From Pohlia nutans (taxonomy: Eukaryota > Streptophyta > Bryopsida > Bryales > Mniaceae), in contig CM040089.1 of NCBI GenBank assembly GCA_022496805.1, forward strand, positions 42,020,372-42,084,371: a DNA stretch of 64,000 bases, written 5' to 3'. The position numbers and the translations under genes were made by a program. Below the pieces are notes generated by a model. It did not search any database. It was not told where the DNA came from and worked only from the letters and a program-made list of their open reading frames with translations. Below are positions 1-64,000 of the stretch, one piece after another (position 1 is the stretch's first letter; each line of letters opens with the position of its first letter).

Positions 1-372
1 AAATTTTATCATGATGTGTTTTTTCATGTTTGTAATATGTCGTTTGTACGTTTTTTATACGATAAACATATGTAAAACGTATGTCAAACATAATCACCTC
101 TGTTCATCTCAACAACATACGTAAAACATTGCAAAAACATGATTTGCCAAGTTTGTGATGTAGTGACGGGGGTTATTGACAGAACGCAGGACAACTCCAA
201 CTGCGACTATGTAAAATTAATTTCTGTTTGCAGTGGTCTTCTAATGTACAGCTGATGTAGGTCTTAGCCATGGTAAATATGTATTTCAGGCTAGCATATG
301 CTTGTCTTTTAACCGTCCAGAGGAATAGGTGTTACTAAGGAAAGGTAGAGACTTGGAGGAGGAGCCAGAGGG
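1..372. other. gene-free stretch
   Basis: No convincing exon, RNA gene or repeat boundary was recognised here. The DNA is moderately AT-rich. Confidence 0.4.
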
Positions 373-919
373 TTAACCCTTAAACGTACCACTCCTTTGT
401 AGGAAAGTCAAACTACACAATTTAGCCTTCAAGATTTATCAAAATATATTTTGTAATATTTTTCATGCATGGAATTGAATGTTTCATATCAATCTTGAAA
501 TTTTCAGATTTTTTTGATTTAATACGGCCTTTTTAACAAAAAATTTAGTCAAATACTTCAAAAGATAATTTTTATTACAAAAAAGCTTTAAAAAATTAAA
601 CTTTTTTTGGGAGCAGGTACAAATTACAATGGAGAATCACATGATATGTTTTTAATAGAATTTTTTTATTTAACTTTTGAAATTCGAAAGGTGAACATCC
701 TATGTAGTGTAATTCAAACCTTAAGCTACAAAGCTTGCACAAGCAATAAAATACTAAATAATTGGAATTATTTAGATTTGAAAAGTGGAGTACAAACTAG
801 ACTTAATAAACTTCCTTTTCTTAGTTGGGTGTATTAGCAACAAAAGTCATCTTGAAGATCAAAATTGGGTTTGACCAACAAACGTCCTGAAACTGGACGC
901 TGGGACGTTTAGGGGTTAA
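373..919. mobile_element. TTAA-flanked MITE, copy 1
   Basis: The left end reads TTAACCCTTAAACG and the right end CGTTTAGGGGTTAA, so inverted CCC(C/T)TAAACG ends are bounded on both sides by TTAA. The 547-bp interior is AT-rich and has no coding capacity. It belongs to a family with further copies near 11.9, 28.4, 55.0, 59.9, 60.2 and 63.1 kb. TTAA duplication plus CCC-starting ends is the piggyBac signature, but no transposase of that type is present, so the superfamily is inferred. Confidence 0.7.
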
Positions 920-1414
920 GCATAAATGTGATCTGCATATAGTACAGATTGATGTGGGGCGTTTTTGGACTGCAGGATTATAGAATGAAAACGTCGGTGA
1001 TTAAGGGTGGGTGTTTCACACACAAGTCAAATGTGTAGTGACTCATGATAATAGGGCAGTATAATATGACATGGTAAAATGAGGAAGCCTTTGAGCCTGA
1101 AATTCATAGTTGCAGCTGAGTTTCAGAATGGGGTCTGAAAGAAAGCCTTTGATGATGAAATTCGGTACTGTCATGGTCCATTGTTACAAAGTTGAATTTT
1201 CTTCAAATTCTTTATATATACAGTCCCTGCTGTGGCACTAAGAAAGGGAGTTATTTTGTTTGCATGCCAAATTACATAAAATCATGTAGTGGTTTATGGT
1301 GTTGACAATGATGCAGGAGGTATCAAGTCATCTGGGAAGAAAGGAGGAACGCACGCATAGAGTTTCGGAGGAGACACCCACGGAGAAACGGGAGAGCTGG
1401 AGCACCATATCCTA
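920..1414. other. gene-free stretch, last part CACTA relic
   Basis: Mostly unassigned. From about 1318 a reading frame is open that continues, if the element at 1415-3154 is removed, into the DUF4216-like ORF starting at 3162. The last ~100 bp therefore belong to the same decayed CACTA transposase. Confidence 0.4.
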
Positions 1415-1754
1415 CATCAGGAATTTCGGACCCCATTGATTCTGCACTGATTCAGTGCGATTTCCGATATTTCAAGGGTTCGTACGATTTTCGCATTGAT
1501 TCCGCATCGTTGCGTCATTCATCGCAACTACAATGATATGACACGATGTTCGTACAAGCGGATATAGTACTGATTCGACACGATTGATACATCCATTGAA
1601 AACGTATGAATTCAGCACTCTTTATACTCGTCAAATGTCGTGTTTTAATCGTCTTTAAAACAACACTGATTCAGTGCGTTTTTTGTGCGACATCATCTTT
1701 TCCATATCTAGATTTTATTTTCTTTCTATATCTAAATTTGATCAAATTAATATT

Positions 1755-1960
1755 ATTAAAAATTATATATATAAAAAAAAAATAAAAATAAAAAAAAAAT
1801 TATTTTCCTCGCTACCCACTTTAACTACACGGAAATTGCCCGATCGCACGGTGGGGCCCACCATAGCTTCCCAAGTTCTATCACCAACGGTGGGATTTGA
1901 ACTCACGACCTCCCGGTTGCCGATGAAGCTCCAAACCACCAAACCACCTCAAACTCTTCA
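1755..1960 (-). mobile_element. tRNA-derived SINE
   Basis: On the minus strand the head contains a tRNA-like internal promoter. The A-box-like TGGTTTGGTGG lies around 1935-1950, and about 35 bp later a B box GAGTTCAAATCCC (1891-1903) sits inside a well-formed T-arm (GGTCGTGAGTTCAAATCCCACC without the usual pairing elsewhere). It is followed by ~90 bp of tRNA-unrelated body and a T/A-rich tail (1755-1802). No acceptor stem closes, so this is a SINE or tRNA-like relic and not a tRNA gene. No target duplication was confirmed. Confidence 0.6.
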
Positions 1961-2044
1961 TGCATAGAATGGAACTCTTTTGGTAATTATAAAAGAATGA
2001 AACCATTGGCTATTTTTTGCCATGTGTATATAATTCTTTTTTCA

Positions 2045-2520
2045 AATTTATTTTTTTGCACTACAACATGCAGGGCTTTTCCTACATCTACAAATTTTTT
2101 CAGAATATTTTGAGTTTGTTCTTTTTTTGCCAAAATTGTGATGGCAGATCATGGCTGTGAGCTGTTTTTTTTTTTTTCAGCGGACTTTGAATGTTTTTAA
2201 CTATGTGAAAAAAACTTTTTTTCCAATTTTTTTTTTTGCATTAGATTATGCAGGACTTTTTCTATATCTAGGGTTTTTTTCATAATATTTTGAATTTTTG
2301 AACTTTTTGCCAAAATCGTGATGGCAGATCATGGCTGTGAGCTGTTTTTTTTTTTTCAGCGGACTTTGAATGTTTTTAACTATGTGAAAAAAACTTTTTT
2401 TCCAAATTTTTTTTTGCACTAGATTATGCAGGACGTTTTCTATATCTAGGATTTTTTTCATAATATTTTGAATTTTTTTATTTTTTGCCAAAATCGTGGT
2501 GGTTGTGAGCTATTTTTTTT
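2045..2520. repeat. tandem repeat, ~180-bp unit, about 2.6 copies
   Basis: The phrase GCA(C/T)TA(C/G)A...ATGCAGG recurs at about 2056, 2239 and 2416. Each copy is followed by the same sequence containing GATGGCAGATCATGGCTGTG, a T-run and CAGCGGACTTTGAATG. The unit length is 182 then 178 bp. Homopolymer T runs account for the length differences. It lies inside the TA-flanked element. Confidence 0.8.
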
Positions 2521-3161
2521 TTGCTCCTATGATGAAAAGTACAATGATAACCAATAATACCAAATTTGAATTCTTAAAATATAAAATGTTATTTCTTTGA
2601 AATTTTAATGTGTATTACTTCTAAACTCTATAAATGTAGATCTAAAAATGTTTTGGGAAATTAAACCGTAAGTATAATTTAAAGAAGATTCTTGGAATAT
2701 TCCAAAAGATTCCAAAATAGTATAAAATATTTTGAAATATTCCAAAAGATTCCAAAAGATTCCAAAAATATATTAAAATATTGTACACGGATGTCGTACG
2801 AAAATAATTTGCATTATAATAGATACTGAAATCGCAGGAATATAGTAAATGGCATTAATATGATACGTATACGATACTGAATCCGCATTAACTAAAACCG
2901 CATGTTATCCGTGTCTTATTAGCCATGTAATGTAGATACACGATTAACGCACGGATTCCGTCAAGCACGACTTTCGTGCGGAAACAACATTTTTTTGATA
3001 ATCATTGAAAAGACACTGCATCGACACTCTAGTAATGCATGTCATTTCCGTACCGTAACGACACTTCTAAATGCACGTATGATGTGCGGAATCAGTATTT
3101 AACGATAAACGCACTGAATCAGTGCAGAATCAGTGGGGTCGAAAATTCCTGATGTATTGGT

Positions 3162-3948
3162 ATGGAAGAAATTCAACCCTTTGCACAGTGGCTCGAAGCT
3201 GATGTTCAACAAACAAAAGAGCAGGGGATAGCGGTATCTGATGATGTCGAAGACTCTTCCAAACTACCCTCTCTACAAGCACAAAGATTTCGAAGTATGT
3301 ATTCTTATGGCTACCACTTTCGAGTGAAGAGTGCAGAGGAAAGTGTGAATACTACTTGTGACTCAGGAGTAGCTGGGATTTTCCGTAGACCTTGCCGTTC
3401 AGGGATGCGAGATCCAAACCCGGTTGATGCCAACCTGGAGTATATAGGCCAGATTTTGGAAATCGTGGAATTGAATTACGGACGGCATTGCATTGTGGTG
3501 CTGGTTTGTGAGTGGGTGAAGGCCACCTATAGAGGGAGGAATGCAACAGTAAAGAAAGATGAATGGGGGTTCACTATGGCTAATTTTAATGCACTTGTCC
3601 CATACGGGTACGAGTCATTTGCTTTTCCAATTCACTGTGACCAGGTATTTTTTTCTGACGATGAAGATGAGCCCGGATGGAGAGTAGTCTTAAGAACAGA
3701 GTTAAGGGGCCGAAGAATTGATAGTGAAATGGTGGAAGAAGAAGAGGCGGAAATATTTGCCATGCAGGGATATTGATTTTGAGGGACTTCGCGCACCAGC
3801 AGAAATTCCCGAGACAAATCCAGTCCCCCTCCCCACAGGAAGGAACATCCGAATGCCTCAAACTGTGGAGCAAATGGAAGAAGCGAATGACGAATATTTT
3901 GACAGAGACGTTGGAGAATCATCTGAAGAGGAGGAGTACTTTTTGTAA
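3162..3948 (+). pseudogene. CACTA transposase C-terminal (DUF4216-like) relic
   Basis: The open frame 3162-3776 (204 codons) has the pattern of the DUF4216 domain found at the C-terminus of plant CACTA/En-Spm TnpD proteins. Visible blocks are Y.GQILEIVELNYG, VVLVCEWVKA, DEWGFTMANFN, CDQVFFSDD and PGWRVVLRTELRGRR. An acidic tail follows in another frame: near 3765 the frame moves by one base and continues as DIDFEGLRAPAEIPETNP... to a stop at 3948. A single-base frameshift is therefore likely. Upstream coding sequence is cut by the TA-flanked element. No Transposase_21 core is present, so this is a dead fragment. Confidence 0.75.
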
Positions 3949-4976
3949 AACTAGGTAAGTGGCCTTTTCTTCAAAATAACTTGATAATTTCAAAAACATC
4001 ACACTCAGTTTGACAATAAGTAGCTGAGTAAAGAATTTATTAATTGGACAGAGAACTCTATGTTGTGAAGGTGCAAGTGAGTTACCATAACATGGAATAG
4101 TCAAATAGATCACTTTACTGACCCTAAACCATGGCCGTTCCTATCATTTCTATTAGTTGAATTTGCCTTATGTATAATTACTGTAGTGTGCATTATCACA
4201 GAACATGGCTGTACATATGCTCACATAGCAAGGCTCTGTTTGCAGATCAAGGAGTATGGAGGAGCAGATTCTGTGATGTTAAGTAGGAGGGAGGATAAGG
4301 TAGTCTTGTAGATTTACTGAACTTTTTGTCATAAATAATTTTTTCCCTATCACTGTCGAGGAGGTTGGATGTACTTGAGAAGCAAACTCTTTTAATTGAT
4401 CAGCAACTGTCAGACTTACAAAATTCACAGAAGCTAATGTCCAAATATGTCATAAATCTGTTTGGAAATTTGTTGCTGATATTTGCTTTGCTAGTTTTGT
4501 TGGTAACATGGTAGGACCTACTGGAAGGCTCATAATTTCCTTAATACAAGGTAGGTAAAATTTGGACTTAAGGTAGAAGCATCAGAACCTGTTAGGGACC
4601 AATTCCACTCACCTATGCAAGCACCTGTTTCAACTTTGTGAGTTCCCAATCAAATAAGCACAACCAATAGTTGTAGCAGTTTGGTGATCAATTATGAATG
4701 CCAAGTTAGCAAACTGATTGGATTAGAAATGAAAGACGAGTATTGATTCCCCTACTACCATCAATAGTGGTTTACGCAGATTAAGTTAAAAAATTCAGAA
4801 CAAAATCATACATTGTGACAAAATTAATTAAAAACTGGGCTTGATTATTAAACCCAAAGTTTTATGTGCTGCAATTTTTTATCATCGAAAACCATTGCTC
4901 TAAATAGGTCGAAATCCTTTAACTCCGTAGTCAGATACCTACCATTGGGTAAGGATAACTGAAATCTATGAGTCGT

Positions 4977-5115
4977 GTAGATTCAAATTGCCCGACGCAT
5001 CACTGGAATAGACCTCCAACGGCACTGAGTGAGATGCTTGAGAGCCAACGTTGAGTGTCACGGAAAAGAGATTGGCAGGGTACGAGCAAGCTCCATCCCC
5101 TGTCAGGAAAACTTG
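4977..5115 (-). CDS. possible last exon of an unidentified gene
   Basis: On the minus strand a good acceptor (TTTTCCTGACAG, at about 5104-5115) is followed by an open frame. It contains GACSYPANLFSVTLNVG and SVPLEVYSSDASGNL and ends in TAG near 4977. The composition looks like a secreted or wall protein, but I do not recognise the family. No matching upstream exon was found. It may be chance. Confidence 0.2.
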
Positions 5116-6010
5116 CATAAAGCGAGCCATGGTTGAAGGCAAGAGTGTCCATGGACGGTACAGCAGGAATTGCAGCCATCTCGTGCACTGCCAAGCTGGA
5201 TCAGTACACCTTTGGCACCAGCTTGCAAGTTTGCAGGCTCTTAGACTGCTTAGCAACTTCGCAACTCTGCAACTCTGCTTAATTTCCTTTCCTTCACAGG
5301 GAGTTTGGGAGGCAGACAGCGATGTCTGGGGTTGTTGACTCTTTGCCCTGTCTGTCCTCCCTGCATGCTTTTCAATCTGTCCATTCTGTACAATCCATTA
5401 GAGATCCTTTGCTGTGCATCTCTATCGGACAATGTACTCAATGAAGTCAAAATGTACTCCAGGTGTACATTTTAGTGCAAGAATATGGCACCTTTGCCCA
5501 AGTCAGGCTCAACACTTACCTCACTTCACAGCTTCATTTCAATGTACAAATTACTAAGGTAGCTCCACGGACAACAAACCTAATTAGGCTAGAATGTATA
5601 CAAGGTGTAAATTAATTTGAGGACAAGAACGTATCCATGTGATGTAGTGCGGGATGGACTCTATACTAGGTAACTCAAATCCAATGCTTGAATATGGCAT
5701 CCATATGCTTGCAAAGAAAATAAGGATTTACTTTTTTTTCACAACTGGACTTCAGATTTGAATTACTTAGCATACTGTCAATGAGAGTGATATGATCTTG
5801 GCTGATCGGATGATAAAGAAAGGAGATGTTAAGAAATTAAGTGCAAAATTTTAAAAAACTGGAAAGAGAGGACTGTTTATGACCGAGCTGTGTAATAACC
5901 GAGCTGTTTTTCTTGAATGCCTACGTGTCACCTGTGGATTATAAGACCTCATTGAGATTTTGAGCTGGATTAAAAGCTATTTGTAATTTAATCATTTTAG
6001 TGTTACCAAG

Positions 6011-6292
6011 TTAGATGACTGGTACCTTGTCATTGTTGATGGTGGCCTGAAAGGATGCAACAGTGAGCGGTGGATTACTTAGGGCCTTCCGTCCCTCATC
6101 AAAAGCTTTAGCCTGTGCCCTGTGGATTTTGAAATGATCAACAAATCTGCATTGACAAAGTGTTGATCCTGCACTCGTATTGATCACATCAATATGACAA
6201 AGATATCTGCGTGCCATCTTGATGTAAGGCCATCTGGATGGAACAAAGTGATACTCCAAGAACCAAATGTCTCTTTTATCTTGATTGTGCAC
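6011..6292 (-). CDS. unidentified possible exon, 93 codons
   Basis: The open frame starts at an ATG and contains DIWFLEYHFVPSRWPYIKMA and ALSNPPLTVASFQATINNDK, followed by a donor-like AAG|GTACCAG near its end. The residue composition is protein-like, but there is no recognised domain and no partner exon. It could be a conserved small exon or a chance ORF. Confidence 0.2.
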   Translation of the reverse strand: MHNQDKRDIWFLEYHFVPSRWPYIKMARRYLCHIDVINTSAGSTLCQCRFVDHFKIHRAQAKAFDEGRKALSNPPLTVASFQATINNDKVPVI

Positions 6293-7247
6293 ATAATTGA
6301 TTGATTTTTCTGGAATTAGCTGCTTTTTATATTCATGGACTGTATCTGTGTAAATGGGGCTTCAATTCAATGTTTCCACTACTGCAACACTGGCAAAGTG
6401 GCAAGAGTTACACTTATTTTTTTGTGGGGTTACTTAAATAATGGAAGCGAGTGAAATGGGGCTTGAAAATGGTTGTCATGGAATGATTAGCTTCTGGATA
6501 TGTGAATTGGTTCAATAAAAAATATCTCAAAGTAATAAGACCCACACTAAAGAGAAGAAAGAGGGTATCTAGTTTAATACAGGCTTACTAATTGGTAGAC
6601 TCTCTGAAGTGACAATAACATTCATTTCTTGAAGATATGTTGTTATATTCTTGGGATTTCTTTAATTCAAGTTTGTTGGGATCTCTTCACAACAAGAAAG
6701 ACCACAAAGTGAAAGACCCAACTACTTGCTGATAGGTCAGGAGGACATTCTGGGCCTAAATTCTTGGGGTTAGAAGGGATCTCTGTTCAAGAAATGTTAT
6801 GACTCGTTCAACCTCTGTATATTCTGAACTCGTTATTCTCACTCTCCAATACTACTTTACCACTTTCCACATGTCAAATTTCGTTGAATTCTTACCATAG
6901 GTGTGATATAAAAGAGTTCTGAATGTAAATGGTGTAGAATAAGAGTTTGATTTGGAAGGGTAAATCACCTGACACTTGGGACGTCGATCCTTCAGGCTTT
7001 CATCCACATTACGTCCTGGAACTGTCCAGCTCTATTCCACGTTGTCCTCACATACATACCGGTAGATGACAGAGGATGTTATAAGACATTGATTTCCTCG
7101 ATCAATTTCGATAATCAGAGTGCCTTCTTGGTCGAATGATCGCCTGTGCAGCATCTCTGTAATGCACAGCAGTAAGGTTGAATGCCAGGATGAGATTAGA
7201 GCCTGGGCAAAAGTCAGAGCAGATTCAGACAGGGCATGAACTGTTCG

Positions 7248-7256
7248 ATATATAGC
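7248..7256 (+). promoter_or_regulatory. TATA box of the polygalacturonase gene
   Basis: GATATATAG lies 64 bp before the ATG at 7312. Transcription would start near 7280, which excludes the more upstream GTG-opened frame at 7285 as a start and favours ATG 7312 or 7321. Confidence 0.45.
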
Positions 7257-7311
7257 TAGTGTAGAGAGTTCGACGGTTGACTCAGTGGCAGTTTGCCTGA
7301 AACAAACTCAC

Positions 7312-10300
7312 ATGAGCGCCATGTTTTCATGGAGAGCTTTATTCCATGTTGTGTTGTCAATCCTGTTGATGTCGTGTGCTGCAGCATCTGATCTCATCAC
7401 AACGAGGCTGGAGTCCAAGGCTCCTAAACTACGGCACTGGAAGAAATCGCATCACCACAAGAGAGATGCCTGGCCGGTTGATCACGGTTTAGCCCCTAGT
7501 CCTGCACCGTCGTCTCAGCCTGGGACATGCGGCACCACAACCGATGCTGGATGCATCTTCAATGTGATGACATTCAACGCCGTTGGTGATGGCATCACGG
7601 ACGACACCAAGGTAGGCACCACAAAAAATTCTCCATCCTAGCACACTACAAGCAAACCCGTCGCTTTTCACTGACTTAAATCGCGAAAAAGATATCTTTT
7701 CCTTGTCCTATGTAACCAAAAGCACTCACCGACTCTGGAATGGCTCAAAATTGCCGTGAGAAGACGACCAGTTTTCTTGAAGTGTCAGTAGATTAGAAGG
7801 GCCCAGAGTCACAGCCAAGCGAAACAAAGGACCTGGTATGAACCTCACCTGCATGGGGTTACGGATTTGATGTGGCAGGCATTCCAGGCGACATGGAAAG
7901 CAGCATGCCTGGCGAAATCATCTGTAATAGTGGTGCCTGCTTACTACGTTTTCGTTGTCGGTCAGATCACGTTCAAAGGGCATTGCAAACATAACCTCAC
8001 ATTCCAGGTTGGACAATCATTTCCTTCGTAACTCCACAGAATATATATTGAGTTTGAGAGGAATGATCTGACCAGTGATGAAGCTGGGAAATTGATTTGA
8101 ACACAATTTCTGATTGATTTTCAGGTTGACGGAACCATAATCCCGCCCACCGACCTGTCTATGTGGGCCAGACTCTCCAACAAAGTGCAATGGATTGGGT
8201 TTTACAAACAAGTCGACCTCACGCTCCAGGGCTCGGGAACAATCAACGGGTTGGGCGAAGTTTGGTGGAGACAACCATGCAAGGTACACCTCTGTTAATT
8301 AATTTATTTCAAAAGTCAAACCTCACCGCGCTCTTAATCATGCCATGCCATTTATGAAAATATTAAATTCGTTCATGGATTCTTCTGATTTTTTTGTTTC
8401 CTAAATGAATACTCAGTATCATGTTATAGTTACAGGGAGAAATAATGACATTCCCACATGGGATTTCGTTTGGGAAGTGGGACATAATTCCCACAATTGT
8501 AACTTTCTTGGGATGATTGTAGTGTATTTTGATCTGGGAAAGTTACAATTGTGTCCCTGTTTCCCATATGGGAATCTTGTATTTATCTCCCTGTGAGTGC
8601 TACTCTTTAGGTTTCCAAAATGCTAAGATACATATTAATGCGGTTTGTTGATGAATATGAAGGTGTTGGCTACCACAACATTTATCTTGTGACACTGATG
8701 ATGCCCATTCTCCCGTTCTTTATATAAAGATATAACAAGGAGGATGTAAAAGAACACATGGATGTTAGTGCAGATTTTGTAAATAGAAAGGGTGCAATGT
8801 CTAAGGAATGTACTCGAAACTGGGGTTGAGAATTGCAGACAAGGTTAACGAAGTTCACAAATTGTGTGCAGGCTGCGGCTCATGGCAGACAACGCTGTCC
8901 AAGTCCAACGGTTTGTTCACCTCCTGTTTTCCTTCATAAGCCTCAACTGGTTTGAATTCCTGCAAGTATAATGATATATATTGACGCCATATTGATTAAA
9001 TTGGCCAATCCCTGTTACTTTTTAGTGAAATAAGTTACAGGTTACACTAGAAAATAACAGGGATTGGCTAATTTAACCAATATGCGTTAATATGTATCCC
9101 ACAGTGTTTCAAGCCCATCCGGAGATGGGAATTTTGCAGATGAATTCAGTTGATGCAAACCCCTTGCAGGCGTTGAAATTCTATGGGTGCAACAATGTGG
9201 TGGTCCGCGACATCACAATCCAAGACAGCCCACAAATGCATCTGAAATTCGACAACTGCCAACAAGTGGAGGTGTTCAACGTATCCATCCTGTCCCCTGC
9301 CTGGAGTCCCAACACGGATGGCATTCACCTGCTGAACACGGGGTACGCCCTCCTTGAAAACCTCGTCATCGCAGCAGGTACCTCCATTTCCACCCTCCTT
9401 CAGAAAGATGATGCATGATGCATGATGTTGCGAGGAAGATGATGCATGATGCATGATGTTGCGAGGAAGATGATGCATGATGCATGATGATGCAAGGAAG
9501 ATGATGCATGATGTTTCTTGGTCTTTGCACCCCGTGTCCCCAAATTCATTCACACAATGATTTTCAATTCTGAGAGCACCAAATATCATGTGCATGGGAG
9601 TGATATACATATGAGAGGGCTTATCTGGTGATGCAGGAGATGATTGCATTTCGCTGCAAACTGGATCTACGGATGTGATCATTCGCAATGTCGTGTGTGG
9701 CCCTGGCCATGGAATCAGGTTTGCATTTGCCGGTTTACCCTAATTTCTTTTCCTTCCATTCCACATATGAATTTCAAACCAGTGGGCAGTCAGTTTCTCA
9801 AATGCCAATTTTTGGAATGGCAGTCAGCTCAAGGACTCCTGACTTGAGAATCCTTTTCAAACAGTAGTTTTGTCAAAATCAGATTATTAGGCCTAATCCA
9901 GGGCCTCCATGGTGATACAGCATAGGAGGGCTTGGACAGGGCAATAGTCAAGCTTGCGTCTCCAACATCACAGTGCAGGACGTGCTTATTCAGGACACGC
10001 AGAATGGTGTCCGAATCAAAACATGGCAGGTACTTGGCATCAAGCCCTAACCCTAACCCTAAATCGCAGAATGATTGTCCACTCCTCAGAAGAAGGGGAT
10101 GAAGGGGGGGCCACTCCTGGCGGGTGGAGGACCCGCAACTCAAGGAGAAAGAATGGACTCCATTACGGACTACGTTACAAAGAAATCCGATGTTTTCTCC
10201 AGTGTAAGTTGAGGACCGCTTATAACAAAGCATGTTCCTTCTCAAAAATTAGGGAGCTTTACAATTGGGAGGATGAAATTTGACAAAACATCTCTGTTCT

Positions 10301-11253
10301 TTACATCAGGTGAGGCCCTTGGACTGGGTTTTCTCTGTGTAAGGGATCCACCTCGACCTACGGCCTTGGGAGTCCCTTACACAAGGAACGTCCCTGTTTT
10401 AGGACCTTACCCTACACATAACCAACGTGGAGTGTTAGGTCCGAGTTGGTTATGGGACATAACCTACGACTAAGAATTGACACTTTTTGAACTAATATAG
10501 AAAGAAAATTAGTCCTACAACACTCGCATGAAGTGAACTAGTAGTTCAAAGAGGAAGGCAAGAGTTATGAGTTTTAACTTGTGAGTGTGTAGCCACTCAT
10601 GTGTTGACACATCTACTCCACAATTCATCGAGTAGGTTATGTAGGAATACATCAAAATATGTGTTAAGTGTCAAAATGAATAAACACAACACCCAGCCCA
10701 AGATAGGAAAGTTGCTCCCCATTTCCAAAGTGCCTTTCCACTTTGTATCAATGGACTTCATGACTGGATTTCCTAAGGTTGAGGATGTGGATGTAGATGC
10801 TATCATGGTGGTAGTGTGCTGGTTTTGACTAGATGGCTTGGTGTGCAGGGAGGTTCAGGGGTGGTCTAGCACGTGACGTTCGACACAGTGGCGGTGATGA
10901 ACGTGCGAAACCCGATTGTGATCAACCAGTTCTACTGCGATGCGCCAGCGTGCCAGAACGACACCTCGGCCGTGCTCGTCAGCGACGTCGCGTTCCGCAA
11001 CATCCAAGGCACGTACGACCAGTTGCACTCGCACGCGCCCATCTACTTCGCCTGCAGCGACACCGTCCCGTGCCGCGGCCTCAAGGTGGAGAACGTGGAG
11101 CTTCTGCCGAGCCAACCTAGCCTCCTACCGTTCCCGTCCCCGCTCACGTCCTTCTGCTGGAACTCGTACGGCGCGTCGGACCCGTTTTGCTACCCCGCCG
11201 TGTGCCTCATAGACACTCCCTTTGTTGAGGAGTCGGATGAGTACTACTGCTGA
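7312..11253 (+). CDS. polygalacturonase (GH28), eight exons, with an in-frame TAG in exon 8
   Basis: Secreted pectin-degrading glycoside hydrolase family 28. Exons: 7312-7611, 7879-8007, 8125-8283, 8872-8910, 9170-9377, 9637-9718, 9921-10029 and 10849-11253 (or 10870-11253). All junctions are GT-AG and in phase, giving about 476 residues. A signal peptide (MSAMFSW...LLMSCAAAS) and a basic-His/Pro spacer precede [18 protein letters not shown]. All four GH28 signatures are present: NTDGIH (9311-9328), GDDC across the exon 5/6 junction, GHGIS across 6/7 and RIK (10012-10020). The catalytic residues are therefore intact. The conserved GGSGVVQ stretch reads GGSGVV-TAG in exon 8 (TAG 10867-10869). 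The same CTAG can serve as an acceptor 21 bp downstream, removing seven residues in frame. Whether the gene still works is unclear. Introns hold MITEs and a retroelement scrap. Confidence 0.85.
8432..8594. mobile_element. hairpin MITE in polygalacturonase intron 3
   Basis: Inverted ends ACAGGGAGAAATAATGACAT and its near mirror ending TTATCTCCCTGT enclose an inner inverted pair CCCACATGGGA / TCCCATATGGG. The 163-bp unit folds on itself and has no coding capacity. No target duplication was confirmed. Confidence 0.6.
8976..9094. mobile_element. small foldback MITE in polygalacturonase intron 4
   Basis: Arms of about 40 bp (ACGCCATATTGATTAAATT...CCAATCCCTGTTA and its inverse) face each other across a ~35-bp loop. 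It has no coding content. Confidence 0.6.
9405..9515. repeat. ~33-bp tandem repeat in polygalacturonase intron 5
   Basis: AAGATGATGCATGATGCATG followed by ATGTTGCGAGG is repeated about three and a half times with minor changes. It starts just downstream of the exon 5 donor. Confidence 0.75.
10597..10832 (+). pseudogene. Ty3/gypsy integrase-N fragment in polygalacturonase intron 7
   Basis: The open frame contains [16 protein letters not shown], [19 protein letters not shown] and [15 protein letters not shown] blocks. These match the linker between the integrase zinc domain and catalytic core of Ty3/gypsy elements. It is not derived from the chromovirus at 13 kb, since the residues differ. It ends a few bases before the exon 8 acceptor. 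Confidence 0.6.
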
Positions 11254-11853
11254 TCATCACGCCATCACCTTCTTCTTCCCGATCTCCACCACTCTGGAAC
11301 ACTCACAACTGGGATCAACATCTGTAAGCGACCACTGTGTATTTTCTGTAGTGTAGGAAAATTGGACCCCCTGCTGCATATCATCTGTTTGTGTGAAAAT
11401 GACTTCACTTTGACACCATTGACATTGTTGATCTTGTAGTATAGAACAAGAGTTTTAAAATGATGTATTGTAATCAGAAAACTGAGGTAAAATGAGAAAA
11501 TGCCACGGTTGCAAAGTTCAATGATGCAGATGACCATATTGGGCGTTTTAGACGCTTAGGGGTTAATAGTGGACTCTAAGACAGACCTTAAACCCTAAAC
11601 CTTTGAAGAGGCCATTACAAGTTGCTTCACCGATTTGATAGCACTTGGGCACATCTTGTACCACAACCTCAAGAACACTGCGGAATTTCCATGTGTATAC
11701 TGAATGGGCTTACTACTGTGAATCCCGTTTCTTATAGTGAGCTTGTGTAGTAGTGGGTTATACTTAAAGAACACTGCTGATTCTAGATTTCTTTGCATAA
11801 AATTCTCTACGTTTTCTACACTAGATAAGCAACAGATGCATAGTTTTGGTGTA
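11254..11853. other. 3' flank of the polygalacturonase gene
   Basis: No gene. A single end of the TTAA family (CGCTTAGGGGTTAA, ending about 11566) lies here without a visible partner, so it may be a truncated copy. Confidence 0.4.
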
Positions 11854-12475
11854 TTAACCCCTAAAGGACCGTAAGGCCCCCACGTTGCTTCTGGAACCAG
11901 AAAGTGAGAAAATTCGGGTTCTTGGGCTTTGAATTGTAGGATGAGCAACAAAGAGACCCTGGCTCTTTTTGAGAGCCGAATCTGTAGGTACTTCTTGATC
12001 GGAAATTCATCAAGTGAGCGATTTTTGGTGATTTTTTTGAGTTGCACGGTGGGTATCTAGGCGTCACTTCAGACCCTCATATCTTCCTCCTCACACCTCC
12101 AAATTACTTGAAATTTTTATCATATGTTTAGAATGCACCTCCAAATTACTTGAAATTTTTATCACATGTTTAGAATGATGATTTCTAGTCACAGTAAAAA
12201 TCTCAAAATTTTTGGAGCACTTTTAAACAATCCGATTTCAGTATGTGTACAAAATACCCCAAACAAGTTCCATCAATCTTCTCAACAGTGACATTTTCTC
12301 AAAAATTGTGCGATTTTGTTGATCTTCTTTTCATAAAAAAGCTACGTAAGTCTTCTTTAGTTTCAACGGTGCCAATCGTCAAAATTACCCCACACTAATG
12401 AGGAATTGAGCTTGCTACAAGAGCTAGTCAAGAAAACAAGAGCTAAGTTCAACACCCCGGTCCTTTAGGGGTTAA
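11854..12475. mobile_element. TTAA-flanked MITE, copy 2
   Basis: TTAACCCCTAAAGGACCG on the left and CGGTCCTTTAGGGGTTAA on the right form an almost perfect terminal inverted repeat with TTAA at both ends. The 622-bp interior is non-coding. Confidence 0.75.
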
Positions 12476-13005
12476 GAGGTGCTCAAAGAGTCCTCATGTT
12501 ACTGTAGTCCCAAGGGACAAAAAAGCTCTGGGAGTATTTCACATCATGAACAATGTCTTGTGAATGGTATCTGCACCTGATGCTTGCAAAGAGGGTGTCC
12601 TAGTTTATTGCACATTCTTGTGCACCTGTTTGCCACATATACTTTCTTCCCCGAAGCACCTTGCATATTTTATTATTCAATTGCTAAGTGTGATGGGGGA
12701 GAGTGTGATGCGTGATGCATTAATTAATTAATATGATACTTGATCCACTTTATTGTCTTTGCTCCACAAGGGGAGAGACTACGAAAACGCTTTGTTTTCA
12801 AGAGGTACACAGCTGGACAGTAAAACCAAGTCGTTAAAGTAATCTGGATAAATATTAAGGCAAAGACTACATCACTAGCAGCTGGTTATAAAACAAAAAG
12901 TACAGGTAGCATGATCAACATGCATCCCTTCTATCTACCACCTTGTCTTAAAGCTTTAAGCAAATGAAATAAAGAAATGTTCTTTCATGCTTATTAGATC
13001 CTCTA
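12476..13005. other. gene-free stretch before the chromovirus
   Basis: No gene. A purine-rich run GATGGGGGAGAG followed by TGTGATG near 12690-12710 looks like a polypurine tract and LTR start of an older retroelement, but no second LTR is visible. The last five bases CTCTA are the target duplication of the following element. Confidence 0.35.
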
Positions 13006-13555
13006 TGTCACGGACATAGAACCTTGAGATGGGTATTGCAAAGACTAGGCCTTGAAGCCAGAGATATGTTATTGTTCAAGACTAGTTCGTGATGGGTATT
13101 GCCGTAGTTGTCCAGAGATAAGTTATTGTCCAAACTAGTTCGTGATGGGTATTGCCGTATTGTCCAGTGATAAGTTATTGTCCAAACTAGTTCGTGATGG
13201 GTATTGCCACCGACATAGAACCTTCTAGAATACTTCTAGAAGTTCTATAGGTCCTTTGACTTTTAGGATCTTTCTAGATACTTCCTAGGGACTCTCATAG
13301 TCTCTAGGAAGCCCCTTCAGAAGCTTCCTTAGTACTAGTATATCTAGGGGACGAGATGAGGGACTCCTCACTCTCGTCAACACAAGTTTAGGAGCACTCT
13401 TGAGTGTGCCTTGTCTTGTATCTTGTTCAACTATCGATTAGTTCAATATACTTTCTTGAGAACCACTCTTGTGTACTATTGCACTTCTTGTTCTTGGGTC
13501 CTTGTTCATGTTCTTGCTCTTGTTCTCTTGTTCTTGAGTTCTTGTGTCCCTGACA
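13006..13555 (+). repeat. 5' LTR
   Basis: 550 bp, TG...CA ends. It contains three near copies of GTTCGTGATGGGTATTGCC, a TATA box at 13339-13344 and the predicted transcript start near 13368. Confidence 0.95.
13339..13344 (+). promoter_or_regulatory. LTR TATA box
   Basis: TATATC within CTAGTATATCTAGGGG lies 29 bp before 13368, where the sequence complementary to the primer-binding site begins. This puts the transcript 5' end at that sequence. Confidence 0.5.
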
Positions 13556-13557
13556 GT

Positions 13558-13570
13558 TTGACGAGAGTGA
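13558..13570 (+). promoter_or_regulatory. primer-binding site, predicted self-priming
   Basis: TTGACGAGAGTGA starts two bases after the 5' LTR. It does not begin with the TGG typical of tRNA-primed elements. It is exactly complementary over 13 nt to TCACTCTCGTCAA inside the LTR (13368-13380), at the predicted transcript 5' end. This matches the self-priming mechanism known for Tf1 and related chromoviruses. Confidence 0.7.
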
Positions 13571-13834
13571 CATTGACAATACTAGAGCTTGGTCTTTCTT
13601 GATAAGAGTGGATTACCCCTTTCTTGAAAGTACTAGAGCATTCTAGAGGTTGCGGATTACCCTCCTCTAGGCTAGTATTGTTATATGTTGTAAAATTCTT
13701 TCTTGATCAAGAGCGGATTACCCCTTTTTCAAGATTGGGTTTTAACATTTTTTGAAGGTTGCGGATTACCCACCTTTAAATTGTGTCTACTCATCATAGA
13801 ACTCTTTAGTTTCTTTCTCTAGAGTGATTTCAAG

Positions 13835-14902
13835 ATGTCGGGAGTTGTAGATACGAGTATAGCAGACTTAGCTGAATCAAAGCTAGACACCGTTCTCAAA
13901 GCCATCGAAGCCTTGTCTATCAGGACCAATGAGATCGAGAGCTTTGTTTCTAGACTTCACAACGACCTCGGGGCTGGACCTTCACAAACGAGTCCTGCGC
14001 CTCAAGTTTTTCCATCCGGAGAACCATCAATTCTTCCAATTCAAGAGGAGAATCCATCTACTCAACATGTCGAGACTTTGAGGATCAAGGAGCCTCGAAT
14101 CAGCCTTCCAGACAAGTTCGATGGCACACGCTCAAAGTTTCGAGGGTTTGTCAATCAAATCCAACTTATTACATTTCTTCAACCCCAACGCTATCCGACA
14201 GACGAATCGCGAGTAGGTCTAGTTGGAACCTTACTTACGGGGCAAGCTCTATCTTGGTTTGCTCCTCTATTTGAAAAAAGATCACTGATCTTGAATAACT
14301 TCGAGATGTTCTTAGCTGCATTTGGAGAGGCTTTTGGAGAACACGACAAGATCCGTTGGGCAACAACCAAGATTCGTTCTTTGCGACAAGGATCGCGATC
14401 TGCATCTGTGTATGCATCAGATTTTCGACAATTAGCATGCGACATCAATTGGGACGAAGAAGCACTCATGAGTCAATTTCATTGGGGACTACGAGATGAC
14501 GTCAAGGACCTGTTATTATCTTTGTCTGATCCTCAAACACTCAATGAGGCAATAAGTCAAGCCGTGAAGTGTGACAATCGATTATTTCAGCGACGTCAAG
14601 ATCAACGTTCTTGGACTTCATCAAAACCATATAGAAGTCCTTCTCACTCGGCTGCTTCAACAAATATTTCAGGGAGTCATTCAGAAGTAGAAGACATGCA
14701 AATTGATGCGGTACGATTCAAGCCACTTACGCCACAAGAGAAGAAACGACGATTTGAAGAAGGTTTATGTTTGTATTGTGGAGAACCAGGCCATAAAGCT
14801 GACAGTTGCTCCAAAAAGCAACACCGCCATACTTTCAAGACACGGAGCACGTTCGTGGGGGACCATCAACAATCAAAAAACGAAGAGACCCAGCCACAAT
14901 AG
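13835..14902 (+). CDS. gag: chromovirus gag
   Basis: 355 residues from ATG 13835. The N-terminal helix region carries ESKLDTVLKAIEALS. The capsid region carries LPDKFDGTRSKFRGFVNQI, ALSWFAPLF and YASDFRQLA..INWDEEALMSQF, as in retrotransposon gag (UBN2/Retrotrans_gag type). A CCHC zinc knuckle CLYCGEPGHKADSC lies near residues 311-324. The protein forms the virus-like particle and binds the RNA. The 3' end overlaps pol by about 97 bp in the -1 frame, with a slippery site just before its stop. The frame is intact. Confidence 0.92.
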   Translation: MSGVVDTSIADLAESKLDTVLKAIEALSIRTNEIESFVSRLHNDLGAGPSQTSPAPQVFPSGEPSILPIQEENPSTQHVETLRIKEPRISLPDKFDGTRSKFRGFVNQIQLITFLQPQRYPTDESRVGLVGTLLTGQALSWFAPLFEKRSLILNNFEMFLAAFGEAFGEHDKIRWATTKIRSLRQGSRSASVYASDFRQLACDINWDEEALMSQFHWGLRDDVKDLLLSLSDPQTLNEAISQAVKCDNRLFQRRQDQRSWTSSKPYRSPSHSAASTNISGSHSEVEDMQIDAVRFKPLTPQEKKRRFEEGLCLYCGEPGHKADSCSKKQHRHTFKTRSTFVGDHQQSKNEETQPQ

Positions 14903-17900
14903 AGACCGTGCGGTTGGACAAGTTCAAATCACAAGGTCTCTTCCTTTCCGGTCAACCCTCTCGTTGTTTTAATGTACCTTTATCTTTTATTTGTTTGAAC
15001 CTTCAAACATCCGCCTTGATAGATTCAGGAGCCTCTGCTTGTTTCATAGATGAGGATTTCGTAAAACTTCACAATATTTCTTTAGTTAAAAAACCATATC
15101 CTGTTCCTGTAGAAGTAATAGATGGACGACCCTTAGCCTCAGGTCATGTCACCCACGAAACTATTCCTTTAGAAATAGAGTTAGAAGGTCATAATAGTTT
15201 TCTTGTTTTTAATGTCATTAAAACCCCTACAAGCTCTATCATACTAGGACTATCTTGGCTTAGAAAATACAATCCCAATATAGATTGGAATACCCTCAAA
15301 ATCAAGTCATTTCCTAGCACTACGATTCCCCCAACACAACCAACTAGGTCCAAAATTCGTCACCCTAAACCATTGTTCATTGGAGCAAAGGCTTTTATGA
15401 GAGCTGCAAAACACAGCAATCCGTTTGCTATTTATGCAACTCCGGCTCGTGATGAAGCAACTATAGTTACGAGTATTCCGGATCAGTATAAGGAGTTTCA
15501 AGATGTTTTTGAGAAGAAAAATGCTGATATTTTACCGGAGCATCGACCTTATGACTGCGCGATTGATCTGCAAGACGGCGCGCAACCACCTTTTGGCCCG
15601 ATTTACAACCTCTCGCAAAACGAACTCGTAGCGTTGAAGGAATATATTGAAGAAAATCTCGCCAAAAACTTCATCCGTCACTCGAAGTCTCCAGCTGGTG
15701 CCCCAATACTCTTTGTCAAGAAGAAGGACGGCTCTTTACGAATGTGTGTTGATTATCGCGGCCTGAACAAGATTACTGTGAAGAATCGATACCCGTTGCC
15801 GTTGATATCTGGACTTCTAGATCAACTTGGACAGGCCAAGATCTATACGAAGATTGATTTACGCGGAGCTTACAACCTAGTACGCGTTAAAGAAGGGGAC
15901 GAATGGAAAACTGCATTTCGAACAAGGTATGGTCATTTTGAATACAATGTCATGCCTTTTGGACTTACAAATGCACCTGCCATATTTCAACATTTGATGA
16001 ACGACGTCTTCCGGGAATTTTTGGATAAGTTTGTCGTGTGCTATTTGGATGACATCTTAATCTATTCCAAGAATGTTGAAGAACATGAAGAACATGTGAA
16101 GCTTGTATTACAAAAATTACGAGATGCTGGATTATACGCAAAAGCAGAAAAGTGCGTATTTCATCAACCGCAAGTGGAGTTTCTTGGGTATATTATTTCC
16201 AATGAAGGCTTATCTATGGATCCAAAGAAGATTGAAGCTATCACGAATTGGTTAACTCCCCAAACGGTACGTGATGTACAATGTTTTCTCGGATTTGCTA
16301 ATTTTTATCGAATTTTCATCCATAATTATTCTCAAATTGCTGCTGCATTGACTCGATTGACATGCAAAGACAAGCTCGATTGGGGACTTGAAGCGGAGAA
16401 TGCTTTTCAAAATCTGAAGACTGCTTTTACAACGGCTCCAATTTTGATTCATCCAGACTTCTCAAAACCATTTTATATGGAGACTGATGTATCAGACTTT
16501 GCATTAGGTGCAGTATTATCGCAAAAGGGAGATGACGCAAAACTTCATCCAGTTGCGTTCTATTCTAGAAAATTCTCTGCTGCAGAAATCAACTACGAGA
16601 TCCATGACAAAGAACTACTTGCTATAGTGGACTCGTTTCAAGAATGGCGTCATTTTCTTGAAGGCGCTTCGCACCAGGTGACTGTATACACAGATCACAA
16701 AAATCTTGAATATTTTATGTCAGCTCGTGTATTAAATCGTCGGCAAGCTCGTTGGAACATGTCATTATCTCGTTTTGACTTTGTCATCACATATCGACCT
16801 GGAAGACAACAAGGATTATCAGATGCTTTGTCTCGAAGATCCTATCTTGCGCCTAAAGAAGGAGAAGCTGCGTATGACCAACAACGAACAATTCTTTTGA
16901 AAACCGAGCAATTTCGAGTTCACGGAGCGACTATGGCAATGCCAGTTGACTCATCATTTCTTGACCAAGTTCGTGCAATATCAGCAATGGACCCTCTTGT
17001 TCTTGACATTCAGCGTCGCCCTGCTACTGATCGCGACAATTTCAAGTTTGTGGATGACCTCTTGTATTTTGAGGAGCGCTTGTATATTCCAGAAGGTTCT
17101 ACACGCCTTCGAATTCTTCAAGCCCGTCATGATTTTCCTGCAGCCGGACATTTTGGGTTCAACAAGACGTTAGAACTCATTTCTCGAGATTTTTGGTGGC
17201 CTCAGATGTGGAAGACTGTCAAAGACTATGTCCTTTCTTGTGACACTTGTTCTAGATCGAAAAATCCACGACATCGTCCGTATGGACTCTTGCAGCCGCT
17301 GCCTATTCCAAAGCAGCCATGATCTTCTGTTTCTATGGATTTCATCACCGATTTACCTCCATCGAAGTCATTTGACACCATATTCGTGGTTGTTGACCGA
17401 TTGACAAAAATGACACATTTCATTCCTTGCAAGAAGACAATCACCGGAGAAGAGACAGCAAGATTATTTTTGGACAACATTTATCGATATCATGGATTAC
17501 CAGATGACATCGTTTCAGATCGTGGACCGCAATTTGTCTCTAAATTTTGGAGATCTCTTTTTGAAATCTTGAAGGTGCAAATCAAACTCTCTTCTGCTTT
17601 TCATCCTCAAACTGATGGCCAAACGGAGCGTGTAAACCAAGTATTGGAGCAGTATTTGCGTTGCAACATCAACTATCAACAAGACGATTGGACTTTGCAC
17701 TTGCCATTGGCTGAATTTGCATATAATAATACCGTTCATGCATCGACTCAACAAACGCCATTCTATGCCAACTATGGATATCATCCAAAGTTTGACATGT
17801 TAAAACCGATAGAGAATGAGAATCCGGCAGCAGTCGACTTTGCAATAAGATTATCAGAACTCCATGCGTTGATGAAGATTCATTTAGGAGAAGCCCAAGA

Positions 17901-18390
17901 TCGCTACAAAGGCGCCGCAGATAAACTTAGAAAGGAATCACCGTCATTCCTAATTGGCGACAAAGTATGGCTTATTCGGCGCAATATCAAGACTACAAGA
18001 CCATGTGATAAGTTGGACTATCGTCGATTAGGACCATTCCTTATTCAGCAACAAGTCAATCCGGTGGCTTTTCGGTTGGACCTACCAGCATCTATGAAGG
18101 TACATCCTGTTTTTCATGTGTCACTGTTAGAACCATACAAAGAGTCGAATATACCAGGAAGAAAGCAACCACCACCGCCCAGCATTGAAGTTGATACCCA
18201 CGAGGAATATGAAGTTGAAAAAGTACTTGATTCGCGGCGAAGACGAGGCAAATTAGAATATCTTATACACTGGCGTGGTTACGACATCAATGAACGGACG
18301 TGGGAACCAGCAATAAATGTCGTTGGCGCGCCTCAAAAGGTACAGGAATTTCATCAACGTTATCCTGATAAGCCACGACCTATTCGATGA
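14806..18390 (+). pseudogene. pol: chromovirus pol polyprotein (PR-RT-RH-IN-chromodomain) with one internal TGA
   Basis: Aspartic protease motif ALIDSGASACFID near 15016; RT with LRMCVDYRGLNKITVKNRYP, MPFGLTNAPAIFQ and YLDDILIYS (YLDD about 16042-16053); RNase H with ETDVSDFALGAVLS and YTDHKNLEYF; integrase zinc domain (HDFPAAGH...CDTC); and the catalytic core with MDFITDLPP, VSDRGPQF and TDGQTERVNQ supplying D, D and E. A chromodomain (YEVEKVLDSRRRRGKLEYLI, HWRGY, TWEP) closes the C-terminus. The frame is open throughout except TGA at 17320-17322, in the linker where Trp is usual. Translation probably starts by frameshift from gag, not at 14806. One G-to-A change has disabled an otherwise complete protein. 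Confidence 0.92.
14875..14881 (+). promoter_or_regulatory. -1 ribosomal frameshift site between gag and pol
   Basis: The heptamer A AAA AAC is set in the gag frame as tcA AAA AAC, the canonical X XXY YYZ arrangement. It lies 22 bp before the gag stop and within the gag/pol overlap, and pol lies in the -1 frame. No stem-loop was verified downstream. Confidence 0.65.
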
Positions 18391-18424
18391 TAACTTCAAC
18401 AAGAAGCTCTTCCGTTGAGAGCTG

Positions 18425-18432
18425 TATATAAA
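18425..18432 (+). promoter_or_regulatory. internal TATA box before the extra retrotransposon ORF
   Basis: TATATAAA lies 77 bp before ATG 18509, in the short gap between the pol stop (18390) and the extra ORF. It suggests a subgenomic transcript independent of the LTR. Confidence 0.45.
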
Positions 18433-18508
18433 GAGGGGAGAGCAATCAAAGAGCAACACAGCTCTCAACCTCAGAAACATCTTCTCTTGTACTTCTTTTC
18501 TTCTCAAT

Positions 18509-18952
18509 ATGTCTAATTGGAAGGTATTCCAAGACTCTTTAGATTCTGAATCGCAACCGGAGTCTGAGCGTGAGCTGTCTTTATCACAATTGCCGAACCA
18601 GCCTGTAGATCCTTTGCCACCACAAGAGCCTCGAAACGAAGCTGGACCTTCTCAACAACGAAGACGGCCTCGAAATGAAGAACCTCTTGAACCACGGCAA
18701 CGTCGAAAAATACCCAGTAGCAGATCGTTGGTGATTGTCATCGAAGTAGAACCTGCTTTTGAAGGTCGCCCGGAAGCAGTATTTGAAGGACTTTTTTGCA
18801 ACGAAGACACAGAAGTCCAAGCATGGTCTCAAGTAGCGGGCGTCGGTCACTATCGCTGGTTGCAAGGGCCCTTAAACCACTTAACTCGCGCTAGACAACT
18901 TGAGTATGTCGGAGAAACCATGAGACATATTTTTGATTTTCTTCGCCTCTGA
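18509..18952 (+). CDS. extra ORF between pol and 3' LTR, unknown function
   Basis: 147 residues from ATG 18509, intact. The first half is acidic then Pro/Gln/Arg-rich (QPVDPLPPQEPRNEAGPSQQ, RRRPRNEEPLEPRQRRK, a plausible nuclear-localisation cluster). The second half is a compact hydrophobic/aromatic domain (SLVIVIEVEPAF, GHYRWLQGPL, LEYVGETMRHIFDFL). No signal peptide or membrane segment is visible, so it is not an envelope. I do not recognise it. The position is that of accessory 3' ORFs in some gypsy elements. Confidence 0.7.
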   Translation: MSNWKVFQDSLDSESQPESERELSLSQLPNQPVDPLPPQEPRNEAGPSQQRRRPRNEEPLEPRQRRKIPSSRSLVIVIEVEPAFEGRPEAVFEGLFCNEDTEVQAWSQVAGVGHYRWLQGPLNHLTRARQLEYVGETMRHIFDFLRL

Positions 18953-18991
18953 TCGAGAGTCCACAACAACACTCCTCGTGAAGACTCGTCG

Positions 18992-19007
18992 CTAGAGAGG
19001 GAGGTGA
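18992..19007 (+). promoter_or_regulatory. polypurine tract
   Basis: CTAGAGAGGGAGGTGA, purine-rich, abuts the 3' LTR start at 19008, as expected for the plus-strand primer. Confidence 0.7.
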
Positions 19008-19557
19008 TGTCACGGACATAGAACCTTGAGATGGGTATTGCAAAGACTAGGCCTTGAAGCCAGAGATATGTTATTGTTCAAGACTAGTTCGTGATGGGTA
19101 TTGCCGTAGTTGTCCAGAGATAAGTTATTGTCCAAACTAGTTCGTGATGGGTATTGCCGTATTGTCCAGTGATAAGTTATTGTCCAAACTAGTTCGTGAT
19201 GGGTATTGCCACCGACATAGAACCTTCTAGAATACTTCTAGAAGTTCTATAGGTCCTTTGACTTTTAGGATCTTTCTAGATACTTCCTAGGGACTCTCAT
19301 AGTCTCTAGGAAGCCCCTTCAGAAGCTTCCTTAGTACTAGTATATCTAGGGGACGAGATGAGGGACTCCTCACTCTCGTCAACACAAGTTTAGGAGCACT
19401 CTTGAGTGTGCCTTGTCTTGTATCTTGTTCAACTATCGATTAGTTCAATATACTTTCTTGAGAACCACTCTTGTGTACTATTGCACTTCTTGTTCTTGGG
19501 TCCTTGTTCATGTTCTTGCTCTTGTTCTCTTGTTCTTGAGTTCTTGTGTCCCTGACA
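19008..19557 (+). repeat. 3' LTR
   Basis: 550 bp, same ends and length as the 5' LTR, with no mismatch found by eye. Confidence 0.95.
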
Positions 19558-19614
19558 CTCTATGTGGGAGGAAATTCCAATGCTTCAAAAGTGTGAAATA
19601 GGAAAAAGTGTACA

Positions 19615-19905
19615 CATTAGGAGAAATCTGTAGTCACAAAGGGGCCCTTGCCTTTGGCACGTGCTGAAAAATTTAGGCAAAACCGTGCACTTTTGACAAA
19701 GGCACCAATGGTGCTACCATGGTTGCCAGCAGTGCAGTTCCGTGGGTCGCGCCAATCGACGCTGCCAACACTGCGGCTCCTGACGCTGTCAACGGGCAGC
19801 GACCTTCACCAATGGGTTTACAAGGAGAGGGGTGTATGGGCAGCCGGTTCACCTAACACGGGTTGTCTTAGAGGGCCCCTTTGGGACCCCATTTTTCTCC
19901 TAATG
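19615..19905. mobile_element. 291-bp deletion derivative of the 19.8-kb TIR element
   Basis: Begins CATTAGGAGAAATCTG and ends TTTTTCTCCTAATG. The left ~75 bp (AGTCACAAAGGGGCC, GTGCACTTTTGAC, GGCACCAATGGTGC) match the right end of the element at 34695-54512 in reverse. The right ~75 bp (GGTTCACCTAACACGG, AGGGCCCCTTTGGGACCCC) match its left end in reverse. It has lost all coding sequence. No flanking target duplication is seen (left ...GTACA, right AGTTA...). Confidence 0.8.
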
Positions 19906-19946
19906 AGTTAATTCCACTTCACTTCTTGTATTCACATGATATTTGT

Positions 19947-20720
19947 TTAACCGTTTGACGCACCTGCGTTCATATAATGGACGACGAACAGATTGCAACC
20001 TTTCTCTTTACTACATCATGTACAATTTTTCATCCATCCAAATTTCTCTTGGTTCCTGTGCTAGTTGACTATCATTTGTACGATATAGATCTTCAAAATA
20101 AGATATTGTAATTTTTTGAAAAACAACACAATTGGTTTATGTCAGGTTTCATTTTTAGTTCAAGAAATGAGACCTTAAATATGATTTTCCAAAATAAATA
20201 GAATCAAATAATGAAAACTATACCATCTCGTGGTGCATGTTATTCCAATTTCATTACAATATTTTTAAATATTTTTTGTGTTAATTTGGGATTTTGATTG
20301 AATTTCAAGAGAAAACCTTGCAAAATTAATTTAGAAATATTAAAAAAAAATGATGAATCCAACATTGACTTTGCTTTGTATAGTTGGATACAACATGCTT
20401 ACAAATTTTTTCGTAAGCATTGAAAGTAGGTAGATCCTATATCAAGCGGTCGCATTGATTTTATAGATTGCAAATATAGTAAGAAAAAATTCCTACCACT
20501 AGAGGACTAGAGTAGGAATGCCCCTTTCAATTTGTAGGTCCATGGGTGCCATATCGAGTACATTACAAGTAAGGGAAGGGACTCTATTTTTATGAAGGAG
20601 AAGTCAAAATTTCATAAGCAACTTGTACCCGACTGTACATCAACTCCATTTCTATTTTTCATCAAACATTTTATTACGAGTCTTTGAAAACAATGTTGAA
20701 TCGGGATGTTAAAGGGTTAA
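19947..20720. mobile_element. degenerate TTAA-flanked MITE, copy 3
   Basis: TTAACCGTTTGACG on the left and GGATGTTAAAGGGTTAA on the right are imperfect inverted ends with TTAA outside. The 774-bp interior is AT-rich and non-coding. It is weaker than the other copies. Confidence 0.45.
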
Positions 20721-22330
20721 AGAGATGCATTGTAGTAGAAAACTCTTAGTTAAGTAGAGTTGAACGCATTTGAAGATAATGCATGCATCACAACGTAGTA
20801 AGAGGCAGTGAGAGCCAAACCCATACTTTAATTTTTTGTGAAACGCTTGTTCCTTCAATGCGAAATGAAGTTGGGGAGGGGGAAGAGACAATTCTTACAC
20901 GTTACTGATGACAAAAGCCCTACACAAACGCCCTGCAATTGTCAAAAGCCCTACGACACGAATGCTGGAACCCTAAATTGTTCACAGAAAACTGCGCAAT
21001 TTGGTGCAAAGATGGATGAAAAGTGCGGGTTATCATCCATGAAACCCTAATTCCTGCGCATATAGAGGAGGCTCTTGGCTTCCGAGGATCATCTCTCTTG
21101 CGACCGTCTCCTACTGCGCATTAGCTTGTAGATTTTTTTGCGGCGTCTAGCGATTTTTAGATTGCTGAGAGCTCGGTGTACCTCGCACTTCGACAGTTTC
21201 TTAGTATGTGTATACTACTTGTACTGCTATGGCCATTACGGTTGGTTCAGTTTACGAGTGGTCCTTCGTCCGGTGGGTACTGATTCATTGGCGGGTCGAA
21301 CGTACATCTATTCACACTGGCCGGAGTTTCCATTTATCTATGGTTCTATTTAGTTGACGTAGGGTTGAGTTGGCTTGTGGGTGATACGGTTGAATATCTT
21401 TAGTTTCATAGCATTCTTTGTGATGATACTTTTGTTATGCGGACAGCACATCAGGCAGCCTGCTACACAATCTGTGTGTAAGTATGGTGTTCTGGTATCC
21501 GCAGAGGAACCACTTGATTTGTGAGGCTCTCGATTCTCATGAGATGAGTCACGTATACCAAGTGTACATTTGAGTCCTGAACTCTATTTGATTGCCAGTT
21601 TTTCATTTTGGAAGATAGTTGCCCACGTTGAGTGAGGCGTGGAAAGGTGGCCTGTGATCGTTTGTGTTGACCAGGGAGATTTCAACTTGATAGTCTTTGT
21701 CATTGCCACAGAATTGTGTAGTGGTCCTCACAGTGAACAAAAGGGTTGTGGGGTAGATCTTCTGACCTGCCAATGAGATTACTAAGTGTCTTAAATCGGA
21801 CAGGTGACTTCTCATATATTATGAATAAGAATGTTTACATCAAACCTCAACATTTTGGAACTGGGAAGATTTGCGTAAGAGCAAGCGATCGATCTAGAAA
21901 GCAGTAATCATTTAACTATTCCACTAGGAACAGAATCAATGGATCCGCAAGACAAGATCTGCGACTCCACCTTGGAGAGGACAGGGACGACCCAGAGCAA
22001 AACGATGATCCCGAGGATTACCCCAACGACAAACATGAAGAGAAGTGGGAAAAGAAGCGGGTACCAACATCACAAAAGAATAAAATAAAAGTGTAGCGAA
22101 GACTAAAGTGAGGACTCCTCAAACCACCCACTCAGAACAAAAAAACTTGATGTCCAGTGTGCGCAAAAAAGAAGCAATTCAACCACCCAATCTAGGAGTT
22201 GTCCCAGCTACCGGCACCCAAAGAACCTAAATCCGACCACATGTAATCCTAGAGGATACTACAATCGACGACTAGTCCTCCAAAAGTTATATAAATTCAA
22301 CTCGTTGAACACCATGCTCGTTCTTTGCAT
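20721..22330. other. gene-free stretch
   Basis: No supported gene. A 42-codon ORF (22036-21908, minus) encodes one hydrophobic segment, but the opposite strand is an equally open charged frame, so neither is called. Confidence 0.4.
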
Positions 22331-22554
22331 TAAGGTAGGAGCACCCTATTCCGACAGTGTACCCAATGCCGAACATTTCTACATAAGGTAGTCTTTTTAG
22401 AACACAAATCTAAGAACGTCATAGAGCCCTTATTGTTTGTTGACCAAACTAATAAGCTATCTATGGTTTAATTAGATTTACATTCTAGAATGACTACCAT
22501 GTCAAGAAATTATCGGCATTGGGTACACTATCGGAATTAGGTGCTCCTATCTTA
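22331..22554. mobile_element. TIR MITE, 224 bp
   Basis: TAAGGTAGGAGCACC...CAGTGTACCCAATGCCGA on the left mirrors TCGGCATTGGGTACACT...GGTGCTCCTATCTTA on the right, about 37 bp with few mismatches. The interior is non-coding. Confidence 0.7.
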
Positions 22555-23311
22555 TTTAAAATTCTAAAAGTTTGAGATTGTGATGCAAGATGTTCGTTTT
22601 TTTTTACTTTCTAAATCAAACCCAACGTGATTCTGGAACCAAGTTCAATTGTGTGCAAAAGTAGTAGCCCCACCCGTGAGATTTAAATCTCCTTTCCAAA
22701 TTGCTTCCTTTTGCAACACAGAAGTCGCCGGAATGTCAAACCACCTATTTTGAATGTCAAACTTCGAAGTCTTTGTGTGATTTTCATCTAAAGTGAAGAA
22801 AGGTAAGTTCTCACAACTGCTAAAGAATGTTATGGACACGAGAAGAAGAATGATTTGAATAATTCTAGATCCAATTGGAATCATACTCTGGCTCCAATGA
22901 AATTTCAAACAATATTTTACTACACATTTTACTATTGAATAAATCAATTCAACATGGCTGCTTCATGACACAGCCAAGGCTGCAGGTAAGATGCTTCTCA
23001 GAAGACAAAACCATAGCATGTGGAGTAACTAAGTACATCAATCTGGACTAGCCAGCAATGAACAACACTCCTTATTCTTAACCCTATATGTAAGAGACCA
23101 AGACTCTCACTAATACATGATTATAATTTGAATCACTCACAGTGCAACATTGGGTAACAGGCCTAACCAACGATCCTTTGTTGGAACAGGTGCTAGTGCA
23201 CTTGTCCATTATTGAGTCACCCATTTCTAGAGGATGCTGCAGCAGTGACCTAAACAAGTCAAAGCTGGGAAAAGAATGTTGGTATAAGCTGTGGAAATTA
23301 GTGTACTAGGC
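22555..23311. other. gene-free stretch, 3' flank of the cysteine-rich gene
   Basis: No ORF, RNA or repeat boundary recognised. Confidence 0.4.
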
Positions 23312-24195
23312 TTAAACTAGGATGATCCGCAACTGGTTGTTCTCATTCATGACCTGCTGGCCACCTGAGCGGGATTGACCATTGATTGATTCGGCACACG
23401 TGTCGGTCAAGGTGGTCGCATAGTTGGCAACCACGCTGCAAGGTTGGCTAACCACGGCACCGCAAATGCCAACACTGCAACTGCTGGCGGTGACCAAGGT
23501 GGTGCAATGACTCCCGAACAAAAAGGCGTTGCTTTGACTGCAACTAGCTGCCCCCATGTTTTGCAAATCGGTGATCGTTTGCGCACAGTCGACGGTCAAG
23601 CCACTGGCGCCTGAGGTTTGGCATTGTGGCTGTGTCTGCGCATTGGCACCTGGTGCATCAACCATTCAAACTAGTAAGTAATCCACTTTATGATTAGTGG
23701 CCAATACACATGAGTGGTAAATAAATGATCATTAGTGGCCAATATGTATGCAATTGATACTTGAACAGGACATGATTTCCACTACTAACACGGATTATGG
23801 CCATTACTGTGAGTCACAGAATTAGTGTGAGATTTCCCACCAATCCTCAATTAGTGTGAGACTTTACACACAATCCTCACTACTCACAGTGAGAATTCTC
23901 AATCACTGTGAGTCACACTTTGTTCTAGTACCACAATTACTGTGAGAATACTGAATTACTGTGACTCACAGTAATGGCAATAGGATTTCGGTGTCATGAT
24001 TTGATCAGCAATTTGTGTACAGGATATGGCACATAGAATTGTTCAAAATTATGCACTAGACAGTAACTATGAAGTTGGATGGAAACAATGATGAATTGAG
24101 GAGAAGGCAGAACTTGTGGTACCTGTGAGCACGAGCTGCAGCAGAACCAGGGCGCAAGCAAAACGCGCAGCCATGGTCATGGTGAATGTTGACAT
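23312..24195 (-). CDS. small secreted cysteine-rich protein, two exons
   Basis: Exon 1 is 24195-24123 (ATG at 24195) and exon 2 is 23649-23312 (stop TAA). The 473-bp intron is GT-AG (ACAG|GTACC ... GCACCAG|GTGCC) and phase 1. The product is 136 residues. A signal peptide (MTMAARFACALVLLQLVLTG) is completed across the intron and likely cleaved at ANA|Q. The mature part has eight cysteines in short spaced motifs (PQCQ, VDCAQ, ASCSQ, SHCTT, ASCSV, GICGA, QPCSV, DTCAE), suggesting four disulfides, and ends NNQLRIILV. The pattern recalls small secreted cysteine-rich proteins of fungi and early plants, but I cannot name a family. A MITE occupies most of the intron. A TATA-like TACATAAA lies upstream near 24360. 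Confidence 0.65.
23779..24000. mobile_element. MITE in the intron of the cysteine-rich gene
   Basis: Repeated inverted words ATTACTGTGAGTCACAG / CTGTGACTCACAGTAAT and AATTAGTGTGAGA occur in a foldback arrangement. The ends resemble those of the copy at 24820-24994, which has the opposite internal order. Boundaries are approximate. Confidence 0.6.
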
Positions 24196-24414
24196 GCTAG
24201 ATCTGATCTGATGAAGGTTGTGCAGGATGGAAATGGGGCTCTGGTAATTCAACAACACCTTGAAGGAATTCTCACTGGCTAGCTATGATGGCTGAAGTGA
24301 GAGATGAGAAGCCAACGGAAGACATGGATGGGTTACATTGAGCTGCAGCAGCTGCGTTTATGTAGGCGCCACTTTCCTTGCTAACAGCTCTGTTTCTGAA
24401 TCACCATGTAAGCC

Positions 24415-24560
24415 CCCCCAACCCGGTTGAAGCAACACGTTGAAAAAACAACACATGTTGAAAAAATAGCGTTGCGATGTTTGTTTCAACACGTGCTTCA
24501 GTCGAAACCTCATTCTGAATGTTGTTTTTTCAATGTTGTTGAAAACAGCCCGGGGTTTGC
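24415..24560. repeat. foldback sequence
   Basis: AACCCGGTTGAAGCAACACG and TTGAAAAAACAACA face TGTTGTTTTTTCAATG and GAAAACAGCCCGGGG as imperfect inverted arms. It is probably a small MITE; the ends are approximate. Confidence 0.5.
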
Positions 24561-24819
24561 CAATTTGTGTGCCTTACAATATCTTGCACTGGAAATGAAA
24601 AGGGCTCACTGCACAGATTGTCTTTTGCACATGGTTCCACATTGTCTTTCAGAGTCACTTAGTTGGCTCTCGATTGTCTTCCATAGTTGGGTTTTTTAGA
24701 ATTTTGTTTCAACTAGTAAGAATGTTGTCATACTAGGCTGATCGTATGTGACTCAATTCTTGTAGCACTTGACCATTTAAGTCACGAGGGACTAGTTTAA
24801 ATGTACCACATTTCTACTA

Positions 24820-24994
24820 CACCGATTATTGTCATTACTGGGAGTTGCAATAGTTAAGTATTCCCACAGTACTTGAGAACCCTCATAGTGAGTAGTGAGG
24901 ATTGTGTGTAAAGTCTCACGCTAATTGAAGATTCGTGGAAAATCTCACACTAATTCTATGACTCACAGTACTGGCGATAATCGGTGTAGTATTA
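24820..24994. mobile_element. MITE, relative of the one at 23.8 kb
   Basis: The terminal repeat CTACACCGATTAT...CATTACTG is mirrored by CAGTACTGGCGATAATCGG..GTAG. It shares TAGTGTGAGA and GTGAGTAGTGAGGATTGTG segments with the intronic copy, in inverted order. Confidence 0.65.
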
Positions 24995-25867
24995 CTGACC
25001 CCCAGGGATTGCACCCTGGATTATGCCACTTTGAAATATTTGCCACCAAAAAGAGGCCTCTACATTCCCTTTCAGTGTTGGAATGAAAGAGGACTTTTGG
25101 AAGCTTGTGGGAGTCAAAGCATGCTAGGATTGCACATCTCTATAGAACTTGTTTTTAGAAAGTTTGAGATATCTAGCCTACTTTACACATATGTTGTCTG
25201 TATCAAGTGACACCTATCATCTGAAAATTTGAACAGGTTTGAAATGAGAACTCATTTCCCTTTGGGGCGAGAGATCACCATGATGTGATCCATTGCCATT
25301 GTCTTGTACTATATTCTCTTCAAAATCCGGGAGGTTCAAAAGGTTCTAGGACATAATGTGAAGTTGTACTTTGAAATCAAAGATGTCTGAGAGTACTCCA
25401 ATAGAGAAGCTATATTTGGGCACCAACGAATAATGTCATAGTGTGGTGCCCAAGGCCCATATTGGCACCAAGTCAAGAACCTAAGGCACCATTCTCTGTC
25501 TCTATTCCTCATGCCCAAAGAACAACCTTTTTACTTGGTGAAATTTTTGGGTGTTGGAATCAGGAAAGCCATGTTTATGTATGCTTGACACGTATGTGTT
25601 GACTGGTCAACTTAGCATTATGTTGACTTTAGTGCAGGCAAAGTTTCCAGAAGGTCCGCGAAATAGGCCTGGTTGCCATGCCCCACCATGATGAAGGAAC
25701 TCCATAGATAATTCATATAAAGCATTTATTGTTTGGATGAAGAAAAAAATTAGAATCAGCTGCAGATTTCAATTAGTGTTGAATTCAATTGGTGTTGTGC
25801 TAGTGTCTTTTCATTGGAGTTATTGTATTATGCAAGGCAGTGTGTATAGCTACTGTAGCTAGGGACA
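24995..25867. other. gene-free stretch
   Basis: No supported gene or repeat. Confidence 0.4.
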
Positions 25868-26233
25868 TTGGAGTTATCCCCTAACTCACCTTGAGTTTGA
25901 TTCTTGAAATATCATGAATTTTGCTTTAATATACTCTTATTTGTTCATGCCAAATAGTTATAAGTTATGGGTGAACTTGGTAGTCGCTCATTGCTAGGTG
26001 TATAAGAGTTGGTGATTTTTAAACTCAAGGAAAAAGTATTTGCCATCAAAATAGACAATTTTTTGAGTTTTCCTAGGTAGAAACCACCAAGCTCTTTCGC
26101 ACCGAGTAATGAGAGAACACTGAGTTCTTCCATACCTTATAACTATTCGAACGGAGTGAACAAATAAGAGTATATTGAAGCAAGATTCGTGGTATTTTAT
26201 TCAAACTCAAAGTGAGTTAGCGGATAACTCTAT
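25868..26233. mobile_element. TIR MITE with ~75-bp arms
   Basis: GGAGTTATCCCCTAACTCACC ... TTTAATATACTCTTATTTG on the left is mirrored by CAAATAAGAGTATATTGAAG ... GTGAGTTAGCGGATAACTC on the right. The interior is non-coding. Confidence 0.7.
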
Positions 26234-27140
26234 CATAGCACATCAATCTCATTGTGCAGAAATTTTTCAGTAAAAGTTCTCCAGTAGAGAATGTGAAGGA
26301 CTTGATGTTGTGTAGAGAACATGTTACTAAAATCAAGAGCATGATTATGGCATAGGCAATGTAGAAGTAGGGAAACTATACCTTAAAGGGAGCATTTTAT
26401 TACCTTAAAGTTTGCGTATCTACTATTGTATTGACCTTGAACAACCTTTGGGGTTCTTCTCAACAACTCATATTTAGCTTTACAAATGTTCAATTGTGGT
26501 TTAATATACGAATTGTAATATATTTTTATATACATATTATCATGATTATTAATTTTATTTTGTATTAAAGAGTGCTTAGTCACTATTATTTTGATGAAAT
26601 ACCACCGAATATAGAATATACTATATGGACGCAAAGGGCTTTGGAGTTGTTCAAGGGTTAAGGGGTAGAATCTTTGTGTATAATCGCACTTTTATTTAAA
26701 TTGTGATCAAGGATAATTTTGATAGATGGTAATCCTACAATCTTGTTTGAACGGTGATCAAGAAAGTTACAATAGATTGTGTATTAGGGAACTCAAATTT
26801 GAAGCTTGGTTGTGGAAAAGTATAATAAATTGTTCTTTGCAAACTGTAAAGGATGTACTTTTTCCATAATCAAGCTTTAGCTTTGAATTTCTTTGAATAA
26901 TATCAATGAAAATGTTATGATCTTGAATGATCTTACGATGAAGAAATCAAATTTTTGTTATACCAATTGTCAAATGCAAATATAAATAGAAAGAACGGAA
27001 TGATTAAGCGGTAATTACACAATTACACCCAAAATCAACCCTATATAAATATCAACTTCTATATGAACCAAGAAGGGAGAATCAACAAACTCATATGTAT
27101 ATGTATATATAGCTAGGTAACCATTCTTAGTCTTCATTTA

Positions 27141-27198
<58 letters not shown>

Positions 27199-28400
27199 AT
27201 TATAATTATAATTATTTTATTTTTTGCATATGTTGTATTTTAATTTTGGTTGACTCTACTGTCACTTATTTGTTCCTTCATTAATTCAATTTCAAATGTG
27301 AATATCTTCAAATATTTGTATATAATATCACATTAAAAGTGTTGATATTGAAGGATGTGACAATAAGTCAATGAAGAGAGTTTTGAATTGAGTACACCCA
27401 TTCCATAAAGTTTTGCAAATATAATAGAGGACATGATTTTAAAATGTGTGATTATAAAGAGTTCAAAGTGCAGTTCATATTAAGTGATTTTATTTTTATT
27501 TTTTCTATTTATGTTAATGTATACTCAACTAGTAGTATCATAATCTAAATGAAACTTTATAATGTTCAAAGAAATTAAAGTTAGCAAGTGTGAAAAGATA
27601 ATATACTATCATTTTGATAATATAATACTAATATAGTAGTTACATAACATTAAAATATTGAGTGCACTCCCTGGGGCCTGGGCATAAGTCACATATAGGA
27701 AGACGCGTCTCACCGGTATGCGTATTAGGTCATTGCCTCCTTACAATTTCTATCACATATCTACACTCATTCCTACGATTTCTAGCACTATTTACATGTA
27801 CTCGCCCCTATGATTTCCTACATGTGACATGTTTTTATTAGTTGTTTGTTGTTCATTTTTCAAAAGGTTCAAGTTTTTTCAAAATATTAGAAAATTATGA
27901 GAACTTTGGAATTCTTGTTAGCTCAATGAATGAGGATGTAGTCAACTGGTTGTTACAACTTTCTTGCCTATGGTAACTCACTAACAACACCAAGGCATAT
28001 ATATCACATTATTACTCAAATGGACCCAACGGAAATCAAATCCGGATCACATAATTGTAATACAAAACCCTTTACCAATCAATCGCAGAGTCTATGACTT
28101 GGCAATTATCATCAAAAAAAAAAATTGGCTGCTATATTTGTGTTCTCTCACTGCAGTAAAGGTTGACTACCCTTTATTTGTGCCAAATTAAAAAAATTAA
28201 AAATTAAAAATTAAAAGAAAAGAAAAGAAAAGAAAGGAGGGAAGAGTGTAAACATCATTTATTTATTTATATGTTTGCTATATTTCGTCATATTTCTTAA
28301 CAAAATATAGCATTCTTTTTTGCTAAGGAAAAAAATGAGAAAATTTTGAATTTTTTCACTAGATTTTCTCTATATTTTTTGTGAAGATAGCCAAATTTTG
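26234..28400. other. AT-rich gene-free stretch
   Basis: No gene. It contains a (TA)n microsatellite at 27145-27187 and an A/G-rich run near 28200. The rest is unassigned. Confidence 0.45.
27145..27187. repeat. (TA)n microsatellite
   Basis: About 21 uninterrupted TA units. Confidence 0.9.
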
Positions 28401-28991
28401 TTAACCCCTCAAAGACCAAGGCTGATTTTCCAAGTTCGGTCAGCTCACTATGGAATGAGTATTGATCCTCAATTCTTGAGATTTTTTGTGGTGATTCTAC
28501 TTTTTGTAACGAAGATGGGATGATAATTTGTGTACGTAGGTGATGTATAAAACTATAAATCAAAAGATACAATCATGCAAAGGTGAAAAATCTAATTGCG
28601 GGCAGCTTCTGAAAGTTTTCATACAATGAGCTATGCATCTAAATTTTTGCACACAATGAGCTAACACCCTCATGCACACAATTGCCAAATTCATTTTACC
28701 AAATTTGATTATTTGAGACTAAACTTTTCATTTTCGGCATTTTCAGAAAGTTTCAAATATGGGCAACAAGCCAAAAAAAAAGGTGCAACCAACTTTGAAA
28801 CTTATAATCTTACTGTTGAGGAATCCTGAACGGTTGAAAATCTGTAGGTGGTAATAAATTCAAGTTGCTTGAAATATCCTACGGTTGGATTGGTCAAAAA
28901 GGTCATAGATCAAAAACTATTTGTCTTTTTATGAGAAGGGGTACTTTGGAGTGTTTGGAGAGGAACATAGTTGTGGTCCTTTAGGGGTTAA
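28401..28991. mobile_element. TTAA-flanked MITE, copy 4
   Basis: TTAACCCCTCAAAGACC on the left and GGTCCTTTAGGGGTTAA on the right, TTAA on both sides, 591 bp, non-coding. Confidence 0.75.
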
Positions 28992-29324
28992 GAAAACTAC
29001 TGAAGTATGAAAAAATTCTATCAAAATATGATTGTAAGCTTACTATTTCGCCAAATATTCTTTCCAAATTTCTTTTTACCAATTTTACGTCGCTTCAAGA
29101 AAAAACAGTGAAATCAGTGTTCTGATTCTCCTTGCCCCTGTGCCGATCCTGAGCTTGGAGTACTACTCCTCCAAGTTGCAATCCAGGTAGTTACACAAAA
29201 ATTACTGTAAGTTAATTCCTCGATTCATCATCTCGATCACAAAAACAGAAGTTGAAATGAAATCTTTCCACTTCAAGTGCGACCACTCCTAGTACACAGC
29301 TACACATTGAAAGTCAAAATGAAA
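28992..29324. other. gene-free stretch
   Basis: Nothing supported. Confidence 0.4.
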
Positions 29325-29545
29325 CACAAGGAGCTCATATCGTTCCCCTGTGTTCATTCCCCCGCGAGTGCCACTTTTTCCTGTGATTTCGAGTTTTGAC
29401 ATGTGTACAAAATCACCTGCTTAAGCTTAAGCTTAGTCACCTACTTGTAGAAGGAAAGTTTTAACATGTGTCGAGTTCTGAAGCTCAGAGGGGAAAGTGG
29501 CACTCACAGGGGTATCACACAGGGAAACCATATGAGACCCCTGTG
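29325..29545. mobile_element. CACAAGG...CCTGTG MITE, uninterrupted copy
   Basis: 221 bp with imperfect ~50-bp inverted ends (CACAAGGAGCTCATATCG / CATATGAGACCCCTGTG, both continuing to AGTGCCACTTT). The 3-bp duplication AAA flanks it (29322-29324, 29546-29548), a CACTA-like duplication length. It is the empty-site reference for the split copy at 34510/54560. Confidence 0.75.
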
Positions 29546-30030
29546 AAAATAGACATGAAAATCTCAGTATACATGAAAATCTCTACTGTGTAAACCTCCC
29601 GGTTAGGATTCCGGAATCAACGTCCGCTGGACGAACTATTCCGGACGATATATGGTACCGACTGAGTTGACTAAGATTACAGACCAATCTATTTCTGGGC
29701 ATGCAACTGACTGGAGTTACTGTAACCTGGAATCTGGCACCATGCTCAAGAATCGATCGGCATTATAATCTTTAATTATCGTTAGCCACTTGCAACTGAT
29801 CAAAGGCTAAACTAATCGCGGTTCTTACCGTGCACAGTTCACGTGCAATCATGCACATGCGTGCAGCAAAACACACGGCCCGGATGACGACCATCTCGGA
29901 GTATTAATAAACGTCTCATGTGCATGGAAGTCTCAGACAATTAGCAGTCCGGAACAGATCGCTCTACTGAGTCTACTGCCGGAGGCTGGATCGATCACTG
30001 TCTGATCGACGTATTCGATCGATCATCAAG
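29546..30030 (+). promoter_or_regulatory. upstream region of the EXORDIUM-like gene
   Basis: About 485 bp of mixed composition before ATG 30031. A TATA-like TATTAATAAA lies near 29902. No operator-like repeat was recognised. Confidence 0.35.
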
Positions 30031-33000
30031 ATGGCAAGTCCAGTGGTGATGGGGATCCTGGTTCTTGCAGTTCTGGGATCTGTCACGGAAGCTGCGGCAC
30101 CGTTGCAGGTGGCCACTGGTGTACCCGTTGATCAGTTGGCCGCCATGCTCACGCAATCCAGCGTCGACGACACGGTCTCCCCGATGGACTCCACGAAGGG
30201 CAAGAAAGCATTGCCTATCAGTAGCAAGGTTGTGAAAGGCGGAGCGCCTGCTACGCCGTGGCGACCCCCAGTGGTCAATCTCAAATACCAGGGCGGCCTT
30301 GTCATGTCCAAGCCCATTCACGTCTACTTCATCTGGTATGAATCATTCAGTTCGTTGCATGCATGCAAGTGATTTTAGAATTGGATGAATCATCAGTTCT
30401 TTCACGATCATCTGTTACTCTTAGCTGCACACTGAGAATTTAATGACTACCGCAGATTTGTTTCGATCGAGTGCTTGATTGCGTTGAATAAGCTTGATTG
30501 TTCATACTTACATTTGAATGGATCTTGGATGATAAAAGTAGTAAGCCGAGTAGCCGTTTTCGATTTCCATATGTGGATATGATTAAATTAATATTTTCAG
30601 ACAAATATGGTGGTAAGAACCTAGCACACAACCTTGAGTGGTGCTTTCCAGGTTCGTCCTCACAGTTCAATAGATTCTGCAAGGGACTCAATATAATGGT
30701 TACCCGAAGCCCAAAATCTCATTTCTGCTACAAATCGAGCAGATTTTTTACACTTCCTTCTAGATCGATACCGGTATATCAATATTTGTACATTGTAGTT
30801 TGTGGAAGGTTGGTCTCTCAGAGATGATAACAATGATATTGGTATGAATAATGAATCTGATTGTTGGGATGGATTTATTGATTATCCTAACTACTGGTTG
30901 TGTGTAGGTACGGGACGTGGAGCGCAGCAAGCAAGGCGGTGATTCGCACGGCGGTGAAGTCGCTGACGCCGGCCGCCTCGATCCAGCAGACGCCGAATCT
31001 GGCGAACTGGTGGAAGATCGTGATGAAGTACACGCAGGCGGACGGGCAGCACGTGAGTAACCAGGTGAGCATCGCGGGCGAGACGACGGACTTGTACTCG
31101 CAGGGGATGGTGCTGAGCGGGGATTCGGAGATCATCGGCGCCACCATCGTGAAGAGCAACATCAAACCCGCTGGCGCCTTGGTGAAGGATCCCGTGCAGG
31201 GGATGTACTTCCTGATGACGAGCTCCGACGTCTCCTTCCAAGCCGGCGACTTCTGCGGCTTCCACTCATGGACCTGCACAGCCGCGCCCTGCTCCAACTT
31301 GCAAGTAAAACTTTAACTCTTAATTTGAGCTGTATTACAACATTTCCTTATTTATGAGAACTTTCACATAGCATAATAGAGCAGTCCAATGGGGCACCCT
31401 TTTGAAAACTAGATTGAAAGAGAATCTTCACTTAGATCCACTTTTCTAAGTTATGAAGGAATGTCATTTGTATTCCATGAAATTTGGGACTATCATGTCA
31501 TTGCCACATGAACTTTAATAGTTTCTAATTGTACTAACTAGACTTTGGTCCCATTCCAAAAGGGTGTTGTCTCCCATTGTTCTATTATACTATGCAAAAA
31601 CCATATATTTTTACACAATATGAAGGGACAATGATTTCATAACATCTTCATCCTAAAACCTTAAATACTTAATCTTTTCACTAGTACTATAATGTGACTA
31701 GATGTTGAATATGTTAAATTAGGAAAAGATTCAATTTTAGAAATTGACCTATATAACATATGATTATTGTGTACCAAAATGCCTTCTATAACTTCATGTG
31801 ATTTTCCAATATTCTTTTCATTTCCAAGAGAACATTTTTATTAAAGTCCAGAGAGTCCGAGAAGGGGTACCAATATCAGACAATTGCCTTTGCAGAACCG
31901 GATCATCTGGGCCTTCATGCCATTCCCCGGGGTGGCGAACGGACTCGCCAAGGCCTGCAACGTGTTTGAGCCGTACGGCCCGATCACTTTGCCCGCGCCC
32001 AATGACCAAGCCTCTCCCGTAGCCGGCGCGCTGGACGCGTACATCAGTGTGCTCATGCACGAGCTCATGGAAGCGGCCACGGATCCGTACCTGAACGCGT
32101 GGCTGCACAACCCCGCGGAAAACTCCGAGGCCGGTGATCTGTGCTCGTACTCGTATGGCCAGACAGACTTCTTCTACTGTGGGCTGCCCAGCATTTACGG
32201 GCCTTTCCACGGCAGCAAAGACTGGAGTGTTTGCGCTACGTACCCGTCGTGGCACGCTATGAAGTGGGTCGCCACGGGCGAGACGTTCAACCTGTTTGGC
32301 ATCGGCGGCAGCAAGTTCCTAGTCCAGCAGATTTGGAGCTTGGCCAACAAAGGCTGCCAGCTTCAACTTCAAGGTACACAAATTATACACACAATATACA
32401 GAATGAGCCAAAACTGTGAAATATTAAGAAAGACAATGTGCACAAATGGTAAATAATGTTTTCTCTACGACTCGCCACCCAACCATGCATAGAAGTGAAA
32501 TCTTGTCGGTTACATGTTGTGATCTCCTTCACCCGCAAAGCCACACTTACAGTCCTAGTATTGTCTGTCTACACACTTAGCTAGAATATGTACAAACTAA
32601 CTAGATGTTACTATTTTTGGTGTTTTAACTACATTGGAGTCATAGACACGCTTGGTTTATGATCATAGACTAGCAGAGCGTTACTCCCCGTGATCTTGCA
32701 CTTAGATGCACACACATATCCTGCTAAAATTTCTTGTTTTAGAAAGTTTGAGGGATATATGCACATCCAAGTACAAGGTTACTCGGGCGCCCAATGTCAG
32801 CTCCCTCAAGTAACTTAAATACCATATGATTAACTTAGTCATAGACGCTTGGTCTATTAGTTCCTTCATAAGTAACTTAATTCAACATTCCAACAAACTG
32901 GATATACTAGCTGTAATTGTCGATTATAGATAGACTGATCGGAGCGAGCGTTTGATTTGAATGATTGCAGAGAATTGCGCGGCTTCGACGACCCTTTCTG

Positions 33001-33335
33001 CGGCGACGGGCGTGATTGAGAGGGGAGTGCACGCGTTCGAGACGATCGCGCTGCAGGCGTACGGGCCCGGCGAGAACTGCAAGTGGACCATCACGGTGCC
33101 GAACGCTAAGTCCCTGACGCTGAACTTCATCACCGTGGCCACAGGCTTCGACACCCTGGACCACGTGGATGTGTACAAGGGCGCCGTACTGGTGAAGAAA
33201 ATCTCCGCTGTGCAGACCAGCGCCGTGGTCACGGTCACCGGCAACAGCGCCATCGTCAAGTGGACCACCTCCGGCGCCCGCAGCCCTTTCCCGGCCGCCA
33301 CCGGATTCCGCATGAAATACTCCTCCAACTTCTAA
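30031..33335 (+). CDS. EXORDIUM/PHI-1-like secreted protein with C-terminal CUB-like domain
   Basis: Four exons: 30031-30335, 30908-31304, 31896-32373 and 32971-33335. All are GT-AG and in phase, giving 514 residues and a TAA stop. A signal peptide (MASPVVMGILVLAVLGSVTEA) leads to the EXORDIUM core: VVNLKYQGG, HVYFIWYGTWS split by intron 1, SLTPAASIQQTPNLANWWKI, SQGMVLSGDSEIIGATIV and DFCGFHSW. EXORDIUM proteins are cell-wall/apoplastic growth proteins. Exon 3 carries HELMEAATDP (HExxE at about residues 289-293) followed by NSEAGDLC, where seed-plant EXORDIUM has an LAGTATNP-like sequence. Exon 4 alone, after a phase-1 intron, encodes a CUB-like module: a Cys pair ENC...GENC about 32 residues apart, KWTITVPNAKSLTLNF, DHVDVYKG and GFRMKYSSNF. 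The second CUB disulfide is absent. The gene appears intact. Confidence 0.85.
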
Positions 33336-33609
33336 TCAAATTCTAACCAAATCCTCGGTAGTCTCATCTCTAGCTGGATTACAATCACTTGAATCGTGGC
33401 CTGCAGTGTACTTACGAGTCTTGCATATATCGATCCATTCATTCATGATGTCCATTTCATTAATGTAAATGTTTGAAACACACCTAGTCGATGTTGATCG
33501 ATTCCGGGGGTGGACTCTTCATCTAAACAGTGTGGAGACTTGTGACAGTATCTGAGTTTGACCATGGCTTAGTATTATTTTGGACTGTTCACTGTCAGGA
33601 TCGATGTTT

Positions 33610-33656
<47 letters not shown>

Positions 33657-34509
33657 ATTTTATTTTTTTGAAACAAATGAAAGCGGATTTCATTGCAACT
33701 TTACGTTCAATAGCCTTTGTGACTGCTGCCTTCCCCCAACATAATGATGTGGAATATCCCACATCATTTCATCCCCCCAATGAAATGATGTGAGATATTC
33801 CACATCACATCAATAGCTATGGGGGCAGGTGGCATTAAGCAAGAGCAATCAACCATGGTGAATAGTAATCAAAAGCACTCACTCAATCACAATTCAACAG
33901 TGTTTTGTAATTGTTTATTTGATTGAATAGTCCATTCAATTACAAATCACTAGTCACTCCATATATAAAGACGGATGAAACTAAAAGGCGCCCTCTTGGA
34001 AGGCTACTAAATGTTATGAACAGAACAAAAGACAGACCCCAGCCACAGGTGGCCTGGAGGGAGGAGACAAGACAAACCAGAACATAATAGGGGAGAGAAA
34101 ACAAAAAGGCAAGCCAGCACCAAGGGAGAACCCTAGGCTGGCCAGGAGCCCAACATCCTATGTTTAATTATTTTTATTGTCGAACTGCCATCCCACAATC
34201 ACTTTTAGGAAATATATATTATTGGTAGTTTACAAGGCCCGACTCTAAACCCCTAGACGTTAACTGTTCACCCATGGGCCCCATTTTCTGAAATTTCCAT
34301 TTTGACTATCCTATGGTCTTTTTATGGCAATTTTTTTGCAAATTTGGGGCCTATGGCCTAAACTTGATTTAGGGAAACCCCCTCGGGAATTTTAAATCCT
34401 TGGAAGAGGGGGTTATTTTTTAAGGTGGGCCCTACATGTTCAAAATAGGGGGCAGTTTTTGTCCTCTTGCATTAACATTTGGGGGGATTTAGATAAATTC
34501 GTGTACAGG
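33336..34509. other. gene-free stretch with dispersed repeat
   Basis: Contains a (TA)n run at 33614-33653. A foldback segment at about 33730-33815 (GATGTGGAATATCCCACATC and GATGTGAGATATTCCACATC around TTTCAT...ATGAAA) resembles 57360-57420. AGATGAAACTAAAAGGC (about 33975) is also found at about 57960, so 33.7-34.0 and 57.3-58.0 kb are copies of one repeat. Confidence 0.5.
33614..33653. repeat. (TA)n microsatellite
   Basis: About 20 TA units. Confidence 0.9.
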
Positions 34510-34694
34510 CACAGGGAGCTCATATGGTTCCCCTGTGTTGATTCTTCCATGAGTGCCACTTTTCCCTGTGATTTCGAGTTTTGACATGTGTACAAAATCA
34601 CCTGCTTGAGCTTAATCACCTGCTTGAGCTTAATCACCTACTTGTAGAAAGAAAGTTTTAACATGTGTCGAGTTCTGAAGCTCATAGGGAAAAG
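34510..34694. mobile_element. left part of the MITE split by the 19.8-kb element
   Basis: Starts CACAGGGAGCTCATATGG and aligns along its whole length with 29325-29502, then breaks at GGGAAAAG (34694). The remaining 48 bp of the MITE are at 54513-54560. The pre-existing 3-bp duplication AGG is at 34507-34509 and 54561-54563, which shows that the two halves were one copy. Confidence 0.85.
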
Positions 34695-35400
34695 CATTAG
34701 GAGAAAAATGGGGTCCCAAAGGGGCCTCGTAAGGCAGCCCGTGTTAGGTGAACCAGCTGCCCAAACTCCCCTCTGCCGGTGCCAACGGCGGTCCAAAACG
34801 CTGCCCACAGAGTTATTGCACTTCCCTGACGATGTCGAAACGGAGTCGCGTGGCGTGGAGGCCGGCTTGCTGGCGCCGACGTGGGCGGGGTGTTTGGCCA
34901 ACGACCGGAGAAGAGCATTTACTGCTCTGCACAGCCTTGACACAAAGGAGGGATCGTTGCCAACGGTTTTCCAAGCCGGCCGATGGAAGTTTGTTGGCAC
35001 AACGGCTTCACGGTGGAGTGCGGCCGGCGCCTACGCCGTTCCCTACCTAGGAAACGCAGCCATGAATTTTGGTGCGTACAATTTGAGCTCTCCACAACGG
35101 CTGGCCCAAATTACGGTGAATTCTTGCCATATTCATGAAACACACGGGCGCCCCAGGTTCACGGTAGGAGCACGAATTTTCATTTTCGTGCCAGAAGCGT
35201 CCGCTGGCACCAACGGCTTAGGAGGTCCTGCCAGCAAGAGGACGCCGGTGGTTCCGCCTTCCGACATCGTTAGATTCATGCGAAGGTAAGTTGCCATAGG
35301 CAGTAGCCGTAGCTAGTTTCTCGATGGCAATCGGGGATTGTGAATTCTGCAACCATCGGAGTTTGTTGGCACAACGGCTTCCTCCGACTTCCGCAAATCC
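34695..35400. repeat. left terminal and subterminal repeats of the 19.8-kb element
   Basis: After the ~32-bp TIR, variants of GGCACCAACGGC occur repeatedly: GTGCCAACGGC, TTGCCAACGG, TTGGCACAACGGCTTC (twice, near 34996 and 35366) and CTGGCACCAACGGC. Such subterminal clusters usually bind transposase. Confidence 0.55.
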
Positions 35401-36214
35401 CATGCCCAGGGCTTTCCATATCGGTTTTAGGAATTATGGCGCTTGGGTAGATACAAGGGAGTTCCTAAAACTCCTACTTCGATGGACATGATGCATGCTG
35501 TAAGCGGCATTTTCTCCACCGTACTAGGGTAGGAATTGTGGAAGGAAAGATTTTGCTTCCAGCAACAATGATTAGGGTTTAGGGCTACTTGTTGACAGCG
35601 ATTGGGTTTAGGGTAATTGGAAACCATATCAAGGTTTGTCTACACAGCGTCATGACCGTTCAGTAGCATTGGGAGATTCAATCACTGCTTTGGATTTTTG
35701 GATTTTTGGATTCTCGAGGCTTCGTATGTTCCCCAAGTTCCGCTTGATGCGTGCTATGCACCAATTATTAGGCGAGGTTCTCTGCGATCTAAACGGCCGT
35801 GTCTATCAACGTTTCTAGCACGGAGGGCAGCTGGGAATACAAACATTGACTTGTGGACCGATGGCAGCATTTACCCGGTTGATCCAGTAACGGGGGAGCC
35901 ACCTCCATTCAGAACTCTTAAGGAATGCCTCCAATTCATATGCCATGGAGAGCTAGGCCTGTATGGTTATACATGCCCCCAAGGAGGTCCACACCGAAGT
36001 GTGTTGGAGATGCAATGCAGACTGCTGCAGGAAGAAGTGATTGAGGGTATAGGCGAAGCTGCTGTCAGCATCGAACGGCTGGACCGTTGCAGAGACTTAG
36101 AGAATACATGCATGGAATTGCGGGTTGACTTGCAGGCTATACGTGAAGAGATGGACGACAAAGAGAAAACTTATAACATGAGGGTGCAGCATCTGGAGTC
36201 CGAGGTGCACCGTT

Positions 36215-37290
36215 CACTATAAAAAACCTGCGTTTTTGGTGATGTCTTGTACACAACCTGTAGACATGGTCTGTAATGTCTTCTAGCATGGCTAATAATG
36301 GGGACATGGTGGGATGTCTAGAAGACATGAGCAAAAACGCGTAGACATCCTTGGATGTCTACCGAATTTCGGAGGCTGAAAGGTGTGACACGTCGGCGCC
36401 ACGTCAACGCCACATCAGCGGCAAATGGACGGGCAGTGCCACGTCGGCGATGGAATTCATCCTCCCCGTGGGTGACGTGGACGGAGAAATGGGCCTGGCA
36501 CATGCCGACGTGGCGGCGGGAAAATCCGACGTGGACCCGGGAAATTCCGACGTGTCACCTGAGAAATTCTGACGTGGCATGCCACGTCAGCAGAGGCCTG
36601 GGTTTTTTCAGTTCCGCCTCATGTTTCCGTGGACGTCTCCCGGGACATCACTGTGTTTCAAGAGACATTTGTGCATAGACGCGGACGTGCGAGAGCGTCA
36701 TTTTTGAACATGTTACAAAAGACATGAGCATGGACATCCTTTAGTCGACCTAGAAAACATCCTCACGTCCTGGACCATGTGTTGTCAGATACAGCCGCGC
36801 TAAACGTGGACGTCTCACGAAGCATGGTCACGTCATTCTGCAATCGTGGCTATGTTCTCGGGGACGTCTTACAGAACATGCAATGCGTCACGAATACTGT
36901 TTGTGGAAGACATCATCATGATAAGAGAGTCGTCCCACATAACATCCCCAGATCTCGTAACACGTGTCACGGAAGACATCATCGTCATCACAAAGGCGTT
37001 CCCTCAAACATCTGACGTCATTCACAAACATCTTATAAAACACAGAATCATCATCACATAGTCGACCCATAAAACATGCTGACGTCCTTTACCGCGTTTT
37101 GTGAAAGACAGTGGCCGCTATATGTAGACGTCGCACGAAGCATATTCACGTCACCAACCGAGACATCCTTCGCGACCACCCCAACATCCCCACGTCATGA
37201 ACAACATGCATAACAATACATCTCGCGTGACATGCAGTAGTCTCGGAGAGCATCCATACGTCACATTTCAAAGCAGTTGTACTGTACCAT
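36215..37290. repeat. left subterminal GACATC/GACGTC repeats of the CACTA element
   Basis: Tens of copies of (A/G)GACATCC, GATGTCT and CACGTC in both orientations, often paired head to head. They explain the many short ORFs here, none of which is called. Confidence 0.7.
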
Positions 37291-38099
37291 GGGAGTGATG
37301 CCTGCTAGTCACAAATACGTACTGGCATTGCATATGCATAAAACGTTTTAACAACACAGTTCAATATTCAGAACTATTCAGTCCGTGACCTCATGTGGCG
37401 CATAGTGCACATCTATGGGCCCGTCCACCACACATCGGTGTACTATGCATCCACTAGCTGCACACGCTCCAATGTCATCGGTTGCTTTTGGTGCTCCAAA
37501 AATCATGAGTACTGTCATCCGCGCTTGTTTGAGGCTGCACATGAACATATGCCAACAACAATTGTGGTTAAACAAGGCAATGGCCATGAACTACATAATT
37601 CCTCATACTTGGGACGTTCTATATATGCATGGATCGTTGTACACGTGCATGACCGCTGGCCCCTCATCCCATACGAAAACAACATTCTATACATGTCCCA
37701 ACAAATACTTCAAGCTACATCAGAGCTGAAGACGTCTCCTGGGATGTTCTATCAAACAAGCGGACGCTCTTGGAGTCGCGAAAACGTCTCAACTGATGTC
37801 TGCGCAGACGTCGTGCCCATCGTCCATGTTGTACCTCAACGTTCATTCCGGGATGCTGTGGCTCACCTGCGTGTCATTCACGCTGCATGTTCATTTCTTC
37901 TTGGCCGCCTCCGCTCTTGTTGACGTGCGACCCTGCACTTGTGCAATTACATCATGTCATGGACTCTTTCCATGCAATGTCCCAGTATACTGTACATGAC
38001 AATCTAAAAACTACTTAGACATTGCATAATTTGCCTTACTCAACGCGAAATACTGAATTTCAGACATTCACGTGAAGCGTAAATGCACGTCCAATCATG
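37291..38099. other. CACTA interior without recognised gene
   Basis: ORFs of up to 176 codons run here (for example 37393-37923), but they show no motif and include subterminal-type words at the 3' part. Possibly captured or decayed sequence. Confidence 0.35.
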
Positions 38100-40601
38100 A
38101 CAGTGCATCTACATTTCCCAACCTTCTCAGCTGCAGTCCCCGGTTTCGACAGGCCCGCTTGCTTTGTTGAATCTGCCTTGGTCGTTTTGGATGCCCCCGT
38201 CGGCTTCGTTGTGTTGCTCTCCCCAGGTTAAGACAATCCTGCAGGCTTCGGACTATTTGCAACTGCCTTTGTTATGTTGTCGGGCTTAGTACTGCGCCTG
38301 ACAGTAGCCGCGGAACCCCCCGGTGTGTCCACAACCTCCTGCACTTCCAATTCATCACTACTACTTCAAATGCACGCATTCACAGTAGACAATCAAGTAT
38401 GGTATGCAGAGCAGAGACTGCTCACCTCCCCTCTCCACCCATGTCGAGACATGCAGTGTACCTCCCCTACTTGTCATCACCCAAGCTTTCATTCACGCAC
38501 ATTACAACTTCAGTTCTATACACTTCACAGTCATGACGTCTGTACAGAAAAACATACATCGCATTCAAGAAACACCATGCCCAATTGCCTAGACAGAGTT
38601 CCATAAAAACATCACAGTGTTCCAAAACATGTCTGTGCAATGTCCGACGTGACGCGGGGATGTTTTTGCAGACGTCCGTGCGTTTCCTAAGTCATATTCA
38701 CAGACGTGGTCACAGACGTGATTACGCTTCACTGCTCTACCATATCTACGCTCAGCTCGTTACCTGCTCGGTTTGGACCGCAGGCTCTGTCTGCTCAGCG
38801 GACGGCGTTGTCTGCTCCACCGCATATGGATCATCTTGGTGAACCGGCTCCGCGACGAGTGCGGTGACAGCTGCCTCTCCCTCCACCGTGCCCCCTCATT
38901 TGGCCTGCTCCATCGACTGCCCTCCCCCAACCTCCTCTGCAGCACTGACCTCGTCATCCCTGGGCAATGACGTCTGTGACATGCATCGATTGGAGCGCAG
39001 TGTTGGATGACGTTAGCTTCGCCTCCAGCCGCGCCTCCAGGTCCTCCATCCTAGTGTCAATGCCGTCATCCTCTTCGACCGCATCTGCAGCGGACTTATC
39101 CGACGCGTTAAGCCGCTCGTACTGGTCGTCGATCTCGTCGTTGATCTCGGACTCAAATGGTGCTCGACCTTTCTCCAGAGCCTGCCACAATCCAACCAAA
39201 AAACCATAGCAAGACAGCAAGGGGTACACGAGTCAGCACACAGTGAATGAAGTGGCTGAGACAAATTTGAAATACGTTAGAACTCCCGACGTCGGCCTCA
39301 TCAAAGTCTTCGCCTTGTCCCTGCAGCCAGTACCAGAAAGAACAGCCGGAACCACGTATAGTTTGCAATAGATGTCGCAGTGAACATCGCCTGAGACATC
39401 CACCTACGTCCGCGACGGCATCAATGTGTCTTCTGAAACATCCTCACGTTCTCTAAGACATTCACTGACGTCACCTACTCTGCTGCAAAACTGCTCTACA
39501 CATTCCCCAAACATGCTTCCAAGCAAGCTCCAGTGTCCATCCTACATTGCAGAAACTGTGACTCACCAGTTTCACTATCGCACCCTCTCGAAGTGCGGCC
39601 ATCTGTGTCGACCGTGTGCCCTTGCCCTTCGATACTTTCCGCATCTGCGCCGACTTCTCTTTTCATGCCGCAGTCGCCCTCTTCGTGACAAGATAGTTCC
39701 ACTGCTTCTCGGTGAGTTCGGGTGGCTTATTTTGTTTCTCGTCGATCATGCGGTTGAGCCTGAACCGTCTGTTCGTGAGCGCCTTGTTCACTCTCTTGGT
39801 AATCCACCCTTCGTGTACTATCTTCCGGCCCTGATCGCCCCTCACCTCCCATCCTGCAAATTCACGCATCACAAAGGTAGCACCAGAGTCATTCACGGGC
39901 AAACAGACGTACAAACAACAAGAGTCATTCAACAGACATAAGACACATTCACGTCAACAACAGGGACAGTTCAGGCGATTCAACAGTGGCAATTCATATA
40001 TTCGAGCTTTCTGATTGAATACGTCCCCTTGTCACAGTCGTCATGTTTCCATGCACATCCTCAGACGTCTCATAAGACATCCTTACACGTCTCCATGAAC
40101 ATTTGTTAACGTCCAAGAGGATATCTGCACATCACTTCCAAGACATGGAGAATCTTTTGTATACAATGTCAAATCAGTACCTCCCCTATGTGATAGGCAA
40201 CAGCACAAACTGCGCATACAGATCCATTGTTTGCATTCTGCAGTAAGGCTTTGTAGTTTCTGGGACAAATAAGATGGTTGTACCTGACCACAAGCGCTTC
40301 ATGAATCTTTCGCACGCTGCTAGCTGCTGTTTTGCCCAATTGTGACCGGGATCCAAGTTCCTCGACAGGCGCCGCAACTCAGTCTCGAACGCCCCCACCA
40401 CTGCCCCACACGGAGTTCCTCTTTCGTCCACATGCAGCGGCTTCTTCTCCCATTCCCGCGCACATTGCCGCGCCGCCGCTGAGAAGGAGGCGGTGTCCCC
40501 TCGTCTTTCGAGTCCTCATCGTCGTCCTCTCCGTCCTCTTCGTCCTCTTTTTCGTCGTCCTCCTGCTCGGAGTGAGTGTTGTACCCTGCGCTGTAGAACA
40601 A
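38100..40601 (-). pseudogene. CACTA accessory protein, TnpA / Transposase_24-like
   Basis: Minus-strand exons: about 40601-40270 (acidic EQEDDEKEDEEDGEDDDED then ETELRRLSRNLDPGHNWAKQ, donor CAG|GTACAA); about 39840-39575; 39188-38957 (acceptor TTGTGGCAG); and low-complexity tails to about 38100. The middle exon is the Transposase_24 core of plant En/Spm TnpA: VNKALTNRRFRLNRMIDEKQ, PPELTEKQWNYLVTKRA, then KEKSAQMRKVSKGKGTRSTQ. TGA (39665-39663) interrupts it where Trp is typical. It continues ALEKGRAPFESEINDEIDDQ and a coiled DGIDTRMEDLEARLEAKL. Further frame changes and stops lie in the acidic tail and the K/T/P-rich tail near 38.3-38.1 kb. TnpA proteins bind the subterminal repeats. This copy is decayed. 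Confidence 0.7.
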
Positions 40602-40660
40602 AAAACCTTGCCTAATTCCATGTTAATATCACATACCTTAACATGTAATAGATTATATTG

Positions 40661-41029
40661 CAAGTTTTAGGGTTTCTTCCACAACAAATCAAATATTGCA
40701 GGTCTTAGGGTTTCTTCCACAACAAATCAAATACTAGAAGTTTTAGGGTTTCATCCACAACAAATCAAATACTAGAAGTTTTAGGGTTTCATTCACAACA
40801 AATCAAATACTGCAAGTTTTAGGGTTTCATCCACAACAAATCAAATACTACAAGTTTTAGGGTTTCATCCACAACAAATCAAATACTACAAGTTTTAGGG
40901 TTTCATCCACAACAAATCAAATACTACAAGTTTTAGGGTTTCATTCACAACAAATCAAATACTGCAAGTTTTAGGGTTTCATCCACAACAAATCAAATAC
41001 TACAAGTTTTAGGGTTTCTTCCACAACAA
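40661..41029. repeat. 38-bp tandem repeat with embedded TTTAGGG, ten copies
   Basis: The unit CAAGTTTTAGGGTTTCATCC continues ACAACAAATCAAATACTA. It is repeated with exact 38-bp spacing from 40661 to 41003, with scattered substitutions. Each unit holds one plant-type telomere word TTTAGGG. It lies inside the CACTA element just upstream of the TnpA-like gene on its strand. Confidence 0.9.
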
Positions 41030-41965
41030 CACCTTCATAGTGTCATACAAGACGCCTTTGAAATCCACTAACACCGATTTCTTCATCAAATTGTCCCCTC
41101 CCCCTCCCCCGACTTTGACCTTGCCGCCACGCTTCCAAGGCGGGGTAGCATCCTCACTTGTGTCCGCTGAGAGAGAAAAAGAGAAACCTTTTAGTCTTGC
41201 ACACCTATCTCTCAAGCAGTGCATGTTCCATGGCTCTCTCTACAACTACTATTCTCTTACTATAGTTTACAATCATTCTAAAAATGAATGGCAACACTTT
41301 TGAAAACCTCTACACTCTAAACTCTAACTTCTTGGAAAAATGAAGGCAAAAATGAGCTTTGTGCAACCTTGAATTCTACTTAAAAGTCTCCTGACCTAAC
41401 TATGGCTGCGGCAGCTAACCCTAGCCGCCTCTGTTCATCCAGTGAACTGGATGAAAGTCATCCCAGTAGATGTTTGCAGGGACGCATGGATGTCATCAGG
41501 GACGTATGGATGTCATCAGGGACGTATGGATGTCATCTTAGACATCTTCATGGACATCATCTTAGACATCTTCATGGACGTCATCCTAGACATCTTCATG
41601 GACAGCGGGATGTCATCATTGATGTCCTTCCAAATGTTCCAATGTTGGCTATTCACTGTAATTTTTGAATTCATCTTGCACTCACATAAATTTAAAGACT
41701 TCATATTACTGAGACGTCTTGCTTTTCTAAAAACGTTTTACTTGGCTTAAAATGTGTTAAAAGAAATTTTTACAAGTTTCTAATCAAATAAACTCTCATA
41801 CAAGCACAATTTTATTTTTAGACAAATAAAACATCTTATACTTCCGTCTAAATGTTTTTCAGTATATTAAGAAATATAAAGTTTTTGAAAGTACCTAAGT
41901 TTAAAAATAAAAATAAAAAACATTGTAATGAACATGATGGAAGTTCAATGATGAGTATGGGTTTT
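41030..41965. other. CACTA interior without recognised gene
   Basis: Contains a short tandem of GGGACGTATGGATGTCATCA and GACATCTTCATGGACATCAT (about 41480-41610), variants of the subterminal words. No gene is supported. Confidence 0.45.
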
Positions 41966-43556
41966 GCATGGTATGGTTCACCAATTTGTTTGTTACAATG
42001 CAAAATTGTGCTCTTCTTTTTAATCTTTTAGAACTTCATAAATAGAAATTGGTAGTAGAAGTTTAAAAATAATTGAACTACTACAACTAAGTGGGAGGTT
42101 GCAAGCTACGGTCACCCAAACTTTTTGTCGCGGCATGCAAATTTGTGCACTTACCTAATCTTTGGAAAATCATCAATAAATATTGGAATGGAATTTTGTG
42201 ACGAAACAAATTGCATTGTTTCTAGAATTCTGAAGTTAAGATGTCTACCACAATAAAGTTTGCAAATTTTCAATCTTTCTATCCAAATTAAGCATTTCTA
42301 CTTAGATTTGGTAGCGTGTCGCTTGTCAAAAGTGCACCTATTTTATGGGAAATGCTAGAAGGGGGTCAAATTTGAACTTCAAAAATTTATAGCAACATAC
42401 CACAAGTGTGTACAAAGGTACCATATTTTATTTTTTTGGGTACTACGCTTACTTATTTTTTAATTAATTGTTTGGTGATGTTTTTGTTTTTTAAGATTTT
42501 CGTGCAGTTAAAACTTTTTTTTGGATTTTTTTTTTTGGAAATGAAATAATGGTTCAATTTCAGAGGTGGGATATGAAATGCATTTTTCATAAAACCTAGC
42601 TAAGGATGTTATGTAAAAAAGGCTCTAATTACCCCTACTCGGTAAAAAACAAAAAAGGCTATTGAGTAATGCCCAAAGACTTGAAATTAACTTAACAATT
42701 GCTAAAGTGAAAGTATTAGCATAAACCCTATTTGGGATGGTGAAATTTTTGATCTAATTGAAAGTTGAGAAATGCGCATTACTACGCTAGTGCACGAGCT
42801 GCATGGCCTTTAGCTGCACAAGCTGCACTCCCCACTTGGTAGACCGTAGCTTGCAATCACCCAAGTGATGTCTTCTACCAATGCCAACAAAAGAAGTTAA
42901 AAGTAACAAACATGCAATCCAAATTAATGATTATGTGAAACATTAGTGCCTTGTTGTAGTGCAAAAGTGCATACAAAAATTATGAAAGAGAAGAAGGTTG
43001 TGCATGGAATTTTGAGCTATAAATTTTTCCAATTTACAAATATGTGAAGAGAAATATGTTTTACATTTTTCCGAGTTTTTCCAAATTATTGAAATCTTAA
43101 TTTTAAAATATATGTTGCCGAAAATTGTTCTCTGACTATTTCTAAAATACTTTTTTGATGGATTTTATTTATTTTTGTTTCCTTCATAACAAAAAATTTC
43201 AAGTGGGAGTATTTTCAAATTTTCGAATATAGAACCAAACATGAACTATATTTACATTCAAAGTTTAACTATATTGTTCAAAGTGGTATTAGAATGGGAG
43301 TTTTAATTTATACTCAAAATCTTCAAGATTAAATCATTTAGACAAACTAGGATTTAATTCTATCATTCATAAATACATAAATTTAAAAGTTAGTTCACTT
43401 CATTTTTCATTGTAATATTTCTTAATATTTTTTAAAGAGGATTAAAAGTTATCTCTTTCAATGAAATTAAAAATGCACAATGTGCACAAATGTGCACCAA
43501 AAGGCATGATAATTCACAACTCTGAATTCCCTCAATATGGTGAACCATACCATGCA
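41966..43556. mobile_element. AT-rich TIR element nested in the CACTA element
   Basis: GCATGGTATGGTTCACCA at 41966 is mirrored by TGGTGAACCATACCATGC ending at 43556. The 1.6-kb AT-rich interior has no ORF and contains another inverted pair (TTGCAAGCTACGGTC near 42099 and GACCGTAGCTTGCAA near 42843). It lies directly before the TnpD fragment and may have truncated it. Confidence 0.6.
42090..42870. mobile_element. inner MITE within the AT-rich element
   Basis: Ends near GTGGGAGGTTGCAAGCTACG and the mirror CGTAGCTTGCAATCACCC. About 780 bp, non-coding. Boundaries are approximate. Confidence 0.45.
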
Positions 43557-43561
43557 CAACG

Positions 43562-44080
43562 GTGTTGCTCTGCGAATGGGTTAAAGCCTCACGTGATGTT
43601 CTAGTCTCCAACATTGAATGTGACAGGTACGGATTCAACGTGGTGTGCATCTTGATATCGGGGAAGTGGTCGCCAACGGCGACAAACATAGATGTCTTCT
43701 TGCGGCCACTTTTGAAAGAGCTACATCAACTTTGGCGTGGTGTCGCGGCCCAAGATTTCACCCAACCACTCGGGTCCCGACGCTTCAACCTACGTGGGTT
43801 GCTGATGTGGACCATTTCCGATTTTCCAGCGTACGGCCTCATCTCAGACCTATGCTGTAAGGGATATAAAAGATGTCCGTGTTGTGGCCCAGAGACGGAC
43901 GCTCGATCTGCCATCACCGTGGACATCCTAGAAGACAATGATGAAGACGCGTGCACGTCTGTTACGGATGTCATCGCGGACACATCACGAACAATGTGCA
44001 AATGTCCGCCGGGATGTTCTAGCCCACGTTCGGAGCGCGACATCAGAGATGACCGCGGAGACACCGCGCACATCGAGTGA
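43562..44080 (+). pseudogene. CACTA TnpD fragment (DUF4216 scrap joined to Transposase_21)
   Basis: The first ~27 codons (LLCEWVKASRDVLVSN..CDRYGFNVV) look like the DUF4216 segment seen intact at 3.5 kb. The next ~80 codons are the Transposase_21 signature: LISGKWSPTATNIDVFLRPL, LKELHQLWRGVA, LLMWTISDFPAYG and CCKGYKRCPCCGPET. In a normal TnpD the DUF4216 part lies far C-terminal to Transposase_21, so the two pieces are rearranged. After CPCCGPET the frame runs into subterminal repeats. There is no start codon and no full catalytic domain. Confidence 0.7.
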
Positions 44081-45815
44081 GACCTTTCGTGCAATCCCAG
44101 GTCTCTAATGTCGCGCCCGATGTCTTCACGGGTGTTTAGAGAGACATCCGTCACGACGTCTGTAGAAGCATCCCGTACGTCTTAGACCATGCCATACTGC
44201 TATGTTCCAGAAGACATCCCAAATGTTTCGGTGTACATTGTCCAGAATGTCCGGTTTTCTGACTTCTAAGACGGTGCCATGTCATCCCCGACGTCTATAG
44301 ATGTCCTAGACCGTGTCACAGTGGACGTCTGTGCGAAGACGCCCTACTGCATGAAGGATGTATGCGGCGATGTCTGATCGGACATCTCCTTGGACATCCT
44401 AGAAGACAATGATGGAGACGCGGGCCCGTCTGTTACGGATGTCTTCGCGGACATGTCATGAACAGCATGCGGAGGTCCCCGGGATGTCCCAGCTGACGTT
44501 CGGAGAGCGACATCACGGGCCACTTCTCAGAGATCTTGGATGTCAGCGCAGACATAGTCTACGTGAACTGAAACATCCGTGGGAGGACATTGTATCTCAT
44601 GTCGCCTACTATGTCTCAGTGGATGTTCATGTAGACATCCGTTGCGACGTGCTCAGAAGTATCCCGCATGTCTTATAGGGTCAGGAGGCTCCAATGTTTC
44701 GGGAGACGTATCACTGTTTGATGGGACGCTATCTGTGACGTCTCCGACCGTGACTTATGTGCTTCTGCGCTGTCTTCCAAGACGTCGGCTATGTGAGCAT
44801 TCACTGTTGCATAGTAAATGATAATGGGGATGTACCATGGGACATTGCAGTTCACCACCGGAGACATCGTTGCGCTTCGAAGACGTCGTGGTGGACATCC
44901 CAAGGGATGTCCACGAAAACATCCCCACGTCATCGAAGTCATCGTGAACGAGATGTCTTACGGACGATGGCCTAAACACAGTATGTCGTGGCAGCTCGTC
45001 CAACGTGGATTTTTCCGTGCCATGTAGGTTAAGTTCTGTAAATTAGGAAATTCCAAAATATATCCACGTGTATTTTCCAGCATAAATGTTGGAAAATCCT
45101 CCTATATTATAAAAGTCTATTTTTTTCCGACGAGGATTTTTAATATTATAATATTAATAAATTATAATTTTCTTAATATATTAATATTAAAAATCAGTTT
45201 TATATAAAAAAATTCTTATATAATATAATATTTTTTAAAAATATTTTTATTTTAATATTATTATATTATTCTGATACTAATATAATATTATAATATTATA
45301 ATTTAAAATTATTTTAAAGAATGGACGAATCAGAAATATGGCGAGTACAAGATATCGAATATAAAATCAATATTCCAAATTATGTGGTGATTTTAAATAA
45401 AAGTATATTGAACAAAAAGGAAAGAGTATTTAATAGGGTGAACCGGTTCTTTTTTCCGCTCTTGCAAACTGCTGCCCATTATGCTGAATTTTTTACATCG
45501 GGTAGCAATTCACCTCGCATTCCAGTAAATTTCAGACACTTACCCTCGATAAATCCAGAATCCCGTGCCAACGTGGCAAACCTGCGTCTTTCCGGATGTC
45601 CTGCGTCATGTCCTCAGAAACGCGCAGATGTCTGCAGACATCTACTCGTTCTTTCCGAAACACGCACCTCGCCGAACCCTGAGATTTCAAATTATCTCCA
45701 AAAACGCAGAGACATCCCTCTATTGTGCGAGACATCCACTCAAACCGCAAAGATATCACACAGATGTCTTTGCGTCTTCCGAAGACATCACCAAAAACGC
45801 GGGTTTCTTATAGTG
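43900..45815. repeat. right subterminal repeats of the CACTA element
   Basis: Dense GACATCC/GATGTC/GACGTC words at 43900-45000 and again at 45560-45815, ending in the TIR. An AT-rich patch of about 500 bp (45030-45560) without the words separates them and may be a later insertion. Confidence 0.65.
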
Positions 45816-48476
45816 GTTGGCAGCAAGAATCAGAGCGCCTCCAGCAGAAAGCCTGTGCAATGAAAGACACGCCTGTGAGAATGCAACGTAGGGCTCGGTT
45901 GCTTAGAGGGATTCATGAGTTGAATCCTGGTACAGGTGGTGCACAACGCAGAGTGAAGCTCATCAGAAGCGTGTTGCAACCACATCTCATGCAAACTATC
46001 AATGAGCGCAACCGGGTCGAGCGTGAGAGCCAACGACTTCATGGGGATAAAGAGTCACAAACTAGAACCGCTGTAGCTCTAGCCAAGATACTATCTAGGC
46101 ACGAAGGTCTAGCCCTCGTGAGTCACCCTGTTATGGGACATGTTGAGACCAAGATTGCCAACAACGTTCTCAAATCAATTGGAAAGCGTGTAGGACCGGA
46201 TAAAATTCTTGCTGCGTGCGACCAAGCAGGGGTGTCCCATCGGGGATACGGTGCTATTTACAAAGCCGTGAGGGGTCCAATTGCTATTTTGAACAAGGAC
46301 ATAAAAGCGAGCATTCTACCCAGCCCCTATCACGTGAAATTGCTTTGGCAGGAGTTGAATGCCAACTTGCCACAGTTTATTGGCGAATACTACCACGTTG
46401 AAGGTCGAATGGAGTTGCCCACGACGTCTAAGAAAACCAAGAAATCCGACGACACACGAAAGGATGTAGTCTTGACTGACAAGAATTCATTATTCACTGA
46501 CCTTGAGGTGGTCCAACAAAGCACGGTGATCTTCTACGGCATCACGGAAATAGGTATGGTTCCCCCTTCGATCATGTTCGTGGCTCACTGTTTGTCCGTT
46601 TGGTGTCAGCAGCCACATTGACTGCGTACAACAAAGAGAAGAGCTTGTTGTTACATTGAATGTGCCCTCACTCCCACTTACAATGGTTGTGCAGAGTTGA
46701 GAGGGGCACCGCTGATCTTTGTCCTGAAACTCAACGAGGCAGAGATTGTTAATGGAAAAAAATTCGAACGTGTTAGTATCACATTGATGAACAGGGCATT
46801 GGACACTGACATTCAGACGGACCATAAGAAGTACTTCTCAGTACAGTCCGAGCAAGAAATCTGGCCAGTTGCAACCTTCTAGGTGGAGAAGGAGCCCTAC
46901 GATGTTCTGTCTTGGATATTTGCACGATCCAAGTTCCCAGCTGTGATTGCAGCACAATCAAGTGGCCAAAAACTGCAAGTCCCCCGAGTTGGTGAATTCC
47001 ATGTGGAGTGGCACCTCGCAGCGGATATGAAGACTATTAAGTGTATGTACGGGCTTCAATCTGGGCCTGCATGCGCAATGAACTGCATATATTGCGAGCA
47101 AAAGAGGATTAAACCTACAGTGGGGACAGCAAGTCATGCAAGTGCTGCCATCAGGGGCCGTGCTAAGGCAAACTGGACGGGAGGACTGTTTGTGAGCACC
47201 GAGCATCGAGCAGCAGAACCTTGTGACATGATAGCATCTGCCAGGTGGAGGCCTATCTTGCCAATTCCTTTGTCTAGAGTGCACATTTGTACACTGCATG
47301 CCCAAGTTCGATTAACGGAGAAGATTGTGCACATGCATATCATGTATGTTTGGAACATACAAGATCAAAAACTTAGGACTACTGCAATCGAGCAGATGGA
47401 GAAGTCATTGTCAGCGATCGGGGCTCATGGTGGAAACGTGGAGATTAGAAAAGACCCGAAGCTCAGTGGTAACACTGGAAACGTGCCACAAAACCATCTC
47501 TCAGTGGTGTTGTTGCCAGCAGGCTTTTCAAGCCGAGCATTTGGTCTGGCAACGATAAAGCTTGGAAAGATGTTTGTCAAGCCGAGAATAATAATACTCG
47601 CGGTGGTGCGGACCGCATTGCCAAGGCTGCTATGTGGCAAGCCTTTGAGGAGGTCCTACCATATTTGACCGGATTGGTGTTGACAGTAAAACAACGACTG
47701 CAGTTCAAACAGAAGATCGAACATTGGGGAAGGGCGTATTTAAAGGCCTTTGGGGAGGAGCATGTTTCCCATTACATGGTAATTATGTTCATTAATCCGT
47801 ATGTCAAAATCCAATTCCTTTCTTGACGGGCCACTTATTTCATCAGGGCAACGGGTTTTAACTTTCTTCTTCTTGGTGACAGCACGTACTTGTGAGGCAC
47901 TCAAGTTGGTTTGTGGAACAATATGGTAGCCTTGGAGTCTGGAGTTTCCAGGGTATGGAGAAATCTCACCATCAAGCGAAGGTAGCAAATCAAGCACATA
48001 CAGCTGATGGTGGTGGCAAGGCGCGCATCAGTGTCCTTTTGCAACAATTCCAGCATTGGTACCGAAATATACAACATCAATACAACAAGAAATTGGAGTG
48101 CTTAAGAGTTGTCTATACCCCTGATGATGAAGCAAGAGGCGCAGCTGCATGCAGAAGACGCGAGCGGTGGCATCAATCAAATGTTGCCACCGCTTTGGAG
48201 AACTGGCGGTCAAGGCGACGGCGTGTTGGCAAAGCGTGGGTTACTGAAGACTCCGTGGGAGGTGGAGGGGATGGCTTTAGGGAGGGCGAGCTAGAATGGA
48301 ATTGCGATGGGGACATGGTTGGAAATGGGGACGACAACCAAGAAGAAAGGGATGCTGCCAACGATGTGGACATTGAGGATGCTGCCAATGATGTGGCCAT
48401 TGAGGACGTTGCCAACGATGTGGACATCGAGGATGTTGCCCACAGTGTCGACATTGAAGATGCTGAGAGCGAATGA

Positions 48477-49606
48477 GGAAAATACATTAAAATTTGACAT
48501 TTCGGATATACGGGATATGATTGAAGTATATTGTTCTAATTTCAACGATGTTTGTCCATTTGTACAGTACCCTATAGAACGGTAAAACTTGGCATTTGAC
48601 TAGTAAGAAGCTCTTTTGAAAGTTACACTTTTTTTATATTTGATCTATGGATTTTAACTACTGCAATAATTTGGGCAGTCCAATCATAAAATTGCAGGCC
48701 ATGATGAGGGATGCCACAAAAAATCTTACTAATCATGTTGACGAGTCACCCTAATACCCCCAATTTCAATTTATGACATGTTGTGCACCCCATCAAATAT
48801 TCACCTTCATTTGCAAATCCAAGAATCCTCAACAATTATGCACCTTAATTTGCAAATCCATGAACCCTCATCATTGATAATGACACGTAGCCAATAGTAC
48901 GTTGCCACCAACCCTCAAATGACCGTGTTTTAAGGGCTTCATATGTGAGCCATCATGCATACGTAAGGAAGTGATATTTAGGGTGAAGGGCTCTAATTCC
49001 CTTCGTTCATAATGAAGGGCTTCATTGAAAGAGCCACCACCCCATTTTTCCTCTCCCTAAAGCCACTTAAAGGCTCATGCTGTATGTATGGTCCTTCCAT
49101 TTCTCAATTTCAATTTCATTTCTCATACGCTCACTGTGGACTTCTTTCCAAATTCTCATACGCTCTCTGTCCATTTTTTATGTTCTCCTACGCCCCCCCT
49201 GGTCCCACTCTGCCCTCAGTCACTGTGAGTTGATGCCAGCAGACGCTCCCGCGACGCCAACGACATAGTCTCATTGACAGGCCACCTGCTGCAACGGCAG
49301 GCTCTCACGAGCGCGTGCAAAGGGCGAGCGACTTCGCGGGCAAGCGGAGCGCGAGCAAAGCTGTATGTTGGTTGGCGAGCCCAGATATTTGTGGAGGCGT
49401 AGTGTAGACGCGGAGGAAGAAGAAAGCTTGCGGGCGCGGCAGCGGCGAGGTAAGATTGCTTTGATTTGCCGCTGTAGCTTTTTTTTGGACTAACGCCGCT
49501 TTGGGTTAGAGGTGGATGACGTTCCTAAACCCTATGCATTGAGGCCATGACTATATTGCCACATTTCTTCAGCCATGGCAGCTGAATTTTTGTCCACCCT
49601 GAAGAC
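48477..49606. other. spacer between the two plus-strand genes of the 19.8-kb element
   Basis: No convincing exon. The ORF starting at 49607 lacks an in-frame ATG upstream, so a 5' exon may hide in 49.2-49.6 kb. A candidate ATG at 49575 is in another frame and runs only to a TGA at about 49656. Confidence 0.35.
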
Positions 49607-51640
49607 TTGGCCCGTCTTGGTAGGAATGGCGCAGCGCAAAAATGCCCCACCGCTGTGACGCCAGAGGTGAAGCTAGAGGTGAAGCCAGAGGTGAAGCCGG
49701 AGGTGAAGTCGGAGATGAAGCCAGAGGTGAAGCCAGAGGTGAAGTCGGAGATGAAGCCAGAGGTGAAGCCAGAGGAGCACGAAGACGAGGAGGTGGAAGT
49801 GGTTGCTACCAGCAAAGACGCAGACACAGTTTATACGCAGTGGGACCAGCCGTTTGACCTGAAGGCCTTGCCCGATTCAGTGGCGTCTAAGCTCAGGTTT
49901 ATGGCACCCTTTCTTCTTGGTAGGAAGAAGGCAAATTATGATGCTGAATTCTTCCACCGGACCCTCGGCCTATGCATGGCGGAAACCTCGTTTGCCCAGC
50001 TCAGCAATGACAAGGTCTTACATAAGAACAAGTTTTTGGAGCGGTGGCCAGAGCGGTCATCTGGGCGGCATTACATTTCGGATTGCAGTGATGAACAAGC
50101 CATCGAGGCTTACACCTCCATGCACAACAAGGTGTATGGGGGTGATCCAGACAATGGAACATTTGGTACATCATTTCTTCGTGCATGCTATTTGAGCTTT
50201 GAGAAGGGCATAGAGGTGAACTGGGCCCAGAAAGCGGAGTTGCTGCAGAAGGCGCGTGAGAAGCAGACTTCACGCAATCCCCTGAAACTTTCACCCCCAG
50301 CTTTGAGGGAGCAGATTCAAGCCATCATTGAGATCCTTGCGGGCCACATTGAGGACAAGTCAGCTGGTGCGATCATAGCCTCCACACCGGCACTGGGCGC
50401 TGTAGTTGACAACACCGTCAATGTTACCGGCTGCACCAGCAAGGAGGACATTGATGTCAGCAGACCTAGGTCTTCCCTTGATGGTAGCATACATGAGGTC
50501 AGGATCACTTCGGATCCCAAGGCAAAATTAGACCAAGCGAGGAGGAAGAAAGCTGAAGCTGATGCGGAACTCGAGAAGTTGGAGGCAAAACGTGAACGTT
50601 TTGAGGGCGATTTGCGAAACCAGCGTGCCTTTTTAGCGGAGAAGGAGGATGAAGAAAACAAGTGTCATGAGGACGTTGTTGCCCACCGTGCTGCCAGCAA
50701 GAAAGCGGGGGCCGCTGGCAACGATGCAGAGAAGAGGCGCTTTGCAGACTTGGCCCGTCTTGGTGGTGATCAACTGTCCCTTGCAAGCAAAGCTGCCCAA
50801 GATTGCCAAGAGCGCATTGACACAAAGGAGGCTTCAATGAGGGATCTGGAGGAAGACATAGAGAAGTGCAAATATGAGGTTGGAGTTCTCCGTGAAGAGA
50901 TCTTGTCCCTCGAGCTGGCAACAGCTTTCATACAACCCAAAAATGTGTTGTCACGCTTGCCATCCGAGTTCCGAGCCCTGCCCATCCAAGTTTCAGACCC
51001 ATGCCCCTTTTACGGCCGATACTTTGTTGACACAGCTTGCGTACCCTTAACGTGCGGTTGCTTAGCACACCCACATTGCATGTTTCAGCTTGTTTTCTCG
51101 CTTGATGCGAAGTGTAGACGATGCGAGTGCGCTGTGACCGGAGGGTGGCTTGTACAGTGGGGATTCCCACTCAATGAGACGGCTCAGGCGGAACTGCACC
51201 TACTTCAAGAGATTCTTAAGTCCCCCGCGCGGGTTTCACCACGTCTCCAACGAACTTCTAGTGGCAGCAAGAGGCCCGCTGAGCTTATAATTTTTCCTTC
51301 CGAGAATGAAGGTTGGACCAAGAAGAAGGCCCGCATCGAGGGCCCCGGGGGGACGTCAAAGCCTCCAGTCGCTGCACGCAAGAAGGTGAGTCTCGAAGCT
51401 TTGTTGCCAGCAGCCACAAGGGAGGTAAAGGACGTTGCCACGACTGACGTGAAGGACGAGCGCGACATTGTACAGTGCACGCCAGAAGATACACCGGAGA
51501 AGTTCGAGGGCACAGACGGAGATGCGAGTGATGTGGAGTGTGAGTGGCTCGAGGAGCCCGAAGGAAATGGTGGCGATGCGGAGAACTCTGCAAATCTCGA
51601 AGCCCTTGTTGACGCGATTGGAATAGCAGACGTGGAGTAG
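49607..51640 (+). CDS. large ORF with nine psi-K-x-E repeats, coiled coil and RING-like finger
   Basis: 677 codons open; the 5' limit is a TTG codon, so the true start is unknown (upstream exon, or the ATG within the repeat at about 49715). In order: nine consecutive tetrapeptides VKLE, VKPE, VKPE, VKSE, MKPE, VKPE, VKSE, MKPE, VKPE (codons 21-56), each a SUMOylation consensus; an acidic link; a region with LRFMAPFLLGRKKANYDAEF and KFLERWPERSSGRHYISD; a long charged coiled coil (KLDQARRKKAEADAELEKLE onward); then a Cys/His cluster CPFYG, CVPLTCGCLAHPHC, CRRCEC, like a RING or SP-RING finger; and a basic then acidic tail ending in TAG. It lies between the transposase-like gene and the minus-strand ORF. 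Function unknown. Confidence 0.65.
   Translation: MARLGRNGAAQKCPTAVTPEVKLEVKPEVKPEVKSEMKPEVKPEVKSEMKPEVKPEEHEDEEVEVVATSKDADTVYTQWDQPFDLKALPDSVASKLRFMAPFLLGRKKANYDAEFFHRTLGLCMAETSFAQLSNDKVLHKNKFLERWPERSSGRHYISDCSDEQAIEAYTSMHNKVYGGDPDNGTFGTSFLRACYLSFEKGIEVNWAQKAELLQKAREKQTSRNPLKLSPPALREQIQAIIEILAGHIEDKSAGAIIASTPALGAVVDNTVNVTGCTSKEDIDVSRPRSSLDGSIHEVRITSDPKAKLDQARRKKAEADAELEKLEAKRERFEGDLRNQRAFLAEKEDEENKCHEDVVAHRAASKKAGAAGNDAEKRRFADLARLGGDQLSLASKAAQDCQERIDTKEASMRDLEEDIEKCKYEVGVLREEILSLELATAFIQPKNVLSRLPSEFRALPIQVSDPCPFYGRYFVDTACVPLTCGCLAHPHCMFQLVFSLDAKCRRCECAVTGGWLVQWGFPLNETAQAELHLLQEILKSPARVSPRLQRTSSGSKRPAELIIFPSENEGWTKKKARIEGPGGTSKPPVAARKKVSLEALLPAATREVKDVATTDVKDERDIVQCTPEDTPEKFEGTDGDASDVECEWLEEPEGNGGDAENSANLEALVDAIGIADVE
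49667..49774 (+). repeat. 12-bp in-frame tandem repeat, nine units
   Basis: GTGAAGCCAGAG and close variants repeat exactly every 12 bp, encoding the psi-K-x-E array. Confidence 0.85.
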
Positions 51641-52251
51641 GTTTGAGGTGTTGTTGTAAATAGTGCTATAATGGACTAACATTAGCGGCATCGACGAGGT
51701 TCGTTGTTTAATTTTCATCGGCAGAGTGCTATCGTACTCTTTGTTGTCAACTGCGGTTGAGGACACTAGTTGCTGTCAACAATGTGTAAGTAGTTCGTTT
51801 CTGTGAGTGACAGCCGAGACGTTGTAAAACGCTAACCCCCTTTTTTTTGCGAACTCATGGTAAAGAAATGCATCGTTGTAATTGTATCGTGAACATGTGC
51901 CTGGAACTTTGTCCCAATGTTTCGTGGAAGTTGCCCATGTCCTAGGCAGGTGAAGTTTGCTGGCATCATCATTTTTTATTAGGATTTGCATTGATTAGGG
52001 GAAAATGCAGCCATGAGGCCCAGGGGAGGACAACATACATACAAGAAGAGCATTTAATCCGTGTATGGTAGATAATTTCCGGTGCTTGTAAAAATTCACA
52101 AGTGCATCAGTTTAGGGCGACGTCCCGGTCAAAGTGTATGGACCAAATGGTCAGTGTGGGGAACCCTAAACCTGAATGACTTATATCGTAGGCGGACTTG
52201 TGAAGACCCTAATAGAATTACCCCAAAAAAAAAATCTCTCATCCTACACTT
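51641..52251. other. spacer between convergent ORFs
   Basis: No gene. The 3' ends of the 677-codon ORF and the minus-strand ORF face each other across it. Confidence 0.45.
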
Positions 52252-53565
52252 CTACAATCTTGATGGTTTTGGGAACCGCGACCTCAGCAGCAAGTAGATG
52301 TCTCTCATGGCGTTTGTTGATATGCATCGAGGCATCAAACTTGGTACGTTAGCTTTGTTTGCTTCCAACAAGTAGCTCCAGCATTGGGTCCCAAAATCCG
52401 AGAGAATGGTGCGACCAACAGATACCTTTTTTTCGCGATTACCGGTTGCCTCCAGCACAACCATGTTGTACTCTTCGGGAACGGCATCTCCGAGCGTCAT
52501 TGCAATTTCGTGGCGTAAGTGGGATACTGGCCATGCCTTGCCCACTTGAAATGTTGGCATCGCGCTTCCTCTGAATAGACAACACACTTCCACCATCTCC
52601 ACGTCCGGTAGGTGGTCAATCGCATCCCACTTGTTGTTGGCAACACCCATGAACCTTGTATACTGGAACCTGGTGTACAGTGTCTGCCTACCCACATGAT
52701 AGCGGAAGACAATGTTGGACCTATTCACAACACACTTGATAACATCCTGGCCAATGTGAAACTTCTCGCTCCACTCCGGATTCATCAAACTGCTTAGGAG
52801 AGCGTCGGATGGAGTGTGGAGAACGAAGAGCGTAGGTGTCCGCCGAATGTTGTCACATGCTACAGCAAACAAATCAACCATAACATGGATAGGCATAAAC
52901 CATTGCTGGTGGGCAAAACTACTACCAGTCGACGCTTTCATCGCATTTGCAAAATCTGCGGTAAGTCTGGTCCTGAAGGCCTCGGATGTGTGCATGTCTG
53001 GCAAAGGCCATTCGACATCGTTGAAACCAGGGAACAAGAGGGCTTCTACCTTCCCGTACAACGTAGGACCCAGTGGAGGGAAATACACACCCTTGAGGAA
53101 GAATGTACCTGTGTTCAACAAGTCCACGTGACTTCGACCATTCCGGGTTGCCTCTCCAATCTCTGCATGGAGTACAAGAATGGGACCAATGATAGATGCG
53201 GGGTGCACCCAATCCTCAGAATGCGACGCGTACAGGTAGTTTGAAATGCATGGCCCATTTGCTGCCAACGCTGGATCCAAACGTAGATGGCGAGGCTAGT
53301 ATGCATGTCGCACAAGCACTTTATCCAGGTTGATTGCTCCACGCACACCGTGTGTCCACGAGAAATCTATGATCTGCGCTTTGAAGGCGCCTTAAAAATT
53401 ATCTCCACCATGCCACCTTGCCTCTCTACCCCAAGGCCCCTCCGACGTTGGTTGCAGCATAACCCATGAATCACGGTCCAACCTCATTGGGATCCACTTG
53501 CCCTCTCCGTCTTGATTGTTATGCAGCATAACGCTCTGCACTTGGGAATTTGGCCGTCTAGCCAT
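52252..53565 (-). pseudogene. third ORF of the 19.8-kb element, two in-frame stops, unknown function
   Basis: The frame starts at ATG 53565 (MARRPNSQVQSV) and runs 437 codons to 52252, with a TAA after GGDNF (about 53394) and a TAG after VRHAY (about 53301). The 342-codon stretch below is open. It carries SNYLYASHSEDWVHPASIIG, GVYFPPLGPTLYGKVEALLF, HQQWFMPIHVMVDLFAVACD, VNRSNIVFRYHVGRQTLYTR and VSHLRHEIAMTLGDAVPEEY. The last of these has a ubiquitin-like feel, but I would not assign a fold. Both stops can be Gln codons changed by C to T. It could alternatively start downstream of the stops. Confidence 0.5.
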
Positions 53566-54512
53566 ACCAGTGCAATGACAGAATAGTGGAAGACACCCTA
53601 AAACTACAAGTTCTGCCTTTGATGCCAGCAGGCGCCAGGTAATGTGATGTCAACACATCCAAGAAAACCACACGAGTACAAGTTATGCCCTCGATGGCAG
53701 CAAACGCCAGAGTATGTAACGAAAGTTCTAATATTGGATAAACCCGCATACGAACAGGTCGACCCTTTGAAGGCAGGGCTACTCCACATTATGTCATGGC
53801 AGAATATTGGAAAAAACCAAAAAACTACAAGTTCTGCAGCCCGCTGGCAGCGAACGGCAGATTATGTTGCCAGCGAGCGGAGAACGCCACATTTCCACCC
53901 ATAATCCTGATACATACCAGATTCATGCAAATTTGCTGCCCAATCCCCATCCTAACTCCCAATCACATGGGCACCTCGCAGCTCTGACCAATTACAGCGA
54001 CCCCAAACCAATGCTTCCATGAATCGACCCTAATCACCAACGCCATCGGCATCGCCCACGCCAACGCCATCGCCATCGCCCGCGCCACCACCATCATCCT
54101 ACGAATCGACATTCCGAGCACCACAAACCATTCCAACGTAGCGGCTGGTCGAGGTAACCGTTGGCAGCATGTCGCCCTCTCCACAACTCAAAATCCAAGG
54201 TGGAGCAACACTGACGTTTTCGGAAAATGTAAGTGGCCCGACTCATGACTCTCTTCAAAAATTGAACCTTGAACCCCTACTGACAGCACTCAACCGGCTC
54301 GGGATTTGTGCGCAGCAGCGGCGCTTCGTGTCAGCCCCGACACCGTCTCCCGCCTAAACACCCGCGCTTGTTCTGCGCGATTGGCTCGACCCCCTAGAAC
54401 CCGCAGCACTGGCACCATTGGTGCCCTCGTCAAAAGTGCACGGGCATGCCCAAATTTTGCTCCCACGTGACAGTCCCCAAGGCCCCTTTGCGACCACAGT
54501 TTTCTCCTAATG
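53566..54512. repeat. right subterminal and terminal repeats of the 19.8-kb element
   Basis: Three diverged copies of a ~90-bp unit containing ACTACAAGTTCTGC...TGGCAGC.AACG (53600-53880), a (GCCATC)n-like patch at 54040-54100, then the TIR region with GGCACCATTGGTGCC and GTCAAAAGTGCACGG, shared with the 291-bp derivative. Confidence 0.6.
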
Positions 54513-54560
54513 TGGCACTCACAGAGGAATCACACAGGGAAACCATATGAGACCCCTGTG
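54513..54560. mobile_element. right part of the MITE split by the 19.8-kb element
   Basis: TGGCACTCACAGAGG to GACCCCTGTG aligns with 29498-29545 of the intact copy. Its outer 3-bp duplication AGG pairs with 34507-34509. Confidence 0.85.
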
Positions 54561-54563
54561 AGG

Positions 54564-54987
54564 GGTGCTTGAAGCTCAGCTAGGTCTGGACTTTGGAAAT
54601 CTTGAAGGTCATGGGTGATTTCTCAAACACTAAGAATTGCAAGTTTGGTTGATACCGGTATCCTTGCATGATCCTTTACATGAGGCCTTTTGTGGTATCT
54701 AAATAGGTTGTCAAACTTGAAAGAAATGTTAATTTTTCATTTAGTATGCAACTACATAGGGATCATGAACAAGTATCTTGAATCATGTTTTACTAACTTT
54801 TCATCCTAAATCTCAATTGTTGCAGATTCTCTTGTCAACTTCTGTGGCTTATTTCTTTTTGGAGGGCTGGGTCCGTTTCTGATTAGGTTTTGAGGGGGTG
54901 CAAGCAGTGATTTCTTTCTAGTCAGGAGACAGTTTCTAAGCATTTTTGCTACTTTTTCATTGTTGGATGCTCTTTTCATATTAACCC
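54564..54987. other. gene-free stretch
   Basis: Nothing supported. Confidence 0.4.
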
Positions 54988-55575
54988 TTAACCCCTAAAC
55001 GTCAGAGCGTCCAGAAAGTGGACGACTACCAGATTCAAACCCTTCTCACGTTTTCATCAATGCTTGGATGAAAGTCATCCAATCTTTTGGAGATTCTTCA
55101 CCAAGTTGTTGTCCTATCTAACGGTTGGATTTTGTCATACTTGATTACATATTTTTCTAAAATTACAAATGTAGAAGTATGTCAAGTCGTTGACCAAGCC
55201 AAAATTGCATTGACTGTAGTTCAAAAGTGGCCTTGCAAAAATGAGGTCATAGATTTAAGAAACACAAAAATTTCAAAGAATCACCACGTTTAAGAGTATC
55301 TCATTTCAAACTCATTCCAACAAATTTTACTCAAAAAGTATTAAAATTTTGTTTGTAATCGAATTTAGAAGGAATTTTTAATTTTAACTTTCAAATTTTA
55401 TAATTAAATATTGGTGATAGTATTAGTGAATCGAATTGTACGGATGGAATCTAAAATTCAAAACCTAGAACTTTCGTTTGTATATCAATTCCAAAATATT
55501 CTTCTAAATAGTAGTTTATGACGGTTTTTTTCAAATTGTCAATTCCAGGGACACCTTGGTACGTTTAGGGGTTAA
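54988..55575. mobile_element. TTAA-flanked MITE, copy 5
   Basis: TTAACCCCTAAACGTC on the left (preceded by another TTAACCC at 54981) and ACGTTTAGGGGTTAA on the right. 588 bp, non-coding. Confidence 0.75.
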
Positions 55576-55589
55576 AGGGCATATGCTTT

Positions 55590-56890
55590 CCAATATATTC
55601 CACACCCAAAAGGACTGCAAAACTAGTATAGTACAGTTTAAGGATGCAACACAGGACTGTACTGTACAAGAAGGTGAGTTTAAGGTTTCTTTCCACTTTG
55701 AGATATTCTTTTTGGTTAATTCTATTTTCACAATATGATCCATCAAAATGGTCTTTTCAAACCCAAGTACAGTAGGGTAACAATGATTGTCGTTTTTTCA
55801 TTAGAGCCCAAAAAAATTCATATCGACCATCTTTAAAAAGGCCCCAAAGGCACATAAATGGTCCCCTAAGCATCAAATTTGAAATATAGCTTGGTTTATG
55901 AGTTAATTTTATGTGTAAAGTTTTGTGGCCTAAAGATTTACCATAAAAGAAAATGTGTGCCAAGTTTTGTGACCTAAAGATTTATCAAAACTGAATTATT
56001 GCAAATTTATTAACAAATACACATATATACAGAATGTTGCGATTTTCAAACATGAACTTTAAACGGTCTTGAAATAAGTGTGCAGCTTCCTATTGACAAG
56101 TGGCTGATATTTTTGAGAATAATTTATATTAAGGAATTATGCATGATAGAAAATTAGATTTTAGAAGCATGAGGTGTCAATTTTTTATCAACATTAACTG
56201 ATGACCCTAAAAAAACATACCCTTTAGTAAATTTGCAATAATTCTATTTTGGTAAATCTTTAGGTCACGAAAATTGACCCACACGAAATTAACTTATAAA
56301 CATAGCTATATCCCAAATTTGATGGGTAGCGGACCATTTATGTGCCTTTGGGGCCTTTTCAAAGATGGTAGGTATGATGTTTTTTTGGGCTCTAATGAGA
56401 AAACAACAATCGTTATGTTTCCCTACTGTATAGTGGCCTCCAATAAGTCTTGCAACCCCACTTTCAAACTTCACACTAAAACATTTATCACACTCACTAT
56501 GACCGTTTGCCGACCACAAAATTTTGCATATAACACCATATTGTTTCTCACTGCGACTTCTACCTTCTACCAAAAATTTGGATCCTTGCCAGCTGTTGGG
56601 TAGCATATATGATTTTTTTTAAATAGAAGCCTAAAAGTTAACAAATTGGCATTATATCATAAACCGTGCATTTCAAGGTACCAAATTTGGCCCAAAAATG
56701 CTTCATGTCCAAGCGGTGGTACATATGCAAAATTTCATGGCCAGCAAACAATCTAGTGAGTGTGATAAATGTTTTAGTGTGAGGTTTGAAAGTGGGGTTG
56801 CAAGACTTATTGGAGGGCATTGTACAGTACAGTCCTGTGTTGCATGTTTTCTTTTCCTTGCATCTAGAGCAATTCATAGATTCATTTTTA
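55590..56890. mobile_element. complex foldback element
   Basis: At least three inverted pairs: GGACTGTACTGTAC (55651) with GTACAGTACAGTCC (56823); a ~200-bp arm at 55770-55985 with 56235-56440 (GGCCCCAAAGGCACATAAATGG against CATTTATGTGCCTTTGGGG); and 56435-56500 with 56745-56810 (AATAAGTCTTGCAACCCCAC against GTGGGGTTGCAAGACTTATT). No ORF of substance. Confidence 0.65.
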
Positions 56891-58795
56891 GGATCACTGA
56901 CAGCTTCACAAGGACAGATAGTCCGAGTGAAACCAACTATTGAGCTATGAAAATGTGATCAAAACTGTAAGAGTTCTCATATACTTCTGTTCTACCTTTT
57001 CCCCATCAAGAAATCCATCACTTTTCTAGTGTAGTCTGAGTCGGTGATGTAGACAAGTGAACTTTAGTGTCTTTGGATTCTTCTTAGGACAATGAATTGA
57101 GAGCGAGCTGCATGTACATAATTATGTGGTGCATGATTGGATTAACGGATTTTATTTCAGGGTTTCTGGGCCGCCATTAGTGGATGGTAGTCGACCGATC
57201 TATACTCCCCTCTACGATCTTCACTACGTATGCGTATACGTATGCATGAGATAGTGACTGGTCAACTAGCAATAAATCAGTAGTTTACTCTAATAGTTCC
57301 AGAATCAAACATAACATTCAGTAGCCTTCAAAGGGATTGCCACAGTCCCAATGAAATGGTAAGAATATCCCTCATCATTTCATCCACCCCGATGAAATGA
57401 TGAGGAATATTCCTCATCACCCATGAACCCATCAGTAGCTATGAAGACAAGTGGCACAAGCTGCATGAACCCCCAATAAAAAAATCACTACTCTGAGATT
57501 GTTACTGAATGTTCAGTGATGTTCACTGAGCAATGCACAAGTCATTAATGTAAGTGAACTAAATGTAATATAATTTAAGTAAAACTATGGTACTAAAACA
57601 TTGCAACTCTGTAAGATTGTTGAGTGGTGACTAGTGACTGGTGATTGTATTTAAAACATGTTAATTAATCAACGTGAACAATCATCCTTGACCAGCAAGC
57701 ATGTTTTTGCACCATGAGTAGAATTTTTTATTCCCTTGTAGTCATGACTAGCTAAAATAACCAGTAATTAAGTTAGTAAGTTGACTTACAGTATATGCTA
57801 CATGTTGGCTTTCCTCTTTTCCAGGCTCACACATGTCACGTTGGTCCAAGGAAATGTTTGAGGCCACATATGGTAGTGATAAACAAATTGATTGTTAATA
57901 TGTATACTTATCTGTATGTGCAAATTCATTTTGGATAAAACTAAGGCATTCCATGAAGCTAGATGAAACTAAAAGGCAACCCTCAAGAAGGCTTTTGAAT
58001 GTTATGAAGTTAATATGTGAATGGAAGCTTTGAGAGAACGGGAACAAAGGAATAGAATGGCTTTACATGAGAAGTGGTTTACGGAACAGAGATTGTAGCA
58101 TTCTAGGGATAAAAAAAAGTGAGTTAGGGTCACTTCACAATATGGCCCTCCAAGTCGAGAGGCCATGGGAGTTCATGGCCAATATATGTTTAGAGTCCAA
58201 AGGTTTTGGCTTGAAATATATAATAAAATATAGAAATTGGAGCTTCAGTCGGTCATAGCTATTTTAGAAGTCCAAAGTCCAAGCCTTTGACCGCCTAAAG
58301 TATGAAGCCCAAAGGCCAAATCCAAAGTCCAAGCCTTTGATAGTTAAGCCTTTCATAAAATATAAAAATCTCGTTATTTCATCAAACGAATTCAACGGTC
58401 TCTCAAGGGATAATTAGTTTTCCATTCTTATCCAACCCAATCCTCCCTTGAGAGTCCATCACCTTGGCACCAAATGATCAAAAAGTGTTGCTATGTAGGC
58501 ATTTTGGAAGGCCATGGCAATTGGAATTTTAATTCAAAAGTGTTGCCATGTAGGAATTTTAATTCTCTCATCTTGTAATTCATTATGATTAGTTGAAATC
58601 ATTAAGCTTCAATAGTGGTAAAGCTCACATAAATTTTCATTACAGAAAATATGAACCCTCAAATGGGCCTCTAGAAAGTCTTGGAGGAGGACCCTGGAAT
58701 TGATTTAAATTGCCTTTTTGAAACTCCAGCAGGTAAAAATCCCCTATTTTTGCGCAGTATGGATGACATCAATGAAATGGTCGCTTTCAAATATA
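56891..58795. other. gene-free stretch with dispersed repeat
   Basis: 57310-58005 is a second copy of the repeat at 33.7-34.0 kb (foldback CATCATTTCAT...ATGAAATGATGAGG and AGATGAAACTAAAAGGC). A short direct duplication CCAAAGTCCAAGCCTTTGA occurs at about 58270 and 58322. No gene. Confidence 0.45.
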
Positions 58796-59062
58796 GTTAC
58801 CTTCATACTGCGTCAGTATTGAAACAATACTGACACAAACATCCTGAAACAGTATTGCTAATTATTACACCTACTCCTACTCTGTTGCAGTACTGCGGAT
58901 TGATGCAATGTTGTCGCATTAGGATTGCAACAAGCTTGCAACAGTACAGCGAATGTAAAAATGAAACATAACTGCAATAGTACTGACAGCAATATTGTCG
59001 CAGTATTATACTGTCAAACCATTGCGGCAACATTGCAATAGTACTGACGCATACTGAAATTC
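58796..59062. mobile_element. TIR MITE with internal ACAGTATTG words
   Basis: TTCATACTGCGTCAGTATTG on the left mirrors CAATAGTACTGACGCATACTGAA on the right; 267 bp, rich in CAGTA(T/C)TG variants. Confidence 0.6.
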
Positions 59063-59871
59063 ACACAAGATGGCCACTGTTGCAGGACAGAAAAGTTGTC
59101 CTTTGCCTACCTACACTAGCCCGGCTGATTTAGGGTCGCATGTCAACTCTTGGGGCCCATTTGAGGGCTCTTATTTTCTCTAATAATTATAGTTCGATAG
59201 AGATGTCTTGAGATCTCTTTGTAAATAATCAAAAGGTAAATTTATAGGTTGAAATATTGCACATTATGCAAAAAATGATTCCATGTTGTACATTATGCAC
59301 TTTTGGCCAATCATTCCAAAATTCACAAGATAATGAGTATTTATGTATTTTTCATATAATTAAAAGGATAATCTCTATTAAAATCAAATTTAATCATTTT
59401 TTGATACTATTACTGAATCCAACTGTCATCTACAACTTCTCATTTGTACGTCAACTTCAAAGAATGGATTTAGTGCGTATTCAACAACTCAAAACCTTAG
59501 ATTAATTTTTTGTCAAAATGGAAGCTCTCAAATAGATAGATAGATAGATAGAAACTCCGGTCCTCTTTCGAGGCCGGCATGAATAAAGTATCTGTTCGTA
59601 ATGTCAATAACCCAGTGCCCCCACCAGATAAAGGGCCATTGGAACAAAACTATTCTCCCCTACCAAACAAAAGCTCTCATGAAATGGAAGGACCGAGTAA
59701 ATTCAATTTCAATTTTTTCCTAATTAATTAGATTTCACTTACATGAAAGTAACTACCTAAAAAACTAATGTAAAAAGAAATTATCTAAAAAAACATCACC
59801 ACGGATGAGAAAATGAAGAGTGATTATGTACATCGTTCAAAAAATGAACGCTTACTATAGGCAACTAAGGG
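59063..59871. other. gene-free stretch
   Basis: A (GATA)n-like run lies at about 59531-59550. A possible degenerate end of the 19.8-kb element family (GGGGCCCATTTGAGGGC... TATTTTCTCTAATA) lies at about 59150-59186. Confidence 0.35.
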
Positions 59872-60172
59872 TTAACCCCTAAACGCCGCCGAGACCAAAA
59901 AATGGCTTATGAATGAAGTCAACTGTTCAATTCCAACTCCAACTGCTGCGTGGATGATTTCCATCCAATTCTTTATATGAAGGGCTTTGCTTAATGATGC
60001 CACCTCTTCAAGTTAAATTCAAATCATTCAAGCTATTTTTAGATTTTACATAGGGTCCCAACTACAAAAAGAGTCGTAAAAACGGTTCACCGTTTAGTGT
60101 ATTTTGAATTTTTTTGCTTGTTCTACTTAAACTAAATTTAGGCCATGAAAATGAGTTCCATTGCATTTGAGC

Positions 60173-60715
60173 TTAACCCTTAACGTCAAGGTAAGCCCCA
60201 TGGGCTTATTTAAAAGAGAATAATCAAGAAAAAGTAGATTTTCTCAACCAAATCAAGCGTGGATTGGTGCGTTGGAAAGCTACTGAAAAAGCGATCTAGA
60301 TTCACTAGTAGAAATCTTGTCTTATGTGACAAGTCTTTAATGACTCAATGTCGGGAATGACAAGTCCGTAATGACACAAAGTCCCACTTTGTGTCATTAC
60401 GGACTTGTCATTCCCGACATTGAGTCATTAAAGACTTGTCACATAAGACAAGATTTCTACTAGTGATTGCAAATTTGCGCCTCATTTGAGAGATTGTGGA
60501 ATCGTTGGTAAGCAATCAAAGTTATGAAATTGAACAAGTTTTTGAGGTTGGGGCAGCTGAGATGCCGCAATGCTACAGTGCTGGCCAGCAGTGTCCCGCA
60601 GAGCCGTTTTTGCATTTTTTTTATTTTTTTTTTATTTTTTTATTTTTTTTTCCTCCGAAAATTTAGATGCCTTCTGGGCTGCCCCGCCCAGGCCCTCTTG
60701 ACGTTTAAGGGTTAA
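60173..60715. mobile_element. TTAA-flanked MITE, copy 7, nested
   Basis: Left TTAACCCTTAACGTCAAGG, right CTTGACGTTTAAGGGTTAA, TTAA on both sides. It contains the perfect palindrome at 60303-60465 and a T-rich tract at 60615-60650. Confidence 0.75.
60303..60465. mobile_element. CACTA-type perfect foldback MITE
   Basis: Two 80-bp arms that are exact reverse complements around a 3-bp centre, beginning CACTAGTAGAAATCTTG and ending in its mirror. The 3-bp duplication ATT flanks it (60300-60302, 60466-60468). CACTA ends and the 3-bp duplication place it with CACTA elements. Perfect arms indicate a recent insertion. Confidence 0.9.
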
Positions 60716-61152
60716 CTAACAAAATGAAGCTTGCCAAGTCTAGTTTCTACTCCACTTTGAATTTTTGGAAAAATTTGAAAATTGAGTGTTTTATTGTAGT
60801 TACAAGTTCGGTAGGTATCACCAAGGTGTAGCAAAAATTTCTAAATTTAGATATACGGATGATTTTCATCAACTAAACTTTTTTTCATTATAATTTACAC
60901 CTTATGTAAAAAAAATTGGAATTTTCTAGTACATTTTGTAATTGATATAGATTTTCTTTACAATCACTTCATAAAACCATAGTAATTTCAAATTTTCACC
61001 AAAATTTATGAAAAATTCATGATTTGTAGTAGACATGTGACTTCATCTACTAAAAATATAAATTTGAATTCTTGTATTATTTTTAGTAGCAAAATTGAGT
61101 GTGACAGATAAAACATGATTCCATGGTCATAGGCCCAACCTTTAGGGATTAA

Positions 61153-62160
61153 CCTAAATTATTATTGAGGTGAAAAGTGGCTGATTGTTTTTTAAAGTCA
61201 ACCTTCTTTTGGTAAGTAATATAGCCATAGAGTACCGTTTGGCAATCGTGTTTTGTGATATATAAAATTGTTGCAAGTGTGGGATCTAATTAATCAAACA
61301 CTTGTTCCACTTTGTTTTTGTGTCCAAAATTGCAAAACCCAATTTCACTCAAAAAGAGCTTTAGGGGTTATGTCAACATAAACAGATAGTCTATTACAGA
61401 TAGTCATACGAAGACTATAGATTCTTGCCTAAAATGCATGGTTTGAACGAGTGTTGGACTGGTATGGCATCTTTCTACACTGAATCCTTGGACAGTGGTT
61501 CATTCTAAATATCCAATTGAGGTCCACCACTTCTCATAATGACTCTTGATACATTTGATTAATTTCACTTAGAACCGTGTCATTCCAGTACAACACTGGT
61601 TTGAACATCACAACCTCGGGTCAATTGAGTATACCTATTATAAACACTTTCAAGTTTGGTCAATTTTGACTATACCTATAATAAGCACTTTGAAAATTCA
61701 TAGTTTGTTAATGTATTGTACAAGTTAAGATGCATTGGAATCCTCTTCAATTGCCAACAAGATCCAACAAAAATGAAGTCCAACAATAATACAAACCATG
61801 CTTATTTGGATGCTGTTAGGTGTACAACTGTACATACCTTATTGGAACTTCAGGTACATGTATTTGTGTGCAGCCTCCAACTCCAACTAAGAGAACGTCT
61901 CCACGTCATATATCCCTCTACTCGTGTCGTCGGTACTATTTCATTTTCTCTGTTGTAGGGATGTGACGCTAGACGTGTCAACTAACAACATCCAGCTAAA
62001 GGTTAGCCTCGCAAGAAGATGACGACCCATCATATTTAATAAGGGGACTAATTTTAACCTATCTATCTTAGTATCAATGTGTAAATTTTGAATGTATGTG
62101 ATTTTTACCTCCACGTTCCTTGCTATGATACATTCCTAGGTGCTATCTTCCTCCACAAAG
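61153..62160. other. gene-free stretch, 3' flank of the NPC1-like gene
   Basis: No supported gene. The part next to 62160 is probably the 3' UTR of the minus-strand gene. Confidence 0.4.
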
Positions 62161-63779
62161 TCAATATGTTCCATCGGAAGTAGTTGGTGTTTCCGAAGAG
62201 TCTTTGATTGTGATGGGGTTGAAATGGTGGTCGTGATCTTGGTTCTCGTAGTATACAGGTTTGCCGTCAACAGTGTATGAAAAAAACGCCAAAGAGCGAG
62301 GACCAGCTAATGTCAGCAAAACCTGCCCCATCAACCACAACGAAGTTCAGGAAAAAGCTACATGCATGACTTAGCTCATAAATCTACTGTGTTTGATAGC
62401 CATAAGACTCTCACAGCTGGAGATTTATGCTCGGTGATGGTGCAATAGATTGTACAGGCACAAATCAACATGGAAAGAGAACATTTTTTTTAAGAGAGGA
62501 ATTCAGGGCTTATATGATATCCCTCTCATAAGGACATGTAACGCTGGAAAAACTTACAGGTAAAAGCACAAGACCATGAAGTGCTCCCAGTATTACAAGG
62601 CTGAGGTACATACGGAAATAGTACACCTGCCATCCACACCGCTTTCTTGTCAACCTCTGACATTCAATTCAGCTTAATACAGACGCACTTTTAGGGCTGG
62701 GGACGCTTACAAGCAGTCGAGGATGAAGATCCAAAATTCACAATGCATTATTGACTGCTTCACTGATTTGTTACCAAGATACCGCGTGGACAAACGGAAC
62801 TACAGGTCCATTTCAATATGCAGACTTCATACTTCATACCATAAATGAAAGCTAAACAATTCCTCCATCACCATAGTGTGGGCCCGAAAAGCTAACATGT
62901 TCTAGAGGTGCAATGAAGTTGACATTTAAAGCAGGAAATCGTCGAACTTACCTGAATTAATCGACTTTGCGAGAAAAAAAGAACTGCAATTCCTAGGAGG
63001 TTTGTAATTGTCATTCCACTGCAAAAGTTAACAATATATTGTTCGTCAAAATTTGATTTTGCAAGCGAACGAGTTGAACGTTAATGAGTTTGAACTCAGT
63101 TTGAACTTAACCCTTAAATGCCTAGAGCCCTCTCCAAATGCAAAGATGCATTATAAAATGCAACTAAGAGGGATATTTTGAGCCTGATGTATAAATAAAA
63201 GTTGTACACTATGAATTCTAGATTCTATCCATACGGCTAGATCTATGATTGCTATCACCAATATTTTTGTATAAAATTTGAAACTAAAAATTCAAAATTC
63301 TTTTGTAATTCGATTACAAATAAGATATTGACAATCTGTGGATGAAATTTGTTGTGATTGGTTGAAATGTAATTTTTGGAGATTTTTTGGTTGCTTAATT
63401 TTATGAGTTGACTTTTTCAAGAGCACTTTTGATTCGTTTTGAACTAAGATCTTTAAATTTTTTGGTGAATCTCTGCAACATGAAATGAGGCATAAAATTC
63501 TCACAAACCATCCCCTTTCAAAATCGGTTCACACATGCCTGAAGCTAACTTCCCATAAAATCTACATTAAAAAATTCACACTGCCAAAAATGCATGATGG
63601 TGAGAAAATATGGATGAAATCTGTACATCTTCCAAAACAATGGACGCTCAGGCAGTTAAGGGTTAAAGAAGAAATGGCGGTAATAAGAGAAAATTGTGTC
63701 GAGTGCAGTACCTGAAGATGGATGGGCCTACAGCTATAAGAGCCTTACTAGTTCGCTCACTCCTTCGCCCGGTGCGCAT
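62161..63779 (-). CDS. NPC1-like sterol transporter, last four exons
   Basis: Minus-strand exons 63779-63712, 63018-62952, 62626-62558 and 62322-62161 (stop TGA), all GT-AG and in phase. They match the C-terminal transmembrane part of Niemann-Pick C1 proteins: SERTSKALIAVGPSIFS (NPC1 usually has ..ALxTMGASVFSG), GMTITNLLGIAVLFFSQSRL, YYFRMYLSLVILGALHGLVL, then LP/VLLTLAGPRS. A short hydrophilic tail (DGKPVYYENQDHDHHFNPIT...) follows. NPC1 moves sterols across endolysosomal/vacuolar membranes through its RND-type permease domain; these are its last helices. The 5' part lies beyond the window. The intron between the first two exons contains a TTAA-flanked MITE. The reading frame is intact. Confidence 0.8.
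63107..63666. mobile_element. TTAA-flanked MITE, copy 8, in NPC1-like intron
   Basis: Left TTAACCCTTAAATGCC, right GGCAGTTAAGGGTTAA, TTAA on both sides, 560 bp. It lies entirely between the exons ending at 63712 and starting at 63018. Confidence 0.7.
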
Positions 63780-64000
63780 CTGAAAAGACCACACAATTTA
63801 AATCATTAAGATCACTACTCTGTTAGAAAACACCTAAATCTCAACTATCGAACTAAATAGATGCAATCAAGGTCAGGCCAAAAACGATGATGGAAACTAA
63901 CCACTACAGATTAATGATTTCCCTTACAAACTCAGTTACAAACCACCAATCACTATGCTATTTCATGACTGCAAAATCAGAACACCTCAACTCTTCCCGA
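63780..64000 (-). other. probable upstream intron of the NPC1-like gene
   Basis: The minus-strand sequence ends TTTTCAG at the next exon's acceptor. No further exon was recognised before the window edge. Confidence 0.4.

Follow-up and report, generated by a model that had tools for sequence, protein, structure and literature searches.

The DNA at positions 34695 to 54512 consists of two nested transposons, and the insertion of the outer one neither duplicated nor removed any target base, as judged on a paralogous empty site. The window (the whole 64,000-nucleotide stretch of Pohlia nutans DNA that was analyzed) also holds a second, much smaller copy of the outer element. We consider it probable that the outer element belongs to the CMCT clade of DNA transposons, that it moves by cut-and-paste and joins its target without a stagger, that it carries gene 3 (BAH) and gene 2 as accessory genes, and that its 291-bp relative was moved in trans. 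The coordinates of the features are given in Table 1.

Insertion site and nested structure

The outer element interrupts a small CACTA-like MITE. As the first-pass annotation of this DNA had claimed, the MITE is split and both copies of its AGG duplication are still present outside the two halves. When the halves were rejoined and aligned with the intact relative found elsewhere in the window, 206 of 233 columns were identical (88%). The only gap in the alignment, 12 bp long, is separated from the junction by more than 60 columns, and the junction itself has none. Direct repeats of 1 to 12 bp bordering the large outer element were looked for, and none were found. The earlier claim that no base was duplicated at this site (GAAAAG/TGGCAC) is supported by the exact junction relative to the intact MITE, a paralogue that serves as the empty site.

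The inverted ends that had been reported for the element were confirmed and are 91% complementary over 33 nt. Past this inverted repeat the two ends are unlike each other. The termini, CATTAGG..CCTAATG, are exact in both the large copy and the 291-bp copy. Across 80 bp the 291-bp copy is 90% identical to the left end of the large copy (E = 2e-26), and across 101 bp it is 80% identical to the right end (E = 2e-20); its middle is unlike the large copy. When the first 13 bases were searched for with as many as 2 mismatches allowed, 6 matches were obtained versus 3.02 expected by chance, and 9 of 100 shuffles also reached 6; the matches include the facing pair 19615-19627/19893-19905. Thus, the 13-base end match is by itself not significant, but the 80-bp and 101-bp end matches exceed chance.

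The 291-bp copy is flanked by TGTACA and AGTTAA, in which a single A is repeated; a duplication of at least 2 bp is absent. The claim of blunt insertion is based on two copies, both within the window and both fitting it: the duplication length is 0 bp for the large copy and 0 to 1 bp for the small copy. An LTR pair (13005-13555/19007-19557) was considered as an empty site for the 291-bp copy and was rejected because the copy lies 57 bp beyond the LTR match. If both insertions are read in the direction of the large copy, each is followed by TG, which may be chance with two sites. The analysis supports the earlier proposal that a large, gene-bearing DNA transposon inserted here without duplicating its target, and the 291-bp copy concurs.

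The size that had been given to this transposon, a single element of 19.8 kb, was not upheld. The nested 9,601-bp CACTA element has terminal inverted repeats of its own, which start with CACTATAAAAAACC, as well as its own GTT duplication, and these rule out the interpretation as one element. The CACTA element lies within a coding exon of the outer element and splits it: the frame at 35656-36214 resumes in frame from 45819 once one GTT copy is set aside. Because the exon frame rejoins across the CACTA element, the outer element without this insert measures 10,214 bp, and the CACTA element was inserted later. The nested sequence accounts for about half of the 19.8 kb. The statement that no open reading frame here matches CACTA proteins requires a partial correction: the frame at 43544-44080 encodes a Transposase_21/Tnp2 fragment, but it belongs to the nested element and not to the outer one.

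Table 1. Features of the outer element, its target, the nested CACTA element, and the 291-bp relative
Feature	Position	Strand	Remarks
Non-autonomous relative, 291 bp	19615..19905	-	Both end types, inverse orientation; flanks ACA/AGT
Intact relative of target MITE (empty site)	29325..29545	+	AAA duplication
Target MITE (CACTA-like), left half	34510..34694	+	AGG duplication at 34507-34509
Whole outer stretch	34695..54512	+	10,214 bp of own sequence plus nested CACTA; from terminal inverted repeats, empty site, and length minus insert
Left terminal inverted repeat	34695..34727	+	Starts CATTAGGAG
Gene 1, putative DDE transposase of RAG1/Transib/CACTA type	35656..48476	+	Interrupted by nested CACTA, frame continues across; 5' end uncertain
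Nested CACTA (EnSpm), 9,601 bp	36215..45815	+	34-nt terminal inverted repeats, 94% complementary; GTT duplication at 36212-36214 and 45816-45818; inside gene 1
Tnp2 transposase fragment (Transposase_21)	43544..44080	+	Belongs to the nested CACTA rather than to the outer element; Pfam E 4.5e-22
Gene 2, 684-codon open frame	49586..51640	+	Conserved N-terminal region, coiled coil, RING-like pattern; start codon uncertain
Gene 3, BAH-domain candidate	52252..53565	-	Two in-frame stops in this copy
Right terminal inverted repeat	54480..54512	-	Ends in CTCCTAATG
Target MITE, right half	54513..54560	+	AGG duplication at 54561-54563

Putative transposase and candidate accessory genes

Gene 1 was read from the pieces 35656-36214, 45819-46553, and 46695 to approximately 47487, and onward to 48476, with inferred GT-AG introns at 46554-46694 and 47779-47882. 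In this copy it is damaged by an in-frame stop (46880-46882), a frame change near 47487, and the CACTA insertion. A protein homology search in which 7,996 candidates were scored recovered at least six relatives with 31 to 48% identity. The first-pass annotation had suggested searching the open frames with profile and structure-based methods. For gene 1 these searches yielded no Pfam family at the cut-off and, on a low-confidence model of a full-length relative, a fold that matches RAG1/Transib. Specifically, Pfam searches of the gene 1 pieces and six relatives returned no family at the cut-off, including no Transposase_21, and hhalign gave no match between the gene 1 alignment (A1) and the Tnp2 fragment of the window. 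PDB sequence searches with A1 and with the gene 2 alignment (A2) returned only coiled coils and chance matches. With this low-confidence model, which is that of the relative P0003, RAG1 and Transib made up all five of the Foldseek matches at E ≤ 0.001. Transposases of the hAT and P types were absent among the 50 matches listed for the model, a listing that is no test of either.

The residues expected of this type of transposase are best seen in the full-length relative P0003, which has D411, D508, C528, C531, H761, H766, and E785, with spacings of 97, 20, 3, 230, 5, and 19. Mouse RAG1 has D600, D708, C727/C730, H937/H942, and E962. Its catalytic and zinc residue spacings (108, 19, 3, 207, 5, and 20) are close to those of P0003. 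In the seven rows of A1, the first catalytic D is present in six, the second in all seven, and the E in the two rows that reach it; the first acidic position is non-acidic in the window row. The C528-x2-C531 pair, 20 residues past the second D, is present in every row (7/7), and H586 and H591 (VH-x-CTLH) are likewise invariant (7/7). The H(4)H pair, 19 residues ahead of the E, is found in two of the seven rows, P0003 and the spliced reading of the window. As for the other five, one row ends earlier and four stop 2 to 16 residues past HYM. The column of the first H in A1 holds a V in P0001, P0004, P0005, P0006, and the unspliced window row, where the letters are those of the intron. We infer that the V in the four relatives also reflects run-on into an intron at a common border.

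Gene 2 has a RING-like cysteine/histidine pattern that was read by eye, and its product is probably a candidate for a further accessory factor. The product of gene 3 is probably a protein with a BAH domain; a protein homology search recovered 42 relatives, 2 of them from the moss Ceratodon. Scans of viral_contigs with the alignments A1, A2, and A3, of genome_contigs with A1, and of both collections with the end pattern found no relatives. This outcome was expected because the records in these collections are viral and prokaryotic.

Relation to known transposons and alternative explanations

The sequence motifs of the outer transposase, together with its modeled fold, suggest that it falls in the RAG1/Transib/CACTA (CMCT) clade. 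Transib and RAG1 are the best structural matches of the gene 1 transposase in the low-confidence model. However, Transib and RAG1 duplications are 5 bp, and the accessory genes of these systems are unlike those of the outer element. Facts on CMCT, Lanisha, Spy, and KDZ used for comparison are from PMC12730594, PMC10045372, and PMC4482050. A 2025 paper includes EnSpm, Transib, Lanisha, and others in the CMCT clade and states duplications of 2 to 5 bp for it; a figure legend in the same paper mentions 2 C and 3 H residues as belonging to this clade. Because its motifs, fold, and termini agree with CMCT but its 0-bp duplication does not, the outer element would be a variant rather than a typical member. 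The type is not wholly unassigned, as it had been described earlier: motif and fold place the transposase in the clade. What stays surprising is the zero-length duplication, which is outside the stated CMCT range. Like the outer element, CACTA/EnSpm elements live in plant hosts, have ends of the CA..TG form, and show the motifs C(2)C and H(3-4)H. They differ in having CAC..GTG ends rather than CATTAGG, in having Tnp2 (Transposase_21), to which gene 1 has no match, and in their duplications (3 bp for EnSpm and 2 to 4 bp for CMC, versus 0 bp).

The family of the outer element may already have been named. The possibility that it is a member of Lanisha, in which case nothing beyond this copy or lineage would be new, falls just short of an even chance in our estimation and would be a rival for the name, not for the mechanism. 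A link to mosses favors it: the authors who described Lanisha study the moss Ceratodon, which is also the source of two of the gene 3 relatives. Lanisha was proposed in 2020 in Repbase Reports (Maumus, McDaniel, Carey), and the 2025 paper places it in CMCT, ascribing to it C(2)C and H(3-4)H motifs as well as a resemblance to EnSpm. Motifs of this description are also present in the outer transposase. However, the 2- to 5-bp duplications are given for a clade that includes Lanisha, in contrast to the junctions found here.

Other explanations concern how the junction arose. It is unlikely that the outer element is an ordinary CMCT element that lost a 2- to 5-bp duplication through a small deletion or repair. 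The duplications usual for CMCT and the single empty site available here are in line with such a loss, but the junction is base-exact relative to the intact MITE. Nor does the second copy show a duplication of at least 2 bp, and thus two independent losses would be needed. Less probable still is that an excised element was captured by end joining at a double-strand break, with no strand transfer by a transposase. This process would yield a blunt, duplication-free junction, but end joining tends to trim or add bases, whereas here the target lost zero bases and both copies are exactly CATTAGG..CCTAATG. The first-pass annotation had itself raised two ways in which it could be mistaken, a target duplication shared with other copies and an origin of the two ends from separate elements. 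The 291-bp copy, as described above, shows no such duplication reaching 2 bp. A composite origin is very improbable and sits badly with the data. The ends do differ past the 33-nt inverted repeat, but the 291-bp copy joins the same two ends as one unit and the flanks of the large copy rejoin into a single MITE. A Spy-type (PHIS) transposon is the most improbable of the readings considered and also sits badly with the data. Spy, the known eukaryotic group of this kind, likewise makes no target duplication, but it has a strong preference for AAATTT, versus GAAAAG/TGGCAC and TGTACA/AGTTAA here, and its transposase group differs. Spy was ruled out by these target sites and by the fold and motifs of the transposase, which are of the RAG1/CACTA type.

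Another group was considered and rejected. Pfam includes a family for KDZ (Kyakuja-Dileera-Zisupton) transposons, and no KDZ family was found in the seven members scanned. KDZ had been considered because Kyakuja has CA..TG ends. However, Kyakuja has 7-bp duplications and no terminal inverted repeats, and Zisupton and a Dileera lineage have 8-bp duplications, features that speak against this group.

Proposed mechanism and its implications

For the preferred reading, an element that moves by cut-and-paste with unstaggered joining, the following steps are proposed. The DDE transposase of gene 1 would bind the CATTAGGAG ends and excise the element, as expected from its family. The junctions suggest that strand transfer would then take place at directly opposed, unstaggered target phosphates. 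Because unstaggered joining leaves no gap to fill, no duplication would form. The BAH-fold protein of gene 3 is a candidate for binding to modified histones or nucleosomes, and it may steer integration or counter silencing. The coiled-coil/RING-like protein of gene 2 would be a probable accessory factor, and the 291-bp copy may have been moved in trans by such a transposase.

A further proposal is more tentative, and we hold it to be somewhat doubtful. The outer element could represent a moss lineage of the RAG1/Transib/CACTA clade that has an active site for 0-bp joins and its own BAH-type chromatin reader, a functional counterpart of the PHD finger contributed to RAG1 by RAG2. The stagger between the target joins of a DDE transposase sets the duplication length. 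Thus, if the proposal is true, zero stagger in a RAG1 fold would mean that within one clade this distance can range from 0 to 5 bp, and it would offer a structural test of what determines the stagger. A transposon-borne BAH domain would likewise place a chromatin reader among transposon accessory genes, for which RAG2 is the natural comparison. Transposon finders that rely on duplications will miss the family of the outer element.

The CACTA element landed in gene 1 at a later stage. With the CACTA element inside gene 1 and stops in both genes, this copy of the outer element now looks dead. Relatives of genes 1 and 3 elsewhere have longer open frames.

Target context and relatives of the outer transposon

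When the sequence is oriented like the large copy of the outer transposon, TG follows both that copy (34695-54512) and its 291-bp non-autonomous relative (19615-19905). With two insertions, this is possibly a target preference. Two relatives of gene 3 (52252-53565) carry Ceratodon locus tags of U and V type, and the sex chromosomes of mosses may harbour the family.

Other elements in the window

The LTR retrotransposon is a recent insertion, and its two 551-bp LTRs (13005-13555 and 19007-19557) are identical. Judged by eye, the open frames between them read as Ty3/Gypsy. The intact MITE is related to the split target MITE. The nested CACTA (36215-45815) contains GATGTC/GACGT-rich repeats and an AT-rich stretch at about 45140-45310. 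DUF4216 is a domain associated with plant Tnp2 transposons, and Phi_1 is a family of plant genes.

Additional features, by window position
Feature	Position	Description
ORF	3153-3776	Pfam DUF4216, E 4.7e-8
LTR retrotransposon	13005-19557	two LTRs with long open frames between them
CACTA-like MITE	29325-29545	termini CACA..TGTG, AAA duplication
ORF	31845-32456	Pfam Phi_1 (phosphate-induced protein 1), E 4.6e-11
38-bp tandem array	40661-41029	within nested CACTA
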